NCBI GenBank assembly: GCA_016931995.1
Contig: JAFGDS010000042.1
Span: 124,001 to 188,000 of the forward strand
Length of the DNA: 64,000 bases
Direction of reading: 5' to 3'
Origin: Pirellulales bacterium
GTDB lineage: Bacteria > Planctomycetota > Planctomycetia > Pirellulales > Thermoguttaceae
A program made the translations under genes and the position numbers. Below, piece after piece: positions 1-64,000 of the stretch (positions within the stretch are counted from its first letter, which is position 1; the number at the start of each line of letters is the position of its first letter). The notes beneath the pieces were generated by a model that searched no databases, was not told the DNA's origin, and saw nothing but the letters and a program-made list of their open reading frames with translations.

Positions 1-170
1 TGCAGGGCCAGGCCGATCTGTTTCAGATTGTTGCCGCAATGGATGCGCCGAGCCGCCTCGCGCGCGGCTTGAACGGCCGGCAGCAGCATCGCAATGAGAA
101 CGCCAATGATCGCGATGACCACCAGCAGTTCGACCAACGTGAATGCGCTTCGTCGCGACGTGCCTTTCAT
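1..170 (-). CDS. DUF1559 prepilin-like protein, N-terminal fragment
   Basis: The reading frame enters from the window edge and starts at the ATG ending at 170, so only about 56 N-terminal residues are present. They show a type IV prepilin/pseudopilin leader: a short basic stretch, the cleavage and hydrophobic motif [20 protein letters not shown], then [14 protein letters not shown], which is the signature of the planctomycete DUF1559 (SBP_bac_10/PilE-like) family. The remainder, including the usual C-terminal motif, lies outside the window. It follows the glycosidase-like gene by 50 nt on the same strand and is probably its operon partner. These proteins are expected to be exported and anchored by the hydrophobic helix; their true role is not established. 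Confidence 0.9.
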
Positions 171-220
171 CGTGTCGTCCCCAACCGTCCCCGGCCAAAT
201 GTCCCTTCTTCGGCGAACGT

Positions 221-1291
221 TCACTGTTTTGCCTGCCTCGGCGCGTAGCGCCGGTACGTCACCAGGCCCACCAGACAGCAGCTCACCAGCCCCGGCGCCG
301 CGCCGGGCTCCGCGACGACCGTCTTGCCCGGCCAGTCCCACGTCACCAGATCGTCGCTCCAGGCAATGCCCAGGGAAGCCATTCCGTGCGTCTCGGGCGA
401 GAATCCCTTCCGCGAGCCGTGGAAGAACATCACGTACTTGCCCACGCGCGGCTCGTCGCGCAAATCCAGGACGAAGCCGGCCGTCAGCCGGCCGCTCGCC
501 CAGGGCCAATCCGCTTGCCCCAGCGTCAGCAGGCGGTCGTGGCTCCAATCCTTCGCGGCCAGGTCGGAAGAATGGTAGACCTTGACGCCGTTGCCGGGCG
601 AAGCGAACATCACGTACTGGTCGCCGTCGCGGAGAATGCACGCGTTCTCGCCGATCGAAGCGTTGCTGCCAACGTACGTCCAATTCACAAGGTCGCGCGA
701 CCAGGAGCGGCTCACGCCGTTCTGTTTGTAGAAGCACCACCACTTGCCCGGCTCGTCCTTGTCCTCGACAAGATAAGGGTCGATCATCCGCCCCATGTCG
801 GCCTGCGCCACGTTCGGTCCCTTGACGCGCAGCAACGTCGCGTCGCCCCAGTTAACCAGGTCGTCGCTGGACATCGTCCAGATGCGGGAATCCCGGCTGC
901 CGGTGGTCTGCCCGCCGACCGTGGGATACGTCTGCAGGCACATGATCCACTTGCCGCCGTGCCGGATGACGTTGCCGGGACTGCTGTAGTTGAGCGACCG
1001 GTCCCGGGGCGTGAACGCCACCGGCGCCGGCGGGGTCCACGTTTTCAAATCGCTGCTCTGGCTGTGCGCCGTCACGGTGATGAGCCCTCCGTCCGACGGA
1101 TCCAGGCTGGCTACCGTGCAGTAGAGATGGAAGATGCCGTCGTGATAGACCACGGTGGGGTCGCGATAGGCCGTCGCCTCGTCGCCCTGGAAGATCACGG
1201 GTGACGCCAGATCGAAGAGCAAGGACGTCTCCGCCGTTGCCGACGAAACGGAAGCAAGCAGCAAAGCAAAGCACATAATGGAGCGTGTCAC
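221..1291 (-). CDS. Secreted glycosidase-like five-bladed beta-propeller protein
   Basis: A 356-residue protein with an N-terminal signal peptide (hydrophobic core [14 protein letters not shown]). The body resembles the GH43/GH32-like five-bladed propeller: [17 protein letters not shown] near residue 40, a second Asp in MIDPYLVED, and an acidic residue in GENACIL as possible general acid. Exact family and substrate cannot be read from the sequence. The GTG start at 1291 is chosen because GAGGAA lies 8 nt upstream and the signal peptide follows directly. The C-terminus (AEPG, a hydrophobic stretch, then YRRYAPR) looks like a degenerate PEP-CTERM anchor. It sits between the LamG protein and a prepilin-like gene, all downstream of an ECF sigma/FecR pair, suggesting a surface polysaccharide-processing role. 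Confidence 0.75.
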
Positions 1292-1398
1292 GCGGTATTT
1301 CCTCGTCTAGGGGGGGCTGCTCCGAACGAAGAACGTCGGGGCGAGGGCGGCCCACGCGATCACGCGGATCGGATCGCCGCCCTCGCCCCTGGTCTATT

Positions 1399-2418
1399 CT
1401 ACTTCCGTCGGCGCCGCGCGCCGGCCAGCAGGCCGACAAGGCCGGTGGTCAACAGGGCGAGCGCGCCGGGTTCGGGAATCAGGGAGACGCCGTTTCCCGC
1501 GGCGTCCAGCACGACGAAGGCGTTGCCGCCGGCCACGGAGCCGCCCATCGCGCCGACCACCGTGCTTCCCAGGCCGCTTGTGTAGCGCCACGTCAATCCG
1601 CCGGCCACGGCCGAATTGCCCGCTCCGGCGTTAAACGCCGCCTCGACGGCCAGGATCTGCTCGTAGTCGGCCATGCTCACGCCGGCGAATCGGCCCAATC
1701 CGTTCACCAGCGCGACGTTGGCGGGCGTGACCGTGTCGGTCATCACCGCAAGATCGTCCAACATGCCACCCAGCGCTCCTTCGGCGCTTCGCGCGTGGTA
1801 GCCGATCTTGCCCAGCGTGAAACCGGAGACGGTCCCAATTTCCGAGTTCGTCAACGTGCAATCCTGCATGCCGTCCACGTAGCCCCAGATGGTTTGGGTC
1901 GCTCCGTCATAAACGTAGCTGAGGTTGTGCCACTGTTCATCGCGAACGTTGGTCGCGCCGGCGGGTTCGACGGCCTTTTTGGCCGCGTCGCGCGCAAAGG
2001 GTCGGATCGCGCCGTCCGACTGGTGGATCGACAAGGCCGTGCCGGCCTTGCCATCGTTGTCGCAGACGTGGAACACCTTCTCGGGTTTCGTGCCGACGGT
2101 CCCGTTGCTCTTGTACCAGACGGACAGTGCGTAAGACCCCCACGTGCTGTCGAAATCCGACAGGTTGCCCAGCGTGATGTAGTTGATTTCGGTCGTGAGT
2201 CCGAAGTTGGCGGCGCCGCCGAACATGCCGCTCGGGGAATACACGACGCCCGTGTTCGAATCGCCGTTGTCCGTGCCGGCCGAATCGTGCGCCAGGTTCT
2301 GCTCGTCGTCAAACGACCAGTACGCCGCCGTCTCGGCGCGAGCAGGCAAGCCAACGCACGCCACGATCGCGAGGCCCCCGACCAGGGGGCATAACCAGAC
2401 TCCAAAGAAGCTCCTCAT
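1399..2418 (-). CDS. LamG-domain PEP-CTERM surface protein
   Basis: A 339-residue exported protein. The ATG at 2418 is preferred over an in-frame start further upstream because it has GGAGG 7 nt before it and opens directly on a signal peptide ending at ARA/ET. Residues around 30-220 form a concanavalin-like LamG fold (AYWSFDDEQNLAHDSAG, YALSVWYKSNG, WHNLSYVYDG, GMLDDLAVM). The C-terminus is a textbook PEP-CTERM anchor: IPEPGALALL, a hydrophobic helix, then RRRRK. PEP-CTERM proteins are sorted by exosortases; none is encoded in this window. It lies 60 nt downstream of the FecR gene and is a plausible direct target of that sigma/FecR system. Confidence 0.85.
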   Translation of the reverse strand: MRSFFGVWLCPLVGGLAIVACVGLPARAETAAYWSFDDEQNLAHDSAGTDNGDSNTGVVYSPSGMFGGAANFGLTTEINYITLGNLSDFDSTWGSYALSVWYKSNGTVGTKPEKVFHVCDNDGKAGTALSIHQSDGAIRPFARDAAKKAVEPAGATNVRDEQWHNLSYVYDGATQTIWGYVDGMQDCTLTNSEIGTVSGFTLGKIGYHARSAEGALGGMLDDLAVMTDTVTPANVALVNGLGRFAGVSMADYEQILAVEAAFNAGAGNSAVAGGLTWRYTSGLGSTVVGAMGGSVAGGNAFVVLDAAGNGVSLIPEPGALALLTTGLVGLLAGARRRRK

Positions 2419-2478
2419 GATACTGCCTCCAGGGGAAAAGAACAGGGAGAAAGGGCGAAAGGAAACCATCTCGTGGCG

Positions 2479-4029
2479 TCACCGCTCCGGCGAAGGCGGC
2501 TCGGGCAACACGGCGATAATGAAGTGCGAAGCTCGTTGTGGCATTCGAGCCGACGTGACAAACGAATAAGTGATCGGATTGCCGGACGCGCTCTTCGTCG
2601 GCACGGTCATGCCATACGCGCTTAACGGATGACGCAGCTCCTGCCCGTCGTCGACGTCGATGTCCCAGCCCGTATCGACGAAGTCGCCCGGTCTGGCGAA
2701 TGGGGAGACGAGCCGGTCCACAAGGGCTTGCCGCCGCTGTGGGGTCGCTTCCGTGCGGTCGTCGAGCAACACCACGACGAAAACCTGGTCGCGCGCGGTG
2801 GAAAACGTCACGTCGTACCGGTGGTTCGCGTCAAACTTGTCCGAGTTGAACGCGCGGACGTAATCCGCGCCGACCAACGGCTCGTCGATCATCTCCACCG
2901 TGTACACCCGGTCGGAATAGACCGGGGCGCCCAGGACCAACCCGGAGGCGTCCGAAGACAAGGGATCAGTCTGGTGGCCAAACTCGCCGATCGGCGCGCG
3001 ATTACCCCTCGCGCCGTCGCGCCGGTCGACGGACGCGACGAGGCGCGGCGTCGAAGGGACGCGATCCTGGGCAATCGGGGGTTCCTCGTCGGGAAAACGC
3101 CGGACGAATTCGTCCGACGACGCGGAAATGGCCTCGATTCGCGGAACCTGGTCCGCCGCGGCTGCCCGGATCCGCGCCGCTTCACCCGTGACCAGCCGCC
3201 TCGTCGGCGCGGCCGGCGAGCCCGCGCCGGTCTTCGGCGTGACCTCGATCTGCCCGCCGAAGACGTGCGCCTCGGCCGTCCGATCCGCGGCCACCGACAC
3301 GCCGAAATCGGTTCCCAAGTCCACCACCCTGGCCGTGGGCGTGTCGATGGTGAAGCCGTGCGCGCCATCGGGCACGGTGGCCGCGAGCCGCCCAATCTGA
3401 AGCCGGCCGGCATTGCAATTGGATATCTCCAGCGTGGCCCGCTCTTCCAGGATCACCCGCGCGCCGTCGGCGAACGTGATTTCAAGCAGCCCCCGCTCGA
3501 GCGAAATCGTCTCTCCTTCCGCAAAGACCCTTCCCGCCGAAAGCGATGGCCCCGGAGCGCGCCGGCTGCCGCCGCCGTACGCCCGGGTAATCATGGCCAC
3601 GTGCGGCTGGGGCAACTGCCGCCAGGCCACTTGCGCCTCGCGCGGCGCCTGCCATAGTATGCCGAGCGCGAGCGCCAGGACCAAAAGACCCGGAAGACCA
3701 ATCGCGGCAACAGCGAGGAAGACCATCGGTCGAGCCAGGAACGAAGTGCTTTGTTGGACGCACTCGCCGAGGAAACCGAGCACCGGCGCGCGCGCCGCGC
3801 GCGGCGTCTCGGGAGACAATCCCACGCCGGACTCCCCGTCCTGCCTGACGCGCCATCGAAGGCCCGCGTGGAGATTCATGTATCGCACGTAAATCCGCCG
3901 CGCCGCCGGGTCGCGGCACACCCACTCCTCGAGCTGGGCTCGCTGCTCGGGCGTGATCGTCTTCTCGCAGAGCGCGTGAATTAAGTCGGCGAGTTTCGCG
4001 TAGTCCTCGGGCAAAGGCGACGTGTTCAT
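2479..4029 (-). CDS. FecR-type membrane regulator (anti-sigma-like)
   Basis: A 516-residue single-pass protein. The N-terminal 60 residues (LADLIHALCEKTITPEQRAQ, then RDPAARRIYVRYM) match the cytoplasmic segment found in planctomycete FecR-like proteins paired with ECF sigma factors. A transmembrane helix spans about 103-127, and a FecR domain about 165-265 (FAEGETISLERGLLEITFADGA, then TPTARVVDLGTDFGV). The C-terminal 200 residues are extracytoplasmic and unassigned. The ATG at 4029 overlaps the sigma-factor stop as ATGA, implying translational coupling. In known systems such proteins hold or modulate the sigma factor in response to an envelope signal; that function is inferred here. Confidence 0.88.
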   Translation of the reverse strand: MNTSPLPEDYAKLADLIHALCEKTITPEQRAQLEEWVCRDPAARRIYVRYMNLHAGLRWRVRQDGESGVGLSPETPRAARAPVLGFLGECVQQSTSFLARPMVFLAVAAIGLPGLLVLALALGILWQAPREAQVAWRQLPQPHVAMITRAYGGGSRRAPGPSLSAGRVFAEGETISLERGLLEITFADGARVILEERATLEISNCNAGRLQIGRLAATVPDGAHGFTIDTPTARVVDLGTDFGVSVAADRTAEAHVFGGQIEVTPKTGAGSPAAPTRRLVTGEAARIRAAAADQVPRIEAISASSDEFVRRFPDEEPPIAQDRVPSTPRLVASVDRRDGARGNRAPIGEFGHQTDPLSSDASGLVLGAPVYSDRVYTVEMIDEPLVGADYVRAFNSDKFDANHRYDVTFSTARDQVFVVVLLDDRTEATPQRRQALVDRLVSPFARPGDFVDTGWDIDVDDGQELRHPLSAYGMTVPTKSASGNPITYSFVTSARMPQRASHFIIAVLPEPPSPER

Positions 4030-4571
4030 GGCGTTCCCTCCCCCAGGATCGCTTTGTGAACGCACTCGAACAGCGCATTGTGGATGCGCCGGAGGGCCTC
4101 GTAGATCGCCTTGACGCTCCGGCCCGTTTGGCCGGCGACGCTCCGCGCCGTGGCCCCGGGTTGATAACGCCGTTCGAGGAGCTCCTGTTGCTTCGCGGGC
4201 AGCTTCTTCCAACAATCGGCCAATGCCTTGCTCTGCGCGTCCAGCGTTTGCGAGTCCTCGGCAATCGTCTCGTTAATGGCGTCCAGGAACTCCGGGCTGC
4301 ACAGAACCGTGTTGTGCCGCCGGAGTTGCCGGAAGCTTCGCACCTTGTTCAAGGCGACCCGCCGCGCCCACGCCTCGAAACTCGTTCCCGGAGTGAATTG
4401 GTCGAACTTCTCCCACAACGTTACCCCGACGTCCTGGTAGATCTCGTCCGCGTCGGCGTCGTTGGACGTCAACGCCAGAAGGTACGCCCAGAGGCGCCGC
4501 CCGTGCAGCGTCCAGAGCCGGACGAATTCCGCCGTCTGGCAAGAATCGAGCATGTTGGCGAAACGGCGCAA
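4026..4571 (-). CDS. ECF RNA polymerase sigma factor
   Basis: A 181-residue sigma-70 family group IV protein. Region 2 is visible as LWAYLLALTSNDADADEIYQDV followed by FEAWARRVALNKVRSFRQLRR, and region 4 as LPAKQQELLERRY, then SVAGQTGRSVKAIYEALRRI, a helix-turn-helix. It is of the type common in Planctomycetes and Verrucomicrobia (the Rhodopirellula/Verrucomicrobium ECF family). The start at 4571 or the Met six codons later are both possible. It overlaps the downstream FecR gene by 4 nt, which supports a signalling pair, and the LamG, glycosidase and prepilin-like genes follow on the same strand. A perfect 16-bp palindrome lies about 110 bp upstream. Confidence 0.93.
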   Translation of the reverse strand: MRRFANMLDSCQTAEFVRLWTLHGRRLWAYLLALTSNDADADEIYQDVGVTLWEKFDQFTPGTSFEAWARRVALNKVRSFRQLRRHNTVLCSPEFLDAINETIAEDSQTLDAQSKALADCWKKLPAKQQELLERRYQPGATARSVAGQTGRSVKAIYEALRRIHNALFECVHKAILGEGTP

Positions 4572-4678
4572 ACGTGGGACATTCGGACCGACCTTGCCGG
4601 CCTCTCCAAAAGACTAATGTGAGCATCGGGCGATTTTCCACGAAATCTTCGACGGCCGCCTCGCCCCGGACATGCAAA

Positions 4679-4694
4679 TCCCCCACGTGGGGGA
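4679..4694. promoter_or_regulatory. Perfect 16-bp palindrome upstream of the ECF sigma gene
   Basis: The sequence TCCCCCACGTGGGGGA is identical to its reverse complement. It sits in the 258-bp gap between the UROD-type gene and the ECF sigma gene, about 108 bp upstream of the sigma start. It could be an operator or simply a short hairpin ending the upstream transcript; no T-tract follows, which argues against a canonical terminator. Confidence 0.35.
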
Positions 4695-4829
4695 CGCCAC
4701 CGAGGACCCGGTTTTTCTCCATGCCGCCGCGTGTCGGCCCCTCATCCCGAGCGCGGAAAACGATCCCGCGAAAAACCGGAAACGCGCGATCCGGAAGGGC
4801 TCCGTCTGAAAGGCCGACTCGATCCGCCG

Positions 4830-5843
4830 CTACGGCCGGTGGCCGCGGGCGTAGTCGCGCAGGGCGAGGAGGTTCTCGCGGGGGGTGTCGCGGGGCACCT
4901 CGCAACCGGCGCCCACGATGTAGCGCGGACCCGCGGCCGCGTGGCAGGCCGCCACGGCGGCGGTGATCGACTCGGGCGTGCCGGCCCGCAGGACGGACAC
5001 CGGGTCGATGTTGCCCAGCAGGATCTGATCGGGGCCCATCTCGCGCCGGGCCTGGTCCATGGGAGCTTTCGAGTCGAGCTCGACCACTTCGCAGCCCAGC
5101 CGGCCCATGCTGGTGAGAATGCGACTCGTGTTGCCGCAGATGTGCAGCCGCACGCCCGCCCCCAGCGCATGCACGCCGTCAATGAGCCGTTTCTCGTAGG
5201 GCCAGACGAACTCCTCGTAAATGGCCGGGCCCACCAGCGACGCGGCCGCGTCGCCCACGCCCAGCCAGTCTACGCCGGCCTCGACCTGCGCCCGCGCAAA
5301 ACGCAGCTCCATCTCGAGGATGAACTCGAACAGGTCGCGGACGAACGCCGGGTCGTCGTAGAAGTCGAGCATCAAGGCGTTGATGCCCCGCAGATCGGCC
5401 GCCTCGGCGCAGGGGCCTTCGATCCAGCCTTCGATCCAAAGCCGGTCGCCCACGCGCTCCTTGAACGCCTCGGCCGCGCGGACCCGATCGTGCATCCGAC
5501 CCCCGCCGAGCGGATCGGGAACCGTGAGCTTCCCAAGCGCGGTTTTGTCGGCCAGCCGGGCGCGGCTCTCGTCGATCGCCGGCGGTTGATCGTCGAAAAA
5601 CTGGATCGCCGCGCCGCAGTCGGCGGCCTCGCGGGCCGGGTCCGAAATGCACGAGACGTAGTCAAAGTCAAACGCCTCGGCCGTGCGGATCTGCCCTTCC
5701 ACGAGCACCCGGTAATCCGCGGCAAACCGGCCGTAGGGCACGCCGATCCAATCCGCGGCGAACATCATCACGATCGGCAACTGCGCCAGGCAGTCGACCG
5801 GCTCGCCGGCAAGCATCGCCGCGATCCGTTCGCGTCCGTTCAT
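4830..5843 (-). CDS. Uroporphyrinogen decarboxylase-family methyltransferase
   Basis: A 337-residue UROD-fold protein. Residues H234 and C236 in RLHICGNT, plus C314 in VGAGCEVPRDTP, reproduce the His-X-Cys...Cys zinc site of MtaA/MtbA-type corrinoid methyltransferases rather than the haem enzyme. Members transfer methyl groups between a corrinoid protein and a thiol or folate, but substrates vary widely and none can be assigned here. The start overlaps the stop of the DUF1638 gene as ATGA, so the two are translationally coupled. No corrinoid-binding (B12) protein gene is next to it, which is unusual and leaves the partner unknown. Confidence 0.82.
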   Translation of the reverse strand: MNGRERIAAMLAGEPVDCLAQLPIVMMFAADWIGVPYGRFAADYRVLVEGQIRTAEAFDFDYVSCISDPAREAADCGAAIQFFDDQPPAIDESRARLADKTALGKLTVPDPLGGGRMHDRVRAAEAFKERVGDRLWIEGWIEGPCAEAADLRGINALMLDFYDDPAFVRDLFEFILEMELRFARAQVEAGVDWLGVGDAAASLVGPAIYEEFVWPYEKRLIDGVHALGAGVRLHICGNTSRILTSMGRLGCEVVELDSKAPMDQARREMGPDQILLGNIDPVSVLRAGTPESITAAVAACHAAAGPRYIVGAGCEVPRDTPRENLLALRDYARGHRP

Positions 5844-6583
5844 GGGTTTTCACTCCGAATAATGCCCTCATCGTAGCTGGCCGCCACGCTTCCGCCGGGC
5901 CGAACCACGAGAAACCGGTCGGCGTCCCACCGCCCATCGACCAGGTCGGCCAGGAGCGACAGGTCGCCCTGGAGCGTCTCGAAGCGCCAGCCGCGCTCGT
6001 GGGCTTGTCGCCGGGCCTCCTCCACGAACCGGTCGTCCGGCTCCACGCCGGTTTCGATGAACGTGATCCGCGAGTAGTTCCGCGTCATGTCGCCGAGCTG
6101 TTCCCAGAGAAACTTCGCGTTGTCCTCGCCGTATCGGGTCGCCAACTCTTCAAACGATTGGCCGACTCCCATCTCGCGCCGGAGCGTTTCCGTGCCAAAC
6201 TGCTTCAGTTCCTCGCCCCGCTCGATCCAACCGGTGGTCTTGAAGTACACGCCGGGATTGTTCTGGAAGTAGTCGAGATAGCGCTCGCGACTGCCAAGAA
6301 AGAGCGTGATGCAATCGTGGGCGCGGGGGAGCACCAGGGGGATGCGCCGGGCGGCCAGGCCCGCCACGCCGTTGCTGCACAGCCCGTAGGCCAGCACGAT
6401 CGCGTCGTAGGCCGCCTCATCCACGTGCTCAATCGCCTCGCTCAAGCGGCCGAACATGCCCGGCTGACCGATGTCGTGCAACCCCTTGGGCAGGAAATCG
6501 ATATCCACGCGGTTGACCGATCGAGCCACCACGGCACACACCTCGCGGTAGAGGATCTCGCAGGCAATCAGCTTCAGACGCAC
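5840..6583 (-). CDS. DUF1638 domain protein
   Basis: A 247-residue protein starting at a GTG inside the end of the response-regulator gene (10-nt overlap). It opens with the typical RLKLIACEILYREVC and contains the conserved AYGLCSNG and RAHDCITLFLGSRE stretches of DUF1638. Cysteines in those motifs could bind a metal or cofactor. DUF1638 proteins are often encoded beside corrinoid methyltransferase genes, and here the next gene is a UROD-type methyltransferase overlapping by 4 nt. The biochemical role is not known; a helper in corrinoid methyl transfer is inference. Both overlaps indicate a single transcript with the upstream regulator. Confidence 0.8.
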   Translation of the reverse strand: MRLKLIACEILYREVCAVVARSVNRVDIDFLPKGLHDIGQPGMFGRLSEAIEHVDEAAYDAIVLAYGLCSNGVAGLAARRIPLVLPRAHDCITLFLGSRERYLDYFQNNPGVYFKTTGWIERGEELKQFGTETLRREMGVGQSFEELATRYGEDNAKFLWEQLGDMTRNYSRITFIETGVEPDDRFVEEARRQAHERGWRFETLQGDLSLLADLVDGRWDADRFLVVRPGGSVAASYDEGIIRSENP

Positions 6584-7308
6584 GGCTCTTGGTCTCCCGC
6601 GACGAATCGGTAGCCGGCGTCGCGAATGGTGAGGAAGTGCCGCGGCCGCCCCGGGTCCGGCTCGAAGATCTTGCGCAACCGGCGGATGAACTGGTCCGGC
6701 GCCCGCGTGACCATCGTGCCGGGCATCTCCCACACGTTCTCCAACAGCTCGCGCCGCGGAATCACCCGGCCCTCGCTGCGAATAAAATAGCGCAAGAGCT
6801 TCAACTCGAGATGCGTCATCCGGACCGGCTCGCCGCGGACCACAACCTGGAACGTCTCGAAGTCGATCGTCGCCCCGGCGAAGGAGTAGGTCTGCAGCGG
6901 CGTCTCCGGGTCGGGTTTCGCGGCCGTCCGACGGTCGTGAAGACGCAACAGATTCTTCACGCGGCTTAGGAATTCGTCCAGATCGAACGGCTTCATCATG
7001 TATTGATCGGCGCCGCAGTCGAATCCCCGGGCGCGGTCCTCGGCGAGGGTGCGGGCACTGAGGATCAGCACCGGCATGTTCCGCCCCGCGTCGCGAAGCG
7101 ACTCGCAGACGGCGTAGCCGCTCATGCCCGGCAGCATGAGATCCAGAATCACCATGTCGATGCCGGGGTTCTTCTCGATGCAGCGCAGCGCCTCGGGCCC
7201 GTCGCCCACGGCGGTCACTCGGTAGCCTTCGGCCTCGAGATTGTACTTGATCCCCGCGGCCAGATGGGCCTCGTCCTCCACAACCAGGATGTGCCGGTTG
7301 TTGCCCAT
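6574..7308 (-). CDS. PhoB/OmpR-type response regulator
   Basis: A 244-residue two-domain regulator. The receiver (residues 5-120) carries the acidic pair in VVEDE, phospho-acceptor D56 in VILDLMLPG, and the conserved Lys in MMKPFD. A winged-helix trans_reg_C domain follows (about 145-240: FETFQVVVRGEPVRMTHLEL, RRLRKIFEPDPG, TIRDAGYRF). No histidine kinase gene is adjacent, so the partner is elsewhere. It heads an overlapping cluster with the DUF1638 and UROD-type genes and may regulate its own operon. An inverted-repeat block occupies its upstream region. Confidence 0.93.
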   Translation of the reverse strand: MGNNRHILVVEDEAHLAAGIKYNLEAEGYRVTAVGDGPEALRCIEKNPGIDMVILDLMLPGMSGYAVCESLRDAGRNMPVLILSARTLAEDRARGFDCGADQYMMKPFDLDEFLSRVKNLLRLHDRRTAAKPDPETPLQTYSFAGATIDFETFQVVVRGEPVRMTHLELKLLRYFIRSEGRVIPRRELLENVWEMPGTMVTRAPDQFIRRLRKIFEPDPGRPRHFLTIRDAGYRFVAGDQEPCV

Positions 7309-7360
7309 GCGTCACCAATTCAACGATCGCCAACGAAAAGCCTAACAGGAAGACGGGAGG

Positions 7361-7561
7361 TTCACCACGGAGACACGGAGAGCACGGAGGAAAGAGCTTG
7401 TAGGGCTGTCCCCGGGGTCACAACCTCCCCGTCATGCCGAGCGAAGCGAAGTACCTCAATTCGTTGTGACGCGAGCGAGATCCTTCGCTTCGCTCGGGAT
7501 GACGCGTCGCGATTCCCCCGGTCAATCGTCGCCTCCGTGTTCTCCGTGTCTCCGTGGTGAA
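7361..7561. repeat. Nested inverted repeat (CACGGAG outer arms, GAGCGAAGCG inner arms)
   Basis: The outer arms 7361-7390 and 7532-7561 are reverse complements at 29 of 30 positions and consist of CACGGAG units (TTCACCACGGAGACACGGAG). Inside them lies a second inverted pair, 7431-7457 and 7477-7503, of the GTCATGCCGAGCGAAGCG family. This fills the 311-bp gap between the response regulator and the dedA-like gene. The same nesting of the same two families recurs at 10131-10461. No coding capacity or transposase is associated; a non-autonomous element is a possible interpretation. Confidence 0.9.
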
Positions 7562-7619
7562 TCCCTCGTTTCTCCCAACCAGTTGGCGTCACCGTGCTTG
7601 CCCGCGCGAGGTTGTAGGG

Positions 7620-8312
7620 TCAGTCTCGGCTCGCCGCGCTGGGCGATTCGTCCACCGTTTTGCCGCCCACCGGCGAGAACCACTTGGCGCGGACCAACTC
7701 GAAGGCGATCGGCATGACGGAGATCGCGATGATCGCCAGGACGACCAGGGTGAAGTTTTGTTGGACGATCTGGCGGGCCCCAAACCAGTAGCCACCGTAC
7801 AGGAACAGCGCCACCCAGACGACGCCTCCGACCACGTTGTAGATCAGGAACCGGCCGTAGTTCATGGCCCCGATCCCCGCCACGAAGGGCGCGAACGTGC
7901 GGATGATCGGGATGAACCGGGCGAGGATGATCGTCTTGCCGCCGTGCCGCTCGTAGAACTCGTGGGTCCGCTGGAGGTGTTTTTGGTTGAGCAGTCGAAT
8001 CTTCCCGCTGAACGCCTTCGGCCCAACATAGGCCCCGATCCAGTAGTTGACCGTGTCGCCCGCCACGGCGGCGACGGCCAGGAGAACGAACAGCAGATGT
8101 ACGTTCAGCACGGGTTCGGGCCGCCCGGCGAAGCTGCCCGCGGCGAACAGGAGCGAGTCGCCGGGCAGAAAGGGCGTGATCACCAGCCCGGTTTCACAGA
8201 AGATGGTCAGGAACAGAACGAGGTACGTCGACGCCCCGTAGTCCCGCAGTAGGGCGTCGAGGTGCTTGTCCAGGTGCAGGAACAGGTCCACCACGAACCG
8301 CAGAAAATCCAT
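7620..8312 (-). CDS. DedA/VTT-family membrane protein
   Basis: A 230-residue integral membrane protein with the family signatures in order: an acidic residue in TIFCETGLVITPFLPGDSLL near residues 37-57, then the amphipathic RFIPIIRTFAPFVAGIG near 132-148, and several hydrophobic helices including a C-terminal pair. Length is typical for DedA (about 200-230). DedA proteins are proposed lipid scramblases/undecaprenyl-phosphate flippases or ion-coupled transporters needed for membrane homeostasis. No operon partners; both flanks are repeat-rich. Confidence 0.9.
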   Translation of the reverse strand: MDFLRFVVDLFLHLDKHLDALLRDYGASTYLVLFLTIFCETGLVITPFLPGDSLLFAAGSFAGRPEPVLNVHLLFVLLAVAAVAGDTVNYWIGAYVGPKAFSGKIRLLNQKHLQRTHEFYERHGGKTIILARFIPIIRTFAPFVAGIGAMNYGRFLIYNVVGGVVWVALFLYGGYWFGARQIVQQNFTLVVLAIIAISVMPIAFELVRAKWFSPVGGKTVDESPSAASRD

Positions 8313-8457
8313 GGCTGGGGCTCATCTTATTATCATACGGCGAAACGGGTATTCTATCGTACTGGGCGGTTGGCTCCCAGTGCGAAGGCCCCCGTCGTGC
8401 TATGGACCCCGTTGGAGACGAACGACTTGGAGCCTACCCCAGAACCCAGAGGCGACT

Positions 8458-8752
8458 GTCATGCTGAGTGAAGCGCAGCATCTCGTCTCCCGTTGATTTG
8501 CCTCTGATTTGCCTAAAAAGACGCGGGGCTCCGCCCCGGACCCCGGGATTTTCTCAGGCATAACTCCTGTGTCCAATGGCACTTGTGACGAGACAGACCG
8601 TGCCGGCTCCACACCCATTGGACACCGGAGCCATGCCTCGGAAAATCCTGCGGCGCAGCCGCACCGGCGTCAGGACTTGCGTCGGCGCACCTTTCCGTCG
8701 GATGAACCTCTCCTTTGGGGCCAACGAGATCCTTCGCTGCGCTCAGGATGAC
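8458..8752. repeat. TGAGCG-family inverted repeat enclosing another palindrome
   Basis: The arms 8458-8484 (GTCATGCTGAGTGAAGCGCA) and 8726-8752 (GAGATCCTTCGCTGCGCTCA) are inverted copies of the GTCATCCTGAGCGCAGCGAA family seen at six other places in this window. The interval contains a different palindromic element (8546-8648). Together they occupy most of the 685-bp gap between the dedA-like and LOG genes; nothing else recognisable is present there. Confidence 0.85.
8546..8648. repeat. Long palindromic element, copy A
   Basis: Arm 8546-8579 begins GGATTTTCTCAGGCATAACT and its inverted partner 8615-8648 ends GCCTCGGAAAATCC; both are 34 nt with 35 nt between them. Small GC hairpins flank it: GGGGCTCCGCCCC on the left and TGCGGCGCAGCCGCA on the right. 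A second copy lies at 26636-26735 in the opposite orientation, with the two flanking hairpins exchanged accordingly. The element is non-coding and could form a roughly 100-nt structured transcript. Confidence 0.85.
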
Positions 8753-8796
8753 GCTGCGCTCAGGAGGACGCTGGCTCAGGAGGACGCTGGCTCAGG
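8741..8796. repeat. Three-copy 16-17-bp tandem repeat
   Basis: GCTCAGGATGACGCTGC is followed by two exact copies of GCTCAGGAGGACGCTG and then a partial GCTCAGG. The tandem array extends the right-hand arm of the enclosing TGAGCG-family repeat and looks like local slippage from that arm. Confidence 0.85.
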
Positions 8797-8997
8797 AACG
8801 TGGTGGGCGAGGCAGGTTCTGGAATGGGCTTCCCAGACGTTGGCCGTCCGAAGCCCAACATCACGTCGGGCCTCCGTCCCTTTTGCCCTCCAATCCCCCC
8901 ATCTGGTAGGCCATCCCTCCGAAACGTCCGCCATACGCCCGACTATAATGGAAGGAAGACCGGGGGAGACCGGCCACACCCCAGCGGAGCTTATCGC

Positions 8998-10050
8998 GTG
9001 CAACCCAAGGACTCCATCGGCCAAGCCCATTCCCATACGTTTCGCGTGGACGGCATCCCGCCGCAGCCGGCCGGGTTGCCCGGGGCGCCGCGGCGGACGG
9101 CCGACTTGATCGACCGGATCAAGGAAGTGGCCGACCAGATGGCGGGCGATAACGCCTCGAGGGGCGACCTCAAGATCGTCGCGCGGGCCCTTCGCGAGCT
9201 CCGCTACGCTTTCAAGGTCTTTTCGCCCTACCGGTCCTGCCGCAAGGTGACCGTGTTCGGCTCCTCGCGCACGCCGCCGAGCGATCCCTGCTACGAGCAG
9301 GCGGTGGCGCTGGGCCGGGCAATGGCCGAGCACGGCTGGCTCGTGGTCACCGGCGCGGCCAGCGGGATCATGGAAGCCGGCCACGTCGGCGCGGGCCGCG
9401 AGCACTCGATGGGACTGAACATCCTGCTGCCGTTCGAGCAAGTGGCCAACTCCATCATTGCCGACGATCCCAAGCTCGTCCACATGAAGTATTTCTTCAC
9501 CCGCAAGCTCATGTTCGTCAAGGAGTGCCACGCCATCTGCCTTCTGCCCGGCGGATTCGGCACGCTCGACGAGGGCATGGAAGTGCTCACTTTGGTGCAG
9601 ACGGGCAAGCGCGACATGGTGCCGGTCGTGTTTCTCGACGAGCCGGGTGGAACCTACTGGGCTCAATATGAGCGGTTCATCCACGAGCAGCTTCTCGCCC
9701 GGGGAATGATCGCGCCGGACGATCTCGCCCTGTTCAAACGGACCGATCGGGTGGAGGAAGCCGTCGAGGAGATGCTGCGGTTCTTCCGCGTGTACCACGG
9801 CATGCGCTACGTCCACGACCGGCTCGTGTTGCGGCTGAACGAACCGCTCGATCCGGCGCTCGTCGAGGAACTCAACGCCGATTTCGCCGACATCCTGCTC
9901 AAGGGTCGTTTCGCGACGGGCGGGCCGCTGCCCGAGGAACGCGACGAACCCGATCTGGCCGACAAACCCCGCCTCATCTTCCCCTTCAACCGCCGCGACT
10001 TCGGCCGCCTCCGCCAGCTCATCGACCGGTTGAATCGGTCGGACGAGTGA
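8998..10050 (+). CDS. LOG-family protein (nucleotide phosphoribohydrolase-like)
   Basis: A 350-residue protein. The Rossmann-like LOG domain runs from about residue 80 to 270 with the motifs VFGSSR, VTGAASGIMEAGHVGA (122-127 SGIMEA) and the catalytic PGGFGTLDE (184-192). LOG enzymes release a free base from a nucleoside monophosphate, as in cytokinin activation, and many bacterial members are nucleosidases of the PpnN type. About 80 residues precede and 80 follow the core, so it is longer than plant-type LOGs (about 200). GTG at 8998 is taken as start, because further upstream the frame runs into repeat sequence and no ATG occurs before residue 48. The true substrate is unassigned. Confidence 0.85.
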   Translation: MQPKDSIGQAHSHTFRVDGIPPQPAGLPGAPRRTADLIDRIKEVADQMAGDNASRGDLKIVARALRELRYAFKVFSPYRSCRKVTVFGSSRTPPSDPCYEQAVALGRAMAEHGWLVVTGAASGIMEAGHVGAGREHSMGLNILLPFEQVANSIIADDPKLVHMKYFFTRKLMFVKECHAICLLPGGFGTLDEGMEVLTLVQTGKRDMVPVVFLDEPGGTYWAQYERFIHEQLLARGMIAPDDLALFKRTDRVEEAVEEMLRFFRVYHGMRYVHDRLVLRLNEPLDPALVEELNADFADILLKGRFATGGPLPEERDEPDLADKPRLIFPFNRRDFGRLRQLIDRLNRSDE

Positions 10051-10130
10051 GGCGAGGTTGGCGGCCGGGAATGGATGGCACGCTCCACAGCGCAGCGAGG
10101 GGCGTGGTTTTGTAACGTCATACGACGGAT

Positions 10131-10461
10131 TTCACCACGGAGGGCACGGAGAACACGGAGGGGTGCGATTCGTGGATCCGACCTCACCGTCTGTTTCGCC
10201 TCACCACGTCATCCTGAGCGCAGCGAAGGATCTCGTTAGACAACGGACAGATTGAGATGCATCGCCGCGCTCGGCATGACACAGGCGTTGGGATTCCCGG
10301 ACGGGGTATTTCTGCTGGCTCTCCCCGTGCGTGAGTCCCCGCGTTCCGCGGCACGGGCAAAGCCAGTGGCACCCGAAGCCAGGCTTCGATTCGATACCTT
10401 CACTACGAGGCATTTCACCAGCCAAGAATCTCCTCCGTGTTCTCCGTGCCTCCGTGGTGAA
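10131..10461. repeat. Second nested inverted repeat (CACGGAG outside, TGAGCG inside)
   Basis: Outer arms 10131-10161 and 10432-10461 are CACGGAG-unit repeats in inverted orientation; inner arms 10208-10234 (GTCATCCTGAGCGCAGCGAA) and 10254-10280 are the TGAGCG family. The order matches the block at 7361-7561. Between the inner and outer right arms lie further short hairpins such as GAAGCCAGGCTTC. It fills much of the 678-bp gap between the LOG gene and the DUF1559 gene. Confidence 0.88.
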
Positions 10462-10490
10462 ATCCCTCTCTGTCTTGGGATCGATGCGAT

Positions 10491-10517
10491 GACCGGCGAC
10501 GGGAGTCGCCTCCCACA
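10491..10517. repeat. Solo arm of the GGCGACGGGAGTCGCC repeat family
   Basis: CGGCGACGGGAGTCGCCTCC at this position matches the right arm of the inverted pair at 35815-35878. Here only one arm is present, so it is either a degraded pair or a half element. Confidence 0.7.
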
Positions 10518-10728
10518 GGTCTCTCTTTTTCCGCCCAATAATCACCCGCCCGCGGCGAATACCCATTCGATCGGTCGCCTGGCCAAACCGCGCCTCCGTG
10601 CCCCCCACGGATGACGGTTGCGGGGGGGCTTTCGGTGTGGTACAACGCAGGCAAGCCGGTCGGACGCGGCAGGTTGATTGGGGGTCGGGCGGGGCCCGGC
10701 CCGTTGGGTCTTTTCCTGGAGGCAAATC

Positions 10729-12393
10729 ATGTTCCGCACGCACAAGGCAACGATCTGTTGGGTGTTGATTTTCACCATGGTGGTGGGTCCCTCGTGGGCC
10801 GTCGCTCAGACGCCCGCCGCGCCGCCCGCCACGGCCACGCCGCAAAAGCTGGACGTTGAGTACGTGACGCCCGGCACGGCCCTGGCCGCCGTGGCCTTTC
10901 CCCGCCGCGTGCTCACCGCGCCCGAGGCGGAGATGATGCCAACCGAGGTGATGACCGCGGCGGGCATGAAGCAATTGGGCATCGACCCGATGGACGTCGA
11001 GCAGATCCTGCTCGTTGCCGAGCCGCCAACGCCCCCGATGCCGCCGTCGGCGGGCCTGGTCGTCCGCCTGGCCAAGCCGTACTCGATGGCCGCGATTTTG
11101 CCGGTGCTCAAGGAAATGACCACCGAGTCCACGCTCGACGGCAAGCCGTGCCGGAAGGGCATCAACCCGATGCTGCCGAGCTACTACATGCCGGACGACC
11201 GCACGCTCGTTCTGGCCACCGGCGGGATGCTCGAGCGGATGGTCGCCCAAAAGGCCCAGCCGGTCGAGGGCGCGATGAGCAAGCTCCTGGGTCGGATGAA
11301 CGACTCGGACGACGCGCTGGCGGTGCTCCTGGTCGAGCCGATTCGGCCGCTGGCGGCCATGGCCATGGCCTCCGCGCCGCCGCTGCCGCCGGGTCTGGAA
11401 GGCGTCCGCGACGTGCCGCAGTTGGTCAACGTGGTGGGGTTGAAGTTGAAATTGACCGGCAATCCCCGCGCGCTCTTGAGCGTGCGCGCCCGCGACGAGG
11501 CGGCCGCGCAAGAGTTGGAGCGTCTGGTCGATCAGCTCCTGTCGATGGCCCATCAGGCGATGATGGCCGACATGGCCCGCAAAGCGCCCGCCGATCCAGT
11601 GGAGCAGGCGGCCCAGCAGTACGCGCATCGGGTGAGCAAGCGGATGCTCGATATGGTTCGTCCCGTGCGCAAGGGCGACCGGCTTGAGCTGACGTTTGAC
11701 CAGACCAGCGCCATTCAGCCGGCGCACATGGCCACCACCGGCGTCCTCATCGCGTTGCTTTTGCCGGCGGTGCAGGCCGCCCGCGAGGCCGCGCGGCGGG
11801 CGCAGTCGGCCAACAACATGAAGCAGATCGGCATCGCGATGCACATCTATCTGGAGGCGAAGAAGACGTTTCCCGCCCGGGCGAATTTTGACGCCGAGGG
11901 CAAGCCGCTTCTGAGCTGGCGGGTGCATATCCTGCCGTACATCGAACAGGAAGCCCTGTATCGCGAGTTCCATCTGGACGAGCCGTGGGACAGCCCGCAC
12001 AACAAGACGCTCATCGACCGGATGCCGGAGATCTACCGCAACCCCAGCAGCCCCAGCCCGCCGGGCCAGGCGAACTACCTCGTGCCCGTTGGTCCCGGCA
12101 CGCTCTTCGAGGGTGACAAGGGATCGAAGATTCGTGAGATACTCGACGGCACGTCGAACACGATCCTCGTGGTCGAGGCGGACCCCGACCGCGCGGTGAT
12201 CTGGACGAAGCCGGACGACCTGACGTATGACCCCGCCTCGCCCGCCGCGGGCCTCGGCCGTGCCCATCCCGGCGGCTTCAACGCCGCGTTCGCCGACGGC
12301 AGCGTCCGCTTCCTCGCCAAGGACATCGACCCCACCGTCCTCCGCGCCTTCATGACCCGCGCGGGCAAAGAGATAGTCAACCCCGGATTGTAG
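10729..12393 (+). CDS. Atypical DUF1559-containing exported protein
   Basis: A 554-residue protein with a normal signal peptide (ICWVLIFTMVVGPSWAVAQ) instead of a prepilin leader. Residues about 30-320 are an unassigned planctomycete-type domain rich in Met and Pro. At about 336-360 it carries [20 protein letters not shown], the hallmark normally found just after the pilin helix, followed by the rest of a DUF1559 domain (MKQIGIAMHIYLE, SWRVHILPYIEQEALYREF, and the C-terminal HPGGFNAAFADGSVRFL). The ATG at 10729 has GGAGG 7 nt upstream. The moved DUF1559 segment suggests a domain fusion. Function is unknown. Confidence 0.85.
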   Translation: MFRTHKATICWVLIFTMVVGPSWAVAQTPAAPPATATPQKLDVEYVTPGTALAAVAFPRRVLTAPEAEMMPTEVMTAAGMKQLGIDPMDVEQILLVAEPPTPPMPPSAGLVVRLAKPYSMAAILPVLKEMTTESTLDGKPCRKGINPMLPSYYMPDDRTLVLATGGMLERMVAQKAQPVEGAMSKLLGRMNDSDDALAVLLVEPIRPLAAMAMASAPPLPPGLEGVRDVPQLVNVVGLKLKLTGNPRALLSVRARDEAAAQELERLVDQLLSMAHQAMMADMARKAPADPVEQAAQQYAHRVSKRMLDMVRPVRKGDRLELTFDQTSAIQPAHMATTGVLIALLLPAVQAAREAARRAQSANNMKQIGIAMHIYLEAKKTFPARANFDAEGKPLLSWRVHILPYIEQEALYREFHLDEPWDSPHNKTLIDRMPEIYRNPSSPSPPGQANYLVPVGPGTLFEGDKGSKIREILDGTSNTILVVEADPDRAVIWTKPDDLTYDPASPAAGLGRAHPGGFNAAFADGSVRFLAKDIDPTVLRAFMTRAGKEIVNPGL

Positions 12394-12428
12394 GGGCGCT
12401 GGCGCTCCAACCGGCAGGCAATCCACCT

Positions 12429-12454
12429 CCCCTCTCCCGCCTGCGGGAGAGGGG
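12429..12454. repeat. Perfect 12-bp-stem hairpin of the CCCCTCTCCCGC family
   Basis: CCCCTCTCCCGC and GCGGGAGAGGGG pair perfectly around a 2-nt loop, 36 nt after the DUF1559 stop. It might act as a transcription stop, but no T-tract follows. Related hairpins occur at 44821-44846 and 54146-54170, so it is a dispersed family. Confidence 0.75.
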
Positions 12455-12556
12455 CCGGGGTTAGGGGACGTTCACAAGCCGCCGACGGCAATGCCGGTTC
12501 GTGCTTCTCGTGAATTCCATGGTTCCTTCTAGGTCATTCGCGATCCGGGTGACGAA

Positions 12557-12650
12557 GGAAACCACGAATGAACGCGAATACACGCGAAGGTCAACGAAAA
12601 GGGCTGCCAGGCTCTCCATTCGCGTACATTCGTGTGTATTGGCGGTTCCT
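12557..12650. repeat. Inverted repeat of the CACGAATGAACGCGAATACA family
   Basis: The left arm at 12557-12588 (AACCACGAATGAACGCGAAT) and the right arm around 12619-12650 (TTCGTGTGTATTGGCGGTTC) are imperfect inverted copies. They fill the 381-bp gap upstream of the GH172-like gene; with the preceding hairpin they account for most of that gap. Confidence 0.75.
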
Positions 12651-12774
12651 TCCTTTTGCTCGGCTCTCGGCGTGTGGTTGTGGCGTCATCGGGCAAACCG
12701 GCGGCGACTTGTTCGCGGATGCGCCAGGTCGTAGAATGGGGAGCGATCGGCCTAACCCTCCGGAGGACTCGTCC

Positions 12775-14421
12775 ATGTTTCGCTTCCGCTTTCCGGTGTT
12801 GTTCGCGGCCTTGGCCATCGTCTTCTTGTTTCCTCCAACATCCCTCGCCGCCGACGAGCCCGTGCGGGATCTGTCTTGGTTTCTGCGGCGGATGCGCTCG
12901 GTCGAGCATCTGCCGGAACTCGAGGCCTCGCACACGGCCATGGCCAGCACGTGGGATCGGGCCGGCGGGAACAACGACGCGGCCGATTTCAAACAGATCG
13001 AGAAGGACGGACGCAACGTGCTGTTGGACGTGGACGGGCCGGGCTGCGTCCATCGGATCTTCCTGGGCGTCCTCAGCGACCTGCACGCAAAGACGCGGAT
13101 CCAGATCTTCCTCGACGGGTCGGACGCGGCGGCGATCGACATGCCGCTGGCCGAGTTCTTCGCCGACCGCGACGGGCCGCTGCCGTATCCGCTGGTGTTC
13201 TTCAAGAGCTATCCCGGCACGCTCTTTCCGATCCCTTTCGCGAAGCACTGCCGCATTCAGTTGGTGCATCCGGACTTCGGCAAGCCCGAGTGGGACAATC
13301 ACCCGTGGCGATGCCCTTGGAGCAACTACTGGCAGATTGTCTACACCACATACCCAGCGGGCACGCGCGTGTCGAGCCTCGCGTGGCCGCCGTCGGAGGC
13401 CGAGCGCGCGGAGATCGAGCGAACGTGCGAGTCATGGCTGGCCGCCGAATCCGGTCCGCCGTCGTTCGACGAGAAGCCCGAGGTGGACGAAACGTTTTCG
13501 CTGGCCGCGGGCCAATCGCGGGACGTTTCGCTTGCTGGTCTGGGCGTCATTCGTCAGCTTCGCCTGGCCGTCGAGCCGGCCACGCCCGAGGTGCTCACGA
13601 AGCTGCGGATGCGGATTAGCTTCGATGGCGCGGCCCTGCCGGGCGTGGACGCGCCGGTGGGGTACTTCTTCGGTCACGCCTTCACGGGCCACAACCATCG
13701 GGCGAAGTCGATCGCCGCCGTGCTGGGCCGCCGGCCGGTCAGCCCGGCCGCGCCGGTCGAGTATTCGGCCAACTTCCACTCGCTCCTCCTAGGAGTGACC
13801 GAGACCGAAGCCTACGCGCGGTTCCCCATGCCCTTTGCCAACGGCGCGGTCCTGCGGCTAGAGAATCCGTCCACGGTGGATGTGTCGCGGATCCGCCTTC
13901 GGATGAGCGTCGACCGGCCGGAGTCGCTGCCGGACAACTGGGGTCGGTTCCAGGCCACGTGGCGCGCCGAGCCCGCGGCCACGCCGGCCGTGCCGAAGTT
14001 CGGACCGAAGAACGTGCCGTGCCACACGGTTCTCGAACGTCGCGGGCGCGGCAAGTACGTCGGTGTGATGCTCATGATCGACTGGCCGCACGAGCCGTGG
14101 TGGGGCGAAGGCGACTGGCTCATCTGGACCGACGAGGAGGGCTGGCCACCCAGCTACCACGGCACGGGCAGCGAAGAGTACTTCAACAGCGGTTGGTGCC
14201 AGTTCGACCGCAAGGCCGTCTCGGGTTTTGTCGCCCTGCGGCCGGGCCACGTCGCCGTGTACTCGTTCCACCTGAATGACGCGTTCCAGTTCCAACGAAA
14301 CGTCCGCGTCCTGGAGGAGCAGATGGGCGACGGCCTGATCCACTCGACCCATCCGCTCTGGGGCAGCACCGCCTACTGGTACGCCTTGCCCACGCGCCCA
14401 GCCGAGTCGGAAGAAGAGTAG
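12775..14421 (+). CDS. Secreted DUF2961 (GH172-like) glycosidase
   Basis: A 548-residue exported protein; signal peptide FPVLFAALAIVFLFPPTSLA. The body is DUF2961: the conserved HGTGSEEYFNSGW motif is at about 462-474, with the preceding DWPHEPWWGEGDW, and the N-terminal GPGCVHRIFLG typical of the family. DUF2961 defines GH172, with characterised members acting on alpha-D-fructofuranose or D-arabinofuranose linkages; Glu in GTGSE is a likely catalytic residue. The ATG at 12775 is preceded by CGGAGG. It stands alone between repeat-filled gaps. The specific glycan is unknown. Confidence 0.85.
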   Translation: MFRFRFPVLFAALAIVFLFPPTSLAADEPVRDLSWFLRRMRSVEHLPELEASHTAMASTWDRAGGNNDAADFKQIEKDGRNVLLDVDGPGCVHRIFLGVLSDLHAKTRIQIFLDGSDAAAIDMPLAEFFADRDGPLPYPLVFFKSYPGTLFPIPFAKHCRIQLVHPDFGKPEWDNHPWRCPWSNYWQIVYTTYPAGTRVSSLAWPPSEAERAEIERTCESWLAAESGPPSFDEKPEVDETFSLAAGQSRDVSLAGLGVIRQLRLAVEPATPEVLTKLRMRISFDGAALPGVDAPVGYFFGHAFTGHNHRAKSIAAVLGRRPVSPAAPVEYSANFHSLLLGVTETEAYARFPMPFANGAVLRLENPSTVDVSRIRLRMSVDRPESLPDNWGRFQATWRAEPAATPAVPKFGPKNVPCHTVLERRGRGKYVGVMLMIDWPHEPWWGEGDWLIWTDEEGWPPSYHGTGSEEYFNSGWCQFDRKAVSGFVALRPGHVAVYSFHLNDAFQFQRNVRVLEEQMGDGLIHSTHPLWGSTAYWYALPTRPAESEEE

Positions 14422-14560
14422 TCGGGTGCCATGCCCACATGGGGCACCGCCGCCCTCGGCGGTGCTGATTGCGCAGCCGAGGGCGGCTGGGCCACACGGC
14501 CTTGTGAACACGGCGGAGTCCGAGAGAGCACTGCTGGGCAAGCCAGCAGTTGGCGCCCGA
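14422..14560. repeat. Cluster of short hairpins of dispersed-repeat type
   Basis: Three hairpins in a row fill the convergent gap between the GH172-like gene and dapB: GTGCC...GGGGCAC at 14426-14447, CCGCCCTCGGC/GCCGAGGGCGG at 14450-14486, and CTGCTGG/CCAGCAG at 14531-14549. They may terminate both converging transcripts, although no clear T-tract is seen. Confidence 0.65.
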
Positions 14561-14566
14561 TGGGCG

Positions 14567-15385
14567 TCACAACCCCAGCACGTCGTTCATCGTGTAGAGA
14601 CCCGGGGGCTTGCCGGCGAGGAACTTGGCGGCGGCCAGGGCGCCCAGGGCGTAGCAGTCGCGGTTGCTGGCGCGGACGGTGATCTCGACGGTCTCGCCGA
14701 GCATGCCGAAGATGATGGTGTGCTCGCCGGGGTTGTCGCCGGCGCGGATGGCGTGGTAGCCGATTTCGCCGTGGGGTCGCGCGCCGGGCCGGCCCTCGCG
14801 CCCGTGGCAATGGGCGGTCTGCCCCATGGCCGAGGCGATGAGCTCGCCCAATCGCAGCGCGGTTCCGCTGGGCGCGTCTTCCTTGAAGCGATGATGGCGT
14901 TCGAGGATCTCGACGTCGGCGTCGTGGTCGGCCAGCGCCCGGGCGGCGGCCTCGGCCAGCTTCATGCCGACGTTGACCGCCCGGCTCATGTTCGGCGCCC
15001 AAAGCACGGGGATCCGCTCCGCCGCGGCGGGGATCAGCGTCTTGGTGTCCTCCGAACCCAAGCCGGTCGTGGCGACGACAATGGGCAACGCGCGGTCGAC
15101 GCACAGCGCCACGGCCGAGCGGGCGCCCGCCGGAAGAGAGAAATCAACCAGCACGTCGGCGTCCACGTCGAGTTCGGCCGCTAGCGGCACGCCCAACGGA
15201 CCGATGCCGACGATCGCGCCGACGTCCTCGCCGAGTCGGGGGTGGCCGGGCGCGTCGAGGGCCGCGACCAGAACGAGTTGCGGGTCGTCGGAGCCCAGGG
15301 CCACGAGCCGCCGGCCCATCCGGCCCGCGGCGCCATGGATCACAACGCGAAGCGGCGGCATGGGGGGATCCTTCGGTGGATTCAC
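14567..15385 (-). CDS. dapB: 4-hydroxy-tetrahydrodipicolinate reductase
   Basis: A 272-residue DapB for lysine/diaminopimelate synthesis, reducing hydroxy-tetrahydrodipicolinate with NAD(P)H in the cytoplasm. The nucleotide-binding motif HGAAGRMGRRL is at 17-27, ATTGLG at 105-110, and the signature ERHHRFKEDAPSGTA at 162-176 with the catalytic His and Lys. Length matches the family. GTG at 15385 overlaps the stop of the upstream gene (GTGA); an internal ATG at 15361 with AAGGA before it is an alternative. Being coupled to a membrane prenyltransferase-repeat gene rather than to other dap genes is unusual. Confidence 0.93.
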   Translation of the reverse strand: MNPPKDPPMPPLRVVIHGAAGRMGRRLVALGSDDPQLVLVAALDAPGHPRLGEDVGAIVGIGPLGVPLAAELDVDADVLVDFSLPAGARSAVALCVDRALPIVVATTGLGSEDTKTLIPAAAERIPVLWAPNMSRAVNVGMKLAEAAARALADHDADVEILERHHRFKEDAPSGTALRLGELIASAMGQTAHCHGREGRPGARPHGEIGYHAIRAGDNPGEHTIIFGMLGETVEITVRASNRDCYALGALAAAKFLAGKPPGLYTMNDVLGL

Positions 15386-17064
15386 TCGATGGGGAAGTCT
15401 TCTTCGGTGCTCTGTTTCGCGTAGATGGGCATGTAGCGGTAGTAGACCTCGAGGATCATGGCGGCCATCGTGGTGCAGTAGAGCCGTCCGCCGACGGGGG
15501 CGTGGTGCCGATCGGCGGTCATGTACCAGCTTCCCGCCTCGTGGCCGCTCTTCGATTGCGAGTTAACCAACTGGTCGCGCATGGACTTGTTCCATTTGGA
15601 CCACAAGTCGCCTTCCCAGTGGCGCAGCACCTGGGTGGCGTAGTAGTTGTAGTACATGTTGTCTTCCGACGGCCCGCGATCGCCAAGCCACTTCACGCCG
15701 CGTTCGAGGGCGGACTGATCCTTCTTCCACCCAAGGTGCATGCGGCTTAGGAGGCCGACGGCCGTGGTGGCCTCGCCCGCGCCGGGCGTCGTGTAGCCGT
15801 AGTTCGCGCCGTCATTCGATTGCACGCTGTCGAGGAAGACGGACGCCTTGGCCACGACCGGGGCCGGGACCTGCAGGTAGGCCATGTGGCCGCTCTTGAG
15901 GGCCATGATCTGCCAACCCAAAACGGAGGTGTCGCCGGGATCGTGCGGGTCGTAGCGCCAGCCGCCGCCGTGCGGGTCCTGCGCGTAGCAGATGAAGTTC
16001 ACCGCCGCCTGCGCCGGCTGGTAGAGGTCGCGGTCGTGCGTCATGGCATAGGCCTCGCACAAGGCGATGGACGCGATGCCGTGCGAGTACATCGAGCCGC
16101 CGAGCTCGTGCAGACTGCCCGTGCGCGGATCCATCTTCGCGATCAGAAAACGGAGCCCCGCCTCGACGTTCTTCCGGTAGGGACTCTTTTTGTCCTGGTG
16201 GGTTTGGCCCGCGCCGAGAAAGGGCAGAAGCGCCAAGCCCGTGGCCGCGTTGCGAGCCGATCCCAACGAGCCCGGATTGCGACATTGACCGCGGCACGAC
16301 GGACACTCGTGATGGGCGAAGCTCCAACCGCCGTCGGGCATCTGGTGGGCGGCAAGCCACCGCAGCGCGGCGGCCACGGCCGCTTCGCTCTCCTTGGTGC
16401 CGCCGTATCGGGCCACGAGACCCCGCCGGGCCTGCTCGCCCCGGCCCGAAAATCCGTCGCCCGTGTACGCGCCAATCTCGGCCAGCATGTCGCGGCGCAG
16501 CGCCTTCTCGAAGCCCAGGTCGGCCACCTCCACGTTCGCCGCGGCTGCCTCGACGTCGTCCACCGGAGACGTGCTCTCCGCGGGCGTCTCGACCGTCTGC
16601 TCGACCTCGACCGCTTCGTCCGACGTCGCCTCGAGGTGGATCTCCTCGATCGGCTCGTCCGGCAACTCGTCCAACTCCTCGGTTTCGTTGTCCGACGAGG
16701 CGATCAACTGCCGCAGCGTCTCCACCGGTTGAGCCGGAAGCTGGATGAGCATCAACACGACGATGACCACCGTGTGGACGATCATGCTGGCCAGCCAGCC
16801 GGGCGTCTGGCGGAGCACCTCCCGCGACCAGAGCGGCAGCGCCAGCCGCGGGACCTTGCGGCGATTCTTTCGGGCCCGACGATTCGCCGCGCCTGCCGCA
16901 ACCACCTCGGCCGCGCCGGAAGCCTCCGACGGCGTGGATAACGGAACCGGCGGCGGGGTTTGGTCTGGCGAGGCGACCGCCTCAAGTTCCCGCGGCGGGA
17001 CGCTGGCAGCGACCGGCTCGGGCAGGTCGCTTCGGCCGTCGGACGATGCGTTGTCGGCCATCAT
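15382..17064 (-). CDS. Membrane-anchored prenyltransferase/squalene-oxidase-repeat protein
   Basis: A 560-residue protein. A basic N-terminal region leads to one transmembrane helix at about 90-110 (LASMIVHTVVIVVLMLIQL), then an acidic linker (about 125-175, rich in Glu, Asp and Pro), then an alpha/alpha-toroid from about 230 with repeats such as AALRWLAAHQMPDGGWSF, AVNFICYAQDPHGGGWRY and AKASVFLDSVQSNDGANYGY. A Cys cluster (CPSCRGQC) sits in the first repeat. Such proteins are common in Planctomycetes and have no known enzyme activity. The start at 17064 or the adjacent Met is chosen since upstream codons have no support. It precedes dapB with a 4-nt overlap. Confidence 0.82.
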   Translation of the reverse strand: MMADNASSDGRSDLPEPVAASVPPRELEAVASPDQTPPPVPLSTPSEASGAAEVVAAGAANRRARKNRRKVPRLALPLWSREVLRQTPGWLASMIVHTVVIVVLMLIQLPAQPVETLRQLIASSDNETEELDELPDEPIEEIHLEATSDEAVEVEQTVETPAESTSPVDDVEAAAANVEVADLGFEKALRRDMLAEIGAYTGDGFSGRGEQARRGLVARYGGTKESEAAVAAALRWLAAHQMPDGGWSFAHHECPSCRGQCRNPGSLGSARNAATGLALLPFLGAGQTHQDKKSPYRKNVEAGLRFLIAKMDPRTGSLHELGGSMYSHGIASIALCEAYAMTHDRDLYQPAQAAVNFICYAQDPHGGGWRYDPHDPGDTSVLGWQIMALKSGHMAYLQVPAPVVAKASVFLDSVQSNDGANYGYTTPGAGEATTAVGLLSRMHLGWKKDQSALERGVKWLGDRGPSEDNMYYNYYATQVLRHWEGDLWSKWNKSMRDQLVNSQSKSGHEAGSWYMTADRHHAPVGGRLYCTTMAAMILEVYYRYMPIYAKQSTEEDFPIE

Positions 17065-17184
17065 CTTGCCCGCCAAACGTGTCCCAAAGGACCACCCAAC
17101 CCCAGCGCGTCGATCCCCCCGTTCTGGGCGACGCAACAACTGGGTAGCTGGACAGAAACCAGCATCGGCGATGCACGCCCACGC

Positions 17185-17216
17185 AGGGTACCCTTCCCTA
17201 TTCAGGGTAACCCTGA
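17185..17216. promoter_or_regulatory. Paired AGGGT palindromes upstream of the toroid-dapB operon
   Basis: AGGGTACCCT at 17185-17194 is a perfect palindrome and TCAGGGTAACCCTGA at 17202-17216 is perfect apart from its central base. Their centres are about 20 bp apart, roughly two helical turns, and 125-150 bp upstream of the operon start. This arrangement resembles a dimer-pair operator; the regulator is unknown. Confidence 0.45.
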
Positions 17217-17292
17217 TCGGGCGCGAAAGCAAGCGGAAGTCCGCGCCGCCACGGGCAGCGAGAAGCCCTTCGACCCTGAACCGGCTGGCGAT

Positions 17293-17478
17293 CTACCGCC
17301 TCTCAAGCTCCCAGTTCTTGACGATTACCCCGCCGCCGGGCGTAAGATGCCGGATCTTGTCGGCGATGGCCGCGCGCTCGGAGACGGTGGCGCTCTCGAG
17401 CCGCTTTTGGAACCGCGCCAATTTCTGGCGGCGGTGCCGGCGTCGTTTCATTTCCTTGTAGCGTTCGCTGAGAGACAC
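17293..17478 (-). CDS. DUF6800-like small basic protein
   Basis: A 61-residue, highly basic protein that starts SLSERYKEMKRRRHRRQKL and ends with IADKIRHLTPGGGVIVKNW. This pattern (KEMKRRRHRR, a Lys/Arg-rich helix, KIRHLTPG) is recurrent in Planctomycetes and matches the small family annotated as DUF6800. The GTG start at 17478 is preceded by GGGAG with 8 nt spacing; a longer frame upstream lacks support. The charge suggests binding to nucleic acid or ribosomes, but this is inference. Confidence 0.75.
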   Translation of the reverse strand: MSLSERYKEMKRRRHRRQKLARFQKRLESATVSERAAIADKIRHLTPGGGVIVKNWELERR

Positions 17479-17686
17479 CGTCGTTACTCCCGCGTGGTGA
17501 GCTGATTTGTGGCAATACGCGACGCGCCACCGTGAATCCCTTCTTTTATCAGACCGCGTGCGACCCGTCAACGTGGCCGGCGGCGATCCCGTTGCGGTGG
17601 CCGCTTTGTCGTCCCGACGCCAGGCGGCTCGCCGCGACCCCCCATTTCTGGTGTTGCGCTCCCACCATATTGCCCGCCCAAGCGGG

Positions 17687-19087
17687 CTAGTCCAGCGTGA
17701 AGCTCTGGCGATACCGCGGAACGTGCGCCGTCCAGCCGTCCTGGCGGCCGATGGTCTCGGCCAGGGCCCGGCAGGATTCGACGTCGCCGTGCGTGAGAAA
17801 GACCGCGCGGGGGGGCTGCTCGATGTTGCGCAACCACGCAAGCAGCGTGGGACCGTCGGCGTGGCCGGAAAAACCGTGGATCTGCTCCACCTTCGCCTGG
17901 ACCGGCCACATGCGGCCGTGGATCCGCACCTCCCCGGCTCCATCGACGATCTGCCGGCCGAGCGTCCCGGCGGCTTGATACCCGGTGAAGAGGATGGTGT
18001 TCTCCGGCCGGGACAGGTTGTGCACGAGATGGTGTTTGATGCGTCCCGCCGTGCACATGCCCGAGGTGGCCATGATGACCGCGGGTGTTTGCAGGTGGTT
18101 GATCGCTTTGGATTCCTCGGCGGTTTCGGTCATTTGCAGCCCCGGGAACTCCAGCGGCGCGTCGCCCGAGGCGATCTTCGCCCACGTTTCGACGTCGAAG
18201 CAATCGCGGTGGCGGCGGAAGACGGCGGTGGCCTCGGCGGCCATGGGGCTGTCGAGGAAGAAGGGCACGGCCGGGATCGCGCCGTCGCGCAATAAATTGC
18301 CAAAGTGGTAGATCAGCTCCTGTGCCCGCTCGATCGCGAACGTGGGAACCACCACGTTGCCGCCGCGCTCGACGGTTTGGCGAACCACGCGGGCAAGCTG
18401 CTCGCCCACGTCCTCGTGTTTGTCGTGCTCGCGGAGGCCGTAGGTCGATTCCATGACGACGTAATCGGCCTTGGTGAAAACGGTTGGGTCGCGAATGATC
18501 GGTTTGCCCCACTGGCCCACGTCGCCGGAAAAGACGATCCGCCGCGACGCGCCGTTTTCGACCACGTCCAGGGCGAGCATGGCGGAGCCGAGGATGTGGC
18601 CGGCGTCGTGGAACGTGGCGGAAACGCGCTCGCCTAGGGCCAAGGGCTTGTTGTACTGAACCGGCTCAAAGAGCTGCATCGTCCGCACGACGTCGCGGTC
18701 GGTGAAAAGCGTTTTGACCGGATGGCGCCCCCGGCGCCCCTCGCGGCGATGGCGTTTCTTCTTGAATTCCGCGTCTTCGCGTTGGATCTTGGCCGAGTCG
18801 TGCAAGAGGATGTCAATCAGGTCGGCCGAGGCCGTCGTGGCGTGAATCGCCTTGCGAAATCCCTCGTCCACCAGTTTCGGCAGCAGCCCGCAATGGTCCA
18901 GATGGGCGTGCGTCACCAGCGTGGCGTCGAGCTTCTTGGGCGGAAAGGGGCTTGGCTCCCAGTTGCGGTCGAGATACGCCCGCTCCTGAAACATCCCGCA
19001 ATCGACGAGAATCCTCGCGCCGCCGGCTTCCAGAAGATACTTCGAGCCGGTGACTTGTTGCGTCGCGCCAAGGAATTGTAGTTTCAC
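17687..19087 (-). CDS. Metallo-beta-lactamase-fold RNase (CPSF73/beta-CASP type)
   Basis: A 466-residue beta-CASP protein. Visible motifs are the start KLQFLGATQQVTGSKYLLE, HAHLDH at 60-65, the later metal-binding His in HDAGHILGSA, Asp in FSGDVG, the beta-CASP motifs SPMAAEAT and ATSGMCTAGR, and C-terminal GFSGHAD and LTHGD. These are the full set for RNA-specific MBL nucleases. GTG at 19087 matches the usual family N-terminus; a start at 19147 would overlap the upstream GT29 gene by 40 nt. It is 20 nt downstream of that gene. Confidence 0.9.
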   Translation of the reverse strand: MKLQFLGATQQVTGSKYLLEAGGARILVDCGMFQERAYLDRNWEPSPFPPKKLDATLVTHAHLDHCGLLPKLVDEGFRKAIHATTASADLIDILLHDSAKIQREDAEFKKKRHRREGRRGRHPVKTLFTDRDVVRTMQLFEPVQYNKPLALGERVSATFHDAGHILGSAMLALDVVENGASRRIVFSGDVGQWGKPIIRDPTVFTKADYVVMESTYGLREHDKHEDVGEQLARVVRQTVERGGNVVVPTFAIERAQELIYHFGNLLRDGAIPAVPFFLDSPMAAEATAVFRRHRDCFDVETWAKIASGDAPLEFPGLQMTETAEESKAINHLQTPAVIMATSGMCTAGRIKHHLVHNLSRPENTILFTGYQAAGTLGRQIVDGAGEVRIHGRMWPVQAKVEQIHGFSGHADGPTLLAWLRNIEQPPRAVFLTHGDVESCRALAETIGRQDGWTAHVPRYRQSFTLD

Positions 19088-19107
19088 GGCGTCGTTCTCG
19101 CGGGGAT

Positions 19108-19872
19108 TCAAGCACAACGGCGCAACGGACGACTTGCGCTGGGCCACAACAGGGCGGCCATCACGGGATCGAGAGACACCCTCCCGCGGCGGACCGGCTC
19201 GGCCAGCCGGCGGCGGAACAGATCCCGTTCGCCGTCAACGTTGTGGTTTTGCCTCGCGTCGACGGGCTCGTTGCTGTAGTAATGACCTTGCCCCTGAAAA
19301 AAGGAGAAGCCGGCGATGAAAACCGGTCCGCACCGCTCAATCAACACGTCCAGGGCCAACAGCACGGCCATGGCCCCGGTCGTTGGATAGGTTCCCAGCA
19401 GCGAGGTGTAGTCGCGGAAAAGATCCAGCGGCGGCACGTACACCGGCGCGCGTCGCATGCGCGCCATGCCGGCGGCGACGTTGCGCCCGAAAACGTGGCG
19501 GACCCCCTGAAGCCGGCGCCTGCGGAAATTGTTCGGACGAGAGGAAACGACAAACGGGGTCTGGCGAACGGCCGGCTCGTCCAGATTCGCGATCTCGCTG
19601 GCAAAGCTCGTCATGAAGATGTCCAAACGGGAACCGACCGCCTCGGGATACTCCCCCACGGGGAAGTCGTTCATCCGCAGCACGAGGTCGTGCGCGTCGA
19701 TCGTGCTGCCCAACGTCCCCTGGCGAAGGTAGCCCGCGTTGCCGACGATCGCCAGCGACGCCCCGTCGAATCGCCCGGCGGCCAAAAGATCGTCCCAGGG
19801 CCGCACGTCCGCGCGGCGCTGCCTCGCTCGCCAATAAAGCGTTCGGCACAAACTGGGGACACGGAAGTTCAT
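19108..19872 (-). CDS. GT29-like sialyltransferase-family protein
   Basis: A 254-residue soluble protein with a GT29-type sialylmotif L (SLAIVGNAGYLRQGTLGSTI, then DLVLRMND, about residues 39-69), motif S-like YPTTGAMAVLLALDVLIERC, and a downstream His-containing segment GHYYSNEP. The GT29 family is best known from eukaryotic sialyltransferases, but bacterial members exist and their donor may be another sugar nucleotide. It lacks the eukaryotic membrane anchor. No sialic-acid or CMP-sugar synthesis gene is next to it; the adjacent gene is an RNase. Function beyond glycosyl transfer is not assignable. Confidence 0.78.
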   Translation of the reverse strand: MNFRVPSLCRTLYWRARQRRADVRPWDDLLAAGRFDGASLAIVGNAGYLRQGTLGSTIDAHDLVLRMNDFPVGEYPEAVGSRLDIFMTSFASEIANLDEPAVRQTPFVVSSRPNNFRRRRLQGVRHVFGRNVAAGMARMRRAPVYVPPLDLFRDYTSLLGTYPTTGAMAVLLALDVLIERCGPVFIAGFSFFQGQGHYYSNEPVDARQNHNVDGERDLFRRRLAEPVRRGRVSLDPVMAALLWPSASRPLRRCA

Positions 19873-20025
19873 GTGGGACGACGCGCTGGGACCAAGAGAC
19901 TACCCATTACCCCCATCCACTCCATTTTATCGCAATGGGGGATCAAAAGCCAGGGGAGTATAGTGCGGTTTCGCAAGGCGAAACAACGGCAGTTTGGCGG
20001 ACATCGCCCCGGCGGAGGCGAGCGG

Positions 20026-20556
20026 CTACTTCTCGAGGGCCATCTTCCGCAGGACGTCGCGCCATCGGCAGGGCAGGGTCAACGGGGCCTGCCGACCGAC
20101 GCGGCGAAAATGGCCCGCCAACGAGAGCCCCTCGCCGTCGTGACCGAGGACGACCTCGATCTCGCGCTGGGGATCCATCAGGGTGAGGAAGCCGCCGGCC
20201 TCGGTGGACCCCAGTTGCGCCCGTAGCCGGCCCTCGTTGTCGGCCAATTCGAGTTGGCCGGTCCGTCCCTTGGCGTCCATCCCCGCCACGAGCACGGGCG
20301 TGGCGCCCGTCCCGGCGATCTCGAGACACCCCGCTCCGGAAGGCATCCCGCGGAGCCGCGCACAGGTCCGCCCATCCGGTCCCACAACCGTGCACGTCGC
20401 GCAACGCAGATCGTCCACGTCGAGCCGCCCGCAGGCGATAGCGGGAGTGTCGACCGACAAGGGCCGCAGCTCGGCCGGAATGATCTTGTCGCGCAGGGCG
20501 ATGCCCAAAGTGAGAAAAAGAATCGGATAGACGATCCAGCGTTCGCGGGTGGACAT
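20026..20556 (-). CDS. Conserved membrane-anchored hypothetical protein (planctomycete type)
   Basis: A 176-residue protein beginning STRERWIVYPILFLTLGIAL, a single N-terminal anchor of a form repeatedly seen in Pirellulales proteins. The soluble part (about 40-150) contains LEIAGTGATPVLVAGMDAKG followed by GQLELADNEGRLRAQLG, suggesting short beta repeats. The ATG at 20556 has AAGGAAG 7 nt upstream. No enzyme motif is visible. Confidence 0.72.
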   Translation of the reverse strand: MSTRERWIVYPILFLTLGIALRDKIIPAELRPLSVDTPAIACGRLDVDDLRCATCTVVGPDGRTCARLRGMPSGAGCLEIAGTGATPVLVAGMDAKGRTGQLELADNEGRLRAQLGSTEAGGFLTLMDPQREIEVVLGHDGEGLSLAGHFRRVGRQAPLTLPCRWRDVLRKMALEK

Positions 20557-20613
20557 GGGGGAGCTTCCTTCGTGATGGCACGCTTTGTGGACTCTCGAAA
20601 GGGCAAGGTTCTC

Positions 20614-20683
20614 GGGAGGGCGAGGCTCCCGCCGAGCCGTGGAGGTCTCAAGGAGTCGCGGCTCGACGGGAGCCTCGCCCCCC
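20614..20683. repeat. Inverted repeat of the GGCGAGGCTCCCGCC family
   Basis: The arm GGGAGGGCGAGGCTCCCGCC at 20614 and its inverted copy at 20659-20683 (CGGCTCGACGGGAGCCTCGC) form a hairpin with a 19-nt loop between serS and the downstream membrane-anchored gene. It may separate their transcripts. Confidence 0.8.
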
Positions 20684-20692
20684 GTTCGCGCC

Positions 20693-22045
20693 CTACTGCC
20701 GCGGTCGAATCTCATCCTTGCCCATCCACGGCCTTAGCGCCGCGGGAATGGCCACCGAGCCGTCGGCCTGCTGGTGGTTTTCAAGGACCGCGATCAGCGC
20801 GCGACTGATGGCGATGGCCGTGCCGTTGAGCGTGTGAACGAAGTGGGTGCCCTTTTCGCCTTTGACCTTGTAGCGGGCGCCGAGCCGCCGGGCTTGATAG
20901 TCGGTGCAGTTCGACGTGCTGGTCACTTCGCCGAACTCGCCGCGGCCGGGCATCCACGCCTCGAGATCGTATTTCCGGTAGGCGGGACCGCCCAGGTCGC
21001 CCGTGGCCGTATCGACCACGCGGTACGGAATCTCCAGCCCGTCAAAAATGCGGCACTCCAGCCCGCGGAGATGCTCGAGCATGGCGTCGCTCGCCTCGGG
21101 CAACGTGAAAGCGAACATCTCGACTTTGGTGAATTGATGCACGCGGTAAAGCCCCCGCGTGGCGCGGCCCGCCGCGCCGGCCTCGGTGCGAAAACAATGG
21201 CTGATGCCGCAGAGCTTGACGGGAAGCTCGTCGGCGTCGACGATCCGCCCGGCCAACAGTCCGCCCAGCGGGATCTCGGCCGTGGCAATCAGGCTCAGGT
21301 CGGAGTTCTCGATGCTGTAGATCTGCGTCTCGGGTCCGCGGGGAATGTATCCGGTGCCGTCGAGAATCTCGTTCCGCGCAAGATCGGGCGTCGTCATGGG
21401 CGTGAAGCCCTCGGACGACAGGACGTCCAGGGCGTACGCTTGCAGGGCCAACTCGAGCCGCACCGCGTCGTTCTTGAGGAAGTAAAACCCGTGGCCCGCC
21501 ACGCGGGCGCCCGCCTCGAAGTCCAGCAAGTCGAGCTTCTCGGCCAACTCGACGTGGTCTAGCGGACGAAAATCGAACTGCGGCAGCAGCGCTGTACCGG
21601 GTCGTTCAACCTGAACAGTGACTTCCTGTTTCAGTTCGAGGTGGTCATGGAATTCGCGAACGGGCGTCTTCCCCCGCGCCAATTCGAGATTCGCCTTGTC
21701 GTCCACGCCGACAGGCGCATCGGGATGCGACATGTTGGGAATGCCGCTTTGAATGACTGCCAACTCGCCTTCGATCCGGTCCAGTTCGGTCTTGATCTGG
21801 GCGACTTCGTCGCGAAGCGCTCGCCCACGATTCTTCCGGACGTCGCGCTCGGCGGGGTCCTTGGCCTCGCCAATCGACTTCGAGACGCGGTTGGCCTCCT
21901 GGTTGAGCCGCTCCATCTCCGCCTGCCGGGCGCGCCGCCGGCCTTCCAACTCAACGAACCGGCCGATATCCGCCGCGACGTTGCGATGGCGGCAGTTCCG
22001 CTCGACCAACTCGGCGTTTTCAACGATGAATTTGCGATCCAACAT
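20693..22045 (-). CDS. serS: Seryl-tRNA synthetase
   Basis: A 450-residue class II aminoacyl-tRNA synthetase that charges tRNA-Ser. The N-terminal coiled-coil tRNA-binding arm spans about 30-105 (RRRARQAEMERLNQEANRV, then VAQIKTELDRIEGELAVIQ). The catalytic core has motif 2 in FRTEAGAAGRATRGLYRVHQ followed by FTKVEMF, and motif 3 in LNGTAIAISRALIAVLENHQ. Typical length. ATG 22045 gives the standard N-terminus LDRKFIVENAELVERN. A tight TGAGCG-family inverted repeat lies 41 bp upstream, inside the promoter region. Confidence 0.97.
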   Translation of the reverse strand: MLDRKFIVENAELVERNCRHRNVAADIGRFVELEGRRRARQAEMERLNQEANRVSKSIGEAKDPAERDVRKNRGRALRDEVAQIKTELDRIEGELAVIQSGIPNMSHPDAPVGVDDKANLELARGKTPVREFHDHLELKQEVTVQVERPGTALLPQFDFRPLDHVELAEKLDLLDFEAGARVAGHGFYFLKNDAVRLELALQAYALDVLSSEGFTPMTTPDLARNEILDGTGYIPRGPETQIYSIENSDLSLIATAEIPLGGLLAGRIVDADELPVKLCGISHCFRTEAGAAGRATRGLYRVHQFTKVEMFAFTLPEASDAMLEHLRGLECRIFDGLEIPYRVVDTATGDLGGPAYRKYDLEAWMPGRGEFGEVTSTSNCTDYQARRLGARYKVKGEKGTHFVHTLNGTAIAISRALIAVLENHQQADGSVAIPAALRPWMGKDEIRPRQ

Positions 22046-22085
22046 GGCACTACGTCGACTTCTTGGCGTGGGCATGGTACATGGC

Positions 22086-22153
22086 GTCATCCTGAGCGCA
22101 GCAAAGGATCTCGTTTGTCAAGGATCCAGATCCTTCGCTGCGCTCAGGATGAC
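22086..22153. repeat. Tight TGAGCG-family inverted pair upstream of serS
   Basis: GTCATCCTGAGCGCAGCAAA at 22086 is followed after only 15 nt (the arms span 22086-22112 and 22128-22153) by its inverted partner ending CTGCGCTCAGGATGAC. This is the most compact copy in the window and probably represents the basic unit of the family: two about 27-nt arms and a short loop. Confidence 0.9.
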
Positions 22154-22239
22154 GGGGAGTTCACTTTACATGAACTCCCCCATAAGCCTATCCGCCGACC
22201 CAAGTCCCGCAAAGGGGTCTTCGCGCTGGGGCGGTCGGC

Positions 22240-23040
22240 TCACCCGCCGCATTGGGCCAGAAACGCGGCGATGGCGGCGTTTGCGGCGACGGGGTTTTCC
22301 AACGGGGCCAGGTGCGCCGCCCGGGGAATCTCGGCCAACCGGGCGCCGGGAATCGCCTCGGCCATCGCCCGCATCTCCTCCGGCGGCGAGATCGGGTCCT
22401 CCCGGCCGACCAGGACAAGCGTCGGGCAGTCGATCCGGCTCAGAATCGAGGTCGAGTCGGGCCGCTGGGCCATGCCGCGTAGGGCCGCCGCGACACCCTG
22501 GCGATTCGCCCGAAGGATTACGTCCTGAACCGCCGCGACCAGCTCGGGCTGGTTCCGCCGCGTGGACTCGGCCAACAGTCGCGGCGTCATGGAGTCCACC
22601 AACAGGGCGGGTCCCTCGCGAAGGATGCGATCGGCGGTGTCCAGACGCGCGGCGGCCGCCTCGGGCGCATCCGGCCCGGCGCGGGTGTCGCAGAGGATCA
22701 GGCCCGCCAGACGCGAGGCGTACTTCCGCCAGAACGCCATCGCGACGTACCCGCCCATCGACAGCCCCCCGAGCACGAACCGGCCCGATACGCCCAGCGC
22801 CTCGGCCACCGCGACCACGTCGTCGGCCATTTGCTCCATGGTGACCGTGCCTTCGGTCGCGCTGCTGTGGCCAAACCCGCGCAGGTCCGGCGCGATCACG
22901 CGGCACTGTCGCGCCAGCATGGCAAGCTGCGGTTCCCACATCGTGTGGTCGAGCGGGAAGCCGTGGATTAGCACCAAGGGCTTGCCTTCGCCCCGCTCGG
23001 CCACGGCCAGCGTGGCGTCTTCTAGAACGATCTTCCGCAT
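22240..23040 (-). CDS. Alpha/beta hydrolase
   Basis: A 266-residue alpha/beta-hydrolase fold enzyme. Oxyanion region HGFPLDHTMW (about 25-34), nucleophile elbow GLSMGGY (about 93-99), the acid in VGREDPISP, and the catalytic His in AAHLAPLE near the C-terminus form a complete triad. It resembles 3-oxoadipate enol-lactonase/esterase-type members, but the substrate is open. The start at 23040 is 4 nt downstream of the stop of the membrane glycosyltransferase-like gene, so they are probably cotranscribed. Confidence 0.88.
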   Translation of the reverse strand: MRKIVLEDATLAVAERGEGKPLVLIHGFPLDHTMWEPQLAMLARQCRVIAPDLRGFGHSSATEGTVTMEQMADDVVAVAEALGVSGRFVLGGLSMGGYVAMAFWRKYASRLAGLILCDTRAGPDAPEAAAARLDTADRILREGPALLVDSMTPRLLAESTRRNQPELVAAVQDVILRANRQGVAAALRGMAQRPDSTSILSRIDCPTLVLVGREDPISPPEEMRAMAEAIPGARLAEIPRAAHLAPLENPVAANAAIAAFLAQCGG

Positions 23041-23044
23041 CGGT

Positions 23045-24478
23045 CTACCCTGCCCGGCGGCGGGAGGGCGTCTCGCGAGTGGAATAGTGGGGACCTTGGA
23101 GCACGTGTCCGGCATCGAACGGATCGGGCGATTGCCCCGGACGGTAGATCCGGACGCGGCGCGCCAGTCCCAGCCGTTCGGCCAAAGGCCCCAGGGCGGC
23201 GGACGCCCAAACGAACGTCATCGGCTCCAGCGGGATGCGGAACCGGACGGAGGTGATGACGAGCGCGTGGAAGAGCGCGACGGCCGCGAAGATGGCGTAC
23301 GTCGGCCACAGCGCCCGCCACCGATCCACCGAGATCAGAAGGCCCACCAGCGCCAGCACGAGCCAGGCGATCGTGCCCGCCCGATAGAGGCGATGGGCCG
23401 CCTTCGGATTGGTCTCGTCGAAGAGCAGGAAGTAGCCCAGCCGCGCCGCGCAGAGCCGCGCGTAATGGGCGGGGTGTTCCCGCACGAACGCCCAGGCTTC
23501 CCGCCCCAGCGCGCGGCACCGCGCCGGCTCACTCAGCCGGCCCAGCCGCTGGTAGTCCGCGGGCGTGAGCACCACGTCGTCGATATAGGGCGTGGCGAGC
23601 CGCGCGTCCCAGAGAGCCCGATCCGCGTCGGCCAGCGTGCCGTCGTGCTCCTGGCGGAGCCGCTCGGCGTCGGGCCGCGGGATCTTGTCGGTTCCCCAAC
23701 TCGCCGGATTGTTCCCTTGCCAGAAGGCGTAGCCGAACGTGGACTTGACGAACACAAACTCGCCGTGCACGAGCCGATTGCGCGCCAGCCACGGCGCGAT
23801 CACCGCGCCCGCCACACCGGCCACGACGGCCACGCGCCCGGCTGCTTCAAGCGAAAACCGCTTGCTCTGGCCCAGCCAATACGCCAGCGCCACGATCGGT
23901 AGCGCCAAGGCCAGGATCGGTTCGATCAACAACAGCACGCCGGCCAGCGTTCCCAGCAGAGCCGACCCGGCCCGGCGCCCGCGCCAATGCGGCGAGACGG
24001 CCACGGCCAGAAGCAACGTCAAGAAGAGCGCCGCCCAGACGGCCACTTGCATGTGCGTGACCATGTACACGTGCGTTGGATAGACAGCCGCGCCGAGGCC
24101 GGCGATCCAACCCAGCTCCGGTCGGTCGGGCACGAGCGACCACGCCAGCCACGCCACGGCCAGCACCAGCGCCGTGCCCGCCAGGCATTGCAGCAGTTGC
24201 ACCGCCACAATGGCCGCCGACGACCCCACGCCGAAGCACGCGTATGCGCCGGCCAGAAGAAAGGGATAAAAGGGCGCCTGCTGCGACGTGGGCCCGTCCG
24301 CCCCCAAGAGTTCGATCGAGAACCCCCTGCCCGCAAGCAGGTTTTCGGCAATCCTGCCGTGCTCGTAGGTGAACGGTCCCGCGCGATCAGGCCCAAGGGC
24401 GAACACCGCCCAGACCCTTAGCCCCAAGGCCAAGCCTGCCAGAACCGCGAGCCAGACGATTTTTCGAGCAGCCCACAT
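23045..24478 (-). CDS. GT39-like polytopic membrane glycosyltransferase
   Basis: A 477-residue protein with about 9-11 hydrophobic helices. The first periplasmic loop has the acidic segment YEHGRIAENLLAGRGFSIEL, positioned like the catalytic loop of GT39/ArnT-PMT-type lipid-linked sugar transferases, followed by QQAPFYPFLLAGAYACFGVG. A soluble insertion (about 265-345) precedes the last helices. Such enzymes move sugars from polyprenyl phosphate carriers to proteins or glycans at the outer face of the inner membrane. Acceptor unknown. Confidence 0.75.
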   Translation of the reverse strand: MWAARKIVWLAVLAGLALGLRVWAVFALGPDRAGPFTYEHGRIAENLLAGRGFSIELLGADGPTSQQAPFYPFLLAGAYACFGVGSSAAIVAVQLLQCLAGTALVLAVAWLAWSLVPDRPELGWIAGLGAAVYPTHVYMVTHMQVAVWAALFLTLLLAVAVSPHWRGRRAGSALLGTLAGVLLLIEPILALALPIVALAYWLGQSKRFSLEAAGRVAVVAGVAGAVIAPWLARNRLVHGEFVFVKSTFGYAFWQGNNPASWGTDKIPRPDAERLRQEHDGTLADADRALWDARLATPYIDDVVLTPADYQRLGRLSEPARCRALGREAWAFVREHPAHYARLCAARLGYFLLFDETNPKAAHRLYRAGTIAWLVLALVGLLISVDRWRALWPTYAIFAAVALFHALVITSVRFRIPLEPMTFVWASAALGPLAERLGLARRVRIYRPGQSPDPFDAGHVLQGPHYSTRETPSRRRAG

Positions 24479-24613
24479 GGCGGCGGGATTCTAGGAGAAT
24501 CCGGCACCCGAGGCAAGATCGGTTGGGATGAGGGCGAAATGACTCGCTTCCAAGGGCCATCAGACTCCACCGGATCCCTCTCCCGGAGGGAAAGAGATGA
24601 TTTTCGCCCCATG

Positions 24614-26542
24614 TCAACGGGCACGGCGGTTCACCGCAAGCAGCGATACGGCCAGCGTGAAGGCGAGCACGGCCATGGCCGGCTCGGGCACGGTGGGGCT
24701 GCCACCGGTACCCCAGTTGGCAGCGAGGATCGCCACGTCCAGGTCGTCGACCACGCCGTCGCGGTTGAAGTCGCCTCCGGCCCAGCCGGCGCCCGCGGTC
24801 AGCCAATGGGAAGCCAAAAGCGCGGCATCCAGGTTGTTCACCGTGCCGTCGCGGTTGGCGTCGCCGGGCAGAAGCGGCTCGTACTGGGCCGCCAGCGCGG
24901 CGATCTGGGCATCGCTCAACACGCCCGAGTAGAAACGGACTTCATCCAGAAGTCCGTTGAAACAATACGTGTCCACGCCCGAGCCGGCGTCGAGATTTCC
25001 CAGCGTCAACAACGTTTCGAGCGGGTCGTTGATGGCGCGGGGCACGCCGGCGGTCAGCTCGACGTCCAGTTCGCCGTCCACGTAGATGGCCATCCGCCAG
25101 CCGGGTTGGAAGACGGCCGCCACGTGGCGCCACTCGCCCTGCGTCAGCGCCGCGTTGCCGGTCAGACTCACGGCGTCGAGCGTCACGTCGGAGGGCTGGA
25201 TCGTCCAGGTCAGCTTCGACGAAATGCCGTCCACCGAGAGCCCGAAGGCGGTCGCCGTCGGATCGCCCAATCGGTTGCGTCCGATCAGCTCTCCATAGCT
25301 CGCCCGGGACCGCCCCAGTTTGTTTGCCCAAAGGGAAACCGAGATGGCGCCGGTTTGGCGCAGGTCGTCGTGCGTATCGACGACGACGCGGTCGTTGAGG
25401 CCGTCGAACCGCAACGCCCCGCCAACTTGCCCATCGCCCCAAGCCGGCGGGCTGGCGAAGTTCCACAAGGTGGCTGGATCGCCAAGGCCCGTGGCATCGG
25501 CCGCCGTGGTTCCCAAGGGTTGGGCCAAGCCGTCGTCCAGCGACCACTGGCCGCGCAACACGGCTTCCTCCGGAACGCCGGGTGTTCCGCCCATGTCGTA
25601 GGCCAGCGTGAACGAACCATACAGGTCCCATTGATTCAGCGTCGGCGAATAGGATCGGACCGAAATCTCGTTGAATTGGGGCGAGAAGTCGAGCACGCGG
25701 AGCCAGCCGTCGCCGCCGCCCGCCAGGGATTGATAGTCGGAGAGGAGCTCGTAGACCTGTCCGCCGGCGTTGTTCGGGGCCACGTTCAGCCCCTCGTAGC
25801 ACACGTGTCCGCAGGCGACCAGGAAAATGTTCGGATTCGTCTTGACGAGCTTGTTGTAGATCTGCTCGCCGCTGTTGCCGGTAATGCCGTGGTAGATCGT
25901 ATCGGTGTAGCGCGTGCCGTCTGGCTTCAGGTATATATGCGTTGTGAGGATGACCCGGCTGGAAGGATGCTGCTTGATGATTTGATCGGCCCAGGCAATC
26001 GCGCCGTTGGAGGGCATCACTTCCAGCGCCATGACGAGGAAATCGAGATTGCCGACACTGAAGAGGCTGTAGTTATTGTCGTTGCCCAGCCCGTAATGGC
26101 CGCCGTACCACGGCTGGTCCTCGAAACGGTCCACGCCGAAGTACTTGTTGTACATCGCCGTGGTCCGCGCGTAGGTGGGCGAGCCAAAGGCGTACACGTC
26201 GTGATTGCCCGGAGCGATGCTGTAGGGCACCGGCGAAGGCGACGCTTCGAGAATCGCTTGCGCCTGATCGGCGATCCGCCACTCGTTTTCGTCCTGCTCC
26301 CGGTTCTGGACGATATCGCCCAGATGGGCGACGAAGCGGATGTTTTCGGCCGCGGCGTTGTCCTTGATCCACTGCGTTTGGGCGAAGTACGGATTGCCCT
26401 GCCGGGGCATCAGGGTGTAATTCTGCGTGTCGGGCAGCAGGATCACCTTGAAATCGTCGACGACCGTCGCCCGCGCGCCGGCCGACGCGAGAACGCCGAC
26501 GATGCAACCCAAGAGGAGACAGAATAGCCGTCGATCAACCAC
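24614..26542 (-). CDS. Secreted metallophosphoesterase-LamG-dockerin-PEP-CTERM protein
   Basis: A 642-residue surface protein. Signal peptide 1-25. Calcineurin-like phosphoesterase at about 32-300 with D38 (PDTQNY), H73/D76 (HLGDIVQ), N113/H114 (GNHD), H202 (THIYL) and H246 (GHVCYE). LamG-like domain at about 330-545. Two dockerin-like calcium loops at 560-611 (GDANRDGTVNNLDAALLASH and GDFNRDGVVDDLDVAILAAN). PEP-CTERM anchor VPEPAMAVL plus helix plus NRRAR at the end. GTG at 26542 has GAGGA 8 nt upstream. Likely hydrolyses phosphoesters at the cell surface. Confidence 0.88.
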   Translation of the reverse strand: MVDRRLFCLLLGCIVGVLASAGARATVVDDFKVILLPDTQNYTLMPRQGNPYFAQTQWIKDNAAAENIRFVAHLGDIVQNREQDENEWRIADQAQAILEASPSPVPYSIAPGNHDVYAFGSPTYARTTAMYNKYFGVDRFEDQPWYGGHYGLGNDNNYSLFSVGNLDFLVMALEVMPSNGAIAWADQIIKQHPSSRVILTTHIYLKPDGTRYTDTIYHGITGNSGEQIYNKLVKTNPNIFLVACGHVCYEGLNVAPNNAGGQVYELLSDYQSLAGGGDGWLRVLDFSPQFNEISVRSYSPTLNQWDLYGSFTLAYDMGGTPGVPEEAVLRGQWSLDDGLAQPLGTTAADATGLGDPATLWNFASPPAWGDGQVGGALRFDGLNDRVVVDTHDDLRQTGAISVSLWANKLGRSRASYGELIGRNRLGDPTATAFGLSVDGISSKLTWTIQPSDVTLDAVSLTGNAALTQGEWRHVAAVFQPGWRMAIYVDGELDVELTAGVPRAINDPLETLLTLGNLDAGSGVDTYCFNGLLDEVRFYSGVLSDAQIAALAAQYEPLLPGDANRDGTVNNLDAALLASHWLTAGAGWAGGDFNRDGVVDDLDVAILAANWGTGGSPTVPEPAMAVLAFTLAVSLLAVNRRAR

Positions 26543-26635
26543 TGTTGCCGTCCTCAAAACACGTCTGGGAATCGTCGCCTCTTGACGCCAAAGTGCGCAC
26601 ACGCAAACCGTTACACCATTAGCGGCTGTGCCGCA

Positions 26636-26735
26636 GGATTTTCTTAGGCATAGCTCCGGTGTCCAATGGGATTGAAGAACACGGCCCTCGGCGGTAAACC
26701 ATCCATTGGACACCGGACTCATGCCTCAAAAATCC
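26636..26735. repeat. Long palindromic element, copy B (inverted relative to A)
   Basis: Left arm 26636-26669 (GGATTTTCTTAGGCATAGCT...) and right arm 26703-26735 (...CATGCCTCAAAAATCC) are separated by 33 nt, like copy A at 8546-8648. The GC hairpin GGCTGTGCC-type flank is on the left and CCGGGCGGAGCCCGG on the right, the reverse of copy A. It lies in the 400-bp gap upstream of the phosphoesterase gene; the rest of that gap shows nothing recognisable. Confidence 0.85.
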
Positions 26736-26942
26736 CCGGGCGGAGCCCGGCGCCTTCGTGAGTCGGATGGACCGGTTTTCGGATGCCAGCCCGTGCAATT
26801 GTCGAATCCCATGGAGGAGTCAAAGCCCCTTCACGACACATTCTCACTTTGAAGTCCTTGTCGATTCCTTCATTTGCGCGAAGCGGCACGGTGGAACGCG
26901 GGGCCCCACCGTGCCGCCTCCCGCGAGCATGCCGAACTCTCT

Positions 26943-29900
26943 TTAGCCGCGACGGCGATAACGGATCGCGAAGCCCGCGGCAAGCGTAATCATTAGAACG
27001 AGCATGGCCGGCTCCGGCACGGTACCGCCGCCGGCGCCGCCTCCCCAGTTGGCGGCCAGGATGGCCAGGTCCAGGTCGTCCACCGCGCCGTCGTCGTTGA
27101 AGTCGCCGTCGCCCCAGACCGCGCCGGTCGACATGAGCCAGTGGGCGGCCAGGAGCGCCGCGTCATGCTTGTCCACCTTGCCGTCGTTGTTGGCGTCGCC
27201 GGGCTTGGGGGTGGTCGTCGCCTCGACCACGCGCATCGGATCGTCGAAGCCGATGAACGCGAAGTTGAAGCTCACGTCCTCCAACAAGCCCGCCGCGCCG
27301 TTGCCCAGGTCGTTCGACTTGATGAGGAAGTCCGTTCCGTCCGCTTGATACGACAGGAGGTTGTCCTCCAGGTCGTTGACGCTCAAGAGCAACATGCCGG
27401 TCTCGGGCGACTCGTCGGCTATCGAGAGCCGGTACGTGCCGGTGCTCTCGTACGCGAGGGTGAACGCGCCTTCGTGCATCAAGACCGACCCATCGGCGCC
27501 GATCTCGCCGGCCAACAGGTTCTCGATCTCGTAGCCCTCGAACTTGCCGAAGGGCAAATAAAGGAAGCCGATATCGCCGTTGACGTACGTGCCCAGGTTG
27601 CCGGCTTGTCCGTCGTACACGCCGAGGTCCCAGCCGTTGCCGTCGAGGCGGGTGTCAATCGCGACGATCTCGTCGCCGTTGGTGCCGGCGATGGTGAACA
27701 GCAGGCCGTCCGAATGGGAGTTCACTCCGTCGATGGAGACGGTGTATTGGCCCGTCGCGGTCCGCGAGACGTTGTAGGTGCCGAGTCCGCCGACCAGGAA
27801 AGCCCCGTTGGAGCCCTGGAGATAGCCGCCGGTCCAATTACCCTCGAAATCGAAAAACGCCGTGGCCACGGGGCAGTTGTACTCGTTCGTGTTGGCCACG
27901 CCCACCGGCCCCATCCGCCCCACGGCCAGCCAGGCCGTGGCGTTCAGATCGCCCTCGTTGACGTTCATGTTGACGATGCCCCAGCGGGTTCCGTCGCCGT
28001 CGCCGTTGTCGTGGCCATTCGTCCGGGCGGTGCCCATCAGGATGCCGCTGTTGAGCGAAATCCGCTCGCCGTCCAGGGCGAGGTCGAGGTCGCCGCGGTT
28101 CGAGTTCGAGATGGCAAACCGCTCGGTGGCCTGCCGCTTGAACGTGACCGGGTCGTACACGGCGTGGGCGTCCACCTCGGCGTTGTTGTTCCCCGTCCCG
28201 TACTGCGTCATCACGAAATTGCCGGCCGAAGCCTTGGTCAGATCCAAAGGCGCGCGGAGCGTCGGATTGGCGACCGGCGCGGCGTACTTGAGAAACGCGA
28301 AGGAGAACTCCGTGTTGGACATCGTGGCCTGGCCCGCGTCGTTGGTGTCCAGCCCGTGGATGAGGAAGCTGTTTCCGTCGGGGGCATAGGTCAGGATGTT
28401 GTCGCTGCTGTTGTTCCACTCGCTGGACGTCAACAGCAGGACGCCCGTGTCGGGGCTCTCGTCCTTGATCGTGAGCCGGTACGTGCCGGGGACAATGGTG
28501 GTGCCGTCGAGCTGGTAGACCTGCTCGATGAGGAAGTCGCCCGTCCAGGCGAGCCGGCCGCCGTCGGCGCCGATGATGCCGGCGGTGAGATTCTCCGTCC
28601 CGAAGGGCAGATAGGCGTAACCGAAGTCGATGCCGCGGTACGCCTGGGCCTTGTTGTGGCAGCGGACGATCCATCCGAGGCCGTCGGCGGTCGCCCCCAT
28701 CGAGACGTACGACGCCTCGTTGCCCAAGGCGTTGCCGATCAGCACGCCGTCCTTGCGGGTGTCGCCGCTGCCGGGCAGGCGGAGCTGGTACACGCCGTCC
28801 AGGATCGGCTGATAGCCGACCTGGAATCCGCTGTTGTACGGGAAGACGGCCGCCACCACGTTGCAGTCGAACTCGTCCCACACGGCCGCGTCGGCGTTGC
28901 TCGTGTGCGTTGAGATCTCGTAGCCGTTGCCCGTGATCGACGGGGCGGAAATACCCCAGCTATTGGCCCCGTAGACGGCCGGCACCGGCGGAAGAGCCAG
29001 GTCGTCGCCCTCCTGCACGATGACGCCGCTGTTGTCCCGTCTATTCTCGCAGACCTGGGTGAGAATGACTCCCCGCGCGGCCGCGAGGTTACCATCCTTG
29101 TATTTCACTTGCAGGTCGGCGCGGTTCGAGTCGGCCTGGTCGGGCCAGAGGTCGAACTGCGCGTCGCTCGTGCCCATCCGCGTGATGATCGGCACGGTGC
29201 CGTATCCCTCCGCGTAGCCGTCCCGCGCCTGAATTTGCCATCGGGCGAACGCGACGGGCTCGGTTCCGAAGGGGTTTTCGGCCGCGGAGCCCAGCGCGGG
29301 GGCGTTGGCGAAATCGACGAAGGCGAAGTTGAACCCCGTGGCCTTGGCCTGGGCTTCGCCGGGGCCGGGGGCCGCGGGATCGACGTACGTGCCCTGGTAG
29401 CCGTGGATCAGAAAATCGCCGCTTCCGTCCGTGGCCTGCTCGTAAACGAGGAAGGCGTTGCCCGCCGCCTCGCCGCCCGTGGTGGCCGTCAGAAGCAACA
29501 TGCCGTCCTCCGGCGTCTTGCCGTCGATGTGCAGGCGGTACACGCCCGGGTAGGAAGCGCCCGTCTCCGGGGTCACCGTGAAGCCGGTCCCCTGGCTGCT
29601 CTGGACAACGCCGTCGGCGCTGACGCTGCCCATGATGACGTTCTTGGTGGCCTCCTCGCCGTAGGGCAGGTAAACGTAGTTGTAATGGGCGTTTTTGTTC
29701 TCCCAATTGCGGCCGTTAATGCCGTAGACGTTCACGTTCCAGCCGTCGCCCGTGGCCGTGGGCGAGGCCGCGGCGTAGGTGTCCGTGTTGCCGAACCCGT
29801 TGACGAACAAGAGGCCGTCGGTGCGGCTGTCCACCCCGGCGGTCTTCACCGTGAGGACGTCCTGTCCGGTGGCGTTTTCGGTGGGCTCGGCGACGCCGGC

Positions 29901-31379
29901 GGCCCAGCCTTGCTTAAAGGGGAAGTACCCCACCGCGAAGTTCACGTTGAACTCCATGCGGTTGGCGGCATCGGCCACTTGGGTCGAGACCTCCCAACCC
30001 CAGCCGTCGGGTCCGCCGTCGTCGGGGGCGAAGGGGCAAGCCACGCCGACGCCCCACCCGCCGCCCGTCGCGTAGTTGCTGCGGAAGTCCTCGCGCACGG
30101 TGGCCAACATCACGCCGTCCTGAAACCGGGCATGGTTGCCGTCGATCGCGATCGCGTTGTCGCCGCGGTTCATGTTGATCATGGTCACGCGGGCGGTCGA
30201 TTGGGCAACCGCCGATTCCATGCCGTGCTGCGTGTTCACGCCGCTAAACTCCGTCACGGCAACGTTGGCCGCGGTGACCTGGGCCGTGTGGTCCACGCGC
30301 TGGCGCGGCGGGCCCGGCGCGGTGGGCGTCTGGTCGAACGGGATGAACGCGAAGGAGAACGCCGTCCGGCCCCAGCCGTAGGACAAGGCCGGCTCGCTGC
30401 CGTCCGAGCCGCTTAGATCGCGCAGCGTGATCTCGTAGTCGTTGCCGACGATCTGGTAGGTGAGCACATCGTCGTCCGTGGAGTACCGCCCGCCGGCCGG
30501 CGTGACGATGAGCGTGCCCTGCGTGGGCGTGTAGTCGCCCAGCGACAGCCGCACCACGCCGTCGGTCTCCGTGGCCGAGGCCGTGAAGTTGCCCGACCCG
30601 TTGACCACCCCGCCGCACCCCGTGACCTGGCCGAGCACCATGCCGGGCGTGTCGTAGGGCAGAAAGACGAAGCCCACCGGGCTGGTGTAGTAATTCACGC
30701 CGTTGCGGTTGTTCGGGTGGCTCATCAGCGAAAACGAGCCGTCGTAGTTCGCCTGCGTCATCGCGTAAAGATGGGGATTGGCAGCGCCCGCGTCGCCGCT
30801 GAGATTCACGCCCAGCAGGATGCCGTCGGTGAAGGGGTTTACGCCCGGGATCCAAATCTGATTCACTCCGGAGCCGTTGTCGTAGTAGTGCGTGCCCATC
30901 TGGAGCCCGCCGGTCGCGGTCAGCGTGTCCATCGCGCCGGTGAGCGCTCCGTCGACGCGGGTGGCGTAGCCGGCGGTCCAGCCTTCGGAGAACGGAAAGT
31001 AGGCCGCGGAGACGTCGACGTCGCCCGCGGTGGGCGTGGCGGCCTGGGCGATGGTCGTGACGATCGTGTAGCGTCCGCCCGCGAAGCCGGCGCTGGGCGT
31101 GTAAACGTACCCGTCGCGGAGGTTCTCGGACACGGTGGGAATGAGCACGCCGAGGGCGAAATCGTCCGCCGCGTCCGCGCCGATCCGGATGGCGTAGCGA
31201 CCGGTCGTGCTGGCCGCCGAATCGACGAAGAAGCTGGCCGTGGCTTCGCCGGGCCACGTGCCGTAGTTACCCGGCAGGTTCGACAAATTGCCGCATTCGA
31301 TGGCCGCCGCGGGACTGCCCGAGGCCATCACCCCGGCCAGCGCCGCCATGAGCACGATAAGGCACTTGTTCCCACGCAT
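26943..31379 (-). CDS. Giant four-unit PEP-CTERM/dockerin surface protein
   Basis: A 1478-residue exported protein with signal peptide (LIVLMAALAGVMASGSPAAA). The body is four homologous units. Each ends in a matching strand: FSFAFIPFD at 341, FNFAFVDFA at 683, FSFAFLKYA at 1025 and FNFAFIGFD at 1371, spacings 342, 342 and 346. Each also has an FLPY/YLPF-type motif about 100 residues earlier (240, 571, 924, 1275). Dockerin-like calcium loops at 1393-1447 and a PEP-CTERM anchor at 1454-1478 follow. ATG 31379 has AAGGAG 7 nt upstream. Last gene of an operon with a lipoprotein and a prepilin-like protein. No known enzyme domain; a surface-layer, adhesive or stalk role is inference. Confidence 0.87.
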   Translation of the reverse strand: MRGNKCLIVLMAALAGVMASGSPAAAIECGNLSNLPGNYGTWPGEATASFFVDSAASTTGRYAIRIGADAADDFALGVLIPTVSENLRDGYVYTPSAGFAGGRYTIVTTIAQAATPTAGDVDVSAAYFPFSEGWTAGYATRVDGALTGAMDTLTATGGLQMGTHYYDNGSGVNQIWIPGVNPFTDGILLGVNLSGDAGAANPHLYAMTQANYDGSFSLMSHPNNRNGVNYYTSPVGFVFLPYDTPGMVLGQVTGCGGVVNGSGNFTASATETDGVVRLSLGDYTPTQGTLIVTPAGGRYSTDDDVLTYQIVGNDYEITLRDLSGSDGSEPALSYGWGRTAFSFAFIPFDQTPTAPGPPRQRVDHTAQVTAANVAVTEFSGVNTQHGMESAVAQSTARVTMINMNRGDNAIAIDGNHARFQDGVMLATVREDFRSNYATGGGWGVGVACPFAPDDGGPDGWGWEVSTQVADAANRMEFNVNFAVGYFPFKQGWAAGVAEPTENATGQDVLTVKTAGVDSRTDGLLFVNGFGNTDTYAAASPTATGDGWNVNVYGINGRNWENKNAHYNYVYLPYGEEATKNVIMGSVSADGVVQSSQGTGFTVTPETGASYPGVYRLHIDGKTPEDGMLLLTATTGGEAAGNAFLVYEQATDGSGDFLIHGYQGTYVDPAAPGPGEAQAKATGFNFAFVDFANAPALGSAAENPFGTEPVAFARWQIQARDGYAEGYGTVPIITRMGTSDAQFDLWPDQADSNRADLQVKYKDGNLAAARGVILTQVCENRRDNSGVIVQEGDDLALPPVPAVYGANSWGISAPSITGNGYEISTHTSNADAAVWDEFDCNVVAAVFPYNSGFQVGYQPILDGVYQLRLPGSGDTRKDGVLIGNALGNEASYVSMGATADGLGWIVRCHNKAQAYRGIDFGYAYLPFGTENLTAGIIGADGGRLAWTGDFLIEQVYQLDGTTIVPGTYRLTIKDESPDTGVLLLTSSEWNNSSDNILTYAPDGNSFLIHGLDTNDAGQATMSNTEFSFAFLKYAAPVANPTLRAPLDLTKASAGNFVMTQYGTGNNNAEVDAHAVYDPVTFKRQATERFAISNSNRGDLDLALDGERISLNSGILMGTARTNGHDNGDGDGTRWGIVNMNVNEGDLNATAWLAVGRMGPVGVANTNEYNCPVATAFFDFEGNWTGGYLQGSNGAFLVGGLGTYNVSRTATGQYTVSIDGVNSHSDGLLFTIAGTNGDEIVAIDTRLDGNGWDLGVYDGQAGNLGTYVNGDIGFLYLPFGKFEGYEIENLLAGEIGADGSVLMHEGAFTLAYESTGTYRLSIADESPETGMLLLSVNDLEDNLLSYQADGTDFLIKSNDLGNGAAGLLEDVSFNFAFIGFDDPMRVVEATTTPKPGDANNDGKVDKHDAALLAAHWLMSTGAVWGDGDFNDDGAVDDLDLAILAANWGGGAGGGTVPEPAMLVLMITLAAGFAIRYRRRG

Positions 31380-31419
31380 CACAAAGCTCCTTATTCTCGC
31401 GAACCGTTGCAGGGACTGC

Positions 31420-31878
31420 TTATTTTAGGTCAATGGGCTCCAGCGCGTTGTCGCCCTCGGTGATCGTGACCGTGATGCCTGACTTCGCGGCGTCGGCGTA
31501 CCGGCCTTTGAGCTGGTCCGCGACGTAGCCGGGCGATTCCGATTTCTCTTCCGGGCCGTTGGGCCAGGTGATCACGACATTGTACTCGCCCGGCGGCGCC
31601 CCGTCGCTATACTTGTACGTCCCCAAAACGAACGTCCCGTCCGCCTGCGCCTGCGCGCGGGGTAATACCTTCTTGAGATCCGCGTCTCCCGCGGTCGTGT
31701 ACAGGGTGATCCGGGCGTACTGCATCGGCTTGCCGCGGAACGTGACGGTTCCCTTGGCCGGATAGGTCTTCAGGAAGTCCTTCTTGCCACCGCAGCCGAT
31801 CAGCGCGACCGCCACCAGCGCGGCGCAAACCCAACGTCCGCCCGCCGCCCACCTGCCTCGCTCGCGCGTCGCTTGCAC
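31420..31878 (-). CDS. Small lipoprotein with carboxypeptidase-regulatory-like fold
   Basis: A 152-residue lipoprotein: signal sequence ending in the lipobox VALIGCGG, then a beta-rich domain (YPAKGTVTFRGKPMQYARIT, FVLGTYKYSDGAPPGEYNVV) of the carboxypeptidase-regulatory type that is very common in planctomycetes beside DUF1559 genes. GTG at 31878 is preceded by GGGGGAG with 6 nt spacing, better than the TTG overlapping the upstream stop. Lies 33 nt downstream of the DUF1559 gene and 40 nt before the giant surface protein. Confidence 0.85.
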   Translation of the reverse strand: MQATRERGRWAAGGRWVCAALVAVALIGCGGKKDFLKTYPAKGTVTFRGKPMQYARITLYTTAGDADLKKVLPRAQAQADGTFVLGTYKYSDGAPPGEYNVVITWPNGPEEKSESPGYVADQLKGRYADAAKSGITVTITEGDNALEPIDLK

Positions 31879-31910
31879 AACCGTCTCCCCCGCGAATGGG
31901 GCCCAGTGCG

Positions 31911-32915
31911 TCAATAACCGGTTCGATCGACGATTTCGCCGCCGTCGGGTGTCATCAGGGCGATAAACAGACGCGGATCGACCTCGTCGGACAGAAACGT
32001 GGCCGAGCCGTCGGCAAACGGGAAGATCGCTCCGCCCGCGTGGAACGAGAAGATCTCGTTATCGTTGTGACAATTAAACAGCTTCCCGCCGAGACATTCC
32101 GTATGGAACACGAACTCGGCCTCGCGGTCGCCCCAGGCCGCGCCCGTGACGACGCCACTGCTGGGCGGCGGATGGTCGTCGTTGGCAAAAAACTCCGGCC
32201 GGCCGCCGTCTTCCGCGAAGGCGTACGTGTACGACGTGCCGTCGGTCACGTCGGCCGCCGTGAGGGTTTGATTGACGATCTCGTTCTTCGTGTTTCGATA
32301 AATCGGCCGAAGGAGACTCTCCGGGCGCTTCGATACGTCCGAGGAAATGATTCCGGCGTTGACCAGATAACGCCACGCGTCGCTGTCGTAGTTCACCGAC
32401 CGGCACACGGCGTAGTCCGACACGGCATACTGCAGCCCGCTTGCGGCGGTCACGACGTCGGGCCCCGGCGAGCTTGGGCAGCGAAACACGGAAATCTTGG
32501 CGGTGGCGATGACGCCGTTCTCGGTCGTGTATTGCCCAAACGGTCCGGTGAACGTTCCGTTGCGGTACCATTCGTGGCCCAAGTCGTATCGCTCGGACAG
32601 CGGCACTTGCTCGATGTAAGGCAACAAAAAAGCCATGACGTTGTGCATGGGCAGATGCGCGCCGATGTCGACAAACGCCGGCGGGAAAGACCGGTGCGTG
32701 TTTTCGTATTGCGCGACGGCCAGGCCGAGCTGGCGGAGATTGCTCGTGCAATGGGCGCGGCGGGCGGCCTCGCGGGCGGCCTGCACGGCCGGCAGCAAGA
32801 GCGCGATCAGCACGCCGATGATCGCGATGACAACCAGCAGCTCCACGAGCGTGAAGCCGCGCCGAGAACGCATTCCGCCCAAACCGGTTCGCCGCCCTGG
32901 AATTCCACGAGCCAT
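31911..32915 (-). CDS. DUF1559 prepilin-like protein
   Basis: A 334-residue protein with the leader [26 protein letters not shown], the DUF1559 hallmark [20 protein letters not shown], and the C-terminal [18 protein letters not shown]. The peptidase site is after the Gly preceding FTLVE. ATG 32915 has GGAAAGGGG upstream. It heads the operon encoding a lipoprotein and the giant surface protein, suggesting joint export or assembly. The upstream region contains a strong terminator and promoter pair described separately. Confidence 0.92.
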
Positions 32916-33195
32916 GGCTTTCCCCTTCCTTTCAGGTCCCCGACTGGGTTATTCGCCGACGCGATTGTGACGCGGCCTCGTGAGCGTTTCGTTGCGGCCG
33001 TGTTCGCGTTTCGTTACGGCCTCGCCACCCTTGTTTGACCGACGTTGGGAATGGACGGTTGACTATCCTGATTCTAACCGTGCCCGCGCGGCCCACAACG
33101 AAAAGCCGAATCGAAGCGGGGCGCGCGTGCGGGTTTTCTTGCCGAGGGGTGCATATTTATCCTCGCGATGGCGCAGTCGCGTATATTCATTCACG

Positions 33196-33366
33196 TCAAA
33201 TAAAAAGGCCCCACGGCGCGCGCCGCGGGGCCTTCTCGAATTCTCTTGGGCCCGCCCAACGTGATGTGAATGTCGCGTTCCGCTCTCGCCCGCGCACAAG
33301 ACTCCGGATGAAGAGATGATCGTTCGCCGCGCGTCCGTTCTCCGTCGCGCGACGTCTCCGCCGCGC
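33196..33366 (-). ncRNA. Candidate small RNA or attenuated leader
   Basis: A minus-strand promoter-like pair at 33373-33402 predicts initiation near 33366, and a strong intrinsic terminator with a T-rich tail ends at about 33196. That would yield an RNA of about 170 nt with no convincing open reading frame. It lies 280 bp upstream of the prepilin-like operon and on the same strand, so it could be a free small RNA or a leader whose termination controls that operon. Evidence is from sequence signals only. Confidence 0.45.
33201..33234 (-). terminator. Strong intrinsic terminator between divergent genes
   Basis: AAGGCCCC and GGGGCCTT pair perfectly and the stem continues through CGGCG/CGCCG after one mismatch. 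On the minus strand the hairpin is followed by TTTTTATTT; on the plus strand there is no T-tract. It therefore stops leftward transcription, yet the next leftward gene only begins at 32915, so it ends an unannotated transcript. Confidence 0.8.
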
Positions 33367-33372
33367 GCACCC

Positions 33373-33402
33373 TTCATACCGCGTTGGGCAACCTCCTGTC
33401 AA
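33373..33402 (-). promoter_or_regulatory. Minus-strand sigma-70-like promoter
   Basis: TTGACA at 33402-33397, an 18-nt spacer, then TATGAA at 33378-33373. Its -35 box is part of a 9-bp inverted repeat (TGTCAAGCG at 33397-33405 and CGCTTGACA at 33433-33441) shared with the plus-strand promoter, so the two promoters are mirror images about a common centre. Confidence 0.5.
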
Positions 33403-33435
33403 GCGATTTCCCCGCGGCGAACCGGAGAATCCGCT

Positions 33436-33465
33436 TGACAAAGGCGGCGAAAAGCCGGTAGACTT
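33436..33465 (+). promoter_or_regulatory. Plus-strand sigma-70-like promoter for the SorC regulator
   Basis: TTGACA at 33436-33441, an 18-nt spacer, TAGACT at 33460-33465. Predicted start near 33472, just ahead of the palindrome at 33482-33497 and 40 nt before the ATG of the SorC-type gene. Confidence 0.6.
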
Positions 33466-33481
33466 ACCCATGTAGCCATTC

Positions 33482-33497
33482 GTGCATATCTATTCAC
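33482..33497. promoter_or_regulatory. Candidate SorC operator, autoregulatory site
   Basis: GTGCATATCTATTCAC is an imperfect palindrome with symmetric pattern GTGnATAnnTATnCAC (12 of 16 positions). It lies about 10-25 nt after the predicted transcription start and 15 nt before the regulator ATG, a classic roadblock position. Similar sequences precede the next operon (34681 and 34711). Confidence 0.5.
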
Positions 33498-33511
33498 TAC
33501 GGGGCGTCTCC

Positions 33512-34510
33512 ATGTCCCGAAACATCGACGAGAAGCTCCTGATCCTCGTGGCCAAGCTCTATTACGAGGAGGGCAAGAGCCAGGCGGAAGTGGCCGAAAT
33601 GCTCGACGCCTCGCAGGCCAAGGTCTCGCGCCTGCTGAAGCTGGCCCGCTCGCGCGGGATTATCCGTATCACCGTGGCCCAATTCGAGCCCCGGCACACG
33701 GCGTTGGAGCTGGAACTCCAGAAGCGGTTCTTCCTCCGCCACGTCGTCGTGGTCAAGCAGCCGGCCAAGGCCACGCCCGTCCAGGTCCGCGGCATGGTGG
33801 GCCACGCCGCCGCGCCCACCGTCGCGCAGCTCATTCCGCCCGGCGGGATCGTCGGCGTCGCCGGCGGGCGGACGCTCCACCAGGTCATCAATTGGGTCAA
33901 GGGGGAAAACGCCAAGGGCGTTCGCGTCGTGCAGCTCATGGGCAGCATCGAGGCGAACACGAGCGCGCTGGACGCCATCGAGCTGGGACGCACGCTGGCC
34001 GAACGGATGCAGGGCGCGTTCTACGCCTTGAACGCCCCGGCGATCGTGTCCGACCGGACCACGCGGGACGTCTTTCTCCGCCACGATCAGATCCGGGGAA
34101 TCTGGGACCTGTACAAAAACGTGGACGTCGCCCTGGTTGGCGTCGGATCGCTCGACGACTCCGTGTTCATCGAACGCCGCGTCTTCAGCCCCAAGGATAT
34201 CGAATACCTCCGCCGGCAGGGCGCCGCGGGCGAGATCCTCGGCCGGTTCTTCGACCACGAAGGCCAGGAATGCCAGACCGTCTTCCGCGACCGCGTCATC
34301 GGCATGGAGCTCGACCGCGTGCGGGCGGTCAAGGAAGTGGTCGGCGTGGTGGTCGGCGCCGATCGCGCCGCGTCGGTCCGCGCGGCGATGCGCGGCCGGC
34401 TGCTGAAGTCCCTGGTGATCGACCAGGCCGGCGCCGAGGCCATCCTCGCCCCCGAAGACCAGGCCGCAAAACGCCGCACGAAACGGGCGGAGACAGGATT
34501 GACAAGATGA
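33512..34510 (+). CDS. SorC-family sugar-responsive transcriptional regulator
   Basis: A 332-residue regulator. N-terminal helix-turn-helix (residues 10-55: LAKLYYEEGKSQAEVAEML followed by SQAKVSRLLKLARSRGI) and a SorC-type sugar-phosphate-binding domain (about 60-320; GIVGVAGGRTLHQVI, VVQLMGSI, DVALVGVGSLDDS, GEILGRFFDHEG). These repressors are usually released by a phosphorylated sugar. ATG 33512 is chosen; an upstream GTG at 33482 falls in the candidate operator. The stop codon (34508-34510) lies inside an inverted repeat, so the last residues GLTR are repeat-encoded. The gene precedes a glycerol/polyol-phosphate cluster. Confidence 0.9.
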   Translation: MSRNIDEKLLILVAKLYYEEGKSQAEVAEMLDASQAKVSRLLKLARSRGIIRITVAQFEPRHTALELELQKRFFLRHVVVVKQPAKATPVQVRGMVGHAAAPTVAQLIPPGGIVGVAGGRTLHQVINWVKGENAKGVRVVQLMGSIEANTSALDAIELGRTLAERMQGAFYALNAPAIVSDRTTRDVFLRHDQIRGIWDLYKNVDVALVGVGSLDDSVFIERRVFSPKDIEYLRRQGAAGEILGRFFDHEGQECQTVFRDRVIGMELDRVRAVKEVVGVVVGADRAASVRAAMRGRLLKSLVIDQAGAEAILAPEDQAAKRRTKRAETGLTR

Positions 34511-34564
34511 ACAAGATCGGTGGAGAAGGACTGCCCTTCATCTCGTCAATCCTGTAAATCCTGT
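34493..34564. repeat. Inverted repeat of the ACAGGATTGACAAGATGAAC family
   Basis: ACAGGATTGACAAGATGAAC at 34493 and the inverted arm at 34540-34564 (TCGTCAATCCTGTAAATCCT) flank a short loop. The TGA stop of the SorC gene is within the left arm, so the repeat defines the gene end. With the elements at 34681-34726 and 34840-34866 it covers much of the 372-bp gap before the GDPD gene. Confidence 0.8.
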
Positions 34565-34678
34565 CCATTCCGTTGACCCGAGTCTTGTTGCGCGGCGACG
34601 ATGCGGAAACCGTCCTGTGTCACTCGACGGAAGGCGGCGACAAGTCGCCGCACTCCAAAAGAGCCTGGCTTTCCCCTC

Positions 34679-34705
34679 TTGTGAATGATTATTCGCAACT
34701 AGACT
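34679..34705 (+). promoter_or_regulatory. Possible promoter overlapping candidate operators
   Basis: TTGTGA at 34679, a short 15-nt spacer, then TAGACT at 34700-34705, the same -10 box as the SorC promoter. The two operator-like palindromes at 34681-34696 and 34711-34726 would cover its -35 region and its start point. The short spacer makes this a weak call; an alternative promoter is at 34778-34805. Confidence 0.3.
34681..34696. promoter_or_regulatory. Candidate SorC operator, operon site 1
   Basis: GTGAATGATTATTCGC matches GTGnATAnnTATnCAC at 10 of 12 fixed positions. Its centre is 30 bp from that of the next site, about three helical turns, in an unusually AT-rich stretch upstream of the GDPD-glpD operon. 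Confidence 0.4.
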
Positions 34706-34710
34706 GGCAT

Positions 34711-34726
34711 TCATATATCTATGCAC
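34711..34726. promoter_or_regulatory. Candidate SorC operator, operon site 2
   Basis: TCATATATCTATGCAC shares ATATCTATnCAC with the site in front of the regulator gene (33482-33497); only its left half-site is degenerate. Confidence 0.45.
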
Positions 34727-34777
34727 CCCGACCCAAAAAACTGGCGTTGCGAGGGGCCGTCCGCCGTTTTCGTCGCG

Positions 34778-34805
34778 TTGTGAGAAGGTTGGGTCGCATT
34801 AGAAT
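34778..34805 (+). promoter_or_regulatory. Sigma-70-like promoter for the GDPD-glpD operon
   Basis: TTGTGA at 34778-34783, a 16-nt spacer and TAGAAT at 34800-34805. It lies about 80 nt upstream of the GDPD start with a solo TGAGCG-family arm in between, and 50-120 nt downstream of the operator-like sites, which would suit an activator or a distant repressor. Confidence 0.45.
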
Positions 34806-34839
34806 CAGGGTTGCGGAGCCAACCTGGACCCGCAATCCC

Positions 34840-34866
34840 GTCATCCTGAGCGGAGCGAAGCATCCC
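34840..34866. repeat. Solo TGAGCG-family arm
   Basis: GTCATCCTGAGCGGAGCGAA without a nearby inverted partner, lying in the 5' leader of the GDPD gene 17 nt before the ATG. It could influence translation initiation. Confidence 0.8.
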
Positions 34867-34882
34867 GTCCCCAAATTGAACC

Positions 34883-35905
34883 ATGACAAAAACGGTTCCT
34901 TTCTTCGCCGTGTTTCTGCTGGGTCTTGCCGCCGCGGCCAACGAACCGGCGCCGGACGTGCGGGACCGCGTGCCCCTTGGCCAATTCGTCATCCAGGCGC
35001 ACCGCGGCGGCGGCGCGGAGATGCCGGAGAACACGCTCGAGACGTTCCAGTACGCTTGGCGGCTGGGCGTCGTGCCCGAGGCCGACGTCCGCATGTCCGC
35101 CGACGGCGTCGTCTGCGCCTTCCACGACCCGGACTTCTCCCGCGTCGTGAAGGACGTGCCGGCGGAGTTGAAGCAAAAAGGCGTTTCCGACCTCGCGTGG
35201 AAGGAGCTCCAATCGCTCGACGTCGGCGCGTTCCGCGGGGACCAATTCGCGGGGCAGCGCATTCCCAAAATCGAAGACGTGATCCAGGCAATGGCCGGCC
35301 ATCCGCGCCGGTGGCTCTATCTGGACGTGAAAAAGGTCTCCTTGAAACGGCTGGCCGATTGGGCCGGGCAATACGGCGTCGGGCGGCAGTTGATCCTCAC
35401 GAGCACCCACCACGACCACCTCCGCCAATGGAAACGCCTCGTGCCGGATTCCCAAACGCTCCTGTGGATGCGCGGCACGGAGGCCGAGCTGGCCGGTCGG
35501 CTGAAGGACCTCGAAAAGACGGATTTTGAAGGCGTGACGTCGCTCCAAATTCACGTGTTCATGCCCACCGCGGACGCGGAGAAGCCCTTCCGGCCGTCGC
35601 CGGATTTCCTCCGCGCCGTGGGCAAGACGCTGCGCGAGCGGGGTATCGCGTTCCAGGCGCTCGTCTGGGGCGAGCATGGGCCGGACGTGTACTCGGCGCT
35701 ATTGGACCTCGGTGTCGAGTCCTTCGCCACGGACCATCCCGAGATGACCCTTCAGGCCGTCAAGGACTATTACGCGGCGAGGAACGAGGCGGCGGCCGTG
35801 CCACAAGCGATGTTTGGGAGGCGACTCCTGTCGCCGATGGAAGTGACGGGGCTAGTCGGCGACGGGAGTCGCCTCCCACAGAGAAAGAAGGCGGAGAGCA
35901 GATGA
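34883..35905 (+). CDS. Secreted glycerophosphodiester phosphodiesterase with repeat-derived tail
   Basis: A 340-residue GDPD: signal peptide (PFFAVFLLGLAAAA), catalytic HRGGGAEMPENTLETF (residues about 40-55) with His-Arg and Glu-Asn, EADVRMSADG, and HDPDFSRV. It hydrolyses glycerophosphodiesters to glycerol phosphate and alcohol. Residues from about 311 on (FGRRLLSPMEVTG, then DGSRLPQRKKAESR) come from an inverted repeat at 35815-35878, so the native C-terminus was replaced. The stop overlaps the start of the GlpD-type gene (ATGA), hence the tail must be translated for coupling. Confidence 0.88.
   Translation: MTKTVPFFAVFLLGLAAAANEPAPDVRDRVPLGQFVIQAHRGGGAEMPENTLETFQYAWRLGVVPEADVRMSADGVVCAFHDPDFSRVVKDVPAELKQKGVSDLAWKELQSLDVGAFRGDQFAGQRIPKIEDVIQAMAGHPRRWLYLDVKKVSLKRLADWAGQYGVGRQLILTSTHHDHLRQWKRLVPDSQTLLWMRGTEAELAGRLKDLEKTDFEGVTSLQIHVFMPTADAEKPFRPSPDFLRAVGKTLRERGIAFQALVWGEHGPDVYSALLDLGVESFATDHPEMTLQAVKDYYAARNEAAAVPQAMFGRRLLSPMEVTGLVGDGSRLPQRKKAESR
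35815..35878. repeat. Inverted repeat inside the GDPD coding end
   Basis: TGGGAGGCGACTCCTGTCGC at 35815 and TCGGCGACGGGAGTCGCCTC at 35856 are inverted arms around an 18-nt loop. The element is translated as the C-terminal tail of the GDPD gene and ends 24 nt before the GlpD start. A solo arm is at 10491-10517. Confidence 0.88.
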
Positions 35906-37422
35906 TGCGGGATGACTGCGGTGATGTTCCCTCGCGCGAAACGGCGCTGGCGCGGCTGGGCGAGGGCGTGTTGGATCTCCTGGTTGTCGGAGGCGGCATC
36001 GTCGGCGCCGGGGTCGCCCGGGACGCGGCCATGCGCGGCTTGAAGACCGGACTGATCGAGCAGTACGACTTCGCCTACGGCACGAGCAGCCGTTCGAGCC
36101 ATCTCTTGCACGGCGGGCTGCGCTACCTGGCGCAAGGCCATTTGCGCCTGGTGCACGAGGCGAGCAAGGAGAAGCGCGTGGTCCACCGGATCGCGCCGCA
36201 CCTGGCCGAACCGCTGGCCTTCATCTTCCCCACGCGGCCCGGCTGGCAATGGGCCCGCTGGAAACTGAGCATCGGCGTGAAGCTCTACGACCTGCTTTGC
36301 GGGCGACGCAACCTGGGCCGATCGAGCACGCTCGGCCGGGACCGCGTGTGGCGGACGCTGCCGGGCCTCGCGCGACAAGGAATCACCGGGGCGGTTCGGT
36401 ACTTCGACGGACTCACCAACGACGCGCGGCTCGTGATCGACACGCTTCGCTCCGCCGCCAGTCACGGGGCGACGGTGGTCAACGAAGCCCGGTTCGTCGA
36501 CGCCCAGCGCGAGGACGGCTTGTGGTGGTGCGAGGTCCGCGACACGGCCGGCGACATGCCGCTGGAGGTCCGCGCCCGCGCCGTGGTCAACGCCACCGGG
36601 CCGTGGTCCGACCGGCTTCCCCACAGCCGCACCGACCTGCGCCTGACCAAGGGCGTCCACCTGGTCATCGATCGCGGCCGGCTGCCCCTGCCCGATGCCG
36701 TGGTCATGGCCGAGGGCTCCCGGATCCTCTTCGGCATTCCCTGGGGCGATCGGGTGATCCTGGGCACCACCGACACGGACTTCGCCGGCCGCATCGAAGA
36801 CGTCCGCTGCGAGGAAGAGGACGTTCGCTACGTCCTCGACGTGGTCAACGGGGCGTTTCCCGAGGCACGACTCGCGGCCGACGACCTGGTGAGCGCCTGG
36901 GCCGGACTTCGTCCCCTCGTGGCCGATCGCAACGGCAACCCCTCCGATATTTCGCGCCGCCACGAGATCCGCATGGGCGAGCCGGGCTGGTGGGACGTCA
37001 CCGGCGGCAAGCTCACCACGTATCGCCTCATGGCCGAGCAAACGGTCGACAAGGTCGTCCGCCAGGCGGGTTTCGCCGCGCGGCGGTGCCGCACGGCGGT
37101 CGAGCCGCTGCTCCCGCCCGAAGAGGTCGATGGAACCAGCGGGATCCTCCCTCCGCCGGTGAGCGAGGCAACCGTGCGGCATTACTGCCGGCGCGAATGG
37201 GCCCGGCATCTCGAGGACGTGATGGTTCGAAGGACGTTGTGGCGCTACTACCACGCCAACCACGACCGCGTCGCCCGGCGGATCCTGCCGTGGATGGCCG
37301 ACGCCCTGGGCTGGAACGAGGCCAAGGCCGAAACGGAATGGAACGCGTATCTCCAGCAACATTGCCCATCGCATTCCGGCGCGAATGAATGGCACGCGCG
37401 CAACGTACCCTCCACCTTGTGA
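35902..37422 (+). CDS. glpD: FAD-dependent glycerol-3-phosphate dehydrogenase-family protein
   Basis: A 506-residue flavoenzyme of the GlpD/GlpA type. FAD-binding VVGGGIVGAGVARDAAMRG at about 28-46, then GTSSRSSHLLHGGLRYL, a mid-domain with VNATGPWSD, VTGGKLTTYRLMAE, and a C-terminal helical domain (VRHYCRREWARHLEDVMVRR). Standard chemistry is oxidation of sn-glycerol-3-phosphate to dihydroxyacetone phosphate with electrons to quinones. Coupled by a 4-nt overlap to GDPD, which would supply glycerol phosphate. An erythritol-phosphate dehydrogenase (EryB type) is an alternative given the SorC and RpiB neighbours. Confidence 0.85.
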   Translation: MMRDDCGDVPSRETALARLGEGVLDLLVVGGGIVGAGVARDAAMRGLKTGLIEQYDFAYGTSSRSSHLLHGGLRYLAQGHLRLVHEASKEKRVVHRIAPHLAEPLAFIFPTRPGWQWARWKLSIGVKLYDLLCGRRNLGRSSTLGRDRVWRTLPGLARQGITGAVRYFDGLTNDARLVIDTLRSAASHGATVVNEARFVDAQREDGLWWCEVRDTAGDMPLEVRARAVVNATGPWSDRLPHSRTDLRLTKGVHLVIDRGRLPLPDAVVMAEGSRILFGIPWGDRVILGTTDTDFAGRIEDVRCEEEDVRYVLDVVNGAFPEARLAADDLVSAWAGLRPLVADRNGNPSDISRRHEIRMGEPGWWDVTGGKLTTYRLMAEQTVDKVVRQAGFAARRCRTAVEPLLPPEEVDGTSGILPPPVSEATVRHYCRREWARHLEDVMVRRTLWRYYHANHDRVARRILPWMADALGWNEAKAETEWNAYLQQHCPSHSGANEWHARNVPSTL

Positions 37423-37432
37423 TGATTCCACC

Positions 37433-37969
37433 GTGACCCGCATTGCCATCGACGCCGATCAAAACGGTCTGGAGATGAAACGTCTCCTGATCGAGGCAAT
37501 GCGCGCGTGGGGCTTCGAGTGCGTGGATCTGGACTACCTCGGCAGGCATCCCGAGAGCGACTATCCCGACGTGGCGCACCATCTGGCCGGCGCGATCCAG
37601 CGGAACGAATTCGACCGAGGCATTCTTATCTGTGGGACCGGTCTGGGCATGGCCATGTGCGCGAACAAGGTTCGGGGTGTGTATGCCGGCACCTGCCATG
37701 ACGTCTACTCCGCCGAGCGGCTCAGCAAAAGCAACAACGCCCAGGTGCTCACGCTCGGCGCCCTGGTCGTCGGCGCCGAATCGGCTAAGATGATCGTCCG
37801 CGCCTGGCTGCGTTCCGACTACCAGGGCGGCCCCTCCGCCCGCAAGGTGGACCGGATGCGCCAGCTTGAATCGGAATCGTTCGCGGGCGGGTCGCTTGCC
37901 GCGGTCCCTCCGCCCACCGCCGGGCGAGTGGCGCGCGCCCGCGTCGGGCCAGCCAGGCCGTCATCCTGA
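37433..37969 (+). CDS. RpiB/LacAB-family sugar-phosphate isomerase
   Basis: A 178-residue isomerase. It opens TRIAIDADQNGLEMKRLL, has the DYPD motif (about 43-46), catalytic C67 in ILICGTGLGMAM, H89/D90 in GTCHDVYSAERLSKSNNAQV and LGALVVGAE. RpiB proteins interconvert ribose/ribulose 5-phosphate; relatives act on allose, galactose or tetrulose phosphates. GTG 37433 starts 10 nt after the GlpD-type stop. Residues beyond about 150 have no family counterpart and the stop codon (37967-37969) lies in a TGAGCG-family repeat. Confidence 0.85.
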   Translation: MTRIAIDADQNGLEMKRLLIEAMRAWGFECVDLDYLGRHPESDYPDVAHHLAGAIQRNEFDRGILICGTGLGMAMCANKVRGVYAGTCHDVYSAERLSKSNNAQVLTLGALVVGAESAKMIVRAWLRSDYQGGPSARKVDRMRQLESESFAGGSLAAVPPPTAGRVARARVGPARPSS

Positions 37970-38031
37970 GCGCAGCGAAGGATCTCCTTGGGGGCATAAG
38001 AGACCAGATGCTTCGCTTCGTTCAGCGTGAC
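37960..38031. repeat. TGAGCG-family inverted pair supplying the rpiB-like stop codon
   Basis: GTCATCCTGAGCGCAGCGAA at 37960 and its inverted partner at 38006-38031 (AGATGCTTCGCTTCGTTCAG). The TGA in CCTGAGC is the in-frame stop of the preceding isomerase gene. The pair fills most of the gap to the glycerol-1-phosphate-dehydrogenase-like gene. Confidence 0.9.
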
Positions 38032-38114
38032 GCCATTGTCCCGATCTGGGCGATCGGTCTATGATTTCAGTACTGTTGTCGTTCCGTTTGATTCTGCCTC
38101 ACCCCATCGCGAAC

Positions 38115-39461
38115 ATGACCACCTCCCCCGACGCTCTCCTCCACAACGCTCTGGCGGACGCCCGTCAAACGAAGGCGTTGGAAGTCGGCGTCGGCGCGCT
38201 CGCCCGCGCCGCGGCCGCGTTTCGCGGCTGCTTCGGCGACAAGCCGGCCCTGGTGGTCGCCGACACGAACACGTGGCGGGCGGCCGGCGCCCGGACGGTC
38301 GAGCTTCTGCGGGCCGAGGGCGTGCCGCTGGCCGATCCGCTCGTCTTCGAGGCCGCCGGCCTGTCGGCCAAGTACGTCCACGTCGAGCGGGTCCGGGCAG
38401 CGCTGGCCGGAGGCGACGCGGTGCCCGTGGCGGTCGGCTCGGGCACGATCAACGATCTGGCCAAGCTGGCCGCGCACGAGTGCGGCCGGCCGTATCTGGC
38501 CGTGGCCACGGCGGCCTCGATGGACGGCTACACGGCCTTCGGCGCGTCGATCATGCACCGGGGCCTCAAGCAGACCTTCTCCTGCCCCGCCCCCCGCGCC
38601 GTCGTCGCCGACGTGGACGTGTTGCGCCGCGCGCCGTCGGTTCTCAGCGCGGCGGGCTACGGCGATCTCGCGGCCAAGTCGCCCGCCGGCGCCGATTGGA
38701 TCGTGGCCGACGCGCTGGGCATCGAGCCGATCCACGCCCGGGCGTGGACCCTTGTGCAGGGCGAGCTCCGCCCGTGGCTGGCCGATCCCGAGGGCGTCCG
38801 CCGCGGCGAACCGGCCGCGATCGAGAAACTCACGATCGGGCTGTTGATGTCCGGGTTTGGGATGCAGGCCGCCGAGTCGAGCCGGGCCGCCTCGGGCGCG
38901 GAGCACCAGTTCAGCCACCTTTGGGACATGCAGAACCACGTCCACAACGGCCAGACCCCCTTGCACGGACACAAGGTGGCCATTGGCACGTTGATGACGA
39001 CGCTGTTGTACGAACAACTCCTCAAACAGCCGATCGAAACGCTGGCGATCGACGCCGTTTGTGCCCGTTGGCCCGAGGTGGACGATCGTGTCCGCGAGGC
39101 GCAAGAGGCATTCGAGTCGGCCGATCTGAAACGCACCGCCGCCGAGGAGATCCGCGCCAAATACGTCGATCGCGCGGCCCTGGCCGCGCGGCTGCGCCGC
39201 CTGCGGGAGCGCTGGCCGGATCTGTCGCGGCGGCTGCGGGAGCAGTTGATCCCGTCGGCCGACCTGCGGGCGAAGTTCCGCTTGGCCGGCGCGCCCACCG
39301 AATCGTCATCCCTCGGCATCTCGCCCGAACGGTTGCGCCGGACGTTCTTCGACGCCCAGCACATCCGCCGTCGCCACACCGTGCTGGATCTGGCGCTGGA
39401 AACGGGGCTGCTGGGTCCCAGCGTCGAGGCCATCTTCGCCGCCCCCGTTTCCCCGGAGTAA
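38115..39461 (+). CDS. sn-Glycerol-1-phosphate dehydrogenase-like protein (EgsA/AraM family)
   Basis: A 448-residue iron-containing alcohol-dehydrogenase-fold protein of the EgsA/AraM type: VAVGSGTINDLAKLAA (about 105-120), ATAASMDGYTAFGAS (131-145), GYGDLAAKSPAGADW with D184, GAEHQFSHLWDM with H264, and LHGHKVAIGT with H286. D184, H264 and H286 are the probable metal ligands. These enzymes reduce dihydroxyacetone phosphate to glycerol-1-phosphate, known from archaeal lipids and a few bacteria. ATG 38115 is used; no clear Shine-Dalgarno is seen. Its place after GDPD, GlpD-type and RpiB-type genes suggests handling of glycerol or tetritol phosphates. It is longer than AraM (about 390) because of an extended C-terminal region. 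Confidence 0.8.
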   Translation: MTTSPDALLHNALADARQTKALEVGVGALARAAAAFRGCFGDKPALVVADTNTWRAAGARTVELLRAEGVPLADPLVFEAAGLSAKYVHVERVRAALAGGDAVPVAVGSGTINDLAKLAAHECGRPYLAVATAASMDGYTAFGASIMHRGLKQTFSCPAPRAVVADVDVLRRAPSVLSAAGYGDLAAKSPAGADWIVADALGIEPIHARAWTLVQGELRPWLADPEGVRRGEPAAIEKLTIGLLMSGFGMQAAESSRAASGAEHQFSHLWDMQNHVHNGQTPLHGHKVAIGTLMTTLLYEQLLKQPIETLAIDAVCARWPEVDDRVREAQEAFESADLKRTAAEEIRAKYVDRAALAARLRRLRERWPDLSRRLREQLIPSADLRAKFRLAGAPTESSSLGISPERLRRTFFDAQHIRRRHTVLDLALETGLLGPSVEAIFAAPVSPE

Positions 39462-39489
39462 CAGGACGACGCCTTCGCCCGAGGAAAAC

Positions 39490-40674
39490 TCACGGCGGCG
39501 GATCGCGGCTGGGATCGAAAGCCCTCTGCGCGGCGTCGTGGATGGTCCGCAGGGGAACGGAACGACTGGCGGCGATCTCGCGGCAGGATTCGTATTCGGG
39601 CGAGAATCGCGTTTGGCCGTCGGGCAGTTGGGCCACTTTGCCATCGACTGGGCCCCAGGGCGTTTCGACCCGATGGGGCCGGCGCGCCAACACGCTGCGG
39701 CTGGCCGGCCAACGGCGGATGCCCAGCGTGGGGGTCTCTTCAAACAAGATCCGTTCCAGCGACTCGACGTCCGTCGGGCGGCACAGCACGGAGAGCGCGA
39801 CACCGGGCCGATTCTTCTTCATCTGCACGGCCGTGGCGTACACGTCCAGCGCGCCGGCCTCCCACAGCCGCGCGACGCAATACCCGATCGTCTCGCCGGT
39901 CGCGTCGTCCAGGTTCGTCTCGAGCACCCAAATCTGCTCGGCAACGCCGGCCTCGGGCACGTCATCGCCCACCAAGAGCCGCAGGAGGTTGGGCTGCCCC
40001 GGGATGTCGCGGCTGCCCGCCCCGCAGCCGATCCGCCGCACGGTCATGGCCGGCAGGGGCCCAAACCGCTCGACGAGCGTGGCGAGAATGGCCGCGCCCG
40101 TCGGCGTGGTCAGCTCCGCGTCGACGGTCGACTCGGCCAGCGGAATCCCCCGGAGAAGCTCGGCCGTGGCGGGGGCGGGAATGCCACATACCCCATGGGC
40201 AATCTGGATCTTGCCCGAGCCGGTCGGGACCGCCGACGCTTCCAGCCGCTCGATCCCCAAGAGATCGAGCCCCACGATCGTGCCCACCACGTCGGCGATC
40301 GAATCGACCGCCCCGACTTCGTGAAAATGCACTTCCTCGACAGGCACGCCGTGCACGTGGGCCTCGGCCTCGGCCAGACGCCGGAACACCCGGTCGGCCC
40401 GATCCCGCTGGGCGGGCGCGAGACGGCTGCCTGTCAGCAAGCCGAGAATATCAGCCAGGCGCCGGTGGACGTGCTCCGGCGGGTGGTGGACGGTCACCTG
40501 AACACCCCGAAACCCGGACCGGCGGACCTCCTGGGCTTCCAGCCGGCAGCCGGGCAGACCGAGCGAATCCAGCGCCGCGTTCAACTCGGCCACGCCCACC
40601 CCGGCGTCGACGAGCGCGCCGAGCGTCATGTCGCCGCTGATCCCGCTGGCACAGTCGAGGTAGGCAATGTTCAT
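39490..40674 (-). CDS. larC: LarC nickel-pincer cofactor biosynthesis protein
   Basis: A 394-residue LarC (DUF111). It starts MNIAYLDCASGISGDM, with EEVHFHEVGAVDSIADVVG, TPTGAAILATLV and the C-terminal NLDDATGE and KKNRPGVALSVLC. LarC is the CTP-dependent cyclometallase that inserts nickel into the pincer cofactor used by lactate racemase and LarA-like epimerases. It is a single full-length frame, unlike the frameshifted larC1/larC2 of lactobacilli. No larA, larB or larE is nearby, so partners lie elsewhere. ATG 40674 gives the canonical N-terminus. Confidence 0.93.
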   Translation of the reverse strand: MNIAYLDCASGISGDMTLGALVDAGVGVAELNAALDSLGLPGCRLEAQEVRRSGFRGVQVTVHHPPEHVHRRLADILGLLTGSRLAPAQRDRADRVFRRLAEAEAHVHGVPVEEVHFHEVGAVDSIADVVGTIVGLDLLGIERLEASAVPTGSGKIQIAHGVCGIPAPATAELLRGIPLAESTVDAELTTPTGAAILATLVERFGPLPAMTVRRIGCGAGSRDIPGQPNLLRLLVGDDVPEAGVAEQIWVLETNLDDATGETIGYCVARLWEAGALDVYATAVQMKKNRPGVALSVLCRPTDVESLERILFEETPTLGIRRWPASRSVLARRPHRVETPWGPVDGKVAQLPDGQTRFSPEYESCREIAASRSVPLRTIHDAAQRAFDPSRDPPP

Positions 40675-40748
40675 CGGCACGGCTCGCGACGGGGTGTTGA
40701 CTCTATTCTGCCATGCAACCACCCGCCGGGCGACCCCCAGACCCGACG

Positions 40749-40777
40749 TTGACCCGGACGGGCCGCTTCGCTACAGT
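40749..40777 (+). promoter_or_regulatory. Sigma-70-like promoter for the pseudo-receiver gene
   Basis: TTGACC at 40749-40754, a 17-nt spacer and TACAGT at 40772-40777 predict a start near 40784, about 38 nt before the ATG. Confidence 0.5.
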
Positions 40778-40821
40778 ACCGCGTCGCACTGCCGATCCCC
40801 CTCTTTTAGCGGGTGCGCTCC

Positions 40822-41817
40822 ATGATGACTCCCGTTCTCACTCGATCCGGCGCCACGGCCGCCGCCGCCTTTGACGCAGGCTTGCCCGATCGAATGCGGG
40901 TTCTCTACATCACCACCACCCAGCGGACCGGAGACTGGCTGGCCAAAGCCTTTGCGGCGGATAGCGCCTCGCGGGTGGTGCTTGAGGAAGCGGTCGGCAG
41001 CATGGCCGGGTTGGCGCGGCTGCGCGACGAGATCTTCGACGCCGTCTTGGTCAGCCATCAGCCCGGCGAACTCGACGCCCTGGAGTTGATCGAGGGATAC
41101 CGCACCGGCGTGGCCGACGCGCCGATCGTCGTCCTGGGCACCGAGAGCGAGCAGGAGATGTCGGTCTTCTGCTACGAGCTCGGGGCCGACGCCTACGTCT
41201 GCATCAACACGGCCACGACGCGCAATCTGATCTGGGTGGTCGCCCGCGCGGTCCAACGCCACCGGCTCCTGCGCGACAACGCCCGGCTCCAACAGGCCCA
41301 ACAGCGCCGGCTGCAGCAAGAGCACGAGGAGGCCAATCAGCTATTGGGCCAACAGCGGGCGATGATCGAGGATCTGGAACTGCTGCAGCAGCGGTCCAGC
41401 GCCGTGCCCGCCGAGAAGTTGTGTCCGCGTCGGGCGAAGCGCGGCAAGGCCGCGGGCGCGACGTGCCGCCGGCCCGATCTACCCGATGAGTTGATCGCGC
41501 ACTACCGCGAGCTGTTGCGGACGTACGTCATCATGGGCTCCGGCAACCTGGCGTGCGAATTGAACCAATTGGGCGAATTGTTGACCGGCGCCGGTGTCAG
41601 CCCGCGCGAGACCATGCAGTTGCACCTGTATGTGCTGGAGGAATTGGTGCAGGGATTGGGCGCGCGGAGCACCCGGCACGTGATGACCCGCGCGGACCTC
41701 CTGGTGTTGGAGATCATGATCCATCTGGGCGAAGGCTATCGCGCCCGCTACCGCGAGCGCGCCGAGCCCAGCTTGCAGAAACACCTTCCTGGGTTTGACG
41801 GCGGCAACGTGAGTTGA
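40822..41817 (+). CDS. Pseudo-receiver coiled-coil protein
   Basis: A 331-residue protein. Residues about 25-145 have the response-regulator fold (MRVLYITTTQRTGDWLAKAF, FDAVLVSHQPGELDALEL, APIVVLGT, LGADAYVCIN), but the phospho-acceptor Asp is replaced by Ser in VLVSHQP and the acidic pair is missing. A Gln-rich coiled coil (about 150-190, LQQAQQRRLQQEHEEANQLL) links to a helical C-terminal region (ELNQLGELLTGAGVSPRETM followed by LHLYVLEELVQGLGAR). It is therefore probably phosphorylation-independent. The ATG at 40822 is used; an upstream GTG at 40813 is possible. Function unknown. Confidence 0.7.
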   Translation: MMTPVLTRSGATAAAAFDAGLPDRMRVLYITTTQRTGDWLAKAFAADSASRVVLEEAVGSMAGLARLRDEIFDAVLVSHQPGELDALELIEGYRTGVADAPIVVLGTESEQEMSVFCYELGADAYVCINTATTRNLIWVVARAVQRHRLLRDNARLQQAQQRRLQQEHEEANQLLGQQRAMIEDLELLQQRSSAVPAEKLCPRRAKRGKAAGATCRRPDLPDELIAHYRELLRTYVIMGSGNLACELNQLGELLTGAGVSPRETMQLHLYVLEELVQGLGARSTRHVMTRADLLVLEIMIHLGEGYRARYRERAEPSLQKHLPGFDGGNVS

Positions 41818-41848
41818 GGGCCGGTTGCCCGAAAGCCCGGCCCAGTCC

Positions 41849-41920
41849 GTCATGCCGAGCGAAGCGAAGCATCTCAAACGCCGTGGTTTCAACGAGATCC
41901 CTCGCCGCGCTCGGGATGAC
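41849..41920. repeat. TGAGCG-family inverted pair
   Basis: GTCATGCCGAGCGAAGCGAA at 41849 and GAGATCCCTCGCCGCGCTCG at 41894 form an inverted pair with an 18-nt loop in the 134-bp gap before the toroid-like gene. Confidence 0.88.
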
Positions 41921-41951
41921 GAGAGAGGACCGACGTGGGGAACCTACCCAT

Positions 41952-43208
41952 ATGAAACACCGATACAAGCTCTTTGGCGCGGCGCTCATACTACTGGTCT
42001 TGTCGGCCGGCACGGGGGTCTGGCTCTTTGGAGCCAACGTGCTGAGGCGTCTCGCCCCCGGCGGCGAGTTGGCCCGCGGAATCGACCTGGCCGGCGACTA
42101 TCTCGTCGCGCACTGCGGCGACGACGGGCGGTTCGAGTACCGCGTGAACCTCGACGCGAGATTCGATCCAAAGCCGCAATACAACATCGTCCGCCACGCC
42201 GGCGCGGTATATGCCCTCGCCACGGACTACCAACGGCGGCCCTCGCCCGATCGACGCGAGGCCATGTTGCGGTCGGCGGGGTTCTTGCGGCGCGAGGCCG
42301 TCGCCCCCGTGCCGGGACGCGAGGGGCTCATGGCCGTATGGTCGCGGCCCAAGATCGAATGCACGGGCGAGCCGATCGAGGCGAGGCTAGGCGGGGCGGG
42401 TCTGGGGCTCGTGGCCTTGCTCAGCGTCGAGGCGGTTGCCCCGGGAACCACGCCGTCCGAGGAGCTGCAAGCGCTCGGCCAGTTCATCCTCTTCATGCAG
42501 GAGCCCAACGGCGGCTTCTTCGCCGCGTACGATCCTTCCCGAGGCGGCCGCTGCGAACCGAACGCCTCGCTCTACTATCCCGGCGAGGCCGCGCTGGGGC
42601 TCCTGATGCTCCACGAGGTCGATCCGCGGCCCGAGTGGCTCGACGCGGCCGCCCGTGCCATGGGCTATCTTGCGCGTCTTCGCGAGGGACAGACCCGCGT
42701 CGAGCCGGACCATTGGGCCCTCTTGGCCACGGCCAGACTCCTGGACCATTACGACGAAATGGCCCAACCGCCGGTCTCGCGCGAGACCATCCTCGCCCAC
42801 GCCAGGCAGATCTGCCGAAGCATCCTCGCGGAGAAAGCCGCGTTCCCGGCCGACGACCCGGCGCACGGCTGCTTCACGGATGACACCCGCACGTGTCCCA
42901 CGGCCACGCGGGTGGAAGGGCTCGCGGCGGCGCTGGGTTTTCTGCCGGCCGAGGACAAACCGTTGCGGGCGGAGATCGGCCAAGCGACGCGCGACGCGGC
43001 GAGGTTTCTGCTGCGGGCGCAATCGCGGGAGGGCCGCTGCGCCGGCGGCCTGCCCCAGATGCTCCGTCCCTTGCCCCCGACCCACCCCCGCTACCGCCCC
43101 GGCGTCCATCCCAGCGCGACCGAAGTCCGCATCGACTACGTCCAGCACACGCTGTGCGCGTGGATCGCCTGCGAGGCGCTGGGTTTACTCGACGCCGGCG
43201 ATCGGTGA
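41952..43208 (+). CDS. Membrane-anchored alpha/alpha-toroid-like protein
   Basis: A 418-residue protein with an N-terminal anchor (LFGAALILLVLSAGTGVWLF). The rest looks like an alpha/alpha toroid: GDDGRFEYRVNLDARFDP, YNIVRHAGAVYALATDY, LGQFILFMQEPNGGFFAAYD, and ARLLDHYDEMA, with helical repeats seen in glycosidases and prenyltransferase-like proteins. No catalytic motif is clear. ATG 41952 follows the repeat pair; the frame upstream of it is repeat-derived (residues resembling CRAKRSIS) and not used. It is followed 72 nt later by a HAD phosphatase. Confidence 0.65.
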   Translation: MKHRYKLFGAALILLVLSAGTGVWLFGANVLRRLAPGGELARGIDLAGDYLVAHCGDDGRFEYRVNLDARFDPKPQYNIVRHAGAVYALATDYQRRPSPDRREAMLRSAGFLRREAVAPVPGREGLMAVWSRPKIECTGEPIEARLGGAGLGLVALLSVEAVAPGTTPSEELQALGQFILFMQEPNGGFFAAYDPSRGGRCEPNASLYYPGEAALGLLMLHEVDPRPEWLDAAARAMGYLARLREGQTRVEPDHWALLATARLLDHYDEMAQPPVSRETILAHARQICRSILAEKAAFPADDPAHGCFTDDTRTCPTATRVEGLAAALGFLPAEDKPLRAEIGQATRDAARFLLRAQSREGRCAGGLPQMLRPLPPTHPRYRPGVHPSATEVRIDYVQHTLCAWIACEALGLLDAGDR

Positions 43209-43280
43209 AAATGCGGGGAAGTGCCGGGCCGCGTGCCGCCGGCTTCGCCCCCTGTCGTCCTTCTTCGTCGGATCCGCATC

Positions 43281-43937
43281 ATGCCGTTGCGCGCCGTGGC
43301 GTTTGACATGGATGGGTTGATGTTCAACTCGGAGGACGTGTACACCGAGGTCGGCGCCGAACTCATGCGGCGGCGGGGCCGCGCGTTCACGCCGGATTTG
43401 AAGGACGCAATGCTCGGACTGCCGCCGCGGGAATCGTTCAAAGTGATGATCGACTGGCACGGCCTCGATGAAGACTGGGAAGAGATGGCCAAGGAGTCGG
43501 ACGGCATCTTCCTCGATCTTTTGGACGATCGGTTGGCCGTGATGCCCGGTCTCTGCGATCTCTTGGGCACGCTGGAATCGGCCGGCATTCCCAAGGCCGT
43601 AACGACCAGCAGCGGCCCGCGATTGACCGAGGCCGTGCTCGGAAAATTCGACCTGCGGCGCCGTTTCGCGTTCGTGTTGACCTCCCAGGACATCACGCAC
43701 GGCAAGCCGGACCCGGAGATCTACCTCTTGGCGGCCAGGCGGCTGGGCGTGGCGCCGGCCGAGTTGATGGTGCTCGAGGACAGCCACTACGGCGTGACGT
43801 CGGCCTGGCGCGCCGGGGCATATGCCGTGGCCGTGCCCAACGAACACACCGCCGCGCACGACTTCGGCGCGGCGGCTCTCGTGGCCCGGTCGCTGGCCGA
43901 CCCGCGGATCCGCCAGGCGCTCGGGCTGCCGGGCTGA
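43281..43937 (+). CDS. HAD-superfamily phosphatase/phosphomutase
   Basis: A 218-residue HAD protein. Motif I FDMDGLMFNSE (D9, D11), motif II TTSSG, motif III Lys in HGKPDPEIY, motif IV LEDSHYGV. The helical cap between about 20 and 90 is of the beta-phosphoglucomutase/phosphatase type. Substrate unassigned. ATG 43281 gives the canonical N-terminus. The next gene starts 21 nt downstream. Confidence 0.9.
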   Translation: MPLRAVAFDMDGLMFNSEDVYTEVGAELMRRRGRAFTPDLKDAMLGLPPRESFKVMIDWHGLDEDWEEMAKESDGIFLDLLDDRLAVMPGLCDLLGTLESAGIPKAVTTSSGPRLTEAVLGKFDLRRRFAFVLTSQDITHGKPDPEIYLLAARRLGVAPAELMVLEDSHYGVTSAWRAGAYAVAVPNEHTAAHDFGAAALVARSLADPRIRQALGLPG

Positions 43938-43958
43938 AAGGTTGGCGTCAGCAAACAC

Positions 43959-44912
43959 ATGGAATACCTTATTCAAGGCGCCGTGGGACTGTTGGCCGGG
44001 CTGCTGGGCGGCCTCTTGGGCTTGGGAGGCTCCACGGTCATCATCCCGGCGCTGATCTTCTACCTGAGCCAAACGGGCGGATACACCGGCCCCACCCAAC
44101 ACCTGCTGCAGGCCGCGGCCATGATCTGCAACGTCTTCATCGCCGCGCCCTCGACACTCGCCCACCTCCGCGCCGGCGCCGTGATGAAATGGCTCCTCGT
44201 GTTTCTCGTGCCCGCGGCGCTAGTGGGCAACGTGCTGGGCGTGTGGATCAGCAATTGCTCGGTGTTCGCGCGGGAAAACGGCCCCTACCTAGCCATCGTT
44301 CTGGCCGGCTTCTTCGCCTTCGTGGCCGTCTACAACCTCGTTGAATTCGCGATCGAGTCGTCTCGCGGCCGACGCCCGGCCGATGCGCCAGACGACCCCG
44401 CGCCGAAGGTCGCCGTCTGGAAAGTGCTGGCCGTGGCCCTGCCCACGGGTCTCACGGCCGGACTGCTGGGCATCGGCGGGGGAACCGTCTGCGTGCCCGC
44501 CCAGCAGATTCTGCTCCGCATTCCCCTGCGCCGGGCGATCGCCAACTCGGCCGTCGTCATCGTCTTCGTGGCCACGGCCGGGGCAATCTACAAGAACGCC
44601 ACGCTCTGGCAACATGGGGCATCCGTCCGGCAGTCGCTCGGACTGGCCGCCATGCTCATCCCAACCGCCATGATCGGCAGCTATATCGGCGGCCGCCTGA
44701 CCCACGTCCTCCCTCGCCGCGCGTTGCGGGTCGTCTTCGTGCTGTTCATGCTCTCCGTCGCCTATCTCACGTTCACCAAGGCGTGGGACGCGCTCGATGC
44801 GCGGGCCGGCGCGACACCATCCCCTCTTCCGCTTGCGGGAGAGGGGAGAATCCTTGATTGTCCCTCAGGGCGTGATTCCGGAACCGGTCTGATTGGCGCT
44901 TCGCCGTTGTAG
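43959..44912 (+). CDS. TauE/SafE-family permease with repeat-derived tail
   Basis: A 317-residue polytopic membrane protein of the TauE/SafE family: N-terminal GLLAGLLGGLLGLGGSTVII and the homologous GLTAGLLGIGGGTVCVPAQQ, each leading a half of four helices. Such permeases export sulfite or other anions. Residues from about 285 (ATPSPLPLAGEG, then RILDC) are encoded by the CCCCTCTTCCGC hairpin repeat and are not expected in the family, so the stop is probably displaced. It converges with, and overlaps by 48 bp, the secreted GDPD gene. Confidence 0.87.
   Translation: MEYLIQGAVGLLAGLLGGLLGLGGSTVIIPALIFYLSQTGGYTGPTQHLLQAAAMICNVFIAAPSTLAHLRAGAVMKWLLVFLVPAALVGNVLGVWISNCSVFARENGPYLAIVLAGFFAFVAVYNLVEFAIESSRGRRPADAPDDPAPKVAVWKVLAVALPTGLTAGLLGIGGGTVCVPAQQILLRIPLRRAIANSAVVIVFVATAGAIYKNATLWQHGASVRQSLGLAAMLIPTAMIGSYIGGRLTHVLPRRALRVVFVLFMLSVAYLTFTKAWDALDARAGATPSPLPLAGEGRILDCPSGRDSGTGLIGASPL
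44821..44846. repeat. CCCCTCTTCCGC hairpin within the TauE coding end
   Basis: CCCCTCTTCCGC/GCGGGAGAGGGG, the same family as the hairpin at 12429-12454 with one mismatch. It is translated at the end of the TauE-type gene. Confidence 0.8.
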
Positions 44913-46292
44913 TTCCACTACCAGGTCGGGCCGGTTCGTGGTGATGCTGTCCACCCCCCAACGCATGAGGGCTTCCATCACGGCGGGATCATCGACGGTC
45001 CACGTCCAGACGCGGATGCCACGATCGTGCAATTCGGCAATGATCTCTTCCGACAACATGCTGAAGTGGACGTCGATCAGGTCCGTGCCGCAGTCGCGAA
45101 GCTCGCGGGCCAGGGCGTCCGCCCGCTGGGCCGGCGTGCCCGTCAGATCCTTGTGGCACAGCCATGCACAGGGTAACTCCGGCCGCAGCGCGCGGACCTC
45201 GCGGACGACGTTCGCGCTGAAGGCGATCACCGCCGACTCGTCGCGCATCTTGGCGGCCTCGATCGCCTCGATTACCGGGCGGGAGATGCCCTCCATCTTG
45301 ATCTCGACGACGGCGATGCAGCCGGTCCCTTTGAGCCGGGCAAGGGCTTCGTCCAGCGTGGGGACCTTCTCGCCGGCGTATTCGGCCGCCAGCCACGAGC
45401 CGGCGTCCAGCCGTCGCAGCTCGGCCAGCGTCAACTCGGTGACGCGGCCGCGGCCGTTGGTGGTGCGATCCACCGTGGCGTCGTGCATGAGCACGATGGG
45501 GCCGTCCTTGCAGGCATAGACGTCGAACTCGCTGCCCGTCGCCCCGGCGCGAACGGCGCGGTCGATCGCCACCAACGTGTTCTCCGGCGCCACCGCCGAA
45601 AAACCTCGATGGGCGACAACTTCACAGCGCTTGAGCGGTTTCATCTCGCGTGTCTCCGACGGAGGAAGCGGACGGACGCACAGATTGTCGAACCGGACCC
45701 TGCAGCCGCTCGCGCCCAGACCCACGCGGCCCGTGGATCGCTCGACGCAATAGGCGCTGTCGATGACGGACTTGCCGTCGACGAACGCCTCGACGCGCGT
45801 GCCGCGAACGACGACGCGGAGCTTTCGGGCGACCCCGAGTCGGCAGTCGTCCTTCAACTTGGCGGCGTGGCGGACGCTCCAGGGGCCCTCGGCCGTCCGC
45901 ACGGCGAACTCGACGCCGCCGGAGCCGCTCGAACGAAACCGGATAGGGCACTGCGACCAGGGCGCCTTGCCCGGCTCGCCGGCCCGAAACACCACGGCCG
46001 CCCAGCGCGTCCCGTCGCGCACGGCGTCGAACGTGACGGTGACGTCGATCTCGTAATTCCGCCAGGCGTCGTCGCCGAAGACAACGTACGATTCGCCCTC
46101 CGTCGCGTCGACGAAGAGCTGTCCCCCCGCGACGCGCCAGCGGTCGTCGGCCGCCTTCCAGCCCGCGGGCAGGGCGCCGTCCGCGTCAAAGGAGAAGACG
46201 AGCGTCCGCGGCGCCCCGGCCGCGACCACCGAGGCTGAATTGGCACTGATTACGGCGGCGACGGCAAACACGGCAAGAGCGATTCTGGACAT
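44865..46292 (-). CDS. Secreted GDPD with N-terminal jelly-roll domain
   Basis: A 475-residue exported protein with a signal peptide (LAVFAVAAVISANSASVVAA). An N-terminal beta-sandwich (about 30-210; LFVDATEGESYVVFGDDAWR, WAAVVFRAGEPG, VGLGASGCRVRFDNLCV) resembles the DUF1080/LamG-type carbohydrate fold. The C-terminal half is a GDPD: VVAHRGFSAVAPENTLVA, GSEFDVYACKDG, MHDATVDRTTNG and EIKMEG. Its N-terminal fold distinguishes it from the GDPD at 34883. It converges with the TauE gene. Confidence 0.85.
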   Translation of the reverse strand: MSRIALAVFAVAAVISANSASVVAAGAPRTLVFSFDADGALPAGWKAADDRWRVAGGQLFVDATEGESYVVFGDDAWRNYEIDVTVTFDAVRDGTRWAAVVFRAGEPGKAPWSQCPIRFRSSGSGGVEFAVRTAEGPWSVRHAAKLKDDCRLGVARKLRVVVRGTRVEAFVDGKSVIDSAYCVERSTGRVGLGASGCRVRFDNLCVRPLPPSETREMKPLKRCEVVAHRGFSAVAPENTLVAIDRAVRAGATGSEFDVYACKDGPIVLMHDATVDRTTNGRGRVTELTLAELRRLDAGSWLAAEYAGEKVPTLDEALARLKGTGCIAVVEIKMEGISRPVIEAIEAAKMRDESAVIAFSANVVREVRALRPELPCAWLCHKDLTGTPAQRADALARELRDCGTDLIDVHFSMLSEEIIAELHDRGIRVWTWTVDDPAVMEALMRWGVDSITTNRPDLVVELQRRSANQTGSGITP

Positions 46293-46316
46293 GGCGCGTT
46301 CCCCCGAAGCGGAAAC

Positions 46317-46352
46317 AAAAACGGCCGCGCGTTACCACCGCGCGGCCTTTTT
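46317..46352 (-). terminator. Intrinsic terminator after the CheY-like gene
   Basis: GGCCGCGCG (46323-46331) pairs perfectly with CGCGCGGCC (46339-46347) across a 7-nt loop. The minus strand continues TTTTTGTTT, so it ends leftward transcripts from the CheY-like gene; the plus strand has TTTTTCTC after it and could also work in that direction. Confidence 0.85.
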
Positions 46353-46488
46353 CTCTTGATCTCAAAGGCTGCCGGATGCGCCGGGAACGCATCCACGTCG
46401 CCTAAAGCAACGCCTTCGATGATACCCGTTGCGTCGCGCGTGTCAAGCGCGCCGGCGGAGCCAGCGGCACGCGTCGCGAGAGCCCGGC

Positions 46489-46929
46489 CTAGGCCAGAGT
46501 GGGGGTGTGCTGATGCCGGCGGTGGGAGAGATCTTCCAGCGTGGCCCACCAGCGATCGATCTTGCCGAAGACGTCGTGCACGGCTTCGAGGAACGGCTCG
46601 GGCGTCAAGAGCGGCTTGAAGAAGCAGGCTTCGGCGCCCAGGCGGAACGACCGCAACACGGTGGTCAGGGTGACCACGCCGGTAAGCATGATGACCTGGA
46701 TCCCGCCGTCGTAGGCCTTGATCTCCTGGAGCAGATCGAGCCCGTTGATCCGCGGCATGTCGATGTCCAGGACGATCACGCGGTGTTGGGAGGAAATGAG
46801 TTCCTTCATCGCCTGGGTCGGGTCGTTGAGTGACGTCACTTCGTAGCCGGCGTTGTGCAGATGCTCGGCAATAAGTCGGGTGATCTGCGGATCGTCGTCA
46901 ACGTGCAGGATCATGCGAGTGGGGTTCAT
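46489..46929 (-). CDS. CheY-like single-domain response regulator
   Basis: A 146-residue stand-alone receiver: ILHVDDDPQITRLIAEHL, phospho-acceptor D55 in VIVLDIDMPRINGLDLL, Thr in VIMLTG, Lys in CFFKPL. It lacks an output domain. ATG 46929 has GGAGAGAAGAA directly upstream. It is divergent from cheA with a 427-bp gap; the chemosensory cluster has no other CheY, so this may be its phospho-output, but the direction of transcription does not prove it. Confidence 0.9.
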   Translation of the reverse strand: MNPTRMILHVDDDPQITRLIAEHLHNAGYEVTSLNDPTQAMKELISSQHRVIVLDIDMPRINGLDLLQEIKAYDGGIQVIMLTGVVTLTTVLRSFRLGAEACFFKPLLTPEPFLEAVHDVFGKIDRWWATLEDLSHRRHQHTPTLA

Positions 46930-47356
46930 TTCTTCTCTCCCCGAGGAACTGATATCGCGCCCCTGTTGTCCGCGTGCCGGCGCCGAGACGCCGCCGTGGC
47001 ACGTGACCTGAGCGGACGCCAGCGCGGCGGATCGGCGGTCAGGCAAGCGCGCCTGGCCCCGGTCCCGCATATCTGCGTATAGCACGCAAACCGCGAGGGG
47101 GCGAACGGAACGTTCCCTTTTTCCGGGGGGTTGCCGCTCCGGCCGTCCGGCCCCCGGCGCGGCGGGGAATTTTTTTCGGCGCTCGGACGGGCACGTTCGG
47201 GTGGTGACCTACGTTTTACTACGCCCTGCACCCCGCCCAAGGTCGCCTTGGGTTACGCGAGGGGGTCACAGGCGGAGAAGACCGACCCGGCGGGAATTCA
47301 ACCAGACCGTGGCTGACGTCGGCGCGCGGTCAGGCCAGACCTTCGAGGTGGAACCC
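46930..47356. other. Divergent gap between CheY-like gene and cheA
   Basis: This 427-bp interval holds a 10-bp palindrome GGAACGTTCC (47107-47116) and a T-tract at 47169-47176 but no repeat of the dispersed families and no convincing sigma-70, sigma-54 or sigma-28 box that I can identify. It must carry the promoters of both divergent transcripts. Confidence 0.5.
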
Positions 47357-50170
47357 ATGTCGCCCTTGGATGACAGCCAGATCATCGCGGACTTCGTCGT
47401 CGAATCGCGCGAGCACCTTGCCGACATCGAAAACCAGTTCCTGGCGATCGAGGAGGCCGGCGCCGACATCGACGACGAACTCGTGAACACCGTGTTCCGC
47501 GCCATTCACTCCATCAAGGGCGCCGCCGGCTTCCTGGGATTCTCCACGGTCGGGCAGCTTTCCCATGAAATGGAGAACGTCCTCAACCTGGTGCGATCGC
47601 GGCAACTCGTCCCCACGCCCGAAGTGGTTGACGTGCTGTTGCGGGCGGCGGATACGCTCCGGCACCTGGTCGAGAGCATCGAGAGCTCGAACGGAGTCGA
47701 CGTATCCGGCCACGTGTCGGAGTTGCAACAGGCCGCCGCCGGAAAGACCGTCAGCCCGAAACCCGCGGCGGAGCCCATGGCGGCCGCCGCCCCCACGTCA
47801 CCGAAAGAAACGCTTCCACCGGAAGAAACGCCTTCACTGAAGGAAACGCCGCCCCCGATCGACGCGATCGGGTCGGCCGAACAATCCATCGAGGAGGATA
47901 CCATGTCGCATGAAGAAGACAACGCGGAACTGACGATGCCCGCCGCGTCCTGGGATCCGCCGACCGCGCCCGGCAACGCCGAGGCGCCTTCGGCGCCGGC
48001 TCCCACCGGCGCGCCCCCCGACACGAACATCCGCGTGGCGGTTAGCGTGCTCGATCACTTGATGAACCTGGCCGGGGAGCTCGTCCTTTCGCGAAACCAA
48101 CTGCTTCAGACGGTCAATTCGACCGATCAAACCGGCCTGGATTCCGTGGCCGCGCGGGTCGACCAGGTCACCAGCGAGTTGCAAGAGACCATCATGCAGA
48201 CCCGCATGCAGGTGATCGGCACTATCTTCCAGAAGTTCCCCCGCGTCGTTCGCGATCTGAGCAACCAGCTTGGCAAGCAGTGCAAGCTGGTCATCGACGG
48301 CAAGGACGTCGAACTCGACAAGTCGATCATCGAGGCCATCGGCGACCCGCTGACCCACCTGATCCGCAACGCCGTGGACCACGGCATCGAACGCCCCGAG
48401 GTCCGCGCCACCGCGGGGAAGAATCCCGAGGGGACCATCGCGCTACGCGCGTTCCACCAGGCGGGCAAGGTGAACATCGCCATCAGCGACGACGGGGCGG
48501 GGATCGACGCTCGCCGTCTCAAAGAGAAGGCCGTGACTCGCGGACTCATCACGCCCGAGCAATCGCGCGAGATGAGCGACCGCGAGGCCCTGCGCCTGAT
48601 CTTCCATCCCGGCTTCTCCATGGCCGAGAAGGTGACCGACGTGAGTGGACGCGGCGTGGGCATGGACGTGGTCAAAACAAACATCGAGAAGCTCGGCGGC
48701 GCCGTGGGCATCGAGACGCGGCTGGGGGCGGGCACCACGATCGACGTCAAGCTGCCCTTGACGTTGGCCATCGTCCCCTCGCTGGTCGTCCGCAGCGGCA
48801 GCCGCCGATTCGCCATACCCCAGGCGAGCATCAGCGAGCTGGTGCGGATCAAGGCGAACGACTCCAGCCGAAAGATCGAACGGCTCAACGACGCCGAGGT
48901 CTTCCGCCTGCGCGGCACGCTGTTGCCGCTCGTGCGGCTCGGCCAGACGCTCAAGGCCGCCCACGTGGACATCGGTCCCGAGGAGCCGGCCAACGGGACC
49001 GCGGGCAAAGCCCTGAACATCATCGTGGTCGAGACCGGCCATCTCCGCTACGGCCTGATTGTTGACGGCCTGCACGATTCGGAGGAAATCGTCGTCAAGC
49101 CGCTGGGCCGGCACATGCAAAACAGCGGGTGCCTGGCCGGCGCCACGATCCTCGGCGACGGCGAGGTGGCCCTGATCCTGGACGTGACGGGCATCGCCAC
49201 CTACGCCAATTTGAAGCTGGCCAACGACGACGCGACGTCAAAGCTGGCCGTGGAGACCGCGGTCGAGACCGACCGCGAGCTGCAGACGGTTCTGCTGTTC
49301 CGCAACGGCACGACCGAGCGGTTCGCCATCCCCATGGAACTGATCGCCCGGCTCGAACGGATCCGCGGCGAGCAGATCGACACGGTGGGCGGCTCGGAGG
49401 TGCTCCAATACCGCGGGACCACGCTGCCGCTGTTGCGGCTGGAGAACCACATCACCGCCATGCCCGGCGAAGAGGTCGCCAAGATGTACGTGGTGGTCTT
49501 CAAGGTGATGCGCCGCGAGGTGGGCCTGATCGTGCCGCGGATCGAGGACATCCGCAACGTGGCGACGGACGTGGACGTGGTGACGTTCCGCGAGCCGGGC
49601 GTGATCGGCGCCATCGTCGTCGACGACAAGACCACGCGCATGCTGGACCTCTACGAGCTGACCGAGGCGGCCCATCCCGATTGGTTCGCCGAACGCGACG
49701 CCGCCAAAAACGAGCGAACCCGCCAATGGCAGGAAACCCGCGGCCAAGAGCGCACGCCGCGCGTGCTGTTGGTCGAGGATTCTGGCTTCTTCCGGGCGCA
49801 GGTGACCGGGTTCCTGGAAGGCGACGGGTATCACGTCACCGGCGCCGAGGACGGTCAAATCGCCTGGAATCTGCTCAAGGAGTCGGCCGAGCCGTTCGAC
49901 CTCGTGCTCACGGACATCGAAATGCCGAACATGGACGGCTGCGAGCTCGCCCAGGCCATTCGCGGCGACCCGGCCTTGGCCCACCTGCCCATCGTCGCCC
50001 TGACCTCGCTGGCCAGCGAGGAGGACATGCAGCGGGGAATGGAGTCGGGCATCGACGACTACCAAATCAAGCTGGACCGCGAGCGGCTCATGGCCTCCGT
50101 GGCCCGGCATCTGCATCAGCAGCGGAGCGAATCCCGTCCCGAATACGCCAACACGGCGGTGGAGAATTAA
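47357..50170 (+). CDS. cheA: Hybrid CheA histidine kinase with two CheW domains and receiver
   Basis: A 937-residue CheA. The HPt domain (1-105) has H51 in AIHSIKGAAGFLG. A Pro/Glu linker (about 110-220) precedes the P3 dimerisation helices (NLAGELVLSRNQLLQTV). The ATPase domain spans about 325-465 (HLIRNAVDHG, DGAGIDARRL, GRGVGMDVV). Two CheW-like domains follow (about 470-610 and 640-775), then a receiver with D853 in LTDIEMPNMDG. The fused receiver may be a phosphate sink or output. It likely autophosphorylates on H51 under receptor control. ATG 47357 is preceded by GAGGTGG. Confidence 0.95.
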   Translation: MSPLDDSQIIADFVVESREHLADIENQFLAIEEAGADIDDELVNTVFRAIHSIKGAAGFLGFSTVGQLSHEMENVLNLVRSRQLVPTPEVVDVLLRAADTLRHLVESIESSNGVDVSGHVSELQQAAAGKTVSPKPAAEPMAAAAPTSPKETLPPEETPSLKETPPPIDAIGSAEQSIEEDTMSHEEDNAELTMPAASWDPPTAPGNAEAPSAPAPTGAPPDTNIRVAVSVLDHLMNLAGELVLSRNQLLQTVNSTDQTGLDSVAARVDQVTSELQETIMQTRMQVIGTIFQKFPRVVRDLSNQLGKQCKLVIDGKDVELDKSIIEAIGDPLTHLIRNAVDHGIERPEVRATAGKNPEGTIALRAFHQAGKVNIAISDDGAGIDARRLKEKAVTRGLITPEQSREMSDREALRLIFHPGFSMAEKVTDVSGRGVGMDVVKTNIEKLGGAVGIETRLGAGTTIDVKLPLTLAIVPSLVVRSGSRRFAIPQASISELVRIKANDSSRKIERLNDAEVFRLRGTLLPLVRLGQTLKAAHVDIGPEEPANGTAGKALNIIVVETGHLRYGLIVDGLHDSEEIVVKPLGRHMQNSGCLAGATILGDGEVALILDVTGIATYANLKLANDDATSKLAVETAVETDRELQTVLLFRNGTTERFAIPMELIARLERIRGEQIDTVGGSEVLQYRGTTLPLLRLENHITAMPGEEVAKMYVVVFKVMRREVGLIVPRIEDIRNVATDVDVVTFREPGVIGAIVVDDKTTRMLDLYELTEAAHPDWFAERDAAKNERTRQWQETRGQERTPRVLLVEDSGFFRAQVTGFLEGDGYHVTGAEDGQIAWNLLKESAEPFDLVLTDIEMPNMDGCELAQAIRGDPALAHLPIVALTSLASEEDMQRGMESGIDDYQIKLDRERLMASVARHLHQQRSESRPEYANTAVEN

Positions 50171-50173
50171 ACC

Positions 50174-50650
50174 ATGACACTCACTCGCGAAGCATCGGCT
50201 GCCGTGGCCATTGCCGACGGCTTGGAGTTCGCGACCTTTTACGTCGGCGACCTGCTGATCGGCGTGAACATCCTCCAGGTGGAGGAGATCAACCGCCACG
50301 TCACGTTGACGCCCGTCCCCCACGCGCCCGAATGCGTCCGCGGCGTAATCAACCTGCGGGGCGAAGTCGTCACCGTGATGGACCTGCGGACCATCCTCGG
50401 CCTGCCCCGGGGTGAAGTGACGGCCACCACGCGCAACGTGGTGGTCAACTCCCGTGGCGAGCAGATTGGACTGCTGGTCGATCGGATCGCCGACGTGGTC
50501 AAGGCCCAAGGCGACAACATCGAGGCCCCGCCCGCCAACGTCGGCGGCGTGCAGGGCCGGTTTTTCAAGGGAGTCGTCAAGCTCGACACCGAGCTGATGG
50601 TGATCCTCGACGTCGACGCCGCGCTGACGTCCGACGCCGCGGCCCACTAG
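50174..50650 (+). CDS. cheW: CheW coupling protein
   Basis: A 158-residue CheW scaffold with LEFATFYVGDLLIGVNILQV, APECVRGVINLRGEVVTVMD and GLLVDRIADVV. It links receptors to CheA. It starts 3 nt after the cheA stop, so it is in the same operon. Confidence 0.95.
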   Translation: MTLTREASAAVAIADGLEFATFYVGDLLIGVNILQVEEINRHVTLTPVPHAPECVRGVINLRGEVVTVMDLRTILGLPRGEVTATTRNVVVNSRGEQIGLLVDRIADVVKAQGDNIEAPPANVGGVQGRFFKGVVKLDTELMVILDVDAALTSDAAAH

Positions 50651-50724
50651 CGATTATCGTCCATTGCCGTTCTCCCCACGCGGGGCGAGGGTGTCCCAGG
50701 AAACCTTGTTAGGAATGCGTGACC

Positions 50725-53700
50725 ATGAAGATTCGCACGAAGCTGATCGCGGCGTGTGTCGGATGCGGCCTGATCCCCATGGCCGTGTCCGGCTGGTTCA
50801 ACTACGGCACGGCCCGATCGGGCATGAATGAGATCGGCACGACGGCCGAGACCGACCTGCGCGAGAAAACCGAGAACCAGCTCGTCGCCCTGCGCGACGT
50901 GAAGAAGGCCCAGGTCGAGGAGTTCTTCAAGGCCCGAAAGAACGACTTGGGCGTGTTGGTCGAAAACGTCAAGGTGATGCAACAGGAAGCCTTTGTCAAG
51001 ATCGACGGCATCGAGAACGTGCGAGCCGAGCGGGTGGAGACCCTCTTCAAGCGGAGCAAGTACGTCCTCGAGACGCTCTCCGTCAGCGAGGATTTGGCCA
51101 TCGTTTTCACGCAGTTCAAAAAGTATCACGACGACAAGAAGTTCGGCGCCGAGGAACCCTTCGACGTCTCCAACGAGGAGTACGAGAAGCTCTGGAAGGA
51201 GCACAGCCGGTTTCTTACCCGCTACGTCGCCGACTACGGTTACGCGGACGTGTTTGTCATTTGCGCCGCCCACGGGCACGTCATGTTCTCGGCCGAAAAG
51301 CGGGAAGACATCGGAACGAATCTGGCCCACGGACCCCACAAGAACGAGGGCCTGGCCCAAGTCTGGAAAAAGGTCGTCGACACCAAGGCCGTGGCCGTCA
51401 GCGACTTCCAGCCGTATTCGCCGTGCAAGGGCCAGCAGACCGCCTTCATGGGCGCGCCGTTGGTCGACGACGCCGGCAAGGTCCGCGCCGTCATCGCCTT
51501 CCAATTCTCGCCCAGCCAAATCAACCAACTCGTCCAATCGCGCGACGGATTGGGCCAGACGGGCGAAACGTACGTCGTCGGCGAGAACGATGGCAAGATC
51601 GCCTTCCGCAGCGACATGCTCACCATGGGCGACGGCAAGTACGTCGTCGGCGCGGAAATCCATACGGAATACATCGATCAGGTGCTGAAGGAGCGAAAGC
51701 CGTTCCAGAAGGTGTATACCGACAGCCAGGGCAATCTGGTCTTCGTCACGGCAATGCCGCTGGATATCCCCGGGCTCAACTGGGCCTGCATCACCAAGAT
51801 GAACGTCGAGGAGGCGATCGTCCAGCGAGTCGAGGGCGAACAGGAGGATTTCCTCGCGAAATACGCGAAACGGTACGGCTACTACGACCTGTTCCTGTTG
51901 AACCCGGACGGCTTCTGCTTCTATACCGTCTGCCACGAGCCCGACTATCATACGAACCTGGCCACCGGGCAATTCAAGGACTCGAACTTCGGCCAGCTCG
52001 TGCGGCAGGTAATCGGAACTCGGCAGTTCGGCTTCGCCGACTTCGCCCCCTACGCGCCAAGCAACGGGGCCCCGGCCGCCTTTCTGGCCCAACCCGTCGT
52101 CAACAACGGCAATACCGAACTCCTCGTCGCGCTGCAGCTTCCGCTAGATCAGATCAACGCGATGATGGGCGTGCGCACCGGCATGGGCAACACGGGCGAG
52201 ACGGTCCTCGTCGGGCCGGACTTCCTGATGCGGTCCGACTCGTTCCGCGACCCGAAGAACCACTCGGTCGCCGGCTCGTTCGCCGACCCGGGCAACGGCA
52301 AGGTCGATACGCCGGCCACCCGCGCCGCGATGGAGAAGAAAGAGACCAGCGTGATCGCCGACACGACCGATTACCTGGGCAACAAGGTCCTCCTGGCCTA
52401 CACGCCGGTGGACGTCTTCGGAACGACCTGGTGCCTGAACGCCAAGATCGACGAGTCCGAAGCCTTCGCGGCCGTCGAGAACATGACCAATCTGAACAGA
52501 TCCGCCCAGGCATCGCTCTTGGGCTGGGTCGCCGGCATTAGCGCCGTGGCCTCCGTGGTCATGGTCGTGGTCGGCTGGCTCGTCGCGCGGATGATCGTCA
52601 ACCCGCTCAACCGGACCGTGGCCATGGTCCAAGACATCGCCGAGGGCGAGGGCGACCTCACCAAGCGGCTGGACGCCTCGCGCGGCGATGAGCTAGGCAT
52701 GCTGGCGAAGTGGTTCAACACCTTCGTCGAGAAGCTCCAGACCATCATCCACGACATCGCCAACAACGCTTCGGACGTGTCCACCTCGTCCACCCAACTG
52801 TCGTCCACCGCCACGCAAATGGCCAGCGGCGCGGAGGAGATGACGGCCCAGTCGGCCACCGTGGCTTCGGCCGCCGAGGAGATGGCCACGAATATGAACA
52901 ACATGGCCGCCTCGACCGAGCAGATGACGGCCAACGTCAAGACGGTCGCCTCGGCCGTCGAGGAAATGACCGCGAGCATCGCCGAGATCGCCAGGAACGC
53001 CGAACAGGCGTCGCAGGTGGCCGCCAGCGCCGCGACTCTGGCCGACACGAGCAACCAGAACATCGGCCAGCTCGGCTCGGCCGCCGACGAGATCGGCAAG
53101 GTGATCGAGACCATCCAGGACATCGCCGAGCAGACCAATCTGCTCGCCCTGAACGCCACGATCGAGGCCGCCCGCGCCGGCGACGCCGGCAAGGGCTTCG
53201 CCGTCGTCGCCACGGAAGTCAAGGAGCTGGCCAAACAGACCGCCGAGGCCACCGAGGACATCCGCCGGCGGATCGAAGGCATCCAGGAGTCCACCGGCCT
53301 GGCCGTCAACTCGATCGGCGAGATCGCCGGCGTGATCCAGAAGGTGAACGAAGTCTCCAAGACGATCGCCTCGGCCGTCGAGGAGCAGAGCATCACCACC
53401 AAGGAGATCGCCCAGAACATCGCGCAAACGTCGGACGCGGCGGGCACGGTTTCCACCGGCGTGGCCGAGTCCGCCTCGGCCGGCCAGGAGATCACCCGCA
53501 ATATCAGCGAGATCGACCGCGCCGTGCGCCAAACCGCCGAAGGCGCCACCATGACCCAGACGGCCAGCGGCCAACTGACCGAAGTGGCCATGCGGCTCCA
53601 GAAGCTGGTCGGGCAGTTCAAGACGGCCGCCAAGGCATTCGAGGCCGCGGGGGCCAAGGCCGCGCACGGCCAGTGGGCCGTCCGCCTGGCCAACCTGATC

Positions 53701-54000
53701 GCCGGAAAGGAATCCTTCTCCGCAGACGACGTCGCCAATCACCATAATTGCGCGTTCGGCAAGTGGTACTACGGACAGGGCACGAAGGACCTGGGCGAGC
53801 TCGCGGCGTTCAGGGCCATCGAGACGCCCCACGCCGACATTCACGGCCGGGCACGCGAGATCACCCAGTTGTTTAACGAGGGTAAGAAGCACGAAGCCGT
53901 CGAAAAGCTTGCCGAGTTCCGAGGAGTCAGCCAGCACCTGTGCGGCCTCCTGGACAAGCTCGAGCACGAAGCCGATCGAGCCATGGCCGTGCATGCCTGA
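50725..54000 (+). CDS. Chemoreceptor with duplicated sensor and CZB zinc domain
   Basis: A 1091-residue methyl-accepting protein. A short N-terminal segment and TM (7-27) lead to a very large extracytoplasmic region (about 30-595) with two copies of one sensor domain: [18 protein letters not shown] near 162 and [18 protein letters not shown] near 375, about 213 residues apart. TM2 is about 597-625, HAMP follows, and the signalling helix spans about 690-965 with [20 protein letters not shown]. The C-terminal CZB domain has H1006/H1007 and C1009 in [14 protein letters not shown] plus a later PHADIH, giving the zinc ligand set. CZB receptors sense zinc or hypochlorite-like oxidants. ATG 50725. 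Confidence 0.92.
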
Positions 54001-54048
54001 TAACCCGGAACGAAACGACCTGGGAGTGTCCCCGATTGCGTGCGGGAA

Positions 54049-54084
54049 ACGGTCCCGTGTCTCGCGGAGCGAGAACGGGACCGT
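54049..54084. repeat. Strong hairpin between the two chemoreceptor genes
   Basis: ACGGTCCCGT/ACGGGACCGT (10 bp) encloses TCTCGC/GCGAGA (6 bp) with a 3-nt loop. It lies 49 nt after the first receptor stop. No T-tract follows, so it may be an mRNA stabiliser or processing site separating expression of the two receptors. A CCCTCTCCCG-type hairpin follows at 54146-54170. The rest of the 314-bp gap shows nothing recognisable. Confidence 0.7.
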
Positions 54085-54145
54085 GAACTGCCGAAAGCGA
54101 GTTTCCCCCTCCTGAAAGACGGGAGAGAGGCAAATACCCCGCTCT

Positions 54146-54170
54146 CCTCTCCCGTTCGGCGGGAGAGGGG
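54146..54170. repeat. CCTCTCCCG hairpin copy
   Basis: CCTCTCCCGttcggCGGGAGAGG-type hairpin, of the same dispersed family as 12429-12454 and 44821-44846, between the chemoreceptor genes. Confidence 0.7.
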
Positions 54171-54314
54171 TCGGGAGTGAGGGCAACTCGATGAACAATA
54201 GGTATGACGAATGCCGGGCGGCGCCGCGGGATCGAACCCCGTCACGCCCGTCCCGATTGCAGTCGAGTTGAGGCCAACAGTTTGTTCCGTTCCATTTTTT
54301 AGGGGACCTCTCAG

Positions 54315-56516
54315 ATGAACGTTCGTAAAAAGATCCTTGGTTTGAGTCTGTCGGGAGCGGCCGCGACGGCCTTGCTCATGACCGGGCTGCTTGTCGTCCG
54401 AAAGGGCACGCTCGAAAGACAAATCACGGACGAGATGAACATCCTGGCGAAGCAGGAATGCTCCAAAATCGCCAAGGACGTGTACCTGCTGCTCCGGACC
54501 CAGCAGAAGACCGTCGAGAACAAGGTCCACGCCAGCCTGAACGTGGCCGAGGAGATGCTCCACGAGACCGGCGGCATCGGCCTGAAGGACGAGACGGCCA
54601 CGTGGACGGCCGTCAACCAGTTCAACAAGGCATCGCAGCAAGTGACGCTGCCGAAGATGTTCGTCGGCGAACAGTGGCTCGGCCAGAACACCAGCCCCGG
54701 CACGCCCACGCCCGTGGTGGACAAGGTCAAATCCCTGGTGGGCGGCACCTGCACCATCTTCCAGCGGATGAACGACGCCGGCGACATGCTCCGCGTCGCC
54801 ACGAACGTCCAGTCGAAGGACGGCGCCCGGGCGATCGGCACCTACATCCCCGCGGTCGATCCCGACGGCAAACCCAACACCGTCGTCTCAACGGTGCTCC
54901 AAGGTCAAACCTACAACGGACGCGCCTTCGTGGTCGACGACTGGTACGTCACCTCCTACAAGCCGCTCTTTGACAAGCAAAACAAGGTGATCGGCGCCGT
55001 GTACGTCGGTGTCAAGCAGGAGGACATCCCCGAGCTGCGCCAAGGCATCATGGACATCGTCGTCGGCAAAACCGGCTACGTTTACATCCTCGGCGGCAAG
55101 GGCGACCAGCGCGGCAAGTACCTCCTCTCGTATCAGGGCAAGCGCGACGGCGAAAACATCTGGGAAGCCAAGGACAGCGACGGCAACCTGTTCATCCAGC
55201 AGGTCGTCGAGAAGGCCCTGGCCACCAAAAACGGCCAAAGCGACTTCCAACGCTACCCCTGGAAGAACCAGGGCGAAGACACCGCGCGGATGAAAGTGGC
55301 CGCCGTGACCTATTTCGAGCCCTGGGACTGGGTCATCGGCGTGGGCACCTACGAGGACGACTTCCAAGAGGCCGTGACCAAAGTCCGAACCGGCCTGGCG
55401 AACGTGGTCTGGTGGATCGTCGCCGGGGCCATCTGCATCTTTGCCGTGGTCGCCGGCGTCTCCTTCTGGGTGACCAACGGCATCGTGAAACCGCTCCGCG
55501 CGGCCGCGGCGGGCCTTCAAGACATCGCCACGGGCGAAGGCGACCTGACCAAGCGTCTGGTGGCCAACACCAAGGACGAAATCGGCGAGCTTGCCAAGTG
55601 GTTTAACGTCTTCATCGACAAGCTCCACGGCATCATCACGAACCTGGCCGGCGACGCGAACAACCTGACCGGCGCGTCGTCGCGGCTTTCGACCACGGCC
55701 ACGGAGCTGGCCGGCGGGGCCGAGGAAACCACCGCGCAGGCCAGCACGGTGGCCTCGGCCGCCGAGGAGATGTCCACGAACCTGAACAACATGGCCCGAT
55801 CGACGGAAGAGACATCGAGCAACATCAAGACCGTGGCATCGGCCGTGGAGGAGATGACGGCCAGCATCAGCGAGATCGCCAAAAACGCCGAGAAAGCCTC
55901 GCAAGTGGCCGCCGAGGCGTCGACGCTCGCCCAGAACAGCAACCGAACCATCGGCGAGCTGGGTACCGCCGCCGACGAGATCGGCAAGGTGATCGAGGTG
56001 ATCCAGGACATCGCCGAACAGACCAACTTGCTCGCCTTGAACGCCACGATCGAGGCCGCCCGCGCCGGCGACGCCGGCAAGGGCTTCGCCGTGGTGGCCA
56101 CCGAAGTCAAGGAACTGGCCAAGCAGACGGCCGAGGCCACGGAGGACATCCGCCGTCGGATCGAGGGAATCCAGGGCTCGACCGAGCACACGGTCCACTC
56201 GATCGCCCAGATCAGCGGCGTGATCGAGCAGGTCAACGAAGTCTCCAAGACGATCGCCTCGGCGGTCGAGGAGCAAAGCATCACGACCAAGGAGATCGCC
56301 CAAAACATCGCGCTCACGTCGGACAACGCCGAGACGATCTCGCGAAACGTGACCGAATCGGCCACCGCGAGCAAGGAGATCACCGAGAATATCGTCGGGG
56401 TCGATCAGGCCGCCAGGCAAACCGCCGAAGGGGCCACGAAAACCCAAGAGGCCGGCGAGCAGCTCTCGCAGCTGGCCAGCAGTCTCCAAACCTTGGTAGG
56501 GCAGTTCAAGGTGTAA
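54315..56516 (+). CDS. Chemoreceptor with Cache-type sensor
   Basis: A 733-residue methyl-accepting protein. TM1 near 5-27, an extracytoplasmic Cache_3-Cache_2-type sensor (about 35-355; [47 protein letters not shown]), TM2 about 360-390, HAMP ([20 protein letters not shown]) and an MA signalling domain with [20 protein letters not shown]. Its signalling region is nearly the same as in the receptor at 50725, while sensors differ. No CZB domain. ATG 54315. Confidence 0.93.
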
Positions 56517-56605
56517 CCGAGAGGGTGGCCTGCTCGGAGGAATAGCGCGAAGGAGAAAACGCGAGTCCGTCGCCGGCGACCGACTGCCGGCGACGGACTG
56601 CTGCA

Positions 56606-57730
56606 ATGATGATGACGGATATCCCGCCGATACGCGTTCTCGTCGTGGACGACACGGTAACCTACCGCAAGATCATCGCGGAGGTCTTGACGGGCGCGCC
56701 GGGTATTGAAGTCGTCGGAACGGCCCCCAATGGGCACATCGCCCTGCAGAAGATCGAGCAGTTCCACCCGGACGTGATCACGCTCGACCTCGAAATGCCG
56801 GTTATGGACGGGCTCGAGGTTCTCCGCCGCTTGAAGCGGTCCGGCAGCAGCGTGGGCGCCATCATGCTCAGCGCACTGACCAAAGAGGGCGCCGAGTCGA
56901 CGATGACGGCGTTGGGGCTCGGGGCGTTCGACTTCGTGCTCAAGCCCACCGGCGTCTCGATGGAGCAAAACGTGGCGCAACTGAGGCGGGAACTCCTTCC
57001 CAAGATCGACGCCTTCACCCGAACCCGCCATATCCGAAAGATCCTGCGGGCGCCGCGCGGACCCGTCGTCGTTGGCCCCGCGACAAAGGACGCCGACGTC
57101 GTGCAACGGATGCGGCGGATCGCGCGGGCGGCGGCGGGCAGGCCGGAGGTCGTCGTTCTGGGAATCTCGACCGGTGGTCCGCAAGCCCTGACAACGATGA
57201 TCCCCCAACTGCCCGGCGATCTGCCCGTGCCGCTGTTGATCGTCCAGCACATGCCGCCCATCTTCACGAAGTCGCTGGCCGACGACCTCAACCGGCGGTC
57301 GGCGTTGACGGTGTGCGAGGCGGCCGACGGTCAACCGATTCTGCCGGGTTGGGTATACGTCGCGCCAGGCGGAAAACAGATGAAGGTCCGCCGCGAGGAG
57401 GGGCACACCCTCATCCACATCGCGGACGATCCGCCCGAAAACAGCTGCAAACCCTCGGTCGATTACCTTTTCCGCGGCGCGTCCCAGGTCTACGGGGGTA
57501 GAGTCCTGGGGGTCATCATGACGGGAATGGGCAACGATGGGACATTGGGCTGCCGGTTGCTGAAACGGCAAGGCGCCCCCATCCTGGCGCAGGACGCCGC
57601 CTCGTGCGTCGTGTACGGCATGCCGCGCGAACCCATCGAACAAGGTCTTGCCGACGTCGTGGCCCCCCTTGGCCAAATCGCGGCCGAGATCACCAGGCTC
57701 GCAGGAAAAGGAGTGCCCACGTGCAGGTGA
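56606..57730 (+). CDS. cheB: CheB protein-glutamate methylesterase
   Basis: A 374-residue CheB. Receiver with D61 in VITLDLEMPVMDG, then a linker, and the methylesterase domain with the catalytic triad S188 (GISTGGPQA), H215 (VQHMPPIF) and D311 (MTGMGNDG). It demethylates receptor glutamates after phosphorylation by CheA. Any of the first three Met codons may be the start. It overlaps cheR by 10 nt. Confidence 0.95.
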   Translation: MMMTDIPPIRVLVVDDTVTYRKIIAEVLTGAPGIEVVGTAPNGHIALQKIEQFHPDVITLDLEMPVMDGLEVLRRLKRSGSSVGAIMLSALTKEGAESTMTALGLGAFDFVLKPTGVSMEQNVAQLRRELLPKIDAFTRTRHIRKILRAPRGPVVVGPATKDADVVQRMRRIARAAAGRPEVVVLGISTGGPQALTTMIPQLPGDLPVPLLIVQHMPPIFTKSLADDLNRRSALTVCEAADGQPILPGWVYVAPGGKQMKVRREEGHTLIHIADDPPENSCKPSVDYLFRGASQVYGGRVLGVIMTGMGNDGTLGCRLLKRQGAPILAQDAASCVVYGMPREPIEQGLADVVAPLGQIAAEITRLAGKGVPTCR

Positions 57731-58572
57731 CTCACGACGACATCATGTTCGTTGCCACCCTGGTCAACGAGCTCTGCGGCGTCATGCTGGACGAGAGCAA
57801 AGGCTATCTCGTCGAAAGCCGGCTCTCCGGGTTGGCGCGCGAGGCCGGCTGCGCCAGCTATCGCGACCTCTGCCACAAAGCCCGCGCGCCCGGCAATGCC
57901 CCGCTACAACACAAAATCATCGACGCGATCACGACCCAGGAAACGCTCTTCTTCCGCGACGACTCGCCCTTCGAGGCCCTCCAGCACAAGGCCCTGCCCG
58001 AATTGATCGACGCCAAGGCGAAGACGGCGTTCTCCCGGCGGATCCGCGTCTGGTCCGCCGCGGCGAGCACCGGCCAGGAAGCCTACAGCATCGCCATGAC
58101 GCTTTGCGAGCTGATCCCCGACGTCCGCACCTGGGACATCAACATCCTCGGCACCGACATCTGCAACGCCGCGGTCGCGCAGGCAAGCCTGGGTCGATAC
58201 GCCGGCCACGAGATCCAACGCGGACTGAGCCCCCACCTGCGATCCAAGTACTTCGTCCCCGACGGAAACGGCTGGCGCGTCCGCGACGAGCTGCGGGCGC
58301 TCGTGTCCTTCCAGCGACGAAACCTCCTCGAACCGTTCACCGGACTGGGGTCGTTTGACATCATCTTCTGCCGCAACGTCGCCATCTACTTCGGCGCCGC
58401 CACGCGCCGCGACCTGTTCCATCGGATCGCCGACCGGCTTGCGCCCGGAGGATTCCTCTTCGTCGGGTCGTCCGAGTCGTTGTCCGATCTCGGGCCGCGG
58501 TTCGCGCCCCTGCACCATTGCCGCGCCGTTTACTATCAGCCCAACAAACGCCAGGCGCCAGCCCTCGTTTGA
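57721..58572 (+). CDS. cheR: CheR protein-glutamate methyltransferase
   Basis: A 283-residue CheR. N-terminal helical domain (TLVNELCGVMLDESKGYLVE), then the SAM-binding domain with VWSAAASTGQEAYSIAM, DINILGTDICNAAV, and FDIIFCRNVAIYFG. The usual Cys-Ser of the SAM loop is Ala-Ala here. GTG 57721 has AAGGAG 7 nt upstream and overlaps the cheB stop by 10 nt. Confidence 0.94.
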   Translation: MQVTHDDIMFVATLVNELCGVMLDESKGYLVESRLSGLAREAGCASYRDLCHKARAPGNAPLQHKIIDAITTQETLFFRDDSPFEALQHKALPELIDAKAKTAFSRRIRVWSAAASTGQEAYSIAMTLCELIPDVRTWDINILGTDICNAAVAQASLGRYAGHEIQRGLSPHLRSKYFVPDGNGWRVRDELRALVSFQRRNLLEPFTGLGSFDIIFCRNVAIYFGAATRRDLFHRIADRLAPGGFLFVGSSESLSDLGPRFAPLHHCRAVYYQPNKRQAPALV

Positions 58573-58600
58573 CACCCTCACGACAACAAGGGGGAACGTC

Positions 58601-59005
58601 ATGCATACCGCCAAGGACATCATGACACGGGACGTCGCCACGGTCGATCCCGACGACACGATCGAGGTCGCCATCGAATTGATGAGCCGGCACGGCGTCA
58701 GCGGGCTGCCCGTCGTCGACATGTCCGGCCACGTCGTCGGCATCATCACGGAATTCGATCTGCTCGACGTCTTCTGGGACCCGGCCACGGCCAAAAATCA
58801 GATCTATCACTACATGACGCGCGATCTGCGCAAGGTCGAGGAGGACGACGAGGTCAGCGCCGTCGCGGAGCTCTTCCGGATACTCAACGTGCGGCGCCTC
58901 CTCGTCATGCGGGACGACCACCTCGCGGGAATCATCAGCCGCCGCAACCTGCTGCGGCACATCCAGGATCTCCGCCGCCAACACCTTCAGGCGGCGCGAT
59001 CATGA
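58601..59005 (+). CDS. CBS-domain protein
   Basis: A 134-residue pair of CBS motifs: AKDIMTRDVATVDPDDTIEV, HGVSGLPVVDMSGHVVGIIT, then MTRDLRKVEEDDEVSAVAEL and LAGIISRRNLLRHIQ. CBS pairs bind adenosine nucleotides and regulate partner proteins. ATG 58601 has AAGGGGG upstream. It sits between cheR and the sensor kinase, all on the plus strand with short gaps, so it may be a nucleotide-sensing accessory of the signalling locus. Confidence 0.9.
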   Translation: MHTAKDIMTRDVATVDPDDTIEVAIELMSRHGVSGLPVVDMSGHVVGIITEFDLLDVFWDPATAKNQIYHYMTRDLRKVEEDDEVSAVAELFRILNVRRLLVMRDDHLAGIISRRNLLRHIQDLRRQHLQAARS

Positions 59006-59019
59006 TGGGAATGTAGACG

Positions 59020-61656
59020 GTGACACAAGGCAAGGACGGACAACACGATAGCCGAGCCGACCGCGAATGTCCCGACGCGCGGCGCTATCGCTATGCGCCC
59101 ATCCTCGCGATCGTCGTCGCCGGCCTCGGATTCTCCGTCGCGGCCTTCGCGGCCACGCGACGCCAGGACGCCCAACGCCTCGATACGGACTTCGGTCGCG
59201 CGGCAAACAACTCCGCCACCGTGGTGCAGAAGACCATCGACGCGCACGTTCAGATGCTCGCCGCCGCGCGGCAGGTGCTGGCCCACTCGCCCCGGATCGA
59301 TAACGACTTCTTCGCCAAGCTCGCCGGCGCGCTGAATCCCGATCGCGGTCTGGCGAACTGGATCGCCTGGGCTCCGCGCGCTCCGGGCGGGCCCGACGAA
59401 CGGTTTCCCATCGAGCTAATCGCGCCCCCCGACGCCGCCGAGGGCGCCATCGGATTGGACCTCGCGGACTATCCGATCTTTCGGCGGACGATGGCCGTGG
59501 CGATCGCGCAAAAGAACGTCGCCTCGACCCCCCGGGTCCTGCCGCCACTCGGCAAGAAGCGTTCGGAAAGCGTCTTGACGTTTCTGCCCGTCTTCGATCG
59601 CGGCCTCGCCGCGGATCCGAATGCCTCGCCGTCCGACGCGATTGCCGGCTTCCTGGTCGCGGAGTTGTCGCCCGACAAAATCCTCGACAAGGCGCTCCAG
59701 TTGCGGGCGCCCCAAGGCCTGGACATGGCGATACGCGACGCGACGGCCCCGGAGGGCGCGCGCTTTCTGTGTTACCGCGCGTCGCGCATCCGCGGCGAAG
59801 GAACGTCCCACAACGATCCCGAACCATGGCCCGGCGCGCCAACGCGCGATTTTTGGCTGACCGTCGGGACGCGCCGTTGGACGCTCACCGCGTGGCCAAC
59901 CGAAGCCTTCGTCGCCCAGCGCCGGACGCGCGAGCCCTGGGTCCTGTTGACCGGCGGTCTCATCGTGACCACCTTGTTGGCCGGCTTCGGGATCGCGCGG
60001 GACAATCGGCTCGTCGCGCTCCAACGGCTGACGGAAACGCGCCAACGCGAACACATGGTCCGGTCGATTCTCGACTCCGTTCAGGCCGGCGTCGTCCTCA
60101 TCGACCCCTGGACCAGGCGGATTGCGGACATCAACCGGTTTGCCGAGGGGATGCTCGGCGCGCGGAAGGACGACCTTGTCGGTCGGTATTGCTTCGAGCT
60201 AATCTGCGCGGACCGCGGCGCGAATCCCATGACCTCGCCCCACTGCCGGAGTCGCGACGCCGCGGAATGCGCTTTGCGCCGGCCCGGCCGCCCTTCGATC
60301 CCCGCGCTCAAAAGCGCCGTGCCCGTCACGCTCGACGGCCACGCGTATCTGCTCGAAACCCTGGTCGACCTCACCGCGCGCAAGGAGGCGGAGGAGGCCC
60401 GGCGCGAGGAGGAGAAAAAGCTCCAAGCCATCAGCGACTGCGCCATCGACGCCCTCGTGATGATCGATCCGGCCGGATGCGTCACCCATTGGAATCCAGC
60501 CGCCGAACGCATGTTCGGCTACGCGGCCTCCGAGATTCTCGGCCACGAGATCCACGCCGTGTTGGCGACGGCGAAAGACTACGAGCGACACAAACTCGCC
60601 TTCCCGGCCTTCGCCCACACCGGCCAAGGACCCGCGATCGGCCGCGTCACCGAAATGGAGGCCGTGCACAAGAACGGCTCCCCCCTGCCCATCGAAATCT
60701 CCATCTCCTCCATCCAGCGCGAAGGGCGGTGGTGGGCCGTGGCCGTCATCCGGGATCTCACCTCGCGGAAGGAGGCGGAACGGCAACTCCGACGCCATGC
60801 CCGCGCCTTGGAAATGGCCAACGAAGCCCTCGAAGTCACCTGCCGCAACGCGCAAGCCGCCAACCAGGCCAAGGGCGAATTCCTGGCCAACATGTCGCAC
60901 GAGCTTCGCACTCCCTTGCACGGCATTCTCAGTTTCGCCTCGTTCGGCCTGCGAAAGGGCCCCCAAGCCTCGGTCAATTCGCTCCTGGAGTATTTCCAAC
61001 TCATCCACGACAGCGGCCGGGCGCTCCTTTCCCTGGTGAACGATCTCTTGGACTTGGCCAAACTCGAATCCGGCAAACTGGTGTTGGATCTGACTCCGTT
61101 GGACCTGGCCAGCCTGGCCGTCAAAACCGCCGACGAATTCCGCTCGCGCGTCTCCGAACGCCACGTCACCATCGAATGCCACACGCCCTCCGGCGGCGCG
61201 CACGTTGTCGCCGACGCGGCGCGGATGCAGCAGGTCGTGCGAAACCTTCTGAGCAACGCCATCAAGTTTTCCTCCGATGGAGGCGTCGTTGGTCTGACCG
61301 TGTCGCGCCGACCGGGCGCCGTCACCGTCGCCGTGCGCGACCACGGCGTCGGCATTCCGCCCGAGGAACTCGGCGCCGTTTTCGACAAGTTCGTCCAATC
61401 GAGCAAGACGCGCACGAACGCGGGTGGAACGGGCCTGGGGCTGGCCATCTGCCGCGAAATCGTGACCGCCCATCGAGGACGCATCCTCGCCGAGAATGCC
61501 CCCGAGGGCGGAGCCGTGTTGATGTTTACCATTCCCGAGGATCTCCGGGTGGAGACGCCGATCGGAGCGTCCGATCTGCCGTCGGCAGCCGCGCCGCCGT
61601 CAAAACCCGACGCGTCAGAGACCCTCACCATGATCCCCGAACCGAGCGTTAGCTGA
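59020..61656 (+). CDS. Membrane histidine kinase with CHASE-like sensor and PAS domains
   Basis: An 878-residue sensor kinase. TM1 about 26-47, an extracytoplasmic CHASE-like region (about 50-305; VLTFLPVFDRGL, GFLVAELSP), TM2 about 310-330, two PAS domains (about 345-470 and 475-590: ALVMIDPAGCVTHWNPAAER), HisKA with H627 in NMSHELRTPLHGILSF, and an ATPase domain (NLLSNAIKFSSDGG, DHGVGIPPEEL, GTGLGLAI). GTG 59020. It precedes an HD-GYP receiver gene that is a probable partner. Confidence 0.9.
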   Translation: MTQGKDGQHDSRADRECPDARRYRYAPILAIVVAGLGFSVAAFAATRRQDAQRLDTDFGRAANNSATVVQKTIDAHVQMLAAARQVLAHSPRIDNDFFAKLAGALNPDRGLANWIAWAPRAPGGPDERFPIELIAPPDAAEGAIGLDLADYPIFRRTMAVAIAQKNVASTPRVLPPLGKKRSESVLTFLPVFDRGLAADPNASPSDAIAGFLVAELSPDKILDKALQLRAPQGLDMAIRDATAPEGARFLCYRASRIRGEGTSHNDPEPWPGAPTRDFWLTVGTRRWTLTAWPTEAFVAQRRTREPWVLLTGGLIVTTLLAGFGIARDNRLVALQRLTETRQREHMVRSILDSVQAGVVLIDPWTRRIADINRFAEGMLGARKDDLVGRYCFELICADRGANPMTSPHCRSRDAAECALRRPGRPSIPALKSAVPVTLDGHAYLLETLVDLTARKEAEEARREEEKKLQAISDCAIDALVMIDPAGCVTHWNPAAERMFGYAASEILGHEIHAVLATAKDYERHKLAFPAFAHTGQGPAIGRVTEMEAVHKNGSPLPIEISISSIQREGRWWAVAVIRDLTSRKEAERQLRRHARALEMANEALEVTCRNAQAANQAKGEFLANMSHELRTPLHGILSFASFGLRKGPQASVNSLLEYFQLIHDSGRALLSLVNDLLDLAKLESGKLVLDLTPLDLASLAVKTADEFRSRVSERHVTIECHTPSGGAHVVADAARMQQVVRNLLSNAIKFSSDGGVVGLTVSRRPGAVTVAVRDHGVGIPPEELGAVFDKFVQSSKTRTNAGGTGLGLAICREIVTAHRGRILAENAPEGGAVLMFTIPEDLRVETPIGASDLPSAAAPPSKPDASETLTMIPEPSVS

Positions 61657-61690
61657 CCTTCAGCCAAACCCCGCCGCCGCGGAGGTATCC

Positions 61691-62827
61691 ATGAAAGACC
61701 GCATCCTGATCGTTGACGACTGCCCCATCAACGTCCGCATCCTCCAGGAGCTGCTCTGCGACGAGTATGAACTCGAAAGCGCCTCCACCGGCGAGGAGTG
61801 CCTGGAAAAAATCCGCGCCTTCTCGCCCGAAACGGTGCTCCTGGACATCATGATGCCCGGCATCAGCGGATACGAGGTCTGCCAACGGATCAAGTCCAGC
61901 CCGCTGGGTAGCTTCACCATCGTCATCCTCGTCAGCGGCAAGGCCTCCGCGGCCGAGCGGCTCAAGGGCTACGAGGTCGGCGCCGACGACTACGTCGTCA
62001 AACCGTTCGACCACGACGAATTGCTCGCCAAGGTCCGAATCCACTTTCGGCTCCGCGCAACGATGAAGGAACTATGGCTGGCCAACCAACGGATCCAGGA
62101 ATTCAACTCGGAACTCGAAGAGCTCGTGGAACAGCGCTCCAGCGAGGTGATTGCCACCCGCGACGTGGCCATCTTCGCCCTGGCCAAACTGGCCGACTCG
62201 CGCGATCCAGAGACCGGCGAACACCTCGAACGCATGCGCAACTACTCCCGGCTCCTGGCCGAGGAAATCAGCCTTGCCGGACCCTTCGCCGAAGACGTGG
62301 ACCAACAGTTCATCGAAAACATCTACCAGTCCGCCCCCCTGCACGACATCGGCAAGGTGGGCATCCCGGACGCCATCCTGCTCAAGCCGGGGCGCCTCAC
62401 TCCCGAGGAGTTCGAGGTCATGAAGGAACACACGCTCATCGGCGCCGACGCGCTCAAGGAAGCCACCGAGCAGGGTATCTGCGGCGGGTTCCTGGACATG
62501 GCGGCCATCATCGCCCGATCGCACCACGAGCGGTTCGACGGCACCGGATATCCGGACGGCCTGGTTGGTTTGGATATTCCCCTGGCCGCCCGGATCGCGG
62601 CCCTGGCCGACGTCTACGACGCCCTCACCTCGCCCCGCGTTTACAAACCGGCCTACGATCTGGACGTCGCGCGGCAGATGATCGTCGAGGAAAAGGGAAA
62701 ACACTTCGATCCCGTCCTGGTCGACGCCTTCCTGGCGCGCGAGGGCGAATTCCGCGAAATCGCCCGAGCCGGCGCGCAACCCGAGGTCGAAATGGCCGCG
62801 GCCGCCGCCCCGGACGCCGACGCTTAA
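61691..62827 (+). CDS. Response regulator with HD-GYP phosphodiesterase
   Basis: A 378-residue protein. The receiver has D52 in VLLDIMMPG and Lys in YVVKPFD. A coiled linker (about 125-155) leads to an HD-GYP domain: GEHLERM (H178), HDIGKVGIP (H218/D219), HHERFDGTGYPDG (278-290, GYP at 286-288). It hydrolyses cyclic-di-GMP. ATG 61691 has GGAGG 7 nt upstream. It sits between two sensor kinases. Confidence 0.94.
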   Translation: MKDRILIVDDCPINVRILQELLCDEYELESASTGEECLEKIRAFSPETVLLDIMMPGISGYEVCQRIKSSPLGSFTIVILVSGKASAAERLKGYEVGADDYVVKPFDHDELLAKVRIHFRLRATMKELWLANQRIQEFNSELEELVEQRSSEVIATRDVAIFALAKLADSRDPETGEHLERMRNYSRLLAEEISLAGPFAEDVDQQFIENIYQSAPLHDIGKVGIPDAILLKPGRLTPEEFEVMKEHTLIGADALKEATEQGICGGFLDMAAIIARSHHERFDGTGYPDGLVGLDIPLAARIAALADVYDALTSPRVYKPAYDLDVARQMIVEEKGKHFDPVLVDAFLAREGEFREIARAGAQPEVEMAAAAAPDADA

Positions 62828-62881
62828 CCCCGGACTTTCCCATGCTCGCCGCCGGCCCATGCCGGCTAGAGGACATCACGA

Positions 62882-64000
62882 ATGATCCGTCGCTTCGTCC
62901 GCCTGTTCGCCTGGTCCCTCGCGATGGCCGGGGTAACGCCCTGCGCCGGCGCGTGCGCGACAAGCTCCGCGTCGACGGCGGGTCAGGTGGGCGTCGCCTC
63001 CGGACATTTCGGTTTCGCGCCGCTGTTGGCCCACGCCTGGGGACCCGCCCACCTCGCCCTCATCGGCGTGATCATCGGCGGCTTCGTGCTGATGGTCTTC
63101 CTGAACCGCTGGTTCGCCCGGCGGGAGTTGAACGAGATCCGAACCCGGCTGGCGCTAAGCCGGCAGAAGGAACGCGAGCTCCGTCAATCGGAATCCTGGT
63201 ACCGCGGCCTCTACGAATGCAGTCGAGACGCCGTCATGCTGCTCGACGAGCGAGGTTTCCTCGACTGCAACACCGCCACGCTCTCGTTGTTCGGCTGCGC
63301 CGACCGCGAGGAGTTCATCGCGTGCCATCCCAGCGAATTGTCGACGGCAACCCAACCGGACGGCCGCGAATCGCGCGAATCGGCCGACGAAAAAATCGCC
63401 ACGGCCATCCAGGAGGGAACCTGCAGCTTCGAGTGGCGGCACCAACGCGTCGACGGCACGCCCTTCATGGCCGAGGTGCTCCTCAGCCGCATCGAACATC
63501 AGGACCGGCACGTCCTCCTGGCCCTCGTCCGCGATATCTCGGAGCGAAAACGCACGGAAGACGCCCTGCGCGCCGCCTCGCGCAACGCCACGGAGGCCAA
63601 CGAGGCCAAAACGACCTTCCTGGCAAACGTCTCCCACGAGCTGCGCACCCCCCTGCACGGCATCCTCAGCTTCGCCGCCTTCGGCATGAGGAGAACGGAA
63701 CTGCTCGGCGAAGGCGAATTGCACGAATACTTCGAATTGATCCGCCAGAGCGGCCATTCGCTCCTGGCGCTGGTGAACGACCTGCTCGATCTGTCGAAAT
63801 TCGAGACCGGCCAATCCGATCTCGTTCCCAACCGCGTCAACATGAACGCCCTGATCCTGCGCGTGATCGACGAGTGCCGCTCCATGGCGGCCCGGCGCGG
63901 GATCATGATCCGCCTGGCCGACGGCGACGCGGAATTGCCCGTCTGGTGCGACGAAAACCGCATGACCCAGGTCGTGCGGAACCTGATGCGCAACGCCATC
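62882..64000 (+). CDS. PAS histidine kinase, truncated at the window end
   Basis: The frame opens at ATG 62882 (AGAGGA upstream) and runs off the window at 64000; 373 residues are visible. Signal or TM segment near the N-terminus (LFAWSLAMAGV), a second TM (LIGVIIGGFVLMVFLNRWF), a PAS domain (AVMLLDERGFLDCNTATLSL), and HisKA with H252 in NVSHELRTPLHGILSFAAFG. The ATPase domain has just begun. Its HisKA motif is nearly the same as that of the kinase at 59020, so they are paralogues flanking the HD-GYP gene. Confidence 0.9.
   Translation, partial: MIRRFVRLFAWSLAMAGVTPCAGACATSSASTAGQVGVASGHFGFAPLLAHAWGPAHLALIGVIIGGFVLMVFLNRWFARRELNEIRTRLALSRQKERELRQSESWYRGLYECSRDAVMLLDERGFLDCNTATLSLFGCADREEFIACHPSELSTATQPDGRESRESADEKIATAIQEGTCSFEWRHQRVDGTPFMAEVLLSRIEHQDRHVLLALVRDISERKRTEDALRAASRNATEANEAKTTFLANVSHELRTPLHGILSFAAFGMRRTELLGEGELHEYFELIRQSGHSLLALVNDLLDLSKFETGQSDLVPNRVNMNALILRVIDECRSMAARRGIMIRLADGDAELPVWCDENRMTQVVRNLMRNAI

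Follow-up and report, generated by a model that had tools for sequence, protein, structure and literature searches.

On the minus strand of the window, by which we mean the whole stretch of 64,000 nucleotides analyzed here, an operon encoding a DUF1559 pseudopilin, a putative lipoprotein, and a giant surface protein is preceded by a unit, U1, that is very probably a GlpP-type leader acting by conditional antitermination. This is the best filing that the sequence suggests; it goes by what the unit works like and draws on the presence of the glpP gene, the arrangement of the parts, the targets, and the possible RNA pairings. We infer the transcript, the binding of GlpP, its ligand, and which way the switch works. 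What is new is the kind of target, operons for pseudopilins and surface proteins, to which SorC-type sites add a further layer.

Divergent promoters and a predicted terminated leader

The leader promoter, P1, has the −35 box TTGACA (33402-33397, minus strand), with CGC just upstream, and the −10 box TATGAA (33378-33373, minus strand) after a spacer of 18 nt, as the preliminary description had it. The −10 box is poor, matching 4/6 positions. It lacks the final T that our consensus promoter scanner requires, which is why the scanner listed the plus promoter and gave no P1; nor did the terminator scan give the minus-strand hairpin at 33237-33202. The plus promoter, which belongs to a SorC-family regulator gene, consists of TTGACA, kept in four relatives, and TAGACT (33459-33464, plus strand), again 18 nt apart. 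Boxes and spacer had been read correctly, and the position of the −35 box is corrected here from 33436-33441 to 33435-33440. Both −35 boxes do lie inside a 9-bp inverted repeat, TGTCAAGCG/CGCTTGACA, which covers 33397-33440. Such a repeat (gap 20-40) occurs once in the window and in 0/100 shuffles, a test made after the repeat had been seen. CGCTTGACA also starts the promoter of a second window element, U2 (46449), and CGCTTGACA-N15-19-TANNNT has five matches in the genome from which the window comes (control, one). The C ahead of TTGAC is kept in the promoters of five elements, of the SorC-family regulator, and of its four relatives. Since CGCTTGACA heads U2 and other promoter-like sites, two −35 boxes facing each other account for the repeat, and the mirror-image symmetry once attributed to the region appears incidental, the two boxes sharing an upstream CGC. 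The occurrences of CGCTTGACA at other promoter-like sites, together with the retained C, also led us to reject an operator as the main cause of the repeat. The intergenic DNA search covered this genome and its genus, which consists of this one genome.

A strong hairpin with a T-tail had been placed about 170 nt into the minus transcript and before any gene, and both statements stand. The intrinsic terminator hairpin (33202-33237, minus strand) folds at −32.0 kcal/mol (shuffle mean −17.6, sd 2.96, z −4.86) with a U-rich tract behind it that extends to ~33197; minus-strand ORFs of at least 25 aa that start between P1 and the hairpin cross it or stop just behind it. From promoter and terminator, a leader RNA of ~165 nt (165-170) is predicted at 33202-33366 (minus strand). 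Its tandem motif, the putative GlpP site, reads GAGA-N4-GAGAA, with the first GAGA at 33242-33245 and the second, GAGAA, at 33233-33237 (both minus strand), at the base of the terminator. The motif lies 127 nt from the −10 box, against 51-89 nt in the other four elements of the genome. Just upstream of the motif, GGGCC (33249-33253, minus strand) would form the 5′ arm of an antiterminator stem with GGCCC (33228-33232, minus strand), which can otherwise pair with the 3′ arm of the terminator; GCGGG/CCCGC, a near alternative to this stem, was also scored. In the full U1 leader, the unaided terminator beats the constrained antiterminator by 10 kcal/mol, as would be expected if the antiterminator needs a protein.

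In the proposed mechanism, RNA polymerase would start at P1, at ~33366, and by default the GC-rich hairpin (33237-33202) would end the RNA at ~165 nt. At high glycerol-3-phosphate, GlpP, the product of a single gene, may bind the tandem GAGA-N4-GAGAA segment and favor the stem between GGGCC (33253-33249) and GGCCC (33232-33228). As this stem removes the 5′ arm of the terminator, transcription would then run on into the operon.

The first gene of the operon encodes the DUF1559 pseudopilin (31911-32915, minus strand), with a prepilin N-terminal motif and SBP_bac_10. It is followed by a gene for a putative small lipoprotein (31420-31914, minus strand), which has no Pfam match and takes its label from reading the sequence, and by the gene for the giant surface protein (26943-31382, minus strand), which carries a dockerin domain. 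The PEP-CTERM-like end of the giant protein was read by eye, and no PEP-CTERM model matched it in Pfam or NCBIfam. A metallophosphoesterase-LamG-dockerin protein (24614-26722, minus strand) is possibly encoded in the same operon. The ~280 nt between the terminator and the DUF1559 gene contain SorC-type sites and a second putative promoter, P2, so that expression may depend on the leader only in part.

The layout of promoter, leader, terminator, and gene is identical to that of a metabolite-binding riboswitch or of a ribosome-mediated attenuator with a leader peptide. We consider this reading very improbable, since no Rfam family reached its gathering score in the window (the best sub-threshold match, Thr_leader, scored 23.7 bits against 55), the part common to the leaders seems too small for an aptamer, and GlpP goes with the element, as described below. 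Thr_leader, F6, and the other sub-threshold Rfam matches were taken as generic hairpins.

Recurrence of the element with GlpP

The genome contains five elements, U1 to U5, each with a promoter-like site, GAGA-N-GAGAA, a hairpin, and a T-rich tail. When 784,351 bases were scanned for promoter-like sites 40-260 nt ahead of a strong terminator, four pairs were found (0.17 expected), which are U1, U2 (46446-46321), U3 (contig C112), and U4 (contig C113); this enrichment is biased, because the stretches L121 and L122 had been chosen for matches to the window element. GAGA-N-GAGAA-N-GGCC at the terminator base is common to U1-U4. Genome-wide, this pattern occurs 22 times, against 3 in the reversed control; a matching hairpin and a T run follow it in five cases, U1-U4 and a fifth element, U5, with a promoter-like site of its own, TTGACT-16-TAAGAT. 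When the whole leaders of U1, U3, and U4 were aligned, they shared mainly the motif and the terminator, the only part over which the other leaders were aligned.

Each of the five is followed, on its own strand, by glycerol-phosphate or DUF1559 genes. U2 (46315-46446, minus strand), composed of CGCTTGACA-16-TATCAT, GAGATCAAGAGAA, and a terminator, is directly followed by a GDPD gene (44865-46292, minus strand). U3 precedes genes for a HAD hydrolase and GlpD, and is divergent from, and adjoins, the sole GlpP gene of the genome; its T tract stops ~12 nt ahead of a possible HAD start codon. For GlpD, the best NCBIfam match is glycerol-3-phosphate dehydrogenase, at 330.9 bits and below the cut-off of 360. 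U4 precedes a gene for a GlpT-like MFS carrier (best NCBIfam GlpT, 414 bits, below the cut-offs of 632 and 748), and behind U5 are a DUF1559 pseudopilin gene, a GDPD-LamG-dockerin gene, and two more LamG genes. The glycerol or glycerol-3-phosphate genes behind U2-U5 and behind the elements of relatives thus encode GDPD, GlpD, and GlpT-like proteins. The link of the U1 operon to glycerol phosphate is indirect, through the metallophosphoesterase in its cluster and the linkage of DUF1559 with GDPD at U5 and in a related genus (genome G034).

The preliminary description left open a choice between a small RNA and an attenuator. The attenuator part is retained here, as the genome has four further such elements, each before a glycerol-phosphate or DUF1559 gene, and as the element goes with GlpP. 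It is improbable that P1 and the terminator yield a ~165-nt small RNA that acts in trans and has no role in the operon behind it. A promoter and a terminator would suit a free-standing transcript, and ~280 nt with a second putative promoter do separate the unit from the DUF1559 gene; against this, the common part of the U1, U3, and U4 leaders is mainly motif and terminator, the elements precede genes of the same kinds on the same strand, and the U3 T tract almost reaches a possible start of the HAD gene. A trans-acting small RNA is also unnecessary, because a short RNA is the expected terminated form of the leader. A by-product role of this terminated RNA is possible.

The conditional antitermination leader finds a candidate partner in the single GlpP of the genome (G000:C112:52236-52712), which matches PF04309 at 130 bits (cut-off 27; 8.4e-38) as well as the solved chains 3kts and 1vkf. 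PF04309 was found in 7/119 family genomes and passed the cut-off in 6/119. Of the other five genomes above the cut-off, four (G116, G034, G005, and G027) have an element adjoining glpP; in the fifth, G026, GlpP is present and the element was not found, and the flanks of the GlpP locus of another planctomycete, G543, are without it. A search of related genomes had been suggested for the unit, and a model of nine elements, R1, run over the 119 family genomes at E 0.01, placed the element in five genomes, all GlpP-bearing. R1 gave 76 matches in 32 of the 119 genomes, all accounted for. Ten, at 47 bits or more, are in G000, G034, G005, G116, and G027, each with GlpP, and include a new element ahead of a GDPD gene (G027:C482) that was absent from the training of R1. 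Three are the opposite strands of hairpins of the genome studied here, and a further weak match in G034 (C188, 29.8 bits) is without the motif. The other 62, all weaker, lie in 27 GlpP-less genomes and represent 55 stretches, 7 being opposite strands of counted hairpins. GAGA-N-GAGA(A) with a T run behind it was seen in 0/55 of these stretches, whereas the same scan recovers 9/10 elements and misses only G027:C144, whose T tract is broken; these weaker matches were therefore rejected as real elements and are generic terminators.

The probability that all five element genomes fall among the six GlpP genomes is 3e-8 if drawn randomly, a figure that flatters the association because four elements were found by looking beside GlpP. 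Only the absence from GlpP-less genomes and the new G027 match are free of this choice. A second model, R2, built without U1 and U2, was searched in 803,352 bases and found U1 at 42.6 bits (E 2.2e-6) and U2 at 30.8 bits (E 7.6e-4); apart from U3, U4, U5, and the opposite strands of the same hairpins, the next match was at 17.2 bits. R2 is held out and not fully independent, because U3 and U4 were first noticed by their likeness to U1 and because the elements of the four relatives were found beside GlpP. The elements of relatives precede GlpD (G005 and G116), HAD and GlpD (G027), and GDPD (G027) genes. In G034, ~308 nt lie between the element and the earliest possible start of a DUF1559 gene, which is followed by a GDPD-LamG-dockerin gene; with U1 and U5, three of the ten elements, in two genera, thus precede DUF1559 genes.

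Alternative pairing in the ten elements

In 10/10 elements, a stem of 4-6 pairs is possible between the bases immediately upstream of the first GAGA and the terminator 5′ arm, with the tandem motif in its loop. Examples of such stems are GGGCC/GGCCC, AGGCC/GGCCU, GCCUUU/AAAGGC, and GGGCUU/AGGCCC. The summed pairing score is 141, compared with 97.3 (sd 8.4) for a null of stretches from further upstream, with 0/2000 as high. Four elements individually reach 0/2000 and six have p values of 0.075-0.28, including U1 (p 0.28), and are individually unremarkable. Judged from sequence, the potential to form an alternative antiterminator structure is present in all ten elements and stands out in their sum. 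In two alignments, 99.1% and 100% of the terminator pairs are formed, and 2/12 and 3/12, respectively, are changed on both sides.

SorC-family regulator and its predicted sites

The plus promoter precedes a gene for a SorC-family sugar-binding transcriptional regulator (33512-34510, plus strand; PF04198, 1.8e-64). A first scan with the single SorC protein gave no relative, and in the wider phylum at E 1e-60 only 1/392 genomes, the one studied here, had a match. Relatives of the regulator were found in 2/59 further genomes in a search among relatives, and an alignment scan of named genomes gave 41 loci, four of them planctomycete (L041-L044); L041 and L042 are the two relatives from the 59-genome search. 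All four loci, like the window, have CTTGAC(A/G) and a −10-like box, followed, upstream of the start codon, by a palindrome of 16 bp close to GTGAATATCTATTCAC. In the window, this conserved operator is GTGCATATCTATTCAC (33482-33497, plus strand). It stands between the regulator promoter and the start codon in 5/5 cases (the window and the four relatives), imperfectly in L042, L044, and the window, and was not seen at six more distant SorC loci. A conserved operator thus precedes the regulator gene, as autoregulation in the SorC family would predict. Like other SorC/DeoR-type regulators, this one adjoins its own conserved palindromic operator and appears to have sites at several operons.

A weight matrix made from the sites of the four relatives, with the window left out, was scored over 784,351 bases. 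The site at 33482 ranked first (24.6) and one at 34681 fourth (21.2); sites at 33149 (17.0) and 33179 (16.8) were among the best eight. The latter two form a pair 30 bp apart ahead of the pseudopilin operon, distal at 33179-33194 and proximal at 33149-33164 (minus strand). The site at 34681-34696 (plus strand) lies ahead of an operon of GDPD, GlpD-like FAD oxidoreductase, and LacAB_rpiB isomerase genes (34883-37969, plus strand). A possible partner, 30 bp on at 34711-34726 (plus strand), scores 12.0, as high as ~25 sites in the genome; this score being at background, it is considered solely for its position 30 bp from 34681. The scores therefore give one clear pair, at the pseudopilin operon, and one half-clear pair, at the GDPD-GlpD-RpiB operon. 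Behind each pair is TTGTGR-N16-TAGAATCAGG: in P2, the −35-like TTGTGG (33093-33098) and the −10-like TAGAAT (33071-33076, both minus strand), and, at the GDPD operon, the putative promoter TTGTGA-16-TAGAAT (34778-34805, plus strand). The distance from the distal site to the −10 box is 118 bp for P2 and 119 bp for the GDPD operon. Any chance figure for the TTGTGR pattern is only descriptive, because the two places themselves supplied the pattern. Site pairs with a 30-bp spacing ahead of weak promoters would hint at activation, and the SorC-family regulator probably acts through these operator-like sites on P2, on itself, and on the neighboring GDPD-GlpD operon.

The terminator of U1 sits directly before the operator-like pair, and P2 with its sites is laid out as at the GDPD operon. 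Both facts would suit a terminator acting as an insulator, which would keep stray divergent transcripts of the SorC promoter region out of a SorC-controlled P2. We regard such an insulator as very improbable, as it leaves unexplained the GAGA-N-GAGAA motif, the possible antiterminator pairing, and the match to the other four leaders.

Several further observations concern these sites. The stretches at 33149-33194 and 34681-34726, on opposite strands and with near-identical promoter-like sequences behind them, look as if one control region had been duplicated. The loci L123-L126 were included in the operator scan for carrying operator matches; L123 has SorC-type sites at 1392 and 4121, in a cluster with HEAT-repeat and PEP-CTERM/dockerin genes, and L125 has two sites 90 bp apart (9611-9716) near a gene for an organophosphate-type MFS carrier. 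A weaker SorC-type palindrome (13.8) lies at L214 12901-12916, downstream of the U5 promoter and upstream of the GAGA motif of U5, a hint that U5, too, may be under double control.

Comparison with known antitermination systems

In the available parts of one paper, GlpP of B. subtilis with glycerol-3-phosphate is described as disrupting a terminator just behind the glpD, glpFK, and glpT promoters (PMC9604022), and in those of another as binding the antiterminator and stabilizing glpD mRNA (PMC7430163). As so described, the Bacillus glpD, glpFK, and glpTQ leaders resemble the present unit in having a promoter, a terminator in the 5′ UTR, and a GlpP site before glycerol-phosphate genes, a likeness to the description in the paper rather than to the B. 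subtilis leader sequence itself. It extends to the presence of a GlpP homolog and to the leaders for glpFK (GAGAUUAAGAGA) and glpD (GAGACCACGAGA) of one Cytobacillus species, which share the tandem GAGA at the terminator base. An unannotated record of a clostridial Acetoanaerobium leader (GAGAUGGGAGA) also has the motif there. In these three leaders the form is GAGA-N3-4-GAGA, and the tandem motif is clear in 3/8 Firmicute leaders or loci compared; the pattern was not met in Planococcus (one GAGAGA), Enterococcus gilvus (represented by a leader before glycerol dehydrogenase only), Paenibacillus, or two Pseudoramibacter loci. R1 at E 1 found none of the three motif-bearing Cytobacillus and Acetoanaerobium leaders.

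The present leaders differ from those of Bacillus in their planctomycete host, in their GC-rich stems, in targets that include DUF1559 pseudopilin operons, dockerin/PEP-CTERM-like surface operons, and a HAD hydrolase, and in the combination with SorC-family operator-like sites. BglG/LicT and ANTAR systems also use a protein-stabilized antiterminator that overlaps a terminator, with a different protein family and a different RNA motif from the GlpP-type leader. Titles and opening lines of abstracts in the papers searched gave nothing on GlpP or glycerol antitermination in planctomycetes.

From a biological perspective, a broader reading, which we hold tentatively and judge somewhat less probable than its contrary, is that the tandem GAGA is a general GlpP recognition element across phyla and that planctomycete GlpP captured DUF1559 operons. 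The pseudopilins and the giant dockerin protein would then make up a glycerol-3-phosphate-induced surface apparatus that scavenges glycerophosphodiesters or other organophosphates. DUF1559 pseudopilins are present in many copies per planctomycete genome, and we know of no settled role for them. An RNA switch tying three DUF1559 operons, in two genera, to glycerol-3-phosphate would provide a testable physiological cue, which would extend to the giant surface protein and link a poorly understood surface-protein family to the use of glycerol phosphate. For GlpP, whose antiterminator family has solved structures (3kts and 1vkf), a specific RNA motif is proposed as well.

U2 and its GDPD gene (44865-46446, minus strand) lie ~13 kb from U1, with the GDPD-GlpD operon between them, so that the window looks like a glycerol-phosphate island. 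Stretches similar to the first 399 aa of the giant protein were seen in seven further family genomes, three of them with GlpP. Behind the GDPD-GlpD operon, the region 38027-43208 (plus strand) holds large ORFs, two without a Pfam match and one with a weak match to RsbU_N.
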